From Fulvivirga lutimaris (lineage in GTDB: Bacteria > Bacteroidota > Bacteroidia > Cytophagales > Cyclobacteriaceae), in contig NZ_SMLV01000421.1 of assembly GCF_009711525.1 (NCBI RefSeq), positions 1 to 44,999 of the forward strand: 44,999 bases of DNA, in the 5' to 3' direction. The notes beneath the pieces are model-generated. The model saw only the letters and a program-made list of their open reading frames with translations, had not been told where the DNA came from and did not search any database. Every line of letters starts with the position of its first letter. Position 1 is the stretch's first letter. Made by a program: the position numbers and the translations under genes. Below, one piece after another: positions 1 to 44,999 of this stretch.

Positions 1-57
1 GGCATAGATGGGTTCATTAATTTCCTCAAATTTCTCAGGAAGTATTGCTTGATTCAT
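1..57 (-). CDS. 5' end of an unidentified gene, cut by window edge
   Basis: An ATG at 57-55 on the minus strand opens a frame of 19 codons that stays open to the left edge (peptide begins MNQAILPEKF). The same-strand M28 peptidase gene upstream ends at 197 and is followed by a terminator hairpin, so this would be a separate transcription unit. The fragment is too short to recognise a family, and it could be a chance open frame. Confidence 0.35.
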   Translation of the reverse strand, partial: MNQAILPEKFEEINEPIYA

Positions 58-141
58 TCTTTCTAAATAGTAATGGGTCCATATCATTAGAAACTTGTCG
101 ATACGAAATTTCTTCTAATCTAATAGATTTCACTTTGATCC

Positions 142-174
142 AAAATAAAAGCCCAAGACTCACATCTCGGGCTT
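142..174 (-). terminator. Rho-independent terminator of the M28 peptidase gene
   Basis: A 10-bp stem (149-158 with 165-174, one G-U pair in the RNA) with a 6-base loop is followed, in minus-strand direction, by a T-rich run (TTTATTTT, 148-141). It starts about 20 bases after the stop codon of the peptidase gene. Confidence 0.75.
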
Positions 175-196
175 CTCTAATAGCATTAATTAGCAA

Positions 197-1660
197 TTAC
201 TCTCCCCATTTCCAGTCGCCCTGCATTTTAAGGTTCTCTTCAAGACCATTGTCAATCATAAATTGCTTGGTCTCCTCTGAGTTCATTTTTACGGCAGGTA
301 ATTTCTCTGCGTTAGCTACTTCATAAAGCATCATACTTGCAAATCTGGTGGTGTTGGTAATATGCTCCTTGTTCACCAAATCAAAATCATCACAGTCGGC
401 ATGGTAGCATTTATAAATGCTTCTGTCAAGGTTTGATTTTACCGAAAGGATAGGTACACCTGCTAACATAAATGGCTGATGATCACTATGCAGTCCAGCA
501 CGTGATGAGAATTCCGCCTTATAGACGGTGTCAATGGCTTGTAATTTCTCACCAAGTGAAGCAAAAAATGCCGTGTCAATAGCTGCACCTGAAGCATTCA
601 TACCTACCGGGTTGCCACTCATGTCAAGGTTCATCATAAACTTGATATTGTCAATAGAACCATCCTTTTCAGCTTCAGCCACCATCTTGCGAGAACCGAA
701 CAAGCCTTGTTCTTCACCCATGAAGAACACAAACTGCATGGTCCTTTTTGGCTGTAGGTTGTTAGCTTTAAATGTTCTGGCAATGTCTAATACTGCAAAA
801 GAACCAATACCATTGTCAATGGCTCCGGTAGCTAAGTCCCAGCTATCAAGGTGACCACCTACAATTACCTTTTCTTCCGAAATTTCTGATCCCGGTAAAG
901 TGGCAATAACGTTTCTGGCTTTGATCATTCCGCTGTTATTGGTCATGTCAATAGTAGCAGACACACTACCCGGACTTGCTGCCAATTGCTCTTTTATCTT
1001 CATACCATCTTCATAACCAATACAAATGGCAGGGATATCCAATAATTCGCCAGTCACTGAAGCTGTACCTGTTAGTAAAATACCGCCTTCATACTGATTG
1101 AAGATGATAATGCCGGCAGCACCATTATTAATGGCAAGTTCAGCTTTTTCAGATCTGTGCAGGTTCTTCACTTCTTCTGGTGTATCAGGAAGTAATGAGA
1201 TAAAGCTTAGGGCAATTTTACCTTTCAATTTATCGCCTATGCCTTCATAGTCTGCAGCAACACCATTGCCCATATCTACTATTTCGGCAGTTACATGGGA
1301 TTCCACTGGGGAATGACCAAGACTTACAGAAGCCACAGAATCGACAGTACCACCGGTATTTGTAGTTAACTGCACAGTGCCACGGCTCCAGGCTTCAACT
1401 TCAAACTCCTGAAATTTAACATCCTCAAAACCATAGGATTTTAGCTTATCAAAGACAAACTGCTCTGCTTTTGCTCCATTTTCAGAACCGGTTAATCGGT
1501 GACCGATGGTTTCAGAAGCTTCTTTTAAAGCGCTATAGGCTTCAGAGTTTTGTAATACTTCTGAATTGATTTTTTCGAATATATTTTCTTCTGTCTGCTT
1601 TTCGGGTGCAGTACAGGCAAAGGCAACGCCTAAGGATAGAATTAATGTCTTTCTTATCAT
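197..1660 (-). CDS. M28 family zinc metallopeptidase with PA domain, exported
   Basis: This 487-residue protein has an N-terminal export signal ending at Cys16 (AFAC), probably a lipoprotein signal with a loose lipobox. A protease-associated insert spans roughly residues 120-240. The co-catalytic M28 zinc site is complete: GGHLDSW (H270, D272), D282 in AIDNG, GEE (E316-E317), NLDMSG (D346) and a final histidine in the YHADCDD stretch (H420). Members of the family are aminopeptidases or carboxypeptidases acting on peptides outside the cytoplasm; the substrate here cannot be told. The gene is a single unit with its own terminator, and upstream lies a repeat-rich gap. Confidence 0.93.
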   Translation of the reverse strand: MIRKTLILSLGVAFACTAPEKQTEENIFEKINSEVLQNSEAYSALKEASETIGHRLTGSENGAKAEQFVFDKLKSYGFEDVKFQEFEVEAWSRGTVQLTTNTGGTVDSVASVSLGHSPVESHVTAEIVDMGNGVAADYEGIGDKLKGKIALSFISLLPDTPEEVKNLHRSEKAELAINNGAAGIIIFNQYEGGILLTGTASVTGELLDIPAICIGYEDGMKIKEQLAASPGSVSATIDMTNNSGMIKARNVIATLPGSEISEEKVIVGGHLDSWDLATGAIDNGIGSFAVLDIARTFKANNLQPKRTMQFVFFMGEEQGLFGSRKMVAEAEKDGSIDNIKFMMNLDMSGNPVGMNASGAAIDTAFFASLGEKLQAIDTVYKAEFSSRAGLHSDHQPFMLAGVPILSVKSNLDRSIYKCYHADCDDFDLVNKEHITNTTRFASMMLYEVANAEKLPAVKMNSEETKQFMIDNGLEENLKMQGDWKWGE

Positions 1661-1764
1661 GCTGTAGTGTTTAGGTGATCGTTAAAGCTATCATGTTAAA
1701 CACAATTGGCAGAATGACTTTATATGAGTGGTAGGATTATTATCTCGTGCCTTATTTAGAGAGA

Positions 1765-1985
1765 TTACGGATCAAGTCCGCAATGACACAAATTCTTCCT
1801 TGTCATTCTGCTCTCCGAGCCGGAATCTTATTTCTCAACCTTATGAGATGCCGGAACAGGTCCGGCAAGAAAACATTCTCCCCGGATTCTTGCCTGCGGC
1901 AGGCAGGTATTCCGGGTCTCCGTGTGATATAGAAATCTCCTTAAGCTTAGGGAGATTTCTCCCTCGTGCCTCAGTCGAAATGACG
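1765..1985. repeat. Cluster of intergenic palindromic repeats
   Basis: The 335-base gap between the M28 gene and the zinc-ribbon gene is almost filled by inverted repeats. They include CGGA/TCCG around 1768-1780, AATGACA (1782-1788) with TGTCATT (1801-1807), GCCGGA (1850-1855) with TCCGGC (1861-1866), TGCCTG-CGG-CAGGCA (1891-1905) nested in outer CCCGGA/TCCGGG arms, and AAATCTCC/GGAGATTT at about 1933-1958. The motifs (GGAGATTTCTC, CGAAATGACG, CCGGAACAGGTCCGG) recur in other gaps of this window. Short frames inside it translate repeat sequence and are not genes. Confidence 0.75.
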
Positions 1986-1995
1986 TTTTACTAGT

Positions 1996-3090
1996 TTATT
2001 TATTCTGAGTAAAATACCAAATTGTTCCAATTACCACTATACCAAGAAGCACTGCCAATGTGATCTTAACCCAACTCCAAGGTCTTTCGCCTTGTACTTC
2101 ACCGGTTCTAGCGTTCACAAAGAACTGATAAACCTTATCCTTAAACTTAAAGGCACTGACATAAACAGGTAATAATATGTGCTTGAAGGTGATATTGTCA
2201 TATCGAGAGCTTTTACTAATGATCCTCTGGGTGTCACCACCAATATCGCGCATGATGGCGCGCCTTATATCATCATCAGCAAGTTGTTTGGCTCTTTCAA
2301 AACCAGCACCAAGGTCAACCTGATACTTTTCAGATACAAACCCGCTTAAGAAGGACTTCTCATAGGGCATGAGGTTTTGTAAATCCCAGGGCTCCAATTT
2401 TTCTATATGGGGTTGCGATAGTGATTTGGTAGCCACCACCAAAATGTCATCAAAATTGACAGTCACGTTACCAGAGACACTACGCCAGCGCGTTTTCCTT
2501 ACCTGACGGGTTTTAGTTTTACCATCACTTTGATAAGTTTCTGTCACATAGTAGTAGGTTCCTCGCTGTCCAAAATAGGAGGAGTGCGTTAGTGTATCAA
2601 ATGTCCAGTAGGGGATGTAGATCCCATGAAGGTGTTCAAAATTTAAAGCTGCCTTTTTGAGCTTATCTGGTGCAAACCAAAGGCCATTGATCCATTTTTT
2701 AAATGCTGCTTTAGCTTCATCTTTAGTCAGTTTGAAAGGCAGTAAAGATTTGGGCTGAATGATGACTTCATCTTTAGCATCTTCAAGTATTAATGAAGTG
2801 CCACAATAGGTGCAATCAGCCGCTGTAATGTGCGGTTCCATAGTAGATGAAGCACCGCATGAGCTACATTTAATATACTTTTCTGTCACCTGCTCTGCAG
2901 ATGACATCATGTTTTCTAAATACTCATGAAAATCCAGTTCCTTGATCTCTTCATCAGAAACAGGAATCTCATTTTTGGTCTGACAGTATTCGCAAACCAG
3001 TTCTGTAGTGCCAGGCTTGTAATTTAATTCTGCACCACAATTGGTGCAGTGCATTTTGCCGATTTCAACCTCTAGATTCTCTTGTTCCAT
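1996..3090 (-). CDS. Double zinc-ribbon protein with C-terminal membrane anchor (YdjG-like)
   Basis: This protein of 364 residues has two N-terminal zinc ribbons: C15-x2-C18 with C33-x2-C36, and C75-x2-C78 with C93-x2-C96. A globular middle region follows, then a single hydrophobic helix near residues 340-360. Its start codon overlaps the stop of the SPFH gene (TAATG), so the two are translationally coupled. The combination resembles the YdjG and YdjI proteins encoded with PspA in Bacillus subtilis, which act in membrane stress. Proteins of this type are often mislabelled as PriA because of the zinc ribbon; no helicase motifs are present here. Role at the membrane is inferred from the partner. 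Confidence 0.75.
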   Translation of the reverse strand: MEQENLEVEIGKMHCTNCGAELNYKPGTTELVCEYCQTKNEIPVSDEEIKELDFHEYLENMMSSAEQVTEKYIKCSSCGASSTMEPHITAADCTYCGTSLILEDAKDEVIIQPKSLLPFKLTKDEAKAAFKKWINGLWFAPDKLKKAALNFEHLHGIYIPYWTFDTLTHSSYFGQRGTYYYVTETYQSDGKTKTRQVRKTRWRSVSGNVTVNFDDILVVATKSLSQPHIEKLEPWDLQNLMPYEKSFLSGFVSEKYQVDLGAGFERAKQLADDDIRRAIMRDIGGDTQRIISKSSRYDNITFKHILLPVYVSAFKFKDKVYQFFVNARTGEVQGERPWSWVKITLAVLLGIVVIGTIWYFTQNK

Positions 3091-4196
3091 TACTGACCCG
3101 GGATTGGTGGTGGCACACTACCAAAAACATCTTTTAGTTCGCCTAATTCTCCTGCAGCAGTCCAGTTGCCCATGCCTTCTCGCCACACCAGGCTTTCTTT
3201 GGTAAATTGTTGCTGGCCTGCCATTTCTTTTAACTTGGTCATGTCATATGGTCCGGTTTGTTGACCGCCAACAGCCACAAAATAGGAGAGTGCTGGTGGT
3301 CCACCTGGTACGGGTGGCGGAGAGGCCTTAGGTTGCTGCTGCTGTTGACTGAACTGCTGTCCCATTTGATTGGCCATAGCAAAGCCCATACCCATGCCCA
3401 TACCGGCTCCGGCAGTTCCGCTAGGGTTGTTCGCTGCCGCTTCCATAGATTTGGCTGCCTTCATTTGTGTTAGCTTGTTGAGGTCAATAGAATTAAGTCT
3501 ACTCAACTCGAAGATCTCTTTCTTGATTTCTTCAGGCATTGAGATGTTCTCGATTAAGAACTTGGTAAGCTCAAGGCCATATTGGTTAAACTCAGGTTTA
3601 ATGGCTTCATGAACAAAACCTGAGAGCTCATTGAGTTTGGCCGCAAAGGCCTCTACAGGGAATCCTGATTCTCCAACAGCATCCGTAAATCGGGTTACAA
3701 TAAGGCTTTTTAATTGCTCTGCAATTTCTTCAGTAGTGAAATGGCCATCTGTACCTACTATTTCTTTTATGAACAAAGCTGCATCGGTTACTTTGAGCAC
3801 ATAAGTTCCGAAAGAGCGGATTTCTAACATGCCAAAGCGGGCATCAGAAAGTGTAATCGCATTTTTGGTTCCCCATTTTTGAGCAGTAATATTTCGGGTA
3901 CTTACAAAATATACTTCTGCCTTAAAAGGACTGTCAAATCCATATTTCCAGCCTTTAAGTGTAGAAAGGATGGGCATATTTTCAGTAGTAAGTGTGTACA
4001 TACCGGGGTTATAAACGTCTGCTATTTTGCCCTCATTGATGAATACCGCCACCTGACCTTCTCTAACTGTCAGTTTAGCACCCATTTTAATTTCATTCTG
4101 GTATCGCTCAAAACGATAAACCATGGTATTGTTAGAATCATCTAACCATTCGATGATGTCTATAAACTCGTTCCTTAACTTATCAAAAATGCCCAT
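3090..4196 (-). CDS. SPFH-domain protein with C-terminal GYF_2 domain (YdjI-like)
   Basis: The 368-residue product begins with an SPFH/band-7 type domain (about residues 25-240) of the YdjI or 'virion core protein' kind. A Gly/Met/Gln-rich linker follows (about 250-300), with a QQQQQ run and a proline-rich stretch. The C-terminus carries a GYF_2-like domain (about 303-356) marked by GQQTGPYDM and the Trp of the WREGMGNW stretch. SPFH proteins assemble into membrane-bound oligomers; GYF domains bind proline-rich peptides. It has no clear transmembrane helix, so membrane attachment probably needs the coupled zinc-ribbon partner downstream. I see no pspA gene in this window. Confidence 0.85.
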   Translation of the reverse strand: MGIFDKLRNEFIDIIEWLDDSNNTMVYRFERYQNEIKMGAKLTVREGQVAVFINEGKIADVYNPGMYTLTTENMPILSTLKGWKYGFDSPFKAEVYFVSTRNITAQKWGTKNAITLSDARFGMLEIRSFGTYVLKVTDAALFIKEIVGTDGHFTTEEIAEQLKSLIVTRFTDAVGESGFPVEAFAAKLNELSGFVHEAIKPEFNQYGLELTKFLIENISMPEEIKKEIFELSRLNSIDLNKLTQMKAAKSMEAAANNPSGTAGAGMGMGMGFAMANQMGQQFSQQQQQPKASPPPVPGGPPALSYFVAVGGQQTGPYDMTKLKEMAGQQQFTKESLVWREGMGNWTAAGELGELKDVFGSVPPPIPGQ

Positions 4197-4410
4197 AGTG
4201 TTCTATTTTAATTATTAGACTTTGAATATAATGATACCTGTTTAAGGCTGCAATAATTATTTGAAATTCAGTAGTTTGAGTTATAATAGGTGTAACTTGT
4301 GAAATCAGGAAAGCAGCAACCATAATGCTTAAAATCGGTATTCGAAGGCATTGTGAGCAACCATTTTAAGATCATATTCAATTTTCCTTTTCAATTACAA
4401 TTTGTAGCAA

Positions 4411-4977
4411 ATGAGTGTAAAGTTATATATCAAATACATGGTCAGTTTACGCTGCAAAATGATGGTCAAGGAAGAGTTATCAAAGCTGGGCATTCATTAT
4501 GTGGTACTCGACCTTGGAGTTGTAGAAGTACTGGAAGATATTACAATTGAGCAACGTGCTGAACTGAAAATGAACTTGCTCAAATCTGGCTTGGAGCTTT
4601 TAGATGACAAGAGAAGCATTCTAATTGAAAGGATCAAAAATGTAATTATAGAAATGATCCATCATACTGATGAGCTACCAAAAGTAAATTATTCAGATTA
4701 CATCAGTGAAAAACTGGACTATGATTACACCTATCTGGCGAACACCTTTTCTGAAGTCAAGGGAATAACAATTCAGCAATTTATAATTATCAATAAAATT
4801 GAACGTGCTAAAGAATTGCTTATTTATGATGAATTATCCTTAACTGAAATATCATATAAACTACACTATAGTAGTGTGGCTCATTTATCTAATCAATTCA
4901 AGAAAATAACTGGCCTTACACCTACATTTTACAAAGAGCTGAAGGATAAGCGGAAGCTGAACCTTGAAGACGTGTGA
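4411..4977 (+). CDS. AraC-family regulator with HMA-like N-terminal domain
   Basis: This 188-residue protein has an AraC-type double helix-turn-helix in its C-terminal half (about residues 95-178). The second helix-turn-helix shows the usual S-VAHLSNQFKK-TGLTP pattern. The N-terminal 80 residues (LRCKMMVKEELSKLGI followed by two beta-like stretches) resemble a heavy-metal-associated ferredoxin-like fold, but the metal-binding CxxC is reduced to a single Cys15. Homologues in Bacteroidota are annotated as AraC regulators. It lies directly before the small stress-gene islet, in the same direction, and may control it; that link is inferred. An inverted repeat (AATGC...GCATT) sits upstream near 4325-4354. 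Confidence 0.82.
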   Translation: MSVKLYIKYMVSLRCKMMVKEELSKLGIHYVVLDLGVVEVLEDITIEQRAELKMNLLKSGLELLDDKRSILIERIKNVIIEMIHHTDELPKVNYSDYISEKLDYDYTYLANTFSEVKGITIQQFIIINKIERAKELLIYDELSLTEISYKLHYSSVAHLSNQFKKITGLTPTFYKELKDKRKLNLEDV

Positions 4978-5055
4978 TTTATGTAACTCTTTGATTTTGC
5001 GATGTAATATATTGATGGTGCAATAAACTCAACTTTGCATAAATCAATAAACCTC

Positions 5056-5361
5056 ATGAAAAATAATAAAATGTGTGTGCTTGTGGCATTAATGTTAATC
5101 TTTAGCGTACCTGCCACGGCTTTACCCAACGAAAAATCTAACAAAAAGCCTGTAACAACAGAAACAAATAGTGCAGTTCTGATAGAAAGATTGGAAGACA
5201 TTAAAGCAGTAGATAAACACTCAATCACCACAACCGAGAAAAAGGAGCTAAGAAAGGAAGTAAAGTCCATTAAAAAGCAATTGAAGAAAAATGGCGGTGG
5301 TGTTTATTTGTCTGCAGGTGCTGTCATACTCATCGTTCTACTTCTTATCATCTTACTTTAA
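5056..5361 (+). CDS. Small exported protein with C-terminal membrane helix
   Basis: The frame is open from 5035, but the ATG at 5056 gives a proper signal peptide (MKNNKMCVLVALMLIFSVP-ATA), so 101 residues are predicted. A charged, Lys/Glu-rich middle section predicted to be helical follows. The protein ends in a Gly-rich turn and a hydrophobic helix (GGVYLSAGAVILIVLLL). Proteins of this form occur in many Bacteroidota and have no assigned function. It probably shares a transcript with the lmo0937-type gene 10 bases downstream. A -7-like element (CAACTTTG, 5030-5037) precedes it. Confidence 0.8.
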   Translation: MKNNKMCVLVALMLIFSVPATALPNEKSNKKPVTTETNSAVLIERLEDIKAVDKHSITTTEKKELRKEVKSIKKQLKKNGGGVYLSAGAVILIVLLLIILL

Positions 5362-5371
5362 AAAAATAGAA

Positions 5372-5527
5372 ATGGGAAACTTACTATATACAGTTGCTGT
5401 GGTTTTAGTGATACTATGGGTTATAGGCTACTTGGGATTTCATGTAGGCGGAATAATCCATATTTTACTGGTTATCGCATTGATTTCGGTGCTTTTTAGA
5501 GTCATTAAGGGTGACAAGGTCATTTAA
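5372..5527 (+). CDS. lmo0937-family small membrane protein
   Basis: The 51-residue product begins MGNLLYTVAVVLVILWVIGY and has a second hydrophobic segment starting at GGIIHILLVIAL, ending in a short basic tail. This two-helix pattern is that of the lmo0937 family (DUF5670), small membrane proteins often found beside CsbD and other stress genes. The start was placed at 5372 because the preceding open codons overlap the previous gene and the family begins with MGN. The stop overlaps an alternative ATG (TAATG) and the next gene begins within a few bases, suggesting one operon. Confidence 0.85.
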   Translation: MGNLLYTVAVVLVILWVIGYLGFHVGGIIHILLVIALISVLFRVIKGDKVI

Positions 5528-5530
5528 TGA

Positions 5531-5734
5531 ATGGTTGGGATAGATAAGAAGTTTGAGGAAGGTGACATAGTTTATGAGGTTACCAGTCCGCAGCAGTTGA
5601 TGCTAATTACCAGACAGCAGGGTTCGCTCTATTATTGCAAGCGCATTGAGCATAAAAATGACCGATTAACGGCTTTTATGGGGCGAGATTTAAAAGGGTT
5701 TCATGCAAAACCTGAAGTGATATTAAATAAATAA
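5531..5734 (+). CDS. Small protein, paralogue of the product at 6126-6320
   Basis: The 67-residue product carries a GDIVY motif near the N-terminus, a YYCK motif in the middle and an acidic/aromatic tail. It shares the order GDIVY, then a Pro, then L-x-R, then YYCK-x2-E with the protein encoded at 6126-6320, so the two are diverged duplicates. The predicted all-beta character and the GDIVY start suggest a small SH3-like or KOW-like barrel, but this is only inference. It starts 3 bases after the lmo0937-type gene and is likely co-transcribed. Function unknown. Confidence 0.75.
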   Translation: MVGIDKKFEEGDIVYEVTSPQQLMLITRQQGSLYYCKRIEHKNDRLTAFMGRDLKGFHAKPEVILNK

Positions 5735-5837
5735 TGCTATAACTCCTTAGTTGAGCTTAACCAAGCTTATTGATGAATAGTTAACTGTTTCAGGTCAATT
5801 TTTCAATTGAGTACACTTCATTTAAATAACAAATCTT

Positions 5838-5954
5838 ATGTCAAAGGATAAAGACGGTAAATCAAAATCAGGAAAAACAGCTCCTGCCAAAACATTAAAA
5901 GAAAAAAGAGCATCAAAAGAGGCTAAGCGCGAGGAGAAAAGAAGGGAAGAATAA
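5838..5954 (+). CDS. 38-residue highly charged peptide
   Basis: An ATG at 5838 opens a 38-codon frame whose product is almost entirely Lys, Arg, Glu, Ala and Ser (starts MSKDKDGKSK, ends with KREEKRREE). Similar short basic peptides with an internal TAPAKTLKEKRA-like core are, as far as I recall, widespread in Bacteroidota, which favours a real gene. It is predicted to be helical or disordered. It sits between the two small paralogues in the stress islet. Function unknown. Confidence 0.65.
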   Translation: MSKDKDGKSKSGKTAPAKTLKEKRASKEAKREEKRREE

Positions 5955-6060
5955 TTAGGCTTTAATCAATTCAGTATGATTTGATAGTTGATGTTTAATA
6001 TATCTGGATTAACGTATCATGAAATATTTAATAGATAGTTCACTTACATTATTCAGAGGT

Positions 6061-6093
6061 AAGGGTAGGCGTTTAAAAACCTGCCCTTTATTT
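6061..6093 (+). terminator. Hairpin terminator inside the stress islet
   Basis: AAGGGTAGG (6061-6069) pairs with CCTGCCCTT (6080-6088) over 9 bp with one G-U pair and a 10-base loop, followed by a short T-rich run (TTATTT). It probably ends the transcript carrying the small genes from 5056 to 5954. Confidence 0.6.
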
Positions 6094-6125
6094 AAAATTC
6101 CTTTTTACATTTAAACTAATAGGCG

Positions 6126-6320
6126 ATGAAAGATGAATATCATGAAAATAGATATGTGGCGGGAGATATTGTTTATGCAAAAGCTAATCCTGCATTAAAA
6201 CTGATAGTAAGGCGTTATATAGACAGGATTTATTATTGTAAGATAATGGAGCAGCCTGATGCGAAAGAGCTCGTATACTTTGAAAGAGAGCTAATGATAC
6301 AAGAGAAGATTAACTTTTAA
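6126..6320 (+). CDS. Small protein, paralogue of the product at 5531-5734
   Basis: The 64-residue product has the same landmarks as the 67-residue protein at 5531-5734: GDIVY at the N-terminus, a central YYCK with a following acidic residue, and a final F-x-R-E/D-L. The pair are diverged copies of one small soluble domain with unknown function. The gene is followed after 13 bases by the first CsbD-like gene, and a hairpin terminator lies upstream, so these two genes probably form their own short transcript. Confidence 0.75.
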   Translation: MKDEYHENRYVAGDIVYAKANPALKLIVRRYIDRIYYCKIMEQPDAKELVYFERELMIQEKINF

Positions 6321-6333
6321 CGATTACGAATAT

Positions 6334-6513
6334 ATGGAGATAACAAGAAGTTGGAGAGAGCAAAAGGCTATGTTAAAAATACGGTTTCCAATGCTTAGTG
6401 ATCAGGATTTTGATTTTAAAGAAAGGGAAAGTATGCTTGACAGGCTTTGCGATAAACTCAAGAAGTCAAAAAAGGAACTGGAACTTTTGTTTGCTGAGTT
6501 GCAGACATACTAA
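6334..6513 (+). CDS. CsbD-like small stress protein
   Basis: An ATG at 6334 gives a 59-residue product with the order of a CsbD-type domain. It opens with SWREQKAMLKIRFP, followed by LSDQDFDF, then an acidic segment and M-x2-L-x2-KL-KSKKEL. In Bacteroidota members the same positions read W-x-E-x-K-x-KL-x-LTDxDL and KLGKTKEEL. CsbD proteins are small, abundant general-stress proteins of unknown molecular role. This copy is more diverged than the one encoded convergently at 6572-6772. It lies 13 bases after the preceding small gene. Confidence 0.7.
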   Translation: MEITRSWREQKAMLKIRFPMLSDQDFDFKERESMLDRLCDKLKKSKKELELLFAELQTY

Positions 6514-6545
6514 AAAAGCCCTTTCTTTTAAAGAAAGAGCTTAAG
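6512..6545 (-). terminator. Terminator between convergent CsbD-like genes
   Basis: A hairpin with CTTTCT (6521-6526) against AGAAAG (6532-6537), extended past one mismatch by AGC/GCT, is followed on the minus strand by a run of six T (6517-6512). It is therefore best suited to end the minus-strand CsbD-like transcript; the plus-strand side has only a weak T-run. Confidence 0.65.
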
Positions 6546-6571
6546 TTATACGTTAGAATATTGCTTAGGTA

Positions 6572-6772
6572 TCATGAGTCTAAAAGCTTGGTAATCTCAT
6601 GTCTTATCTCAGCCTTGGTTTTACCCAACCTCGTCTGAAGACGGCCAATGAACTCATCATCCATTCCTTTCTGATAGATTAAATCATCATCAGTCAGGCT
6701 ACCATATTTCTTTTTTAATTTTCCTTTTAGGATATCAATATTACCTTCTATTTGCATTGCTATATCTTCCAT
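6572..6772 (-). CDS. CsbD-family general stress protein
   Basis: The 66-residue product has the CsbD pattern: I-x-G-N-I-D-x-LKGKLKKKYG, then LTDDDLIYQ, an acidic stretch and GRLQTRLGKTKAEI. The length is typical of the family. CsbD proteins are induced under stationary-phase, osmotic or other stress in several phyla; their biochemical role is not known. The gene runs convergent to a second CsbD-like gene and is probably co-transcribed with the YtxH-like gene upstream on the same strand (48-base gap). Confidence 0.88.
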   Translation of the reverse strand: MEDIAMQIEGNIDILKGKLKKKYGSLTDDDLIYQKGMDDEFIGRLQTRLGKTKAEIRHEITKLLDS

Positions 6773-6820
6773 AATGTCTATTGTTTTAATTTAAAAATTG
6801 GCTTTCACTGTAATCAGTCT

Positions 6821-7084
6821 TTAGTTGACTGATGCCATTTCTTTGGCTTTGTTAAGGGCATATTTACCATTGTCAGTTACCTGATTCAACTGCTTGTTAT
6901 AATCCTTCTTAAGTTCTGACATCTTATTATTAAGACCTTCTTCTAAAGACTTAAACTGTGAATCTATTTCGCCTACAATCTTTTTACGGGTTTTCTTTCC
7001 GCTATTTGGGGCTGTTAAATATCCGGCTACTAGTCCTGCAGTTGCTCCAACAGCTATTGATGCGATAATTTTTAAAGTTTTCAT
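6821..7084 (-). CDS. YtxH-like membrane-anchored protein
   Basis: The 87-residue protein has one N-terminal hydrophobic, glycine-rich helix (AVGATAGLVAGYLTAP) followed directly by the basic SGKKTRKKI segment, then a long amphipathic coiled-coil-like region rich in Lys, Asn and Glu. This is the YtxH-like layout, in which a helix anchors a cytoplasmic coil. Such genes often sit with CsbD and other stress genes, as here. The upstream region contains several inverted and direct repeats that could be regulatory. Confidence 0.85.
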   Translation of the reverse strand: MKTLKIIASIAVGATAGLVAGYLTAPNSGKKTRKKIVGEIDSQFKSLEEGLNNKMSELKKDYNKQLNQVTDNGKYALNKAKEMASVN

Positions 7085-7110
7085 GTTTATAAAATTTAAA
7101 TGTTAATCAT

Positions 7111-7207
7111 GCTCGATACCTTCGAGCCATTCTTCAATGGGCGATTATTGAAACCATCATAAATGATTTGATTGAAAAAATTTCAATACTAATTACAATG
7201 ATTGAAA
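7111..7207 (-). promoter_or_regulatory. Operator-like repeats upstream of the YtxH-like gene
   Basis: The region contains GCTCGA-TACCT-TCGAGC (7111-7127), a perfect inverted repeat ATTGAAA-AAA-TTTCAAT (7171-7187), and two further direct copies of ATTGAAA at 7147-7153 and 7201-7207. It lies within 125 bases of the YtxH-like start. A regulator binding site is inferred; no regulator is assigned. Confidence 0.35.
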
Positions 7208-7362
7208 ATATCGCTTGAGTAGTGAGAGCTGGGCAGCTAGGAACGCTGCACTTAAGACTTAGATTTGTCTTATCGCCTTATCGGCACAATATGTTTCTTT
7301 TCTCATCACTTGTTATAGTATAAGGAAAAACGCCTTAAAAAGCAAATAAAAAGGCATTTAAA

Positions 7363-7394
7363 TAAAAAAGTCTCCTCATTTACTGAAGAGACTT
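7363..7394 (-). terminator. Terminator of the glutaminyl-tRNA synthetase gene
   Basis: AAGTCTC (7368-7374) pairs with GAGACTT (7388-7394). On the minus strand the hairpin is followed by a run of T (7369-7364). It starts 25 bases after the glnS stop codon. Confidence 0.7.
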
Positions 7395-7419
7395 CCTTAT
7401 AATTTGGGATACTATAACT

Positions 7420-9450
7420 TTATAACTCCTGAGCCTCAGCCACTAAAAGTTCATTACCATCAGAAAGCCCTGCTTCAATAAAAGCTTCAATCTTATCATT
7501 GCGTTCAAGACCATTTTTAAGTAATACTCCTAATGAAATCATTACACCAATTCTGGTTCCTACCTTCTTGGCTGCAGTATTGAATAATGGCTCCAATTCA
7601 TCATACTCCACCTTCTCTGCCAACTTTGCAATATCTGCTCTGGCCGCTTCCAGTTTCGCTCCTGAAAGGTTGGTGTACTTCTTGGCTATCTTCTGAATCT
7701 CATTGATAGGGCTTCTTTGTCCCTGAGGCTGATTGTTAGCAGCGGGCTTATTTTGAGCTTGCGGCTGAGCTGGTTTTTGCTTTGCCCATGAGTCTCTCAG
7801 ACCAACGGTTTTGTTAAAGATGAGATTTCCTTCTGTGGTGTCTTTGTCCAATGTAAAGTAACCCAAGCGTTGAAACTGAAATTTATCATTAAGCTTAGCT
7901 TGTTTTAAGAATGGCTCAACATAGGCCTCTTTTATGATTTTAAGAGAGTCTGGGTTTACAAATTCCATAAAGTCCTTGTCTTCATGAGCATCTGGGGCCT
8001 CGTCCAAGAACAAACGATCATATTCGCGAACTTCAGCGGTTACAGCATGTTTGATAGATACCCAATGCAATGTGCCTTTAACTTTCCTTAAGCTAGCTTC
8101 TGTGCCGCTACCAGATCTTGAATCCAGATCAGCAGTACAGTGGATTTCAGTGATATTTCCATCGGCATCTTTTACTACTGATTCGCCTTTGATGATATAT
8201 GCATTTTTCAGTCGCACTTCATTGCCTAAAGTCAGCCTAAAGAACTTATTGCCAGCTTCTTCCTTAAAATCTTCCTTTTCGATGTACACCTCTTTAGAGA
8301 AGGGTACCTCATGCGTTCCTGCATTGGCATCTTCAGGATTGTTCTCAGCAATGAGCATTTCCTCTTTGCCTTCAGGGTAATTGGTTATAATCAGTTTTAC
8401 AGGATCAACAACACCCATCACTCTGGTGGCTGTTTTGTTAAGATCCTCTCTGATACAGAACTCTAGTAAAGAAACATCAGTAACGCTATCTCTTTTGGTG
8501 ATGCCAGATACTTCACTAAACTTTCTGATGGATTCAGGTGTATAGCCTCTGCGTCTTAAACCTGAAATAGTAGGCATGCGCGGATCATCCCAGCCAGACA
8601 CCGTACCACTTTGCACCAATTGAAGCAGCTTACGCTTACTCATTACTGTATAGCTCAGGTTACGTCTGGCAAATTCTCTTTGCTTTGGTCTTAGTTTAGC
8701 GCTGTCATATATCTGATCAAGAAACCAATCATACAGCTCACGGTGCGATTTAAATTCTAGCGTGCAGATGGAATGTGAAACCTGCTCTACATAATCAGAC
8801 TCTCCATGAGCCCAGTCATACATGGGGTAGATGCACCATTCAGAGCCAGTCCTGTGATGTTCCTTATTGATAATACGGTAAAGTAGGGGATCACGCATAA
8901 GCATGTTCGGGGAGGCCATATCAATTTTGGCCCTAAGCACATATCTTCCAGCTTCAAACTCACCATTTTTCATTTTTTCAAAGAGCTCAAGATTTTCTTC
9001 AACACTTTGATTTCTGTGCGGACTTGCCACACCTGGAGTAGTAGGCGTGCCTTTTTGTTCAGCCATGGCTTCCGAGGACTGGCCATCAACATAAGCCTTA
9101 CCATTTTTAATCAATTCTACAGCCCAGTCGTACAACTGCTGAAAGTAGTCAGAAGAATAGCACTCAGTAGCCCACTGGAAGCCCAACCACTCAATGTCAT
9201 TTTTAATGGCATCTACATATTCCTGCTCTTCTTTGGCAGGATTGGTGTCATCAAAACGAAGATTTACAGGTGCGTTATAACGCTCACCTAATCCAAAATT
9301 GAGGCAGATAGATGCTGCATGACCAATGTGCAAATAACCATTAGGCTCTGGAGGAAAACGAAAGCGCAAGCTGTCTTTCGACATGCCATTGGCTAAGTCT
9401 TCTTCTATAATTTGTTCAATAAAATTCAGCGATTCTGAGGCTTCTGTCAT
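7420..9450 (-). CDS. glnS: Glutaminyl-tRNA synthetase with C-terminal extension
   Basis: This class I synthetase attaches glutamine to tRNA-Gln. The HIGH motif (PEPNGYLHIGH, residues 41-44 from the chosen start) and the KMSKS equivalent VMSKRK (about 270-274) are present, with the usual anticodon-binding beta barrels after them. The start at 9450 gives MTEASESL; the frame extends 7 codons upstream, but those are unlikely to be translated. At 676 residues it is about 120 longer than the E. coli enzyme. The extra part is a Gln/Pro/Ala-rich linker and about 98 C-terminal residues that look helical. Databases use the name GlnRS/YqeY-domain fusion for similar proteins, but I cannot confirm a YqeY fold here. 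Confidence 0.95.
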   Translation of the reverse strand: MTEASESLNFIEQIIEEDLANGMSKDSLRFRFPPEPNGYLHIGHAASICLNFGLGERYNAPVNLRFDDTNPAKEEQEYVDAIKNDIEWLGFQWATECYSSDYFQQLYDWAVELIKNGKAYVDGQSSEAMAEQKGTPTTPGVASPHRNQSVEENLELFEKMKNGEFEAGRYVLRAKIDMASPNMLMRDPLLYRIINKEHHRTGSEWCIYPMYDWAHGESDYVEQVSHSICTLEFKSHRELYDWFLDQIYDSAKLRPKQREFARRNLSYTVMSKRKLLQLVQSGTVSGWDDPRMPTISGLRRRGYTPESIRKFSEVSGITKRDSVTDVSLLEFCIREDLNKTATRVMGVVDPVKLIITNYPEGKEEMLIAENNPEDANAGTHEVPFSKEVYIEKEDFKEEAGNKFFRLTLGNEVRLKNAYIIKGESVVKDADGNITEIHCTADLDSRSGSGTEASLRKVKGTLHWVSIKHAVTAEVREYDRLFLDEAPDAHEDKDFMEFVNPDSLKIIKEAYVEPFLKQAKLNDKFQFQRLGYFTLDKDTTEGNLIFNKTVGLRDSWAKQKPAQPQAQNKPAANNQPQGQRSPINEIQKIAKKYTNLSGAKLEAARADIAKLAEKVEYDELEPLFNTAAKKVGTRIGVMISLGVLLKNGLERNDKIEAFIEAGLSDGNELLVAEAQEL

Positions 9451-9552
9451 GTTTAAAAAATTGAAAAACAAAATTAGTCCAAAAGCCTATAATTGCAACG
9501 GAGTGCTTTATTAATTGAAAAGTTCTTTTGTTATAGTCTAGATCAGTCAATA

Positions 9553-9577
9553 ATAAAGAAAATCTGATTTCAGATCT
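9553..9577 (-). terminator. Possible terminator after the DUF2914-like gene
   Basis: A short hairpin (ATCTGA at 9562-9567 with TCAGAT at 9570-9575) is followed on the minus strand by a T-rich run (TTTCTTTATT). The stem is AT-rich and the loop tight, so support is modest. Confidence 0.35.
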
Positions 9578-9579
9578 TA

Positions 9580-10695
9580 TTAAAACACTTGTTGCTTTAA
9601 GTTTTTTGGAACACTGCCGGCACTTGTTATAATTTTAAAATCGATTACGCCAAGTATCATTTCTTCTTCTGTAATTACTTGTACCTTCCACAAGCCTGGT
9701 TTCACATTTTTCTTGAAGGTATATCCACGATACCCACCATCACGGCCGCCCTCAATTACATAACCGATATCTTCAATAAGTTCCCATTCTTCTCTATGCT
9801 CATTGTACCATTTCCATCGGTGAAATATTGATTTTTTCAATTCAGTTGGAGCAAATATGGATGAGAATACATACACATTATCATCTGGGTTGTGGATGAA
9901 CTCAAACTTGTGGTCTCGCCAAAATATTAATGATTCCTCTTCTTCATAATCAATGATATACTTATTGTTTTCGAGTCGTATGTTATGAGCCACTAAGCCT
10001 TTTTCTAAAGCTAAAGGCACAGGAGGGATCAACTTGAAGAAATAGAATGTATTGATGAGCGCATATATGATGAAGGTTATTCCAGTCAATTTTCCCAAAT
10101 GAATTTCTTCACGAGTACTCGGGCTAGTCTTATAAATAACCGTTATCAGAAAAAGAGAACCGGCTAAGCTGATGGCACCCGATATAAAGAAAATAGTGTT
10201 GTTCATTTCTTTTATAAACACCGGTATCATGAACGAGAAGAAAGTAAAGCTGATAAAAGCATAGACGCTGAATTGCAAATACTTGTTAGATATCCTCTTT
10301 TTTAAAGTTTCATTGGCAAACAGTAAGATTAAGAGAATGACTAAAAATGAGGCTGCTCTGGAAAGCGATACACTTCTGGAAAAATAGATGACATAGGCAC
10401 TTGAAAGACTTCCGAAGAAAAATTGAATGGCCAGTGGGAAGTAGTCTTGATATTTATCAATTAATGTATTTTTCCATTTTCCATCATCAACCAAATTATA
10501 TGCAAATAGCGTAGCTGTCAGCAGTATCATATGAAGACATAAAACGATCATAACATACCAGCCATCGATGCGACCAAGGGTTAGCGTATCAAATATAAAA
10601 CCTGCTATAAAAAAGAAAACAGGGCCATATTTTTGATGACGTCTGATGAACTTGTTGAAGGGACTGTTCCTAAATTTGGCTAGCGTTCGTTTCAT
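9580..10695 (-). CDS. DUF2914-type polytopic membrane protein
   Basis: The 371-residue protein has about seven hydrophobic helices in its first 225 residues and then a soluble C-terminal domain of about 140 residues. That domain contains GYTFKKNVKPGLWKVQV and a following G-x-IDFKI strand, the pattern of DUF2914, thought to be a beta-sandwich facing the periplasm. Function is unknown. It is on the same strand as the glycosyltransferase gene upstream (95-base gap), which may point to an envelope role, but this is weak evidence. Confidence 0.7.
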   Translation of the reverse strand: MKRTLAKFRNSPFNKFIRRHQKYGPVFFFIAGFIFDTLTLGRIDGWYVMIVLCLHMILLTATLFAYNLVDDGKWKNTLIDKYQDYFPLAIQFFFGSLSSAYVIYFSRSVSLSRAASFLVILLILLFANETLKKRISNKYLQFSVYAFISFTFFSFMIPVFIKEMNNTIFFISGAISLAGSLFLITVIYKTSPSTREEIHLGKLTGITFIIYALINTFYFFKLIPPVPLALEKGLVAHNIRLENNKYIIDYEEEESLIFWRDHKFEFIHNPDDNVYVFSSIFAPTELKKSIFHRWKWYNEHREEWELIEDIGYVIEGGRDGGYRGYTFKKNVKPGLWKVQVITEEEMILGVIDFKIITSAGSVPKNLKQQVF

Positions 10696-10790
10696 TTAAA
10701 TTGATAAAAAGCAAAGCTACTTCTGCGGTACTTATTAGTAACTATGTAATAATAATTAAGTTGAAATATTTAGCTCTAAATGCAGCAATT

Positions 10791-11801
10791 TTAGAGAAAA
10801 AGCCAATAGTCTTTAGTCAGTTTTTTGCCCCATGAATTTAACACCTTTATAACCTCTTCTTTATGTTCAGGGCCAGCTATGGCTATTAATATTTGTGGGT
10901 GATCGTATGACTTAATGGCTTCAAAATGTTCCATTTTAATACCATAGATATCTTTACCTATTTTCTTTTTACTATCACAGACCCAATGCAGCTCATGTCC
11001 ATATTTCAAAGCTTTTTTAACCAAGTCTTTGCCATTTCTGCCGGCACCCCAAAACACTAAAGGCCTGTTGTTGTCTCTATCTAGTTCAAAAAAGTAATTA
11101 AGTTTTAGTTTAAAGTATCTATTGTCCTTATAAACCTCCCAAGTCCTGGAAATTCGATCAGATCGATCTCTCCAAAAGTGCACGATTTGATCAATTCCAA
11201 TTACTTTCAACTGCTGTTTGTAAAACCTAAAACACAAATCATAATCTTCTGGATACACCTCTGGGTTAAAGGCACCTACCACATCAAAATCATCTTTATG
11301 TAATATCCAGCAATGCGATGGAATAACACATTCTTGATAGATATGATCATAATGCGTACTTGATCTTGCAATATCGTTCAACCATTCTTCATATCTTAAA
11401 AATCCGCCACCAACTTCTCCTTCATCTACAAAGTGTGATGTGCCTCCAGCAACGATATGACCTTTTCCATATTTAAGCCATTCTGAAACCATGACCTCTA
11501 ATTTGTAAGGTGGCATTTTATCATCAGAGTCCATCCGGTTTATTAGTGTCCCCTGGGCTACCGCATATCCTTCCTTAAGCGCTGGTATAAGTTTGTGCCT
11601 TAAACTGTCAACAACTTTTATACGATTATCCGTTGAGGCGAATGTTTTGAGTATTTGTGGGGTGTCATCGCTGGAATGATCATTAATGGCAATTAGCTCC
11701 CAGTTCTGATAAGTTTGGTTTTGGATGGATTTTAGGCATTCTACTAAATAAGGGGCAGTGTCCTTTGCGGCCATTATGATAGAAACCAGTGGGTTGTTCA
11801 T
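10791..11801 (-). CDS. Family 2 glycosyltransferase with Rossmann-like C-terminal domain
   Basis: The first 230 residues form a GT-A glycosyltransferase 2 domain. It starts PLVSIIMAAKDTAPYL, has the nucleotide-binding INDHSSDDT stretch and the metal-binding acidic motif MDSDD, and contains the acceptor-side PEDYDLCFR region. The last 100 residues (from RPLVFWGAGRNGKDL) look like a separate Rossmann-type domain with a GAGRNG nucleotide-binding loop and a WVCDS strand. The enzyme would transfer a sugar from a nucleotide donor in the cytoplasm, probably to a surface polysaccharide. No other polysaccharide genes lie beside it. Confidence 0.88.
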   Translation of the reverse strand: MNNPLVSIIMAAKDTAPYLVECLKSIQNQTYQNWELIAINDHSSDDTPQILKTFASTDNRIKVVDSLRHKLIPALKEGYAVAQGTLINRMDSDDKMPPYKLEVMVSEWLKYGKGHIVAGGTSHFVDEGEVGGGFLRYEEWLNDIARSSTHYDHIYQECVIPSHCWILHKDDFDVVGAFNPEVYPEDYDLCFRFYKQQLKVIGIDQIVHFWRDRSDRISRTWEVYKDNRYFKLKLNYFFELDRDNNRPLVFWGAGRNGKDLVKKALKYGHELHWVCDSKKKIGKDIYGIKMEHFEAIKSYDHPQILIAIAGPEHKEEVIKVLNSWGKKLTKDYWLFL

Positions 11802-11898
11802 GGAGAGGTTTTGATAGTTGGTAAGAAGAGATCACTAATTAGTAAAGTTTTAGCTGACCTTCCAAATTACTAATGAGTCACATTGACCTATGATAGTG

Positions 11899-13356
11899 TT
11901 AATTCCAATTTTCAATTTTATCTAGCGGGTAAATAGGACGAGGGATATGTTTGTAATCTAACTGAAATACATCGATGTTGGTAACTCCTTTTGTTTCGAC
12001 ATAAATCGTTTTTCTATTATAGAGCCAAAAGAATAATCTAAATGGGAAAAGGTTTTTGACAACTACAACATCTGCTTTCCACAAACTCAACCCTAACTTG
12101 GTGAAAAAAGATGGTTTGAAAGCTGGGCAAGGTAGTGACGTTAAAATGAGGTAAAGTTTGTCTTTAACAATAACAGCGGTTTTTCCATACCGACTTTCAT
12201 CAAGATATAATAATATTCCTTTAAAGGTTAGTTGCTCATTATACACTTTATCCAGTTTAGCACCAACTTCTACTCTAACTTCTGAATTCAGATTAGCACC
12301 GTCCAATTGCCGTACATTATCAGCATCACATAGCGGAATATAAGCTTTTAGTTTATTGCTCTCAGCCATCAATGCTTTAAGTATATGGGTGTTTTCTCCG
12401 GGTGCACCTGCTGCTACCAAGTCAGATAAGTCTGATATAATGACAGTGCCAAATGGTCTTATCCACCTATTCTTTTTCACAATTTCAATGGCCTTTATAG
12501 CGGTAATTGGTGCAGGGTGAGGATAGTCCTTTACAGACCAATTCAAGTTGCATAAGTCATTACATAACTCATTGGCCAATTTGGGCTCATTATCTGTGAC
12601 TACCACGCAACTCCAACCTACTTCAGGAGCATCAATCCAAATATGAACCATAAAATTGGAAACGCTGAGCACCCTAGGGTCGCGTTCCATTCTCTTCATG
12701 GCTTTAAATATTTTGCGCATTGGTGCTATAAAGTCAATGTTAAAACCCCCACCTTTTAACAATGGCATTTTTTGGAAAGCCATAACAGGATTTATTTCAC
12801 CAAAAACTGTTCTAATCAACATCTCGCCACTCTTAAATCCTATTTTATTATGGTCACGGTGCGGATTAGTTCGGTAGGCATTAATAAAAGTAGCATTATC
12901 TACAAGTTTAGCAGTAATATTAGCATGAAGGTCACATGAAACTCCTATGGGCATTTTATTTCCAACAATGGCTCTAATTTCTTCTAGTAAGTCGCCTTCT
13001 GGATCATGCATATCTTCTACTCCCATTGCACCGTGTACTGAAAAGTAAATGCCATCAAGGTTATTGCCTTCTAAACGAGATAAAATATGCGATTTGAAAT
13101 GCTCAAAAACTTCCGCGGTTATTTTGCCACCAGAATGTGACCATGCAGCAATTATGGGCACGAACTCAACTTTTCCTTTACCTATTTTCTTTATTGCTTT
13201 TCTAAAACCATCAACTTGAAGTTTGTGTTTATCACCTCCTGTATGCACATCTTCATCATAATGTAGGGCCAAGGACTCGAAATTCTTCAGTTCAGTTGGC
13301 ACTGTTGAAAAGCTATTGGTCTCTTGGTGTAATTCGATAAGTGCTAGACGGTACAT
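11899..13356 (-). CDS. M81 family (MlrC-like) metallopeptidase
   Basis: The protein of 485 residues (start chosen at 13356, MYRLALIELHQETNSF) matches the M81 family named after MlrC, the last enzyme of microcystin breakdown. The hallmark N-terminal HQETNSFS, the metal-site motifs SCDLHANIT and YRTNPHRDH, and the SVHGAM loop are all visible. The frame extends 20 codons upstream with a Cys-rich stretch that does not fit the family. Most members are uncharacterised amidohydrolase- or peptidase-like enzymes, so the real substrate is unknown. No signal peptide is seen, implying a cytosolic enzyme. Confidence 0.88.
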   Translation of the reverse strand: MYRLALIELHQETNSFSTVPTELKNFESLALHYDEDVHTGGDKHKLQVDGFRKAIKKIGKGKVEFVPIIAAWSHSGGKITAEVFEHFKSHILSRLEGNNLDGIYFSVHGAMGVEDMHDPEGDLLEEIRAIVGNKMPIGVSCDLHANITAKLVDNATFINAYRTNPHRDHNKIGFKSGEMLIRTVFGEINPVMAFQKMPLLKGGGFNIDFIAPMRKIFKAMKRMERDPRVLSVSNFMVHIWIDAPEVGWSCVVVTDNEPKLANELCNDLCNLNWSVKDYPHPAPITAIKAIEIVKKNRWIRPFGTVIISDLSDLVAAGAPGENTHILKALMAESNKLKAYIPLCDADNVRQLDGANLNSEVRVEVGAKLDKVYNEQLTFKGILLYLDESRYGKTAVIVKDKLYLILTSLPCPAFKPSFFTKLGLSLWKADVVVVKNLFPFRLFFWLYNRKTIYVETKGVTNIDVFQLDYKHIPRPIYPLDKIENWN

Positions 13357-13559
13357 AAAAACGGGGTGAATTAACCTTAATAGGATCAAGGTACAGCAAC
13401 AACAATGCAGATACAATGGATCTGACTCTTATCAATTAGTAATTCAGTATTTAATTGAATATTATCTTTTTTTATAAGTGTTATTAACACCTGCAGAAAA
13501 GGATTCACCTCCGTGTGTAACAGGATTATAGCATGAAATGAAGTGTTTTGAATAGAAGG

Positions 13560-15728
13560 TTAGTTGAGGTTATAGGGAAACTCAATTAAGAACTTCGTTC
13601 CATTAGCAGACTGAACTGTGTGATTGCCCTTCAGTTGTCCAGTAAGAAGCTCAATCAGCTTAAGTCCAAAACTGTCGGTATCATTTGCTTTTTCACTAAT
13701 GCCAATACCATTGTCTTGATAAACCAATAGGACGGACCCATTGCTTCTGTTTAGGTTTAAGTTAATCTCACCTTCCTTGTTTTCAGGGAATGCATGTTTA
13801 ACACCATTGGTTATAAGCTCATTGACAATAATCCCCAAGGCTGTCAGATCCTTGCTAGAGAGGATAAAGTCCTCAATTTCCTCATTAATCTTGATGTTAT
13901 AGTTTCTAAATACTCCAGAAATATCTTTAATCAATTGTGTTAAATACCCTTGTACAGATATTTGGTCAAAATTTTCTGACTTAAACAGCTGGTCATAAAT
14001 ATGTCCCATACTTTTTAATCTGCCAACGGCATCATTCAGTTCGTTGGCAACCTCTTTATTTTCTGTAGTAGTGGCCTGCAAAAAGAGCAATCCGCTAACC
14101 ATGTTCACATTATTCTTGATTCTATGATGAACCTCATGTAGCACTATTTCCTTTTCTTGCAGTAGCTCTTTCATCTTCATTTCAGATAGAATCCTTTTAG
14201 AAATGTTTTCATGAGCGACAACAACTCGAAGTTTATCTCCAATGTTAAAACTAGTTACCTGCACTTGAAACCAGCGTTTTTCAGTAGGAGAGTGACAAGG
14301 GTATTCAAGGGAGAAGTATGACTTTTCTCCATTTAGTGTGGCAAGAAGACCTTCATACATGCCAGGCGCTTCTTCTGAATTTTTACCTTTTGAGTGTTTG
14401 CAAACATCCAGGTAGTTGTTGCCTATATGATATATTGGGGATTCTGTCTTAGCGTTATTTTCAGCAAAATGTTTCCAGGCTTCATTTACAGAAAGTATAA
14501 CTCCTTTCTCATCTAAAATGGCTATTTGTGATTGTAATGCATTTAAACTACCATAGGCAAATTGCTCTGATTCCCGAATTAGTTTCTCTTTGTTCTTTAA
14601 AACAGTTATGTCATTCACCAATGTTAGCCTGGCATTTCTATCTTCATGATCAATAGGATGTGATTTAACCTCAACGTTCATGATTTCACCGTTTTTCTTT
14701 TGATGATCCCATTCCTGCGCTTCAGTACCAGTGTATTGGTAGTGTGGGTTTATTAATTTATCCCGATCGTTTTTTGGAAGTATATCGCTGACAGACATTC
14801 TCATGAATTCATCTTGTGAATAACCATATTTTCTAATGGCAGCTTCATTTACTTCCAGGAAAGTAAATTCATCAGCATCACAAATCCACATTGCCTGCGG
14901 GTTATTATCAAATAGATGTTTGTACCTGCTCTCACTTTCCTTTAATGCCTTAATAAGGTTTATCCGATCGGTTACATCCAAAAAGCTTATAATGACCTCA
15001 ACCAGATTATGATTCTTCCTATTAGGAACACCATTTACTTCAAGCCATGTGATTTCATGATCTTCCTGATGTATGACACCAAATGTCTGGTTTATCATTG
15101 GTTCACCTGTATTTATGATTTGATTTACCGGATAGTTTTCATAGGCAAGGATATTGCCGTCTTTATCAACAAACTTCCAGAAAGGATCGACAGCTTTCTT
15201 GCCTCGCATTTGATCATCGTCCAGACCAAGCAGCTCCGAGGCGCGATTATTATTCGCTATAATAGATGTGTCAGCGGCATGTACGACCACACCAACAGCA
15301 AGATGATTCAATAATTTCTGATTTCTCTCCCCAGCTGCCAGCAATTTTAAATTGGACTCATAGAGTTCAAAGGCCATTTCAATAGTCGATTGTATAACGA
15401 ACTCACCAGACCCTTTTGGAATAAAGCCGTAACGAGAAACCTGTTTTACGCGATTGACAAAGTCTTTGTTGGTCTGTGAAGTGATGAAGACAATTGGAAT
15501 ATCTTTTTTAGACAAAATCTCTTTTGCTGCGGTGATACCATCTATGCCACTACCAAGCTTAGTATCCATTAATACTAAATTGATGTTTCCCATCAGTTGC
15601 GCCAATTTAATGGCTTCTTCACCTGATGATGCTGTCAATACATCATAACCCAAGTCTACAAGAAGGGCGTCATTACTTAAGCCATCATTTTCAACTAGTA
15701 ATATCTTCTTTCTTAACATGGGCTGCAA
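13560..15728 (-). CDS. Soluble REC-PAS-histidine kinase (HisKA_2 type)
   Basis: This 722-residue signalling protein has a receiver domain (residues 6-125, phospho-acceptor D55 in VLMDTKLG, conserved Lys105) and then three PAS-like sensor segments (about 130-255, 262-380, 388-510). It ends in a HisKA_2 dimerisation domain with the HEVHHRIKNN motif (likely phospho-His H534) and an ATPase domain with the N-box NELITNGVKHAF and G-box DNGIGI. No transmembrane helix is present, so the kinase is cytosolic. The receiver at the N-terminus suggests it is itself the target of another kinase. No response regulator partner is next to it. The start may be Met4. Confidence 0.9.
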   Translation of the reverse strand: MQPMLRKKILLVENDGLSNDALLVDLGYDVLTASSGEEAIKLAQLMGNINLVLMDTKLGSGIDGITAAKEILSKKDIPIVFITSQTNKDFVNRVKQVSRYGFIPKGSGEFVIQSTIEMAFELYESNLKLLAAGERNQKLLNHLAVGVVVHAADTSIIANNNRASELLGLDDDQMRGKKAVDPFWKFVDKDGNILAYENYPVNQIINTGEPMINQTFGVIHQEDHEITWLEVNGVPNRKNHNLVEVIISFLDVTDRINLIKALKESESRYKHLFDNNPQAMWICDADEFTFLEVNEAAIRKYGYSQDEFMRMSVSDILPKNDRDKLINPHYQYTGTEAQEWDHQKKNGEIMNVEVKSHPIDHEDRNARLTLVNDITVLKNKEKLIRESEQFAYGSLNALQSQIAILDEKGVILSVNEAWKHFAENNAKTESPIYHIGNNYLDVCKHSKGKNSEEAPGMYEGLLATLNGEKSYFSLEYPCHSPTEKRWFQVQVTSFNIGDKLRVVVAHENISKRILSEMKMKELLQEKEIVLHEVHHRIKNNVNMVSGLLFLQATTTENKEVANELNDAVGRLKSMGHIYDQLFKSENFDQISVQGYLTQLIKDISGVFRNYNIKINEEIEDFILSSKDLTALGIIVNELITNGVKHAFPENKEGEINLNLNRSNGSVLLVYQDNGIGISEKANDTDSFGLKLIELLTGQLKGNHTVQSANGTKFLIEFPYNLN

Positions 15729-15892
15729 TGCTACATTTATCGTCTGAATGAATCTACTTATTAACTAATTGGCAATGTATCCAATTCAAAAGAAAATGGA
15801 CATACGTAGAATCACGCAGTCTCATGCGTTAAAACACCAATTTTGGCTGAGTTTTAAGAATTGCTAAATAGAGTATTGAACTTTTCTAACTT

Positions 15893-17041
15893 TCAACTTA
15901 CTGTTTTTAATTTTCTCATTTTCTTTCTGCCAATACAAATCATAAATCCGGTTATAGGTAAGCTGGCTGATATGAGTGATGCAATAAAGGCCAGTATCTT
16001 ACCGGGAAGGCCAAGAATATTTCCAACATGAATGTCATAATTCATGGCTCTAAGCTTTTCTCCTGTTGTTTTGTCATCAAAGCTCGCAGTATTTAACAAT
16101 TGACCAGTATGCTGATCAAAGAGATGCCGCTCCCGTTTATACCTTTTTTCCGAATTCTGAACAGTGACGCTTACCACATCAGTAATTTTATCTGGCAGGT
16201 TAATACTGAAAGCCTTGGCCTCAGCATTTAACTGATTAGCAGAATATAGTATTTTATCTAAGGGTAGAAGTGTGGCCACTTTAGTGGTATCTGAATATAG
16301 TCTTTCTGACTTTGGAGGTAGGGAGCCTCCATTGACGAGCCATTGTACACCATCACCAAACCACTTGTAAGAAAAAACCAATCCGGTGCAGGCGATAATA
16401 AAGAGTATTATCATGCTGTAAAAGCCAAGAATGTTATGAAGGTCATAGTTCTTGCGTTTCCATTTTGTTGACGTTTTCCAACGAAAAGCATAGCGCTGCT
16501 TGGCAGCTTTTTTATTCTTCGGCCACCAAAGTATTAGGCCTGAAATTAGAAGAAGCACAAATATGATAACTGAGACACCTACAGTCATTTTGCCAACTTT
16601 TCTGTTTAGCAGCAGATTTCTATGTAACCGCAGAACAACATAGAAAAACTCCAAAGTAGTGTTTTCATCCATTACAACATCACCAGTATAAGGATTGAGA
16701 TAAAACTTATGGTAGTAAGCAATCTCGCCAAAGTGGGTGTAAGCGGTGTTGTCTCTAATTTGTTCAGGACGAAATTCATAAGTTTTATTAGCCTTTGTGG
16801 GTACAGTTACGCTTTGAATGGGATGATCATTTCCTGCTGCTTGCTGCGCAATTTCAAAAAGTTCTGTAAGTGGCTTTTTTGAGGCCTGTATAGGAACTTC
16901 AATAGTAATCCTGTCTTTGTAAAGCCAACTTTTAAGTTCTTCTTCAAATACATAAATACAGCCTGTAATGCTAACAATTAACACCACCAGCCCGGACAAA
17001 AGTCCGAGCGTGAGGTGCAGCGTACCGATAACTTTTTTCAT
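15893..17041 (-). CDS. PepSY-associated transmembrane protein, iron-uptake partner
   Basis: The 382-residue membrane protein has the PepSY_TM layout. A first helix with HLTLGLLSGL is followed by a periplasmic PepSY segment, an LHRNLLL helix start, an NYDLHNILGFY helix and a last helix pair beginning DIHVGN. The repeated His residues at helix ends resemble haem-binding membrane reductases. Proteins of this type (PiuB-like) usually sit with siderophore receptors and are thought to reduce iron at the inner membrane. The gene starts 15 bases after the TonB receptor gene and is surely co-transcribed with it. Confidence 0.88.
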   Translation of the reverse strand: MKKVIGTLHLTLGLLSGLVVLIVSITGCIYVFEEELKSWLYKDRITIEVPIQASKKPLTELFEIAQQAAGNDHPIQSVTVPTKANKTYEFRPEQIRDNTAYTHFGEIAYYHKFYLNPYTGDVVMDENTTLEFFYVVLRLHRNLLLNRKVGKMTVGVSVIIFVLLLISGLILWWPKNKKAAKQRYAFRWKTSTKWKRKNYDLHNILGFYSMIILFIIACTGLVFSYKWFGDGVQWLVNGGSLPPKSERLYSDTTKVATLLPLDKILYSANQLNAEAKAFSINLPDKITDVVSVTVQNSEKRYKRERHLFDQHTGQLLNTASFDDKTTGEKLRAMNYDIHVGNILGLPGKILAFIASLISASLPITGFMICIGRKKMRKLKTVS

Positions 17042-17056
17042 CTGAGGCGGCCTGGA

Positions 17057-19513
17057 TTAGAAAGTATATCCTACGCTGAATAGGAAATTCCTTGGTGTTC
17101 CTGGGTTTGCAGAAATGCCTGCTCCAGCTCTTCCTCGACCAATCCAGTACGACATGTCAGTCAAATTATTCACATTTAAAGACAGCTTAATATTGTCTAT
17201 ACTGTAGAAAAGTGCTGCGTCAAAAACGGTGTAGTCTGGCAAGGTGAAATTAGATCCTGTTTCCTGCTTTGAGACGAAATTGCTTCCCAGAGCAATACCT
17301 GCTCCATTTAATAAGCCTTTGACAAAATTGTACTTAATCCAGGTGCCACCCATTTGCATTGGTGCATACTCCTTTCTTGTATTTACTAAATCAGGATCAT
17401 CACTTTTTGTAATGAGTGCTTCATTGTAAGAGTAGTTTGCAGTGATAGAAAGATTAGGCAGTATTCTACCATTAATATCCAGTTCAAGTCCCTTAGATAC
17501 TTCCTGTCCGCGTTGTTTTAACAACTCAGGATTGTCAGGGTCATTAGCATTAATAAGGATGTTGTTTAGCTCAATTTGATACATGCTGGCTGATACAGTT
17601 AGTCCTTTGTTAAACCACTCAGTCTTAGTACCAAACTCAAGCATATTACTGGTCAGTGAGTCAAAAGGACCACCATAAATGGCGGGATCTCCTATAACAC
17701 CTGCACTTTGGGGCTGGAAGCCTTCAACATAGGTTCCATAAAGATTGACATTGGGTGTTAGACTATAAACAGCACCTATTCTTGGGATGAAAGCGGTTTG
17801 TTCCACAGTCTTCACATCTTCTTCCTTGTAATTTTCAAAATCGGTATAGAACTCTTGCCTTAACCCGATAAGCAGCTGAAGTTTTCCCATTTTCATCTGA
17901 TCCTGAATGTAAACACCACTGGTATAGTACCTGCTAGCCGCTCTGCTTCTGGTAGATGTAAAATAGTCATCAATATCTTGTGGCGTATAGTCAGGGTTCA
18001 ACAAGTCAAAGTAGGGCATGTTAGGCACTGGGCTGCCGTCACTATCAAGCAGATATAGTTCTGACTTACTTGGGTCATAAGAGTTCAAAGCAGCGGTATT
18101 GGTAGCATTTCTGTAAGCTCCGGCCAATCGCTTATCCCAGCCACCAACAGGAGTAAGCTCTTGTGAAAAGTCATAACCTGCAACTATGTTATGCTTAACT
18201 CGGCCCGTTTGTAAACCAAAGTTGAAATAAGACATCACATTAGAATTAGTGTTGGTGCTTACACCTCTTTGTAACCGCATTTGCATGACTGTAGGTATTT
18301 CATTGCCTGTGCCATTGATACCGTAGGCATTATTGGTCCTATGTTCCAGGTAATCTCTACTGTATTGATTAGAAATAAAACTGGTTTTGAACTGCACATT
18401 ATCAGTAAACTTGTGACTTATGGCTCCTAGCAGAGAAAAGGATTCTTCGTGATTATAGCTATTAGAATATGTAGCGCTGAGCGAATTGGGAGTAGAGTTT
18501 AACCTTCCCAAACCATCTGTCTCATTAGTAAATGGTTGACCTCTGTCAACCCGTGCCTGAATCTTAGAGTAGATTACATCGAGATCAACACGTGTTTTTT
18601 GATTGGGCACAAAGGATACAGAAGGCGCAAGCAACACATCTTTTCTGCCCATAAGGTCTCTGAAAGAACCAGCATCCTGATAAGCTACATTTAACCTATA
18701 AAGAATGGTCTTGTCTTCATTCAGTGGTCCGGTAAGGTCTGCTTCAGTTCTGATGGTATTGTAACTGCCTACTGAAAAATTAATACCTTGTATTGACTCA
18801 GCCAACGGCTTTTTTGTAACTCTATTAATGGTCCCACCCGGATCTGAATAACCGTATAATGCTGAATTAGCCCCTTTAATCACTTCAATGCGCTCCATAT
18901 TGCTAATCAGTGTTGGCATCCAGCCTTTGCTTACTTTTACACCATTAATCATGATGTATCTGCTGGCACCAAACCCTCTGATCATATAATCTCCAGAAAT
19001 GGATTCCTGATTAACGCCACTAATATTTTTGACTAAGTCAGTGATTAAAAAGGCCTTTTGATCCTGAATCAGGTCTTTGGTAACATAACTTACAGCCTGA
19101 GGCACATCTTTGAGTGGAATGTCTGTTTTTGAAGCAAGTGATGACACATCTGTGGTATAGTTTTCCTCTCTTTTACCTGATATCACCACCTCATCCAGCT
19201 CCTCACTCTTTTCCCTTAGTGTAAAGTTTCTGGTGATTGTTTTGGCTCCTGAAATGTTAATATTTCTGGTAATTGACTGAAATCCAATAGCTGACACTAT
19301 CAATTTGTAGTTACCCGTGGGCACATTTTTGATATTGTAATAACCAGATTCAGTAGTTGGTGCTCCATAGCTGGTGCCTTCAAGTCCAACACTGATGCCG
19401 GGCAAAGCTTCACCTTGCTTATTAATAATTCTACCTTTTATTGTTCCTTGATTTTGGGCTGAAGTAGATATTGCTAGTGCTAGCAGCAGCACAATGAGGT
19501 ATACTTGTTTCAT
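17057..19513 (-). CDS. TonB-dependent siderophore receptor
   Basis: The 818-residue outer-membrane receptor has a signal peptide (to about residue 19, ending TSAQ) and a carboxypeptidase-regulatory-like beta domain (about 22-105). It continues with a plug (DIPLKDVPQAVSYVTKDLI, then NISGVNQ, MIRGFG and SALYGYSDPGG) and a 22-strand-type barrel ending in the terminal aromatic residue of VGYTF. The plug motifs match the FhuA/FepA-like siderophore class rather than SusC. It would import a ferric siderophore with TonB energy. The PepSY protein directly downstream supports an iron role. A candidate operator lies about 35 bases upstream of the start. Confidence 0.93.
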   Translation of the reverse strand: MKQVYLIVLLLALAISTSAQNQGTIKGRIINKQGEALPGISVGLEGTSYGAPTTESGYYNIKNVPTGNYKLIVSAIGFQSITRNINISGAKTITRNFTLREKSEELDEVVISGKREENYTTDVSSLASKTDIPLKDVPQAVSYVTKDLIQDQKAFLITDLVKNISGVNQESISGDYMIRGFGASRYIMINGVKVSKGWMPTLISNMERIEVIKGANSALYGYSDPGGTINRVTKKPLAESIQGINFSVGSYNTIRTEADLTGPLNEDKTILYRLNVAYQDAGSFRDLMGRKDVLLAPSVSFVPNQKTRVDLDVIYSKIQARVDRGQPFTNETDGLGRLNSTPNSLSATYSNSYNHEESFSLLGAISHKFTDNVQFKTSFISNQYSRDYLEHRTNNAYGINGTGNEIPTVMQMRLQRGVSTNTNSNVMSYFNFGLQTGRVKHNIVAGYDFSQELTPVGGWDKRLAGAYRNATNTAALNSYDPSKSELYLLDSDGSPVPNMPYFDLLNPDYTPQDIDDYFTSTRSRAASRYYTSGVYIQDQMKMGKLQLLIGLRQEFYTDFENYKEEDVKTVEQTAFIPRIGAVYSLTPNVNLYGTYVEGFQPQSAGVIGDPAIYGGPFDSLTSNMLEFGTKTEWFNKGLTVSASMYQIELNNILINANDPDNPELLKQRGQEVSKGLELDINGRILPNLSITANYSYNEALITKSDDPDLVNTRKEYAPMQMGGTWIKYNFVKGLLNGAGIALGSNFVSKQETGSNFTLPDYTVFDAALFYSIDNIKLSLNVNNLTDMSYWIGRGRAGAGISANPGTPRNFLFSVGYTF

Positions 19514-19546
19514 TTTATAGGTAAGATTTAAATGTTTGTTAAATAC

Positions 19547-19569
19547 TTATTTAGACTAATTATAAATAA
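19547..19569 (-). promoter_or_regulatory. Candidate iron-regulator operator before the TonB receptor
   Basis: An inverted repeat TTATTTA (19547-19553) and TAAATAA (19563-19569), separated by 9 bases, lies 34 bases upstream of the receptor start. Its AT-rich dyad is the right size for a Fur-type site, but it differs from the classical Fur box. Confidence 0.3.
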
Positions 19570-19749
19570 TAGCAAACGTAAATCGATTTGGGATTACTGG
19601 CAATCGCTAGAAGTAGTGAAAATGACTAGCTAGTTATAGCTATTGAGGCACAGAATCTCATTGGAAATGAGCTTAATTAATAGTATCATGCGAATAAGTA
19701 TAGAAAGCCATTTACAACCGAATTGCCAGTGACGTCAACAAGTACAACA

Positions 19750-20307
19750 ATGCGAAATATGAATGGTCGTATCTCTTGTGAGCTTTGCAAGGATTATGCG
19801 AAGTTTAAATGGCGAGAAGTATTTACTGTTGGCACTTTTATAGCCTGGGCACTGCCTCTCGGTTTATTAGTAAATGAAATAATGAGGCTGCTAGGTTTAA
19901 GTCACAAAAGCGTAACACTTGCAGTAGCATCAGTGGTTATATTGGTGGCTTTGGTAATAGCCTTGCTAGATTATTTTAACAGAATAAGAATACTGGTCAT
20001 AGATAGAAATACCGTTACATTCAAACGTGGTTTGTTGCTAATTCCAGGTTGGACAATGATATCTGCTGACTATAATGAGGTCCAGCATATAAAAATTGAT
20101 TCGAGAATGGAAAGTTCAGGAAATGAAGAGGGGCCAAGTATTCTTACCACTTATTATGACATTCATGTAATACCAAAAACTGGTAAAAAGTTTAGGTTGA
20201 TAAAAGGGTTAAAAGAAAAAGAAGCTAATTTTTTACTTAAGCAGCTGACAAAGTATAAGGATAGGTATATTAATTCCATTAATAATAAGACCAAGGGCCA
20301 CAACTAG
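19750..20307 (+). CDS. Membrane protein with bacterial PH-like domain
   Basis: The protein of 185 residues (ATG at 19750; an in-frame TTG exists at 19723) has two hydrophobic helices (about residues 25-80). A beta-rich domain follows, beginning with IRILVIDRNTVTFKRG and including IPGWTMISADYNEVQHI and YYDIHVIPKTGKKF. This layout, a pair of helices then a PH-like fold, is common in bacterial PH-domain membrane proteins of unknown role. It is divergent from the TonB receptor operon and convergent with the next gene. It appears monocistronic. Confidence 0.65.
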   Translation: MRNMNGRISCELCKDYAKFKWREVFTVGTFIAWALPLGLLVNEIMRLLGLSHKSVTLAVASVVILVALVIALLDYFNRIRILVIDRNTVTFKRGLLLIPGWTMISADYNEVQHIKIDSRMESSGNEEGPSILTTYYDIHVIPKTGKKFRLIKGLKEKEANFLLKQLTKYKDRYINSINNKTKGHN

Positions 20308-20332
20308 CCCTTAGGGCCTTGATCATAAGATT

Positions 20333-20881
20333 TTACCATTCAATGTTGTAAGTACAACTATCCGCACCACTCAATCGAGTTGGTTTGGAAGTGTCTAAAT
20401 TAACCTCAAGCTTAAACGAATTTTTTGGTCTAAATTTTCTGGCCATTGTTGTTATAATACCTCTATCAAAATCAGATGGGTATGGATTATTACACTCCAT
20501 TACAGCCTTTTTTGCCTTTGGATCAAAACTAACTAATTTATAATAGCCTATGTCCCCACCTTTGTGGTTCATTTTGTAAGCCATATTTATTGCCCCCAAG
20601 CCTTTCTCAAGTGAATCAATCTCTGGTGGAAATTTAGCAGACTCAGGAATCGACTTTCCAATCATAAATATTGTACTTGGTCCTACTTTATTAGAAATCT
20701 CTTCAAATGCCTTAAGCCATGCTTCTTGTGAGTACCATTTTTCAGGATCAATATTGGATATGCCGTGTTTTGCCAGGATTTGTTCTCTTACTTCCTTACC
20801 GCTATCTAGTGCGTCAATCAATGATGTTACCGTTTGTCCTAACACTTTAACATTATCTGCGAAGGGTTTAAATTGTGCCAT
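20333..20881 (-). CDS. Unrecognised cytosolic protein, possibly a small sensor domain
   Basis: I do not recognise the family of this 182-residue protein. It has no signal peptide or membrane helix. The first half is helical, and the second half contains MNHKGGDIGYYKL, CNNPYPSDFDRGI and a final CTYNIEW. The pattern of a YxxNHxGGDxG loop, a cysteine-containing strand and a C-terminal Y-x-I-x-W strand recalls small ligand-binding domains of the V4R/HNOB type, but the match is by eye only. It is a single gene flanked by convergent and divergent neighbours. Confidence 0.7.
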   Translation of the reverse strand: MAQFKPFADNVKVLGQTVTSLIDALDSGKEVREQILAKHGISNIDPEKWYSQEAWLKAFEEISNKVGPSTIFMIGKSIPESAKFPPEIDSLEKGLGAINMAYKMNHKGGDIGYYKLVSFDPKAKKAVMECNNPYPSDFDRGIITTMARKFRPKNSFKLEVNLDTSKPTRLSGADSCTYNIEW

Positions 20882-21138
20882 AGTATTACTTTTTATTTGA
20901 AATTAATTTCCTCTTTTAAGGGCAAGTTCCAACTCAGAATAAGAAATTAATTCATCCTTCTAATAGTACCCACGTGCGGAACCTGCACTTCAACTTGATA
21001 ATAGTAGAAGTTAATAATTTATATAAAACCTTCCAAATAAGTAATGCCTCCATTCAAACGGCAGAATTCATTGTTATGTAATAGCGTCTGGTCACGCTAC
21101 ATTTTTCCTCTATCTTTAATTAAAACAGAACTGTAATT

Positions 21139-23160
21139 ATGAAAAAACTGCTTTACCTCTCACTCTCTATTGTATTATGTGTATCATGCGCTAAACAGGA
21201 AGCCCCTGATGAAGCTCCTGATGATGATAAGCTGGCATTTGATGGTATTGATGATTCTATCAAGCCTGGTGATAATTTCTTTATGCATGTTAATAAAGAA
21301 TGGTATGACAATGCTGTGATTGCTGATGATCAGGTAGGTGTTGGGTCTTACAGTTTTCTAAATATTCCTCAAAAAATTTTACTTGAAAACATTCTTGAAG
21401 ATGTATCTGCAGGTGACCACCCAGTAGGAAGTATTGAACAAAAAGTAGGCGATTTTTATGCTTCGGGCATGGACCTTGAAGCTATCAATAAGAGAGGATT
21501 TGAGCCGATACAACCAACTCTGGAAAGGATAGATGCCATTAGCGATATTCAATCTCTGATGAGTTTTGTGACCGAGGAGATTGAGGTGCAAAATAATTCA
21601 ATCATTAGTTTGAGTATTTCTGCTGATAATAAAAATAGTGAAATCAATATCCTGCATTTCAATCAGTCTGGGTTGGGCTTGCCAGACCGTGATTATTATT
21701 TCAAAACTGATTCATCTACCTTATCCATCCAAAAGGCCTATAAGGAATACCTTTCTACTTTATTGGAATTGACAGGACATGAAGATCCTGATAAACTAGC
21801 GGGAACTGTCTATGGTATAGAAAAGAAATTGGCACAATCACACAAGACGCGTGTAGAAAGAAGAGATATTAAGGCCAACTATAATAAACTGGCTCTATCA
21901 GATATCAATAAAGATCAAGCTAATATTGGCTGGGTTAAAATGTTGTCAAGACTTATGCTCGAAGCAGATTCTGTGGATGTACGTCAGCCTGCTTATTATG
22001 ATGAGCTTAATAGGATGCTGACTTCAGTTTCTATTGATGACTGGAAGACCTACTTAAAAGCTAGTTCTATTGCCAACTATGCCGATTATTTAAGCAAGCC
22101 ATTTGAAGATGCCACTTTTGCATATACCAAAGTTTTGTTAGGCCAATCTGATCAAAAAACACGTGCTCAGCTTATGGTACAGCAGGTGGATAGACAATTG
22201 GGTTTTGCTTTGGGTCAGTTATATGTTAAAAGGTATTTTAATGAAGAGGCCAAAAGAAGGGTAAAGGAGCTTGTAGACAACTTGCAGAAAGCTTTTGAAA
22301 CCAGAATGGATCAGTTGGACTGGATGAGCGACAGTACAAAACAAAAGGCTAAAGAGAAGCTCTATGCCATTACCAAAAAGATTGGGTATCCTGATGTATG
22401 GAGAACGTATGATGTAAAAATTGATCGTGATAAGTACTTTGAAAATGTGGTAGCATTGAGACGCAATGATTACCGTTTTGATGCTGATCAATTGAACAAG
22501 GCCCCAGATAAAGACATATGGAGTACTACACCATCAACAGTGACAGCTTATTACAGAGCTTCATTAAACGAAATTGTTTTCCCCGCAGGCATATTGCAGT
22601 TTCCATATTTTGATGTCAATGCCGATGATGCCATCAATTATGGAGGCATAGGCATGGTGATTGGCCACGAGCTTACCCATGCTTTTGACGACAGGGGCAG
22701 TCAGTATGACAAAGATGGCAATGTTAAAAACTGGTGGACTAAAGATGATCTTGAGAAGTTCAAAGCCAAGACGCAGCAAATGATTGATCGCTATAGCACA
22801 TTTACTGTACTCGATAGTGTGCATGTTAAAGGAGCATTGACAGTAGGAGAGAACACTGCGGATAATGGAGGTATTTCTATTGCTTATGATGCTTTCAAAT
22901 TGACAGAGCAAGGTCAGGATACTACAAGAATTGGAGGTTACACACCGGATGAGCGTTTCATGATGTCTATTGCCAGAATTTGGCGTGTAAAAGTACGTGA
23001 TGAATTCATGCGTAACTATATCAACACTAATTCGCATTCACCAGCTATTTGGCGAGTTAATGGTCCGTTGATGAATTTCACGCCATTTTATGAAACTTTT
23101 GATGTGCAGCCTGGTGATAAGAATTACAAGCCGGAAGAGGAACGTATAAAAATCTGGTAA
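21139..23160 (+). CDS. M13 family (neprilysin-like) metallopeptidase lipoprotein
   Basis: This 673-residue zinc peptidase has the M13 active site: HELTH (H510, E511, H514) and ENTAD (E571, D575, the third zinc ligand and its partner). The M13 landmarks NAYYxx-like TAYYRASLNEIVFPAGILQ and the C-terminal RVNGPLMN-x-F (substrate-binding VNGPL) are present. An N-terminal signal with Cys17 (CVSC-AKQE) suggests a lipoprotein. It would degrade oligopeptides in the periplasm or on the surface. The gene stands alone and has a strong terminator. Confidence 0.95.
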   Translation: MKKLLYLSLSIVLCVSCAKQEAPDEAPDDDKLAFDGIDDSIKPGDNFFMHVNKEWYDNAVIADDQVGVGSYSFLNIPQKILLENILEDVSAGDHPVGSIEQKVGDFYASGMDLEAINKRGFEPIQPTLERIDAISDIQSLMSFVTEEIEVQNNSIISLSISADNKNSEINILHFNQSGLGLPDRDYYFKTDSSTLSIQKAYKEYLSTLLELTGHEDPDKLAGTVYGIEKKLAQSHKTRVERRDIKANYNKLALSDINKDQANIGWVKMLSRLMLEADSVDVRQPAYYDELNRMLTSVSIDDWKTYLKASSIANYADYLSKPFEDATFAYTKVLLGQSDQKTRAQLMVQQVDRQLGFALGQLYVKRYFNEEAKRRVKELVDNLQKAFETRMDQLDWMSDSTKQKAKEKLYAITKKIGYPDVWRTYDVKIDRDKYFENVVALRRNDYRFDADQLNKAPDKDIWSTTPSTVTAYYRASLNEIVFPAGILQFPYFDVNADDAINYGGIGMVIGHELTHAFDDRGSQYDKDGNVKNWWTKDDLEKFKAKTQQMIDRYSTFTVLDSVHVKGALTVGENTADNGGISIAYDAFKLTEQGQDTTRIGGYTPDERFMMSIARIWRVKVRDEFMRNYINTNSHSPAIWRVNGPLMNFTPFYETFDVQPGDKNYKPEEERIKIW

Positions 23161-23187
23161 TCACTAAACACGAAAACTTATTATAGA

Positions 23188-23221
23188 AGAGGACAACTTA
23201 ATTTAGCTGTCCTCTTTTTTT
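23188..23221 (+). terminator. Rho-independent terminator of the M13 peptidase gene
   Basis: AGAGGACA (23188-23195) pairs perfectly with TGTCCTCT (23208-23215) and is followed by seven T residues. It lies 28 bases after the stop codon. Confidence 0.88.
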
Positions 23222-23350
23222 ATTCTACCTATTTGTAGGAATCAACAGGTTATCTAACGATCAAATACTGTTGTTTAGGGTAATATATATCTGAGCATTC
23301 ACAATTCACGTATTCTTTAATAGCATTCAACCAAAGTTATAATTTCACAT

Positions 23351-24097
23351 ATGAATTACTTTATTGCATTAATTACTATTGCTTCGATTTTCGGCCAAAG
23401 TCCTTTAAATGAGCCAATGGCAAAAGAGATCAGTTACATTACTACAGATGGCATCAAGATTTATGGTGACCTGTATGAAGTAGATAAAAAGGCAATTACC
23501 ATTCTTCTTTTCCATCAGGGAGGTTCAAATGCAAGGGCTGAATACAAACCTATAATCCCGAAACTAATTGGCCAGGGCTATAATGTTCTTGTTACAGATC
23601 AAAGGAGTGGCGGACAGTTGTATGGAAGCTATAACAGAACAGTAGCCGACTTAGGTTTAAAGCGATTCAGTTATTGCGATGCTTATGCGGATATTGAAGG
23701 GGCTTTAAACTATATTCTTGAAACAGGCTTTACAGGTAAGAAAATCATCTGGGGTAGTAGTTACAGCGCAACATTAGTAATTAAGCTTGCTCATGAAAAG
23801 ACCAAGGATATATCAGGTGTTTTGGCCTTCTCACCTGCTTCTGGTGAGCCAATGGAAGGATGCCGCCCAGAGGAATATTTTCCTTCATTAAAAGTACCTC
23901 TATTACTATTAAGACCTTCAAGAGAGATGGAAATTGAAAGTGTTAAATCTCAATTTGAACTTGCGAAAACATATCATCATCAGGTTTATGAAGCAACTAA
24001 TGGTAGGCATGGCTCATCTATGCTGGTTGATGAGCGCATTGGAGAAAGTGCCGATGCTACCTGGAAGGTGGTTAATGCTTTTCTGAAAAACTTATAG
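23351..24097 (+). CDS. Alpha/beta hydrolase, probably exported
   Basis: The protein of 248 residues has a short hydrophobic N-terminus (MNYFIALITIASIFGQ) that looks like a signal peptide. An alpha/beta-hydrolase core follows. The nucleophile elbow is GSSYSA (Ser of the IIWGSSYSAT strand turn), the oxyanion strand is LLFHQGGSN, and the catalytic His is probably in GRHGSSM near the C-terminus. It resembles dienelactone-hydrolase-like proteins; the substrate is unknown. The upstream start context TATAATTTCACAT may hold the promoter. Confidence 0.85.
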   Translation: MNYFIALITIASIFGQSPLNEPMAKEISYITTDGIKIYGDLYEVDKKAITILLFHQGGSNARAEYKPIIPKLIGQGYNVLVTDQRSGGQLYGSYNRTVADLGLKRFSYCDAYADIEGALNYILETGFTGKKIIWGSSYSATLVIKLAHEKTKDISGVLAFSPASGEPMEGCRPEEYFPSLKVPLLLLRPSREMEIESVKSQFELAKTYHHQVYEATNGRHGSSMLVDERIGESADATWKVVNAFLKNL

Positions 24098-24244
24098 AAT
24101 TAGTTGATTACTTAAAATTATGACCTTCCGTGTGGTTAAAGAAATACCGAATAAATAAGCCTTATTATAATTTAAGACTTCATTTGCTGCCATGATAAAG
24201 CGTATGGATAATGCTGCTCCATCCTAAATTGATTTCAAAACCGT

Positions 24245-24252
24245 TAGCTTTG
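24245..24252 (+). promoter_or_regulatory. Bacteroidota -7 promoter element before the DEAD-box gene
   Basis: TAGCTTTG matches the Bacteroidota -7 consensus TAnnTTTG exactly. It ends only 4 bases before the ATG of the helicase gene, so the transcript would be leaderless or nearly so. No good -33 TTTG is seen at the usual distance; a TTG at 24229-24231 is too close. Confidence 0.35.
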
Positions 24253-24256
24253 CACC

Positions 24257-25591
24257 ATGAGTTTTGATCAATTAAATATCAATAAACAATTGCGTAATGC
24301 AATTGAAGATTTAGGGTTTAACAATGCCACTGAAATTCAAGAGCAGGCATTTCCAGTCATAGCTTCAGGTAAGGACGTAGTGGGTATTTCACAAACTGGT
24401 ACTGGTAAAACAATTGCCTATTTATTACCCATTCTTCAAGATCTTAAATTCTCAAACAGTCTTAACCCAAGGGTACTGATTTTAGTACCTACGCGGGAGC
24501 TGGTAACGCAGGTGGTGGATACTATAAAACAACTTACTACCTATATCAATATTAGAGTGTTGGGCGTATTTGGTGAGTCGAATATCAGGCTGCAAAAAGA
24601 AGCATTAGCAGAAGGTCAGGATATCATAGTCGCTACACCAGGTCGGTTATTTGATTTGATGATGGCAAGATCTGTCGCTATGAAAGATTGTAAAAAACTC
24701 GTTATTGATGAGGTTGATGTGATGCTGGATATGGGTTTTCGGTCACAGCTGAATAATATATTCGACTTGTTGCCTGCCAAACGACAGAATATCATGTTCT
24801 CGGCTACTATGACTGATGATGTCAATGAACTCATCAATGATTTCTTTAGCATGCCAACCCAAGTGACTGTCGCGCTTAGTGGTACGCCTTTGGATAATAT
24901 CAAGCAAAGTTGCTATCAGGTTCAGAATTTCAATACCAAAGTCAATTTATTAACACATTTGTTAGCAGATAAAAGCACCTATAAAAAGGTACTTGTATTC
25001 TTGTCAAGCAAGCGACTGGCTGATTTACTCTTTCAAAAACTGGAGGATGACTTTGGTTCTCAATTAGGAATAATTCATTCTAATAAAACTCAAAATCACA
25101 GGATCAGTACAGTTGAAGAATTTGAAAACGGAAAAATCAGAATTCTAATAGCCACTGATGTTATAGCCCGGGGGCTTGACCTTGAAAAGGTCTCGCATGT
25201 TATCAATTTTGATACACCTGCCTATCCAGAAAACTATATGCACCGCATAGGTAGAACTGGCCGTGCATCGGAGCAGGGGGAGGCCATAATTTTTTACTCT
25301 GAGAAGGAGGTAATAGCCAAAATTGAAATTGAGGCCTTGATGAATCTGGAAATTCCTATTTCTGATTTTCCAGAAGAGGTTGAGATAAATCATGAATTGA
25401 TCCCGGAAGAGCGCCCGAAAGTCAACCAGGGTAAATATGGAAGAGATACGAAACTTGCCCCTAAAGTTGCAGACGCAGAGAAGCTCGATAAAAATAAAAA
25501 GAAGAATATGGGCGGTTCTTATAAAGTTAAACTAGCCGCTAAATATAAAAAGCCAAGAACGAAAGGGGATAAGTTCAAGAAGAAGAGATAA
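24257..25591 (+). CDS. DEAD-box RNA helicase (RhlE-like), motif II DEVD
   Basis: The 444-residue protein has a full set of DEAD-box motifs: Q-motif (FNNATEIQEQAF), motif I SQTGTGKT (45-52), Ia PTRELV, Ib TPGR, motif II DEVD (151-154), motif III SAT (182-184), then the second RecA domain with DVIARGLD and HRIGRTGR. It ends in a Lys-rich tail that probably binds RNA. Family members unwind short RNA duplexes in ribosome assembly or RNA decay. The Val in motif II in place of Ala is a departure from the usual DEAD. The gene stands alone. Confidence 0.93.
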   Translation: MSFDQLNINKQLRNAIEDLGFNNATEIQEQAFPVIASGKDVVGISQTGTGKTIAYLLPILQDLKFSNSLNPRVLILVPTRELVTQVVDTIKQLTTYINIRVLGVFGESNIRLQKEALAEGQDIIVATPGRLFDLMMARSVAMKDCKKLVIDEVDVMLDMGFRSQLNNIFDLLPAKRQNIMFSATMTDDVNELINDFFSMPTQVTVALSGTPLDNIKQSCYQVQNFNTKVNLLTHLLADKSTYKKVLVFLSSKRLADLLFQKLEDDFGSQLGIIHSNKTQNHRISTVEEFENGKIRILIATDVIARGLDLEKVSHVINFDTPAYPENYMHRIGRTGRASEQGEAIIFYSEKEVIAKIEIEALMNLEIPISDFPEEVEINHELIPEERPKVNQGKYGRDTKLAPKVADAEKLDKNKKKNMGGSYKVKLAAKYKKPRTKGDKFKKKR

Positions 25592-25610
25592 GAGATAGGT
25601 GTCAACTACC

Positions 25611-25762
25611 CTTCGCTACGTAGTGTAGTAAGAAGTCTCTACATTATTGTATTACATTCTCGATTGGGAGATATCTCATTTCGTTACACTACATATCGAT
25701 ATGACGAACTTTAATATATTATCGTCACTTCGATACGCAACGCAGTGTAGTGAGAAGTCTCC
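25611..25762. repeat. Intergenic repeat, two direct units around an inverted unit
   Basis: Units at 25611-25640 and 25728-25762 share CTTCG-x-TACG...GTGTAGT-x-AGAAGTCTC in direct orientation. Between them lies an inverted, related stretch with the palindrome GAGATATCTC (25668-25677) and GTTACACTAC. The second unit has an extra CAACG-like insertion. The GGAGAT...CTC and ATGACG motifs also appear in the repeat cluster at 1.77-1.98 kb. The element sits between the DEAD-box gene and the Vms1-like gene. Confidence 0.7.
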
Positions 25763-25849
25763 TAATATTAAGGAGTCCAGAGAGAGTGAGTCATTTTCAA
25801 CGAGATGATCGCGCTTATTTGTAACAAGATTTCACTAAGTTCGCTGATC

Positions 25850-26524
25850 ATGCAGCAGCAGTTGCTCAACTTATTTCATATTCCATTTAAGGAGATTTTC
25901 ACTCTAATTAAGGAGGATATACCGGGCTATGAGTATGATTATGGTAGACATATCATCAAACTGAAAGATGAGAACCATGAGGCCATTGGATTCCTAAGAT
26001 TGCCACTTCATTTAGTGATTGATGAGTACCTTAAGATTATTGATGCTGACAACCTTGTGCTGTACCTAAGTATAGAATCCGGAAATGCTGCAATAGTGTT
26101 GATGGAAGGCAAGCAGATGATTTACCACACTACATTTTCTGCGTATATGACTCGCAAAAAACAGGGCTTTAGCCAGATCAAGTATTTGAAGAAAAAGGGT
26201 AAATCAAGGGCTGGCTCACGGGTTCGTCTGGCCGAGACCGTAGAGTTTTTTGAAAACATCAATACAACCTTAATAGCACTTTTTGAAGACTATGACATCG
26301 CGCGGATAGCATTAAGCTGCAATGCTACACTCATTCCTTATTTGCACCAGTCAAAAGTAGCTTGCCCGTTTGAGAAAAAGGATAGTAGGCTTTATAAAAT
26401 ACCCCTCCACATCCCACAGTCTAACTTTACCAATTTAGAAGCCACAGTTAAAAAGCTAATGGCACCTGTGTTGTTTTATGATGAAGAGCATGAAGGTGTT
26501 TTTGAACCTTTTAAATGGGATTGA
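25850..26524 (+). CDS. Vms1-like (VLRF1) release-factor-fold protein
   Basis: The C-terminal half carries the signature of the VLRF1 domain of eukaryotic Vms1/ANKZF1. A GFSQ loop (Gln at position 109 from this start, the equivalent of the catalytic Gln of Vms1) is followed by a basic stretch KYLKKKGKSRAGSRVRL and then by A/E-x2-EFFENI. Vms1 and ANKZF1 hydrolyse peptidyl-tRNA on stalled large ribosomal subunits, so ribosome rescue is an inferred role here. The product is 224 residues; the frame is open from 25805, which would add 15 residues. There is no zinc-finger or ankyrin region. A decayed copy of the 3' end lies at 27183-27268. Confidence 0.7.
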   Translation: MQQQLLNLFHIPFKEIFTLIKEDIPGYEYDYGRHIIKLKDENHEAIGFLRLPLHLVIDEYLKIIDADNLVLYLSIESGNAAIVLMEGKQMIYHTTFSAYMTRKKQGFSQIKYLKKKGKSRAGSRVRLAETVEFFENINTTLIALFEDYDIARIALSCNATLIPYLHQSKVACPFEKKDSRLYKIPLHIPQSNFTNLEATVKKLMAPVLFYDEEHEGVFEPFKWD

Positions 26525-26532
26525 ATTTCTAT

Positions 26533-27165
26533 TTATTTCCGATAGCTCTGAGTTTCTAATGTCCGCTCAAGCTCATCGGCTTTCTCATCCAAATGCTCAA
26601 TTAAAAAGCCTTCAAAACTCTGAATATCATACTTCATCAGCTCAAAAACACGAAATACATCGGCAACCTTTGTAGATGCCCCAACATTCAACAAGCCATC
26701 CATTGCAGTTTTGCTAAGGTTTTTATAGCTGTCTAGTGTCTCATAAACTTCTGCTATGTTTTGAATGGTTGTGATGTTCAATTCTTGCAATACACCACTC
26801 AATTTGGCACTTTCATAGATGATGCTCTTAACTTTTGCAGTTCCCACACCTTGCCAACCCGGCAACTTAAAGTGTTTAAATTTATCATTGGTATAATATA
26901 CCTGTTCGAGGTCAGCTGCAGTTGCTGTCTTTGATAATGAATCGAATTCTACACTAATTTTCTTATGGTATTCTTTGGCTTGTATTAATAATTCCCGATT
27001 AGCACGTAACTCTTGCACGATATAATTAAGTGCAACTTTTGTGTTCTCATTAGTTTTAGATTGAGCATTTTGCTCTGAGAGGTAAAGCCCTAAAACAACA
27101 CCAAACGCCACTATGGCGGCTTCAAGAATATATTTAAATAGGCTTTTGACTAAATCTGATTTCAT
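26533..27165 (-). CDS. Small membrane-anchored protein of unknown function (DUF6090-like layout)
   Basis: This 210-residue protein starts with a short basic end and one hydrophobic helix (ILEAAIVAFGVVLGLYLSE), then a helical, probably periplasmic region starting with NYIVQELRANRELL. The layout is like the DUF6090 family of Bacteroidota: one helix, then an N-x2-L-x-EL-x-N-x2-LL segment. Its function is unknown. It is convergent with the Vms1-like gene, 8 bases from its stop, and is flanked on its other side by a duplicated fragment of that gene, so it may have been inserted between the two copies. Confidence 0.65.
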   Translation of the reverse strand: MKSDLVKSLFKYILEAAIVAFGVVLGLYLSEQNAQSKTNENTKVALNYIVQELRANRELLIQAKEYHKKISVEFDSLSKTATAADLEQVYYTNDKFKHFKLPGWQGVGTAKVKSIIYESAKLSGVLQELNITTIQNIAEVYETLDSYKNLSKTAMDGLLNVGASTKVADVFRVFELMKYDIQSFEGFLIEHLDEKADELERTLETQSYRK

Positions 27166-27182
27166 TATTCAGTGTTTATATA

Positions 27183-27268
27183 AAACTAATGTAGCTAAAG
27201 TTAAAAAGCTAATGGCGCCAGTGTTGTTTTATGATTAGGAGAGCCAGAGTTTATTTGAAGGGTTTGTA
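27183..27268 (+). pseudogene. Decayed duplicate of the 3' end of the Vms1-like gene
   Basis: The frame reading GTT AAA AAG CTA ATG GC at 27200 onward repeats the codons at 26447 onward of the Vms1-like gene. Both encode VKKLMAPVLFYD; here a TAG stop follows (27236-27238) where the intact gene has GAA, and the match resumes as weaker similarity (FEGF versus FEPF). Third-position differences (GCG/GCA, CCA/CCT) suggest an old coding copy rather than recent slippage. Only about 30 codons remain and no start or catalytic region is present. Confidence 0.75.
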
Positions 27269-27303
27269 TAAGACCATCGTTTCTTCGTGATATGGCTTTG
27301 AAC

Positions 27304-28926
27304 CTAATCCTTTTTTATAAAGATGAAATCTCCACCTTCATCTCCGGTGTCCATAATAACGCCTTCTTGAGGAACAGTTAAACTATTATTTAAAACGCTT
27401 TTTCTAACTTTATTAAACAGATTGCTTGATGAGAGGTATTTATCTTCATTTTCTAGTAAATATTTAATCAAGTATTTAAAAAATACTGAATTGTCTGGTA
27501 CTGTAGTTTTTGTGCCGGAGGTCATAGCTCTACGACTAGGCATTCTATAAAGTAACTGTATATCTGCCGATGCACTTCGGATATCATTCGTACTTCCACG
27601 AGTTTTGAAAATACCACCGCTAAAGCAAGCGTCAGAAATTAACAACGTATGGGCAGTATTTAAGGCTTTTATCTGCTCTTTTAGATCGCTGTTTGATAAC
27701 CAGTTAGATGGATTGTTTGGACGTGCGTCAGTTGGCCACCAATAGCCTTGCTGAACTCTTTCATCCCAATAACCATGTCCTGCATAGAAGATCAATAAGT
27801 TGTCATTTGAAGTTAATTGAGTTCTATATTTATACATGGTTTTAAATATCGTTTCACGATCTGCGCTTTCTAAAAGCACAACATTTTTCTCTTCAAAGCT
27901 ATATTGTGTTGTAAGCACTTTTTTAAGGGCTTTTATATCCTTATCAGGTTGATCAAGGTCGAGGGTGTTATCTTCATAATCTGAGTTTCCAATAAGCAAC
28001 GCATAATAATTTCCTGTTGGTTTTATAATACCCTTTTCTACCAACTGATTATCATCCGCTGTACGGCTGATTGCATCAGAAGAACTAATCTTCTGGTTTG
28101 CCTTTTTAGATGCAGTTAATTCCTGACGAACAATAGGGGGTGTTGGTGTCAAGTATACATCTCCTTTCTCGAAATCGATAAACAGCATCAATTCATCAAA
28201 AGGAGTAACTGATAAGGCAAATTTGTATATCGCACCATCTAACTCATTGACCTTATATGGAACGGACCATCCTCCTGTTTCTAACTGTTTTATAAAAAAC
28301 CATCCATAAGGATTGCCTTTAACTCGCTGAGCATTTACTAAAACACTATTTACTCCAACTCCTATTACGTCCTGAATGTATTTGAATTCTTTAAGTACAT
28401 CTTTCTTAAGGCCTGAAAAGGAATCTGTATTGTTATAAGTATAAATAGTGTTTTCAGGTTTTGAATTATCTGAAAGAAACAGTTTTTCATTGTCAAAAGA
28501 CATACTTGGAGTAAAATTGAAATAACTATAATCTGCTGGGTCAATTATATCCCTAAACAGACTCCAGTTATTATTTTTTAGCTCGCTGAGATAAATTCGC
28601 TGATCACCCTTACCATGTAGCATCACGATAAGTTTTGTGTAATCATTGGAAAAACGGAAATGCAAGTGACTGCCTTCATATACAATTCCATTCAATAGAT
28701 CTGATAACTTATTAGACTCTAAGGTCCACACTTGATTTTTAAAAACATATCTAACAATTTGATACTTATCATTTATTGTTTTAGATAATAAAAGAGATGA
28801 ATCGGGGAGCATGGCTATAGCCAAGCTATTGGCAGTAGAGCTAATTGGGGATGGTAATTTTAATTGACCTAACGATGGATACGATGCCATCAACAGCAAA
28901 AGGCAGAAAACTACACGTAATATCAT
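27304..28926 (-). CDS. Exported caspase-like (C14) protein with propeller-like N-terminal region
   Basis: The 540-residue protein has a signal peptide (MILRVVFCLLLLMASYPSLG-Q) and an N-terminal region of about 250 residues with repeated beta-strand pairs (FSNDYTKLIVML, MSFDNEKLFLSD, FDELMLFIDF), like PD40/WD40 propeller blades. A C-terminal caspase-fold peptidase domain (about 308-520) follows. The catalytic dyad is visible: His384 in YAGHGYW and Cys434 in ISDACFSGG. Bacterial caspase-like proteins cut after basic residues or act in cell-death and signalling pathways; no role can be assigned here. It is on its own transcript between the gene fragment and the efflux locus. Confidence 0.88.
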   Translation of the reverse strand: MILRVVFCLLLLMASYPSLGQLKLPSPISSTANSLAIAMLPDSSLLLSKTINDKYQIVRYVFKNQVWTLESNKLSDLLNGIVYEGSHLHFRFSNDYTKLIVMLHGKGDQRIYLSELKNNNWSLFRDIIDPADYSYFNFTPSMSFDNEKLFLSDNSKPENTIYTYNNTDSFSGLKKDVLKEFKYIQDVIGVGVNSVLVNAQRVKGNPYGWFFIKQLETGGWSVPYKVNELDGAIYKFALSVTPFDELMLFIDFEKGDVYLTPTPPIVRQELTASKKANQKISSSDAISRTADDNQLVEKGIIKPTGNYYALLIGNSDYEDNTLDLDQPDKDIKALKKVLTTQYSFEEKNVVLLESADRETIFKTMYKYRTQLTSNDNLLIFYAGHGYWDERVQQGYWWPTDARPNNPSNWLSNSDLKEQIKALNTAHTLLISDACFSGGIFKTRGSTNDIRSASADIQLLYRMPSRRAMTSGTKTTVPDNSVFFKYLIKYLLENEDKYLSSSNLFNKVRKSVLNNSLTVPQEGVIMDTGDEGGDFIFIKKD

Positions 28927-29033
28927 AGCCTAAAATACCCTTTTCCTACATGATGTTCAACTTTATCATCTGGGCCATTAATACCCTCGGCAATAATTAC
29001 ACATTTTTAATATATGAATCTTTAAACAAATAC

Positions 29034-29735
29034 TTAAACAAACTTCTCCCTAAACTGCAGATTATACATCCCATACAGTAAGCTTAATGCACTGCCTACC
29101 ATCAGGTAAATTCTGTTTTTGAAGATTATCGTTAGCCAGATGAACTCACTCATATCTCTTGGTTCTGAGAAAGGGTTCAGGAATACATTATACGGACTGT
29201 ATTCTAATGGCTCTGCGAATACAAAGAAGATGAACGCAACAATGACAATAACAATGGCGGTACCATTACCATTCTTGATTTTTGTTGAAAGCATAAAGGC
29301 CAATGAAGACAAAAAGGCAATAGGGAAGATCACCTGGCCCAACATAGGCAAAATGTTGAACCTGTAAAGTGTGATATTGGCAATAATACCCAATACCAAT
29401 AAAATGGCAGATGCTACTCCTAAAGTAAGTACAAACCTCACCAGCCATACTTTATAGCGGTAATTAGGAATACCAAAAATGGTTTCCAACATTTTGGAGT
29501 CATCATCATTCTGGATGCCATAGGCCATAGGGTAGAAGATCAGTAATAGTCCTGGGAAGACGAGAAAACCATAGATTACTGCTTCATTGAAATCAGGATC
29601 TTCAAATATGGTGATGGTAATAATGAACCCAAAGAACAGGAATGCGGCCACTACAAAGTAGACGAATTTGTTCGCGAAGATCACTTTTACATTGTAAGTG
29701 ATGAGCCTGTATAATAGCAATAAGTAGCTTTTCAT
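29034..29735 (-). CDS. ABC-2 type permease subunit
   Basis: The 233-residue protein has about six hydrophobic helices and the layout of an ABC-2 export permease (GIQNDDDSKMLETIFGIPNYRY loop between helices 2 and 3). It carries no ATPase of its own. It is the last gene of the minus-strand efflux locus, 237 bases after the RND-ABC fusion gene, with a two-hairpin repeat in the gap. The simplest reading is that the ATPase domain at the C-terminus of that fusion drives this permease. Homologues include GldF-like permeases, but specific similarity was not tested. Confidence 0.78.
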   Translation of the reverse strand: MKSYLLLLYRLITYNVKVIFANKFVYFVVAAFLFFGFIITITIFEDPDFNEAVIYGFLVFPGLLLIFYPMAYGIQNDDDSKMLETIFGIPNYRYKVWLVRFVLTLGVASAILLVLGIIANITLYRFNILPMLGQVIFPIAFLSSLAFMLSTKIKNGNGTAIVIVIVAFIFFVFAEPLEYSPYNVFLNPFSEPRDMSEFIWLTIIFKNRIYLMVGSALSLLYGMYNLQFREKFV

Positions 29736-29781
29736 TTTATCTTATTATTTATGGCTATAGAGCCAATTTATTTTAATTTTT

Positions 29782-29833
29782 ACCGGACCTGTTCCGGTAT
29801 CTCTAACTCTGAGACCCCGGAATATATCCGGGG
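29782..29833. repeat. Two-hairpin repeat unit, copy 1 (efflux locus)
   Basis: ACCGGA (29782-29787) pairs with TCCGGT (29793-29798), and CCCCGGA (29815-29821) pairs with TCCGGGG (29827-29833). The same GGACCTGTTCCGG core and the GACCCCGGAATATATCCGGGG core recur at 37904-37976. The spacer between the hairpins differs. Confidence 0.85.
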
Positions 29834-29972
29834 AGGTAATACGCAAAAACCAACATCATTATGAGTCTTTTAGGCCATGATTTGGAATAAAAGATGTGAG
29901 CATCTCAAAACTATAAAAGACAATCACCTACTATTAAAGTGCTCATAATGACGTTAACTTCGTTTTTACTGC

Positions 29973-32900
29973 TTAAACTATTTCTTCAACCTCCGGTTCT
30001 AAAACCGGTTTTTTGTTTTTACTCTTCATTAACCATAAATAGGCATCCTCCAGATTTGCACGTACCTGCGTAGCATCTGGTCTTGGTTGGCTATCAGCCA
30101 AACATTTTACTCTAATCTGATCGCCTTCACGCATGTGATGTACGATCAGATAGTTCTCTTTCTCCGTTTCAAACTGATCTGGCGTTAAATGGAACTCCCA
30201 CACTTTATTATGCGCCAGCTCTGCCATGGTAGTCGGGCTACCCATGTATTCTATATTACCAGAAATCAATACTGCCAGGTTATTACAGCTGCTGGCTATA
30301 TCCTCGATAATATGTGTGGAGAATACTACAATACGCTCACGACTCAGCTCTACTAATAGGTTTCTAAACCTGATACGCTCTAATGGATCAAGACCTGCCG
30401 TAGGCTCATCAACCACTAAAATCTTCGGCAAGTGCAATAGAATCTGAGCAATACCAATTCGCTGCTTCATACCGCCTGAAAAGGAGCCTATTTTCTTATG
30501 CTGATGCTCGTCCATATGTACCGCTTTTAGCACATATTGAACTCTTGCTTCACGCTTCTCTTTGTTGGTTATCTTTCTTAATATGGCCTGATAGTCAAGA
30601 AACTGATAAGGGGTCATATTTTCATAAGTACCAAAGGCCTGTGGTAAATAACCAATCAACCCCTGCAGCTCTTCTCTGTACAGGTTAGTATCATGGCCAT
30701 TGATCCAGACCTTACCATAACTCTGATCCATAATACCACACAGAATACGCATCAATGTCGTTTTGCCGGCACCATTGGGTCCTAGTAGCCCAAACATGCC
30801 TTGCTCAATATTGAGGCTTACACCTTTCAGCGCCTTAAATTGTGCCTGCTTTGGCTTTACAAAAGGAATGGCCAGTATCAGCTTATAATACAGCTTTCTG
30901 ATCTTTTTAAATCGGCCGGTAATCTCATTAACATTTATAGGGTTAGCCTTCAGCTTTCTGGAAACACGTACTAAAAACAGTCCGATGAACCATAGAATGA
31001 TAAGGAATACTCCCAGACCTTTAGTATTGATGTCTGTATAGATGTGCATTGAACTAACGACAGGAAAACCCCAGTAAATCAATCGATAAAGGACATTGAC
31101 CAGTCTGCGTCTTTTCTTAACTAACTGCGCTGCTTCACCAAACATGGTAAGTAGTAAGGCATGCAACGAGATCATGAAGAACAGCTGCCAGAAGGCTTTG
31201 TCTAAGAAGAAATAGATGAAATATACCAGGAAGCCAATAAGTGCTCCTTGCCAAATCAGGTTTTGCAAGATACTTTTTACTGAAATTGGCTCTTCACCAC
31301 GCTCTTCATACAAATGCTTATTGCCCTTCCATTCTCTCAACCAACGTTTATCTCTGCCATAGACCTTTGTAAGGTTCTGAATTTCAATATGCATCACCTC
31401 ATCAGGAGCGACCATTTTAGCATTTGCTTGTCGCAATGAGCTCATTATAAAATGTGTACCGCCAGGAATCAATATGATGCCTGCAAGGAACCAGATCATC
31501 TGCCAGATCATGCCTTCGATTTGTAAATAAACAAAGGCACCTACCACCACAATTAAAGCAATCTGAGCTACCTTAACTGTTGCCTTCAAGTTCCTAAACC
31601 AGGTCAATACACTTTCCAGTCCGGCACTCATAGTAGGAATGTAGATAAGTGTAAGAATGGTGGCAAAGGCCAGTCCGCCCATTACCGTAACTGCAAATGG
31701 CTGCCCAATACTCACTACATACTCTGCCTCGCCTAATGCCAAAGGCAGCATAGCCACTATGGTAGTGATGGAGGTGATTAAAATTGGTCTTATCCGAGAT
31801 ATACCACTGGTTATCAGGGCTCTATACTTATCATAGCCCTGTCTTCTTAAAATACGGGAGTAGTCGATTAGGATAATGCCATTGTTGACTACCACACCAA
31901 GTAAGATCAAAAATCCAATGAGGGTATTCGCATTTAATAATGAGTTTCCTGTAAAGGTTAATCCAAGAAATGCACCAATGGCCGCCAATGGGATAGAGAA
32001 CATGATCACTATAGGCAGGTACAATGACTCAAATACTGCAGCAAGGATCATAAATATTATGATTACCGCAGCGAAGATGAGGAAGTAGAATTCATCATAC
32101 AGATTATCATCATGGATAACATCTACCACCATACCTGAAGGGATATTAACACCAGCTACCAATTGATCAATTTCAACTCTTGAAGCTTCCAATAAAGACT
32201 CAGAACCTTGAACTTCATCGATAAAACTATAAGTAATTTCAATGCGCTTTTCCTGATTTAATCTAGTGATAGTGCTTTCTCCGGAAGAATAAATAACCGA
32301 CCCAACATCAGATAAATTGTGGCTGACACCTGCTGTGCTTGTGATTGGCATTTCTCGCAAATCTTTCATTTCCTTAGCAGATTCTTCTACCTGATTTTTG
32401 GTTCGAATAGTGATTTCATACTCTTCGCCACCGCTCACAAAATTAGACCCTGAAGTAAATGAAGGTTGGAAATCATTCAGTGCTATAGCAACATTCTGTT
32501 GTGTGATGTTATTAGCACTCATTCGTTTCTGATCGAATAAAATATGCGCTTCAGGCCGATCAGGGCTAATATTTACTGTGCTTCGATCAATAGATTGAAG
32601 GCTGCTGACAAAAGTATTGATGTCATTAGCAATGGTCTTCATGAGCTCAAAGTCTTGTCCTTTGATGATGATTCTTTCCTGAGCACTTCCAATACCTAAC
32701 ATCCGCTCAAAATCAGTAGAAGCAGAGCTCGCTGCTCCACCTTGTCCACCTCTTTGCCGTGGTGGTTCGTCCATGGATATTTCGAGATCTTCGAAATCAT
32801 CAGCTATGCTGTTAAGCTTATCACGTACATCTTCGACTGAAATGGTATCCAAATCCAGAAAACCTTCTACCAGGCTGATGCCTAATACAGCATCACCTTC

Positions 32901-34709
32901 AGATATCTGACTGATTACATTTTCAACCACAGGTATTTCCATTACCTTTTCCTCGATTTTTCTTGTTCTAATATCAGTCGACTCTAAAGTGGAGCCCTGT
33001 GGCATGGTGACGAACAGGTTCATATTTGTGTTTTCCACCTCATTTAAACTGGCAACACTCACCAATAAGCTCAAGCCAATGGTCACGAAGAAGAGCACCA
33101 GGCCACCAATAACAGTGAAAGCTGGTCTTCTAAAGCATGACTTTAATACCACCATATAAATCTGGATGATGCGCTGACGGATTGATGCGTTTTTAATTAA
33201 TGGTGCCTTTTGCTGATCATCTTTACTAATGGCAGTATGGGCCAGCATTGGAATCAAAACAAGCGCTACTACAAGTGAAACCAATAGTGTAGAAATGATC
33301 GAAACACCAATGTGTGTCCCTATCAAAGTCACCAGAAAATTAGAAGAGAAGATGAATGGCAGGAATACCGTAACCGTTGTTAGTGTAGCAGCAACAACAG
33401 ATCGCATAACCTCTTTGGTGCCATCAACTACCGCATCGGTGATTGGTCTTTTATTCACCACATGGCGATAAATGTTTTCAATAACCACAACACTGTTATC
33501 CAGCAGCATACCAATGGCCAGCGCCATACCAATAAGTGTTAAACTATTGATGGTAATACCTGCAGCATAGAAGAAATTGAAAGCCGTGTAAACCGAAATA
33601 GGAATAGCCAGTGCAATGCTCAGAATGAACTTGAGCCTTCTTAGGAAAACCCAGAGCACAAAGATGGCTAGCAGGCCTCCTGTTATGGCCAGATTCTTAA
33701 TCTGATCAATATTTTTGGTCATTAGCTCAGCCTGATTGCTTTGGACTAAAATCTCGACATCAAGTGCCTCCAAATCCTTATTAATCGCTTCTATAGTGGC
33801 TAATGTTCTATCTGAAAGGGCTATGAGATTAGCTTGAGTATCTTTTGATAATCTGAGAGAGACAGCTTCTTTTCCATTGACTCTACTTAATGAAGTCTCC
33901 TCTTTCACTCCGAAGAATACATCAGCAACATCGCTGAGCAGGAGTGGCCCTTTATCAGAAACTACAAGACTTTGGATGTTCTTAATGTCTTTGAGCTCTG
34001 CGGTCACATTCACAAATACCTGTCTTCCATCTCGCTCCACCTGACCTGCGAATGCGCTTTTATTAGAGTTTTGTGACAGCACATTGCTAATAGTATTGGG
34101 AGTAATGCCATTGGCCTCGCATACCGCATCATTCATAATGATTTCTACAGTCTTTTGACGACCACCAAACACTTCTACGCCACCAACACCATCAACATCG
34201 TTCAGACGGTCTGTAATGTACTGATCTGTGACATTACGCACTCGATCTACACCACCGCTACCAAGCACCTGTAAATCCATAAAAGTGTTGGTAAACTGCT
34301 CGGTATCAATTTTGACGATATTGACGACAAATTCAGGAGTCAGCTGAGATTTAATAGCCCCAACCTTTTGCTCTAATTTCAGATAAGCGTATTTGATATT
34401 GACGCCCTGCTGAAAGGAGATGAAGATCATTCCTTGTTGGCTGTCAGCATTGGCAGTTATCTCTTCAACCCCTTCCAAAGTGCTAATGACACTTTCTAAA
34501 GGCACAATGGCCTGACTCTCCATGTATTTAGGATCAACCTCTGAAGTTGAACCTACCTGCACGATAAGAATGGGCAATTCTACATTAGGAAAAAGCTCAA
34601 CCGGCAACTTGTTATAGGAGATATAACCCATTACTGAAAACCCAATGAATAGCATCGAGATCAGTACCTTGCGATTAATGATTGTATGTAATAGTCCCGG
34701 CTTACCCAT
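29973..34709 (-). CDS. RND efflux permease fused to an interrupted ABC ATPase domain
   Basis: This 1578-residue fusion starts with a full HAE1-type RND permease (about residues 1-1035; TM4 motif GMLLDNSVVV with D404). Two extra hydrophobic helices follow (about 1045-1095), then a first ABC strand (MHIEIQNLTKVYGRD, from Met1106). Next comes a membrane insertion of about 170 residues with roughly four helices (to about 1285), and then the rest of an ABC nucleotide-binding domain from FKALKGVSLNI (about 1291). The ATPase looks intact: Walker A GPNGAGKT (K1316), Q-loop YLPQ, signature FSGGMKQR (S1411), Walker B VVDEP (E1435), H-loop STHI. Normal RND pumps have about 1040 residues and use proton force only. 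Its start overlaps the previous RND gene by 8 bases. Confidence 0.93.
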   Translation of the reverse strand: MGKPGLLHTIINRKVLISMLFIGFSVMGYISYNKLPVELFPNVELPILIVQVGSTSEVDPKYMESQAIVPLESVISTLEGVEEITANADSQQGMIFISFQQGVNIKYAYLKLEQKVGAIKSQLTPEFVVNIVKIDTEQFTNTFMDLQVLGSGGVDRVRNVTDQYITDRLNDVDGVGGVEVFGGRQKTVEIIMNDAVCEANGITPNTISNVLSQNSNKSAFAGQVERDGRQVFVNVTAELKDIKNIQSLVVSDKGPLLLSDVADVFFGVKEETSLSRVNGKEAVSLRLSKDTQANLIALSDRTLATIEAINKDLEALDVEILVQSNQAELMTKNIDQIKNLAITGGLLAIFVLWVFLRRLKFILSIALAIPISVYTAFNFFYAAGITINSLTLIGMALAIGMLLDNSVVVIENIYRHVVNKRPITDAVVDGTKEVMRSVVAATLTTVTVFLPFIFSSNFLVTLIGTHIGVSIISTLLVSLVVALVLIPMLAHTAISKDDQQKAPLIKNASIRQRIIQIYMVVLKSCFRRPAFTVIGGLVLFFVTIGLSLLVSVASLNEVENTNMNLFVTMPQGSTLESTDIRTRKIEEKVMEIPVVENVISQISEGDAVLGISLVEGFLDLDTISVEDVRDKLNSIADDFEDLEISMDEPPRQRGGQGGAASSASTDFERMLGIGSAQERIIIKGQDFELMKTIANDINTFVSSLQSIDRSTVNISPDRPEAHILFDQKRMSANNITQQNVAIALNDFQPSFTSGSNFVSGGEEYEITIRTKNQVEESAKEMKDLREMPITSTAGVSHNLSDVGSVIYSSGESTITRLNQEKRIEITYSFIDEVQGSESLLEASRVEIDQLVAGVNIPSGMVVDVIHDDNLYDEFYFLIFAAVIIIFMILAAVFESLYLPIVIMFSIPLAAIGAFLGLTFTGNSLLNANTLIGFLILLGVVVNNGIILIDYSRILRRQGYDKYRALITSGISRIRPILITSITTIVAMLPLALGEAEYVVSIGQPFAVTVMGGLAFATILTLIYIPTMSAGLESVLTWFRNLKATVKVAQIALIVVVGAFVYLQIEGMIWQMIWFLAGIILIPGGTHFIMSSLRQANAKMVAPDEVMHIEIQNLTKVYGRDKRWLREWKGNKHLYEERGEEPISVKSILQNLIWQGALIGFLVYFIYFFLDKAFWQLFFMISLHALLLTMFGEAAQLVKKRRRLVNVLYRLIYWGFPVVSSMHIYTDINTKGLGVFLIILWFIGLFLVRVSRKLKANPINVNEITGRFKKIRKLYYKLILAIPFVKPKQAQFKALKGVSLNIEQGMFGLLGPNGAGKTTLMRILCGIMDQSYGKVWINGHDTNLYREELQGLIGYLPQAFGTYENMTPYQFLDYQAILRKITNKEKREARVQYVLKAVHMDEHQHKKIGSFSGGMKQRIGIAQILLHLPKILVVDEPTAGLDPLERIRFRNLLVELSRERIVVFSTHIIEDIASSCNNLAVLISGNIEYMGSPTTMAELAHNKVWEFHLTPDQFETEKENYLIVHHMREGDQIRVKCLADSQPRPDATQVRANLEDAYLWLMKSKNKKPVLEPEVEEIV

Positions 34710-37700
34710 GAGAAACTGCAGTTTTTTCTGTTTTGCTACCTCTCAACCATGCTACAAAGTTTTCAATACTTTCATAGAAGCAAGGAATGATAATCAGCGT
34801 TAGTAATGTTGATGTTACCAATCCGCCAATTACTGCTATGGCCATAGGAGCTCTTAAGGCAGCACTTTCGCCAAACCCAAAAGTAAGCGGTAAGAGTGCC
34901 AGTATTGTGGTTAAACTCGTCATGATTATCGGTCTAAACCTGCGCTGACCTGCATCTAGAATAGCTTCCCGTAAGGGCATGCCGTTGAGTTTGTTTTTAT
35001 TAATACTATCCACCAGAATAATGGAATCATTTACGGCAATACCTGTCAGCATAATGATGCCTATAAAAGCCATCATGTTAAGCGGCATTCCTAAAATAAA
35101 GAAGGAGAGGAGCGCACCTACTCCGGCCAATGGAATGGTTAGCAAAATGGTAAATGGATGAAGCAGCGATTCAAATTGAGAAGCCAGCACCATATATACT
35201 AATAACACTGAAAGGATCAGTGAGAATGTCAGGTTCTCCATAGACTCCTGGCGCTTAATTTCCTGTCCTGCTACATCAATTTTGTATTGTGGAGGTACCG
35301 AAAGTGATGAGAAGGAGTCCTCTATCGACCTTACTACCTTGTCATAGGCCTTTTCCTGATTCACACGAGCACCGATAGAAACCATTCTTGTTTGATTCTT
35401 TCTATAAATAGAATTAGCAGCATATTGAACACTGATATTAGCCACCTCGCCTAATGGAAATTCCCTTGTCCCACTTTTGATCCGCATGTTTTCGAGACCT
35501 GCCATCGAAATTTTAGGCACTTTGATCTGGATGTCTTGCATTTCGCCACCTCGTTCAATGGTCCCAGCATTTTTACCTTCCAGCTGATCCTTTATCTGAC
35601 TGATAATATCATCAATAGAAAGGTTAAGTAATCCAGCTCTGTATTTATCAACATCAACTTGTATTTGAGGCACACCCTGCTCATAATTAGACATTGGCTC
35701 ATAAATATCTTCGTTGCTGCCCATGACTAATATAACCGAGTCTGAGAGAGGGCCGAGCGCGTCAAAGCTAGCGCCACTGATTTCTACAACTAATGGCATT
35801 TCTTCATCGCCTAATACCGCATTTAAAGCACTTTCATCATTTGAGAAGGTGGCATCAATACCTGGAATTCCTTCAAAATAATTGGAGAGCTTTGCAGTTA
35901 CATTAGCAATATCCATTTCTATATCTTCTCTAAAGATGAGTTTGAGGCTAGCCTTGTTTTCATCATAAACATTCTCATTCTCAATGCCAGACTGGCTTTG
36001 CTCCGGACCGATGTGAGAATACACTTTGTCCAATTGGCCATCAAATAACTCTAATAGCTGACTTTCTACCTGACCAACTGTAGCTGATGTTCTGGATAAT
36101 GGTGTACCATTAGTAAGGCTTAGATCTACCGAAATAGCTCTGGTGCCAGATTGAGGCATATATTCACTACCTATGATACCGATCAGTTGATAAGCACCTA
36201 ATACCATGATAAAAGAACTAATGATAAAAGCTATTCTATGCTTAAGCACTCTATCTAAAAATGCTCTGTAAGCTTTGAATTTTAATGGCTGTACTTCCTG
36301 AACTGTTTTGTCTTTTTTGAATATTCTGGAGAATAACATCGGAATAACGAGAATTGCCACTACTAATGAAGAAATAAGAGAAAATGCCACTGTCCATGCC
36401 TGATCTCTAAATAATTCGCCAGATGGCCCCTGAAGGTATACTATAGGCAAGAATACTATGATAGTGGTTAGTGTAGAAGCAGTGATAGCGCCACTTACTT
36501 CGCTGGTACCTTGAATTGCAGCATCGATAACACTTAATCCTTCCTCACGCTTTCGAAATATGCTTTCTACAACCACAATAGCATTATCAACCAGCATACC
36601 GGCTCCTAAAGCGAGTCCACCTAATGTCATTACATTAAGTGTAAGTCCATTGAAGTACATTAAGTTGAATGTAGCAATGATAGAGATAGGTATTGCAATA
36701 CTAATAATTAGTGTGGAGCCCATTCTTCTTAAGAAAATAAAGAGTACAATCATGGCGAACAGGGCACCATAAAGGCCTGACTCTTTTACTTCATCAATTG
36801 CACCTTGTATAAAGCGTCCCTGATTTTGAATAACCACAAACTCATAGCCTGGTACTGATTTCTTAAGATCCTCCAACACATCTGTTAATTCATTAACTGC
36901 ATTGACGGTGTTGTACTTGGTTTCTTTATAAATGGACATCCCCAGACTTCTTTTCTGGTTGACACGAACAATGCTGCTCGCTTCTTTGTCCATGATTTTA
37001 AGTGTCGCTACTTCTCGCAATAATACAGGAACCTGATTTGATGTTGATGATTGATTATCAGCACTTTGTGATGTACTAGCTGTAGTTGAACTGGAATTAC
37101 TTGCTGCATTTTGTCTGGTAGTATAACCGACTACTAATTCTTCCAGATCCTCAGGTTTTTCTATTATGCCTAATCCTTTGATGACATACTTTTTACCTAA
37201 CTCTTCAATAAAACCTCCAGAGACATTTCGGTTATAGTTTTCAATTTTAGCTACAAGATCATTTACTGTAAGACCAAAGGCGGCTAACAGGTTAGGATCC
37301 GTTTCTAATACTACTTCCTTCTCCAGATCACCAGAAAGTCTAACTTCTGCAATACCCGGAAGTCTGATAAGCTCATTTCTGAAGTTGTTTTCTGCCACCT
37401 TGCGTAAAGCTTCCTGATCATCAGAATTGGGATTGAAAATGCCCAATATCATGATAGGAGTGGCATTAGGATCAAATTGCGAAATCACAAATTCATCAAT
37501 ATCATCATTTAAAGAGAAGCTGGATAACGCTTTCTGAAGATCTAGAAAGGCTTCATCCATGTCCTTGCCCCAGTCGTACTGAACAGTAACACGGCCATAG
37601 CCTGTTTGGCTAATAGAGCTTACTTCTACTGCTCCATTTTGTCTGATAGCTACAGATTCGATGTCTTCTATAAATTGCTTTTCTACTTCAGAAGGTGGTC

Positions 37701-37863
37701 TGATGCCCACTTTCAGCTCTACGAAGAGTGTAGGGTTCTTTAAGTCAGGAAATAGCTCTATACCTAATTTTCCGAAGGAGATGGAGCCTAGTAAAATTAC
37801 GGCCAGCACCATCATAAGGATGGAAATGGGGTAAGATACGGCTAGTGATACAATCTTTTTCAC
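34702..37863 (-). CDS. RND efflux permease (HAE1-type)
   Basis: The 1053-residue protein has the standard RND layout: an N-terminal helix, a large porter loop, helices 2-6 with the TM4 motif GMLVDNAIVVVES (D426), a second large loop, and helices 8-12 with TGIAVNDSIILVD. It exports hydrophobic or amphiphilic compounds with the membrane-fusion and TolC-type proteins encoded just upstream. Like many Bacteroidota pumps it lacks the TM10 lysine of AcrB. A Ser/Thr/Gln/Asn-rich insert of about 25 residues lies in the first loop (near 250-275). The next gene, a second RND permease fused to an ABC ATPase, overlaps it by 8 bases, so the two may form a heteromeric trimer. Confidence 0.93.
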   Translation of the reverse strand: MKKIVSLAVSYPISILMMVLAVILLGSISFGKLGIELFPDLKNPTLFVELKVGIRPPSEVEKQFIEDIESVAIRQNGAVEVSSISQTGYGRVTVQYDWGKDMDEAFLDLQKALSSFSLNDDIDEFVISQFDPNATPIMILGIFNPNSDDQEALRKVAENNFRNELIRLPGIAEVRLSGDLEKEVVLETDPNLLAAFGLTVNDLVAKIENYNRNVSGGFIEELGKKYVIKGLGIIEKPEDLEELVVGYTTRQNAASNSSSTTASTSQSADNQSSTSNQVPVLLREVATLKIMDKEASSIVRVNQKRSLGMSIYKETKYNTVNAVNELTDVLEDLKKSVPGYEFVVIQNQGRFIQGAIDEVKESGLYGALFAMIVLFIFLRRMGSTLIISIAIPISIIATFNLMYFNGLTLNVMTLGGLALGAGMLVDNAIVVVESIFRKREEGLSVIDAAIQGTSEVSGAITASTLTTIIVFLPIVYLQGPSGELFRDQAWTVAFSLISSLVVAILVIPMLFSRIFKKDKTVQEVQPLKFKAYRAFLDRVLKHRIAFIISSFIMVLGAYQLIGIIGSEYMPQSGTRAISVDLSLTNGTPLSRTSATVGQVESQLLELFDGQLDKVYSHIGPEQSQSGIENENVYDENKASLKLIFREDIEMDIANVTAKLSNYFEGIPGIDATFSNDESALNAVLGDEEMPLVVEISGASFDALGPLSDSVILVMGSNEDIYEPMSNYEQGVPQIQVDVDKYRAGLLNLSIDDIISQIKDQLEGKNAGTIERGGEMQDIQIKVPKISMAGLENMRIKSGTREFPLGEVANISVQYAANSIYRKNQTRMVSIGARVNQEKAYDKVVRSIEDSFSSLSVPPQYKIDVAGQEIKRQESMENLTFSLILSVLLVYMVLASQFESLLHPFTILLTIPLAGVGALLSFFILGMPLNMMAFIGIIMLTGIAVNDSIILVDSINKNKLNGMPLREAILDAGQRRFRPIIMTSLTTILALLPLTFGFGESAALRAPMAIAVIGGLVTSTLLTLIIIPCFYESIENFVAWLRGSKTEKTAVSHG

Positions 37864-37903
37864 ACTATATTGATTTTATTGTTATTGTGTTTTGAATTCT
37901 TTT

Positions 37904-37976
37904 GCCGGACCTGTTCCGGCACCTGTATCATTAAGCTGAACATTCAGGTTAATGAGACCCCGGAATATATCCGGGG
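37904..37976. repeat. Two-hairpin repeat unit, copy 2 (efflux locus)
   Basis: GCCGGA (37904-37909) pairs with TCCGGC (37915-37920), and CCCCGGA (37958-37964) pairs with TCCGGGG (37970-37976). The spacer is longer than in the copy at 29782-29833 and contains its own small dyad CTGAA/TTCAG. It lies between the membrane-fusion protein gene and the first RND gene. Confidence 0.85.
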
Positions 37977-37987
37977 AGTATACGCTG

Positions 37988-39046
37988 CTATTGAATGACA
38001 CTCACTTTAGACTTGTTTCTTAGTGTTTCAAATCCTGTAACTACCAGCCTGTCATTGACTTTAAGTCCGCTGAGCACCTCAATCACATCCATATTTTCAA
38101 GCCCAGTGGTGATCTTCTTTTCTGTAGCAATACCGTTCTCTACTGTAAATACAACCTTACCATCCTGGCGTGAAATAATTGTTTCTTTAGGGATTACAAT
38201 GGTGCTATCGCGTTTCTCTGATAGGATTGCAGCCTTAATGAACATGCCTGGACGTAGTAATCGCTTGTTATTGTCTATTTGCAACACACTCTGAAAAGTT
38301 CTAGTGTCCGCATTAACAATAGGAGAGATCTGGCTTATTCTTCCTATAATGGTGTCTTTAGCGATGTTGTAGTTAGTGATCTGCACAAGCTGATTCATTG
38401 TAACTTCAGGTAAGTGTTTCTCTGGAAGTTTGACATCCATCAAAAGGTTGTTGTATTCCATCACTTTAAATAAATCTAAGTTCTGATCTATCCTCACTCC
38501 ATCAGTATGGTAGGGCAGCTCTACAATCACACCATCAAAAGGTGCTCGAACGGCCATTTTGGCTATCTGTATCTCTGCATTTTCATAGGAATACTTTGCA
38601 TTGACATACTCAATTGAAGCATTTTTAAGCTCAGTTTGTGTTACACCACCCTTATCATACAAAGACTTTTGCTTCGTGAGGTTGTTCTCAGCTAGCTCGA
38701 GATTTAGTTTTTTACCTTCAAGTTGTAGATTGTTAACAAATTCTTTGTCTTCAATTCGGATAATCACCTGTCCGGCTTTTACCATATCACCAAGGGCAAA
38801 TGGCTTTTTAGTTGCCGGATTATTCTGAAGCCTGTAGAAGCCTCCCAGTTCAGACTTCATAGTTCCTTCTTTAGAAGAATAAACCGTTCCTGTGGTCTCT
38901 ATAAACCTGGAGATACTTTCTGGCTTAATACTGATTACTGATACTGGGATTTTGATTTCTGTATCGATATTAGACTCTTCGCTATCACATCCAAAAATTG
39001 AAATGGATAACAATAGTGTTAAAGCAAAGAATAGGTTCTTTCTCAT
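37988..39046 (-). CDS. RND membrane-fusion (periplasmic adaptor) lipoprotein
   Basis: From the start at 39046 the product has 352 residues and a lipoprotein signal (MRKNLFFALTLLLSISIFGC) with the Cys at residue 20; the frame extends 17 codons upstream without improving the signal. It shows the HlyD/AcrA order: a beta-strand, a lipoyl half (GDMVKAGQVIIRIEDKE), an alpha-hairpin (about 110-165), the second lipoyl half (VRAPFDGVIVELP), a beta-barrel and a membrane-proximal domain with LRPGMFIKA and VVTGFETL. It bridges the RND permease and the TolC-type factor. It is co-directional and shares the operon layout. Confidence 0.92.
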   Translation of the reverse strand: MRKNLFFALTLLLSISIFGCDSEESNIDTEIKIPVSVISIKPESISRFIETTGTVYSSKEGTMKSELGGFYRLQNNPATKKPFALGDMVKAGQVIIRIEDKEFVNNLQLEGKKLNLELAENNLTKQKSLYDKGGVTQTELKNASIEYVNAKYSYENAEIQIAKMAVRAPFDGVIVELPYHTDGVRIDQNLDLFKVMEYNNLLMDVKLPEKHLPEVTMNQLVQITNYNIAKDTIIGRISQISPIVNADTRTFQSVLQIDNNKRLLRPGMFIKAAILSEKRDSTIVIPKETIISRQDGKVVFTVENGIATEKKITTGLENMDVIEVLSGLKVNDRLVVTGFETLRNKSKVSVIQ

Positions 39047-39118
39047 GTCAGTGAAGGGTTTGATTTGAGAATTTGGGTTATGTGTTGTGCGTTGCATAAT
39101 CTATGTATTCTGGGGTGA

Positions 39119-40633
39119 TTAGTAGTTGTTTTGAGTGATAACCGGTTCCTGATTCTCAAAATCATATAAAGAGAGAATCTTAAGATTTAGTAATTCTATT
39201 TTGTAGTTGATCAGGGCATCAGCTAATGCACTTTTCTTTTCTGATAGCTGACTTTGAAACCTGTTTAGGTCTATACTGGTAAGATCGCCATTTCGGTATC
39301 TCTCCAAATTAAGATCATAGGTAAGCTCCGCATTTTTAACATTCTGTTGAGCTATTTCTATCTGGTTTTCAAGGTTTTGAAGGTTTCTGTATACTTTTCT
39401 GATGCCAATGGTGATGTTCCTTTCTTCAACTTCAAGGTCCACTCTGTTGATCTCTAAATTGGCATTGGTAGCTTCCATACGCGCCTTGTTTTCACCCCAA
39501 TCCCAAATAGGAATACTAAATGAAATGGCCACCCGAGGATTCATAGTAGGGGACTCATAGATCTCCGGAGCACGGGCATTATCACCAAATACACCTAAAG
39601 ACAATGAAACGGAACCTTTGAATTCATTTAAAGCTTTGGTGCGTTGCAGTTCAAACTGGGAGCGCTCAATGGCTATACCACGTTGTCTCAGTTCCATTCT
39701 GTTCTCTAAGCCATGAGTAATGGCTTGGTTTAGATCCACATCACGGGTAATGAAGTTGATGTCTACCTGCACTTCAACTTGCTCATCCAAATCCATACCC
39801 AGCAGCATTTTGAAATCATCAGCAGCGTTGTTTAATAGTACCTGATTGTTCTCTAATGTTGATTTAGATGTAGAAAGGTTCAATTCTGCCTGATATAGCT
39901 CTTCACGTGCAAGTAGATCAGCGTCAACCTTGTTTTTAGTAATCTCATAACTGACTTGCTGATTCTCATACTCATCTAATGAAATCTCAAGACTATTTTG
40001 ACGCTGGTAAAGTGTGTAGAACGACTGGGTCACATTTTGCTCGAGTGTGAGCAATTGCAAAGAATTGCTTATCTGAGCATTTTCCAAATTCAGTTCTAAT
40101 TCCTTTAACTGAAGCTTATTCCTGTTGTAAGTAAAAATGGGTTGATCTACCTGAAGGTATAAGTTATTGCTGTATGTTTTGGTTCTGGAATCCTGAAATT
40201 CAGAGTAGTTGTCTCTATAGCCTAATCTATTTACCAAAGAGACTGTACCATCAGTAGCAGCGATTGGCTGGCTAACAGAGAAATTGGCAAAGGAGTTATA
40301 ATCCTCATTTGTATTCCACTGAGAAAACAGGTCGTTGAACATACGTGTCCTATTATAATCGAATGGTGTAACATCTAAAGAAAACCTCGATTTCATAGCA
40401 GCACGTTGTGCATCCAGACTCCTCTGATTACTAAAGAGGTTAAGCTTTGATTTCTTGATATCAAGGCTACTGCTTTGGGCAATAGTTATGGATTCATCCA
40501 ATGTAAGCTTCCGCTGCGCCATACTAGCCGTGGACACCAGGCAATAGCAGCCAATGAGCACCACAAGCCTGAACAGCTTTTGATGGTTTGAGAACCTTTT
40601 CTGATTCATATTGATTTGTTGTTTTTGACTCAT
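39119..40633 (-). CDS. TolC-family outer-membrane efflux protein
   Basis: The protein of 504 residues has a signal peptide (hydrophobic stretch LFRLVVLIGCYCLVS, cleavage near SMAQ) and two long OEP-type helical repeats that form the TolC channel. These include YQRQNSLEISLDEYENQQ and the second-repeat RYRNGDLTSIDLNRFQSQLSEKK, where the typical YxxGxxxxxDLL/N motif is visible. It starts 6 bases after the stop of the ABC-2 fusion gene; an alternative Met lies 24 bases later. It provides the exit duct for the RND pump and possibly for the linked ABC modules. Confidence 0.93.
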   Translation of the reverse strand: MSQKQQINMNQKRFSNHQKLFRLVVLIGCYCLVSTASMAQRKLTLDESITIAQSSSLDIKKSKLNLFSNQRSLDAQRAAMKSRFSLDVTPFDYNRTRMFNDLFSQWNTNEDYNSFANFSVSQPIAATDGTVSLVNRLGYRDNYSEFQDSRTKTYSNNLYLQVDQPIFTYNRNKLQLKELELNLENAQISNSLQLLTLEQNVTQSFYTLYQRQNSLEISLDEYENQQVSYEITKNKVDADLLAREELYQAELNLSTSKSTLENNQVLLNNAADDFKMLLGMDLDEQVEVQVDINFITRDVDLNQAITHGLENRMELRQRGIAIERSQFELQRTKALNEFKGSVSLSLGVFGDNARAPEIYESPTMNPRVAISFSIPIWDWGENKARMEATNANLEINRVDLEVEERNITIGIRKVYRNLQNLENQIEIAQQNVKNAELTYDLNLERYRNGDLTSIDLNRFQSQLSEKKSALADALINYKIELLNLKILSLYDFENQEPVITQNNY

Positions 40634-40639
40634 AATATT

Positions 40640-43600
40640 TTATTGCTTAACCCATTTAATAGCATCTGCATATACCGTTCTCATATCACATTCATCTGTT
40701 AATGAGACACTTCCGCCAGTTTTATTGAAGAAATATGACCCCAGATAATTCCAGCCCGGCTCTGCATTTGTTATGTTGTATTTTATATTATCTGTACCAT
40801 CACCATGATTAATGATGTAGTGATAGTTGAATTGTCTGCCATCACCATCACGGCCGTAATATTCATTCTGATTCTTGCCTTTCATGTACACATAAATGTC
40901 ATAGAAGCCCTCTTCTTTAAATTCAGGTGTCCATGTTGTGGTTTTATCGCCACTGCCAGATCTTGTGAAATGAGCCGATCTGATGACACTACCATAAAAA
41001 TCAGAGCCTGTAGTGGCCAGCCATTTAGAGTAGGAGCGGAACCAGCTACCATGATATTTTTTCTCAGTAGTACTACGTCCATCAAGGTATGCCCTTAGGT
41101 AAGTTGGTTCAATAGGGCTGAAGGTTGTAAAGCCTGGATCTTCATTATCTACAATCACCTCATATTGACTTGAAGTTGGTAACGCTTCTACTATTCTTTC
41201 ACCTTCGAAAAGTGTTCCTCCTTCACGCTTTGTCATTGTTCCAATAGACATTGAGATAACTGAGGGTATGTTTCTGGAAATGATGGTATTAACTGTTATC
41301 TCATTTGGTTTCTCATCAAGAACAAAACCCATATGCTTAATATGCCCTTGTTTTATAACAGAAAGGTGCCCTGGTGCTTCTTCTTCTGTTTCCTCATTTA
41401 CTCTGCGTCTGTAGTCATTAGGAGAATCTTCGCCAGTATTGAATTTTATCTCCACTACACCATCATTCTCACCAGAGTTTTTGATGTCCATGAGCACCTG
41501 ATAGCGTTTTCTGTCACCATCGAGCACTTCATATTTCTGAACATTCATTACTTCAAATGCAGGCTGAGATTTATCAAAATATACTTTCTTAATAATAGGA
41601 TCGATGTCCAGTTCAAATCTTTCTACTATGGCCTTTCTAAACTCTTCATAACTTGTAAGTTGATGTTGATGGCTGTTTACCCAGTTGTATAGGAATTCTT
41701 TAAATTCAGTTTCACCAACTACCTGACCGAGGTAGGAAAATAGGTATTGACTTTTAAGTGACACCGACTTCTTGATCTTATTAAACTTTGAAGATGTTAG
41801 AATTTCGGTCAATGATGACTCACGCATCAACTCATTACATTCCTCGGTAAAAGAAATACCGTTAACGTTTCTAGAATAGTCATACGCACTCTCTTTGTCA
41901 TTTCTCAAATAAGTGGCAATACTTCTGTTCAGTAAATCCCATTCTTTACTCACAATACCTGAGCTGTAAGTATAATAATTTGGAAATAGTGAATAATCAG
42001 GTTCGTCTTCATCACGGCCATCAAAGACCCACCCTTCACCAATCTGCTTGGTCAACACTTTCTTTACCAGATCATTAAATACATTCGCTTGTTTTTGCTT
42101 GTCTGTTAATGTCTGATTCTGCTCACGGGCTTGTCGATTCATATCTCGCAGCTGTCTTCTAAAGTCATACTGTCTGATATTACCACCTTCTTCAGGCCAG
42201 AAAACCGTTTCTGGTTGCAGGTAAGCCTGATGGCTTTCATAAATCTTATTATAAGCCATAAAGTGGATAGGTGTTTCTACAAATAGCATCCTTTTGAAAG
42301 GGTAGGAGAGCTTTTGGGCATCTTCATATTCATTAGAAACATCAGTGATAAGATAGCTCAATGTGTCTGACAACTCAGTAAGTTGCGTTTCAAAATAGGT
42401 GTTTTTAGGGTAGTGATAGACAGCATAATTAACGCTGTCAACCATAATTTCTTTCTTGACATAGTCACCAATAACCAATGAGATTTGAGGCAGATCATAC
42501 TCTGGTTTAAAATGATAAGTGTTGCCCTCTACTGTCAATTCACCCTGCGAGATAGGGGTTAGTCCTTCAGGAGCGGTAACAGACAATTCAAAATTGATAA
42601 AGGCTTGACGCTGCTTTGTTGTGGCCTCTCGGCTATAGCCAACTTGAGTATCTGGGTACCAGAGCACATCTTTTGTCAGCAATACATAATCAGGTTGAAG
42701 AAAAGCATACTTCTTCTTTAGAGAATACATCAGATAATCGTAGGGAGACTCATACCTTTCCTGTTCCACTTCCAGGTGAGCGGCAGCTTCTGATATTCGC
42801 CCATGGTATTTTAACTGTACTTCAGATTTTTGACCTGGACGGATGTTAACGCCTTGCTTTACTGATGCTATCTGTAACTCTCTATCAACCTGTTGTGACT
42901 TACCATTTACTTTAGCTTCATCTACTTCCAATTCTGGGTTCAGTGTAAAATAAATCTGATTTAGAGCTTTTGAGGTATTGTTTTGAACCATGAGCGTTGA
43001 GGTGCTGATAATCTCACCGTCAACTAATTCTAATTCAAGACTATTAGAAACAATATCTACATTAGGAATATCAGCCCACTTACCATTAACAGTAATCATA
43101 TCCTGACGTATAGAAATAGTCTCCTGGCGCATGTTCCAGAGCTTAACTATAATTAGAGAAGCGAAACCTAATACTCCAACCCCCAGAAGCCCGGTTGTTA
43201 TTTTGGTAGCTCTGTGGCTCGATAAGCGATCAAGAAAAAACGCAGTTAAGAATAGTAATCCAATGCCTGTAATAAAGTAAAACAGTCGTTGACTTAATGC
43301 GAATTCAAAATCTGCAAAGCCTGTCATCTCTGAGCCTAATAATGATAGCCTGAAAGCCATAAAGTCCAGAATATTTGAGAACTGATCGAAGTAGTAGATC
43401 AGCTGTACACCTGCTACACCCAGTAGTAGCACGATAGTTATTGGTTGATTTTTTAGTAGTGTTACAACCAAAAAGGCTATTCCTGTTGTAAATACAATAC
43501 TTGGTACACTTATCAACAAAGGGTAAGCTACAAAGGCTAATGGGTTAAAGGTAGTGTAGGGGCTTGTGAGATTAACAATCACCGGAATACACAGTAATAC

Positions 43601-43969
43601 CAAATTCAATAAAAAGAATAGCTTAAAAAGCGCTAAAGCTTTACCAAGCACAAAATCCAGGTTTGTTATTGGTCTTACAAAGAACACTTCGTTGGTGTCA
43701 ATTTTCTTGTCTTTTTTAACAAGTCCAGTAGCCAGAAATATAACTGCTGCTACCTGTGGGATGCTGATCATCACCATTACCGCTGACGGCATTATAAAGC
43801 TATTGGACAGCACAAACCACCTAGGGTCGTCTACTTCAGAGAAAACTGCAATATTAAAAACGGTAACAAAGAATAGACCTGCCAAGGCAACTATTCTGAA
43901 GAACCAATTTCTCCAAAGCACTTTCGATTCGTATTTAGCTATGGTTAATATGTTTTTGATAGAAATCAT
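40640..43969 (-). CDS. ABC-2 permease / M1-peptidase-like (no HExxH) / golvesin-like fusion
   Basis: This 1109-residue protein has three parts. Residues 1-285 form an ABC-2 type permease with about seven helices (SYYESKV-like start, then VFFVRPITNLDFVLGK). Residues about 300-800 follow the peptidase M1 order: N-terminal beta-sandwich, then a region with ETPIHFM (about 563). I find no HExxH anywhere, so it is probably not a peptidase. The last 175 residues (from about 935) look like a golvesin C-terminal domain (TTWTPEFKEEGFYDIYVYM, then a glycine-tryptophan GWNYLG, then VYADAIKWV). It overlaps the upstream ABC ATPase gene by 4 bases (ATGA), so the two are partners. Confidence 0.88.
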   Translation of the reverse strand: MISIKNILTIAKYESKVLWRNWFFRIVALAGLFFVTVFNIAVFSEVDDPRWFVLSNSFIMPSAVMVMISIPQVAAVIFLATGLVKKDKKIDTNEVFFVRPITNLDFVLGKALALFKLFFLLNLVLLCIPVIVNLTSPYTTFNPLAFVAYPLLISVPSIVFTTGIAFLVVTLLKNQPITIVLLLGVAGVQLIYYFDQFSNILDFMAFRLSLLGSEMTGFADFEFALSQRLFYFITGIGLLFLTAFFLDRLSSHRATKITTGLLGVGVLGFASLIIVKLWNMRQETISIRQDMITVNGKWADIPNVDIVSNSLELELVDGEIISTSTLMVQNNTSKALNQIYFTLNPELEVDEAKVNGKSQQVDRELQIASVKQGVNIRPGQKSEVQLKYHGRISEAAAHLEVEQERYESPYDYLMYSLKKKYAFLQPDYVLLTKDVLWYPDTQVGYSREATTKQRQAFINFELSVTAPEGLTPISQGELTVEGNTYHFKPEYDLPQISLVIGDYVKKEIMVDSVNYAVYHYPKNTYFETQLTELSDTLSYLITDVSNEYEDAQKLSYPFKRMLFVETPIHFMAYNKIYESHQAYLQPETVFWPEEGGNIRQYDFRRQLRDMNRQAREQNQTLTDKQKQANVFNDLVKKVLTKQIGEGWVFDGRDEDEPDYSLFPNYYTYSSGIVSKEWDLLNRSIATYLRNDKESAYDYSRNVNGISFTEECNELMRESSLTEILTSSKFNKIKKSVSLKSQYLFSYLGQVVGETEFKEFLYNWVNSHQHQLTSYEEFRKAIVERFELDIDPIIKKVYFDKSQPAFEVMNVQKYEVLDGDRKRYQVLMDIKNSGENDGVVEIKFNTGEDSPNDYRRRVNEETEEEAPGHLSVIKQGHIKHMGFVLDEKPNEITVNTIISRNIPSVISMSIGTMTKREGGTLFEGERIVEALPTSSQYEVIVDNEDPGFTTFSPIEPTYLRAYLDGRSTTEKKYHGSWFRSYSKWLATTGSDFYGSVIRSAHFTRSGSGDKTTTWTPEFKEEGFYDIYVYMKGKNQNEYYGRDGDGRQFNYHYIINHGDGTDNIKYNITNAEPGWNYLGSYFFNKTGGSVSLTDECDMRTVYADAIKWVKQ

Positions 43970-44856
43970 ACCAGCGATACTCCTAATTCATTTTCCATAA
44001 AATATACATAGGCATGCTCCAGGTTAGGGTTAGCATTCTTAGCTCTTGGGTGTGGCTGATCGTTAGCAATCAACTGTACTTCCCACTTACCCTCGGTAGG
44101 AATGGTGGAAACCACCGGATATTTCGCCTTCAGCTCATTAAACTCTTCATCATCAAGAAGCACCTGCCATACATGCCCTCGTACTCGCTCTATCATGCCT
44201 TCTGGTGATCCTTTAAAGGCCACCTCGCCTTTGTTTAACATAGCCATATTGTGACATGTACTGCTTATATCACCAACAATGTGTGTGGAAAGGATAATTG
44301 TAACATCCTTCTGGCTTAAGTCTGACAAGATGTTTCTAAACCTGATGCGCTCTTCGGGATCAAGACCAGTAGTAGGCTCATCAATTACCAATAATTTTGG
44401 ATTACCGATCAAAGCCTGCGCAATACCTAATCTCCGTTTCATACCACCAGACAGCTTATTGGCCATTCTTTCTCTTACATCGAGCAGACCAACCTGATCT
44501 AATAGCTCATCCACTTTTTTGATGCGTTCCTTTTTCTTTAAAGAAGTTGATAAACTCGCTGCATAATCCAGAAACTCCCAGGTTTTCAGTTTTGAGAAAA
44601 AAGTGAAATCCTGAGGGAGATAACCTATTAATGGTCTGATCTTCTGGCGATGCTCATTGATATCCATGCCATCAATAAGAATAGTGCCAGAGGTAGACTT
44701 TTGAACTGTTACCAGGATTCTCATGAAGCTGGATTTTCCTGCTCCATTAGGTCCTAGTAGTCCGAACATACCACTACCTATTTCGAGATTGATGTTTTTA
44801 ATAGCCGCAAAACCGTTAGGGTAGACCTTAGAAAGACCTGTGATCTCTATATTCAT
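43966..44856 (-). CDS. ABC transporter ATP-binding protein
   Basis: The 296-residue protein is a complete ABC ATPase: MNIEITGLSKVY strand, Walker A GPNGAGKS (K41), Q-loop YLPQ, signature LSGGMKRR (135-142), Walker B VIDEP (E160), and H-loop STHI (H192). An extra C-terminal domain of about 80 residues ends with a NLEHAYVYFM helix. It is the first gene of the efflux locus and overlaps the permease fusion gene by 4 bases. The C-terminal extension and several internal stretches match the ATPase domain at the end of the RND-ABC fusion, so the two are paralogues. The GldA-like ATPases of gliding systems are the nearest family known to me. Confidence 0.93.
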   Translation of the reverse strand: MNIEITGLSKVYPNGFAAIKNINLEIGSGMFGLLGPNGAGKSSFMRILVTVQKSTSGTILIDGMDINEHRQKIRPLIGYLPQDFTFFSKLKTWEFLDYAASLSTSLKKKERIKKVDELLDQVGLLDVRERMANKLSGGMKRRLGIAQALIGNPKLLVIDEPTTGLDPEERIRFRNILSDLSQKDVTIILSTHIVGDISSTCHNMAMLNKGEVAFKGSPEGMIERVRGHVWQVLLDDEEFNELKAKYPVVSTIPTEGKWEVQLIANDQPHPRAKNANPNLEHAYVYFMENELGVSLV

Positions 44857-44999
44857 TGGGCTTCAGGTTGAGAACTGTAAATGAGTTTGACCGTTGACAT
44901 TTGTTTTGATTGATTTACTATAGGAAGACTGAAACTGGTTTTTGTTACAGCTAACTATCAAATGATTTTAATTAATGATAATTCTACTGCTCTCATCCT

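What the first reader, a model, noticed from the sequence alone, without database searches (positions are those of the whole stretch)
29973..34709. RND permease carrying an ABC ATPase whose fold is split by a membrane insertion
One 1578-codon frame joins a complete HAE1-type RND permease to a complete ABC nucleotide-binding domain. The ABC domain is interrupted: its first strand (MHIEIQNLTKVYGRD at about 1106-1120) is separated from the second (FKALKGVSLNI at about 1291) by about 170 residues with roughly four predicted membrane helices. All ATP-binding and signature motifs are kept. The paralogous free-standing ATPase at 43966-44856 has the two strands joined by four residues, so the insertion point can be seen directly. 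RND pumps are normally proton driven; this would tie ATP hydrolysis to an RND pump, or tether the ABC motor of the neighbouring permease to it.
Basis: partly seen in the sequence, partly recalled or inferred. Interest (0 to 1): 0.88.

Follow-up and report, generated by a model that had tools for sequence, protein, structure and literature searches.

The report
Drug-pump protein fused to split ATPase
Some Bacteroidota carry a gene for one giant membrane protein that joins a proton-type efflux pump to an ATP-burning motor whose fold is interrupted by an unknown membrane segment, with the same partner genes beside it, which suggests an undescribed hybrid export machine.

Summary
It is not an assembly fault: 52 of 58 related loci reach the NBD and all 52 keep it in one frame, with a 170-180 residue insert and all ATPase motifs. 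The fused NBDs form one clade (100/99). Where flanks allow, gene order is the same: free NBD, ABC permease with M1-like domain, TolC, adaptor, RND1, RND2-NBD, six-helix ABC-2-like permease. In 148 genomes of the family the fusion and the last permease occur in the same 21. Best reading: the fused and free NBDs power a two-permease ABC exporter tethered to a two-RND tripartite pump. Assembly and ATP coupling are inferred. AcrB's D408 and K940 are asparagine in 52 of 52 fusions, but a plain RND pump of the same genome shares that pattern, so loss of proton drive is not shown. My searches of an open-access library showed no description of such a fusion.

The parts
29973..34709 (-). RND2-NBD fusion protein, 1578 aa
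   Evidence: open frame; Pfam ACR_tran + ABC_tran; one frame in all 52 of 58 related loci that reach the NBD
31620..34688 (-). RND permease part, residues 8-1030; D407-equivalent D404 kept, D408-equivalent is N405, K940-equivalent is N942, R971-equivalent R974
31434..31583 (-). two-helix membrane hairpin between RND and NBD, residues about 1043-1092
   Evidence: hydropathy; helices 13-33 and 37-62 of model ma88a1764cdd1
31356..31394 (-). ABC strand beta1 with A-loop tyrosine (label recalled), residues 1106-1118
   Evidence: profile match z 7.2; strand in both models
30840..31349 (-). insert of 170 residues with four membrane helices between beta1 and beta2, residues 1121-1290; no convincing Pfam family
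30024..30839 (-). rest of the ABC nucleotide-binding domain and its C-terminal extension, residues 1291-1562; all ATPase motifs present
29034..29735 (-). Perm6: 233-aa membrane protein, ABC-2-like permease, presumed partner
   Evidence: downstream of the fusion in 50 of 51 loci with room; ABC2_membrane_3 in 9 of 25 members, best E 2.7e-5, window copy only E 5.5; same 21 of 148 genomes as the fusion
34702..37863 (-). RND1 permease, 1053 aa, overlaps the fusion gene by 8 bases
   Evidence: ACR_tran E 3.9e-204; upstream of the fusion
37988..39097 (-). membrane-fusion (adaptor) protein
   Evidence: RND_mfp TIGR01730 above its cut-off
39119..40633 (-). TolC-type outer membrane channel
   Evidence: OEP, Pfam
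40640..43969 (-). PermM1: ABC-2-like permease with M1-peptidase-like part (no HExxH) and Golvesin_C end
   Evidence: its membrane domain is found in 20 of the 21 genomes with the fusion and in no other of 148
43966..44856 (-). free-standing ABC NBD, 296 aa, paralogue of the fused NBD

Best explanation
This is the core subunit of a composite exporter made by one seven-gene cluster. RND1 and RND2 form a two-RND pump (as MdtB and MdtC do) that works with the adaptor and TolC. The fused NBD on the end of RND2 pairs with the free NBD, and this NBD dimer drives a two-permease ABC-2 exporter made of PermM1 and Perm6. The fusion, with six extra membrane helices, four of which carry the chain into the membrane and back between beta1 and beta2, locks the ABC half next to the RND half. 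The likely sequence is that the ABC half moves a hydrophobic or amphipathic substrate across or out of the inner membrane and hands it directly to the RND pocket, which sends it through adaptor and TolC. Shown: the frame, the split NBD sequence, its conservation, the gene order, the co-occurrence. Inferred: NBD pairing, physical complex, substrate hand-over, any influence of ATP on the RND cycle.
For: One frame with all ATPase motifs in 53 of 53 sequences including the window (one, L042, begins mid-RND), insert length 170-180. Purifying selection: in the four least saturated of nine compared pairs (two share L066) dN/dS is 0.003-0.125 for RND, hairpin, insert and NBD, the 16-codon beta1 piece aside. 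Gene order: RND1 within 0.8 kb upstream in 54 of 55 loci with room (the exception L055 also has RND1 upstream, its fusion frame being split by a stop), Perm6 within 0.5 kb downstream in 50 of 51 (exception L057 runs into N), all seven genes in order in 35 of 58. Fusion and Perm6 in the same 21 of 148 genomes, PermM1 in 20 of these. Two NBDs and two ABC-2-like permeases per cluster. Fused NBDs one clade 100/99, free NBDs one clade 98/97 in a 60-row tree. Twelve RND plus two plus four helices put both halves of the NBD on one side of the membrane (topology rule recalled). MdtBC associates as a B2C complex (PMC4338810, passages).
Against: No direct evidence of a complex, of ATPase activity or of a substrate. 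Perm6 is only weakly recognisable as ABC-2: the window copy has no significant Pfam hit, and among its relatives an unrelated family (Acyl_transf_3, 3 of 25, best E 1.2e-4) scores not much worse than ABC2_membrane_3. Perm6 and PermM1 profiles do not align convincingly (probability 3-4%). In some genomes the genes lie on different contigs, so linkage is not seen everywhere (for example G131). The RND trimer and the NBD dimer differ in symmetry, so stoichiometry is open. The structure model of the junction is of medium quality (pLDDT 81.5, pTM 0.62) and the larger one is poor (67.4, 0.41).
Confidence: 0.5

Rival explanations
1. Two separate machines share a polypeptide: the fused NBD dimerises with a second fused NBD and works with Perm6 as its own ABC transporter, while the free NBD works with PermM1. 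The tether only secures co-localisation and equal amounts.
For: Perm6 lies directly behind the fusion and the free NBD directly before PermM1, so each NBD has its own neighbour permease. Both NBDs of the window keep all catalytic motifs, so neither needs a partner to repair a degenerate site.
Against: In 148 genomes the two pairs are not seen apart at E 1e-10, except that PermM1 is missing in the 880-contig genome G052; this favours one machine.
Confidence: 0.22
2. ATP hydrolysis drives the RND cycle itself: the NBD acts on the RND membrane domain through the extra helices, replacing or assisting the proton motor.
For: The NBD is covalently joined to the RND membrane domain. The AcrB relay positions D408 and K940 are N and N in 52 of 52 fusions (window included); in 50 RND1 sequences they are N or I and N or S. 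In AcrB substitution of one of the relay residues abolishes extrusion (PMC8277102, passages).
Against: D407, R971 and T978 equivalents are kept in 52 of 52. A plain RND-adaptor cluster of the same genome (contig C162), with no neighbour similar to the window's NBDs, has the same D-N and N pattern, so this is a wider RND type. I know of no precedent for an NBD acting on an RND fold.
Confidence: 0.15
3. The NBD is a regulator: its ATP state gates or assembles the RND-adaptor-TolC channel, in the manner of MacB's mechanical transmission (recalled), without transport by an ABC channel.
For: Single adaptor and TolC in the cluster; fusion at the C-terminal end of RND2.
Against: It leaves the co-occurrence of two ABC-2-like permeases with the fusion unexplained.
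Confidence: 0.1
4. Assembly or gene-calling artefact, or a pseudogene fusion.
For: None found in these calls.
Against: Genomes named for several orders show the same frame, and so do single-contig genomes such as G116 and G036; low dN/dS.
Confidence: 0.01

Closest known systems
AcrB-type HAE-1 RND permeases (AcrB, MdtB, MexB)
   Same: Whole-length ACR_tran match, twelve membrane segments, adaptor and TolC genes beside it, D407, R971 and T978 equivalents kept
   Different: D408 and K940 equivalents are asparagine; about 550 extra residues with six membrane helices and an ABC NBD; far below the NCBIfam subfamily cut-offs (445.5 against 1250 bits)
MdtABC / MuxABC two-RND pumps
   Same: Two different RND genes in tandem with one adaptor; MdtBC associates as B2C with split roles (PMC4338810, passages)
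   Different: No ABC part is mentioned in the passages seen
ABC-2 exporters with DrrA/GldA/NosF-like NBDs; ABCA transporters
   Same: NBD motifs and closest profile or fold hits (ABCA3, ABCA4 and NosF in PDB, GldA and DrrA in NCBIfam, the latter below cut-off)
   Different: NBD fused to an RND permease and split between beta1 and beta2 by a membrane segment
CFTR NBD1 regulatory insertion (residues 405-436)
   Same: An insertion near the start of an NBD (PMC3776845, passages; that it lies between the first two strands is recalled)
   Different: About 30 disordered residues, no membrane helices
MacAB-TolC
   Same: An ABC transporter that works with adaptor and TolC (PMC5985334, abstract start in the listing)
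   Different: MacB carries its own ABC membrane domain and no RND part (recalled)
ArsA-ArsB
   Same: An ATPase implicated in energising a carrier by forming a complex with it (PMC2963123, abstract start in the listing)
   Different: Unrelated ATPase and carrier families, separate proteins (recalled)

Membership tests
HAE-1 RND permease | Full-length ACR_tran domain | tested here: met
   E 1.1e-154, residues 8-1027, 517 bits against cut-off 28
HAE-1 RND permease | Twelve membrane helices | tested here: met
   12 hydrophobic segments in residues 15-1024
HAE-1 RND permease | AcrB proton relay D407, D408, K940 | tested here: not met
   D407 kept 52 of 52, D408 to N 52 of 52, K940 to N 52 of 52, window included
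HAE-1 RND permease | NCBIfam named RND subfamily cut-offs | tested here: not met
   best 445.5 bits against 1250 (NF033617)
ABC nucleotide-binding domain | Walker A, Q-loop, signature, Walker B with catalytic Glu, H-loop | tested here: met
   kept in 53 of 53
ABC nucleotide-binding domain | Contiguous beta1-beta2 hairpin | tested here: not met
   170-180 residues between them in 53 of 53
ABC nucleotide-binding domain | beta1 joins the NBD sheet | tested here: inconclusive
   profile match z 7.2 and DSSP strand in both models; partner strand not seen
ABC-2 exporter | ABC-2 membrane domain partner | tested here: inconclusive
   ABC2_membrane_3 in 9 of 25 Perm6 members, ABC2_membrane_2 in 13 of 21 PermM1 members; window copies below the curated cut-offs
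Two-RND (MdtBC-like) pump | Two different RND genes in tandem with one adaptor | tested here: met
Two-RND (MdtBC-like) pump | Functional heterotrimer | not testable with these tools
   needs purification or structure
M1 peptidase (PermM1) | HExxH zinc motif | tested here: not met
   absent in 41 of 41 PermM1 sequences; present as HELAH in the 1207-codon frame beside the NBD on contig C243 of this genome

The most novel reading that the evidence does not exclude
A first class of hybrid exporter in which a primary (ATP) transporter and an RND pump are one covalent machine, so that ATP hydrolysis in an NBD that is threaded through the membrane directly sets the RND cycle or its loading, letting RNDs with a reduced proton relay work. 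It would also be the first NBD known to me whose fold is completed across a membrane-inserted segment.
Probability: 0.3. Interest if true: 0.93.

Novelty: new variant of a known kind. Interest (0 to 1): 0.8.

Why it matters
RND pumps are textbook proton antiporters and ABC exporters textbook ATP machines; tripartite systems are sorted by which of the two energises them. A conserved protein that is both, with an ATPase fold interrupted by membrane helices, makes it possible to ask in a genetically defined system whether the two energy sources can be coupled in one pump, and suggests that an NBD can tolerate a membrane domain between its first two strands.

Tried and rejected
Artefact or chance fusion: rejected by 52 uninterrupted frames in related loci and low dN/dS. 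Extra six helices as a hidden ABC-2 permease: profile comparison of the joint (A3) with Perm6 (A4) and with PermM1 (A5) gave probabilities of 1.3% and 0.2%. Pfam on the joint gave only scattered weak hits, at most 6 of 24 members for one family and best E 0.0016; PDB gave a GPCR at E 0.03, taken as hydrophobic noise. Loss of proton drive from the D-N and N pattern: weakened by the control RND on contig C162. Unfused intermediates: none seen. In one search four frames are shorter than 1550 codons (G052 1222, G089 1514, G131 1483, G029 649); their contigs are 5115, 5273, 5133 and 3933 bases long and the frames run off an end. G048 and G139 matched only the NBD part and were dropped from the 23, leaving 21. 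L057 looked like a fusion without NBD but runs into N. A pattern-based count of relay motifs missed many RND1 sequences and was replaced by the alignment count. The model of residues 379-1578 was too poor to place the NBD on the RND. Foldseek confirmed the NBD fold but did not show whether beta1 was aligned. Literature: searches returned no paper; others (9 papers; 12 of 21 listed; 10; 1) showed none whose title or abstract start describes an RND-ABC fusion. Of these I looked further only into PMC8277102, by term passages. The library is open-access PMC only.

Full report
Observation. The minus-strand frame 29973-34709 is open for 1578 codons. Pfam places ACR_tran at residues 8-1027 and ABC_tran at 1294-1438. 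Between them lie two hydrophobic helices (centres 1059, 1080), the strand MHIEIQNLTKVYG from 1106, and four more hydrophobic peaks (1160, 1181, 1215, 1238) before FKALKG at 1291. A beta1 profile from free-standing relatives ranks 1107-1118 first of all windows in the protein (27.2 bits against 6.3 for the next, z 7.2) and the same site first in 52 of 53 family members; in L062 it is second.

Reality of the fusion. A scan of genome contigs (84,980 species by the tool's description) returned 60 loci, of which L069 and L070 match only an NBD; the other 58 are relatives with titles of Bacteroidota. In 52 of the 58 the DNA encodes the joint through beta2, and in all 52 it lies in one open frame; L042 begins mid-RND at its contig start. 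The other six end before: L046, L052, L055, L056 and L063 at a contig end, L057 at a run of N; L055 also has a stop inside its RND part and L056 a broken RND frame. All 53 sequences including the window keep beta1, Walker A, Q-loop, signature, Walker B and H-loop, with 170-180 residues between beta1 and beta2. In the four of nine compared pairs whose synonymous distances were lowest (two of them share L066), dN/dS is 0.003 to 0.125 for RND, hairpin, insert and NBD; in the other five synonymous change was high or saturated. The insert is the least conserved segment (0.53 mean majority share) and the NBD the most (0.82).

Surroundings. Upstream on the same strand lie RND1, adaptor, TolC, an ABC-2-like permease with an M1-peptidase-like part, and a free NBD; downstream lies a 233-aa membrane protein, Perm6. 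Of 58 loci, 55 have room upstream and 54 show RND1 within 0.8 kb; the exception L055 has RND1 too, but its split frame upset the distance test. Of 51 with room downstream, 50 show Perm6 within 0.5 kb; the exception is L057 with the run of N. All seven genes in order are seen in 35 of 58; I did not count why each of the other 23 falls short, but many are cut by the 10-kb flank or a contig end. Stretches of G260 and G485 (other class), G487 (other family of the same class) and G690 (other family of the same order) show the same order in what they cover. In G116 (L139) a 148-aa frame sits between fusion and Perm6.

Co-occurrence. In 148 genomes of the family the joint region matched 23 at E 1e-10; G048 and G139 match only NBD residues, leaving 21. 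Perm6 is found in exactly these 21 and the PermM1 membrane domain in 20 of them, missing in the fragmented G052. None of the three is found in the other 127 at that threshold. The three calls name the same handles, so I take the draw to be the same. In some of the 21 the genes lie on different contigs (G131 on three; G029, G076 and G089 with PermM1 apart), where linkage is not seen. Elsewhere the fusion is patchy: 6 of 395 genomes drawn from the phylum and 4 of 291 from the order, the window's own genome included in both, and 1 of 197 from the class of G260, which is G260 itself. Frames are 1561-1640 codons. In one search they are 1572-1600 for 17 of the 21, and the four shorter ones run off short contigs. 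I saw no unfused form.

Origin. For a tree I drew 14 loci at random from those with both NBDs (52 fused and 18 free sequences were available after filtering) and added the window and 30 rows from this genome, among them duplicates and one copy of the window's free NBD. The 15 fused NBDs form one clade (100/99); the 15 free NBDs form another (98/97, with that copy inside). Both sit with one further NBD of this genome (contig C243) in a group supported 96/87. Many outgroup branches are long, so deeper order is unsure. This fits one duplication followed by insertion and fusion once.

Structure. AlphaFold2 of residues 1031-1578 with 53 sequences gave pLDDT 81.5 and pTM 0.62: helices 13-33 and 37-62, strand 77-87, a helix 92-106, four long helices 114-138, 142-164, 171-196, 200-225, then strand 261-272 and the NBD. 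The 1200-residue model repeats this order but is weak (67.4, 0.41). DSSP calls beta1 a strand in both, which requires a partner, but no coordinates were given, so pairing with beta2 is inference. Foldseek matches ABC NBDs (ABCA4, TM_1403, NosF, LptB). The insert resembles no Pfam family convincingly and neither permease of the cluster.

Energy. AcrB uses D407, D408 and K940 with R971 and T978; substitution of one of the conserved relay residues abolishes extrusion (PMC8277102, passages). In 52 fusions, the window included, D407, R971 and T978 equivalents are kept in all, and D408 and K940 are both asparagine in all. In 50 RND1 sequences D408 is N in 45 and I in 5, K940 is N in 49 and S in 1, and T978 is M in 2. 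Of five other RND frames of the genome, L002 has the full set, L009 (contig C162) is D-N and N like the fusion, L006 has G and L, L007 D and R, L008 D and N at the D408 and K940 positions; these distant rows may be misaligned in places, and L009 was cut at the locus edge. On C162 no frame of at least 150 codons is similar to the window's NBDs. So the reduced relay is not peculiar to the ABC-fused pump and does not show that the pump lost proton drive.

Mechanism. The pairing of fusion, Perm6 and PermM1, with two NBDs and two ABC-2-like permeases per cluster, makes a single composite machine the most economical reading: a two-permease ABC exporter held against a two-RND tripartite pump, with the fused NBD as the physical bridge. 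The ABC-2 label of Perm6 is weak: ABC2_membrane_3 in 9 of 25 members (best E 2.7e-5), with Acyl_transf_3 in 3 of 25 at 1.2e-4 beside it; PermM1 is better (ABC2_membrane_2 in 13 of 21, best 7.1e-7). Even helix counts (12 + 2 + 4) leave both halves of the NBD on the cytoplasmic side (inference from topology). Whether ATP only loads the RND pump or sets its cycle is open. Two-RND pumps are thought to split roles between subunits (PMC4338810, passages).

Novelty. Searches for RND-ABC fusions in the held open-access library showed none, judged from listings. An insertion near the start of an NBD has a precedent in CFTR (residues 405-436, PMC3776845, passages; its exact place between the strands is recalled), but not with membrane helices as far as I know. 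I rate the system a new variant of known kinds, joined in a way that I have not seen described.

Noticed in passing
window 27304-28926 (-): Caspase-domain protein (Peptidase_C14, E 9.4e-18; NCBIfam caspase_w_EACC1 below cut-off) downstream of the cluster; no relative of it appears in the context table of L011-L070.
   Followed up: partly
window 40640-43969 (-): The M1-like part of the ABC permease lacks the HExxH zinc motif in 41 of 41 family members and ends in a Golvesin_C domain, while the 1207-codon frame beside the NBD on contig C243 (L101) has HELAH.
   Followed up: partly
L138 3558-6222: In genome G033 the cluster is preceded by another ABC ATPase, a membrane-like frame, a short frame that looks like a GntR-type regulator (label recalled) and a 238-codon frame; L052 has relatives of the last three.
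   Followed up: no
L103 1665-6584: The fusion of G487 is in a 1640-codon frame with an extra polar stretch of about 30 residues in the insert, ahead of its first membrane helix.
   Followed up: no
L139 773-1216: A 148-aa frame lies between the fusion and Perm6 in G116; a relative is found in L089, and in L072, which is the same place of G116.
   Followed up: no
L009 / L134 5877-9377: A plain RND-adaptor cluster of this genome has the same reduced proton relay (D-N in helix 4, N in helix 10), so an RND type without D408 and K940 also occurs without ABC genes beside it.
   Followed up: partly
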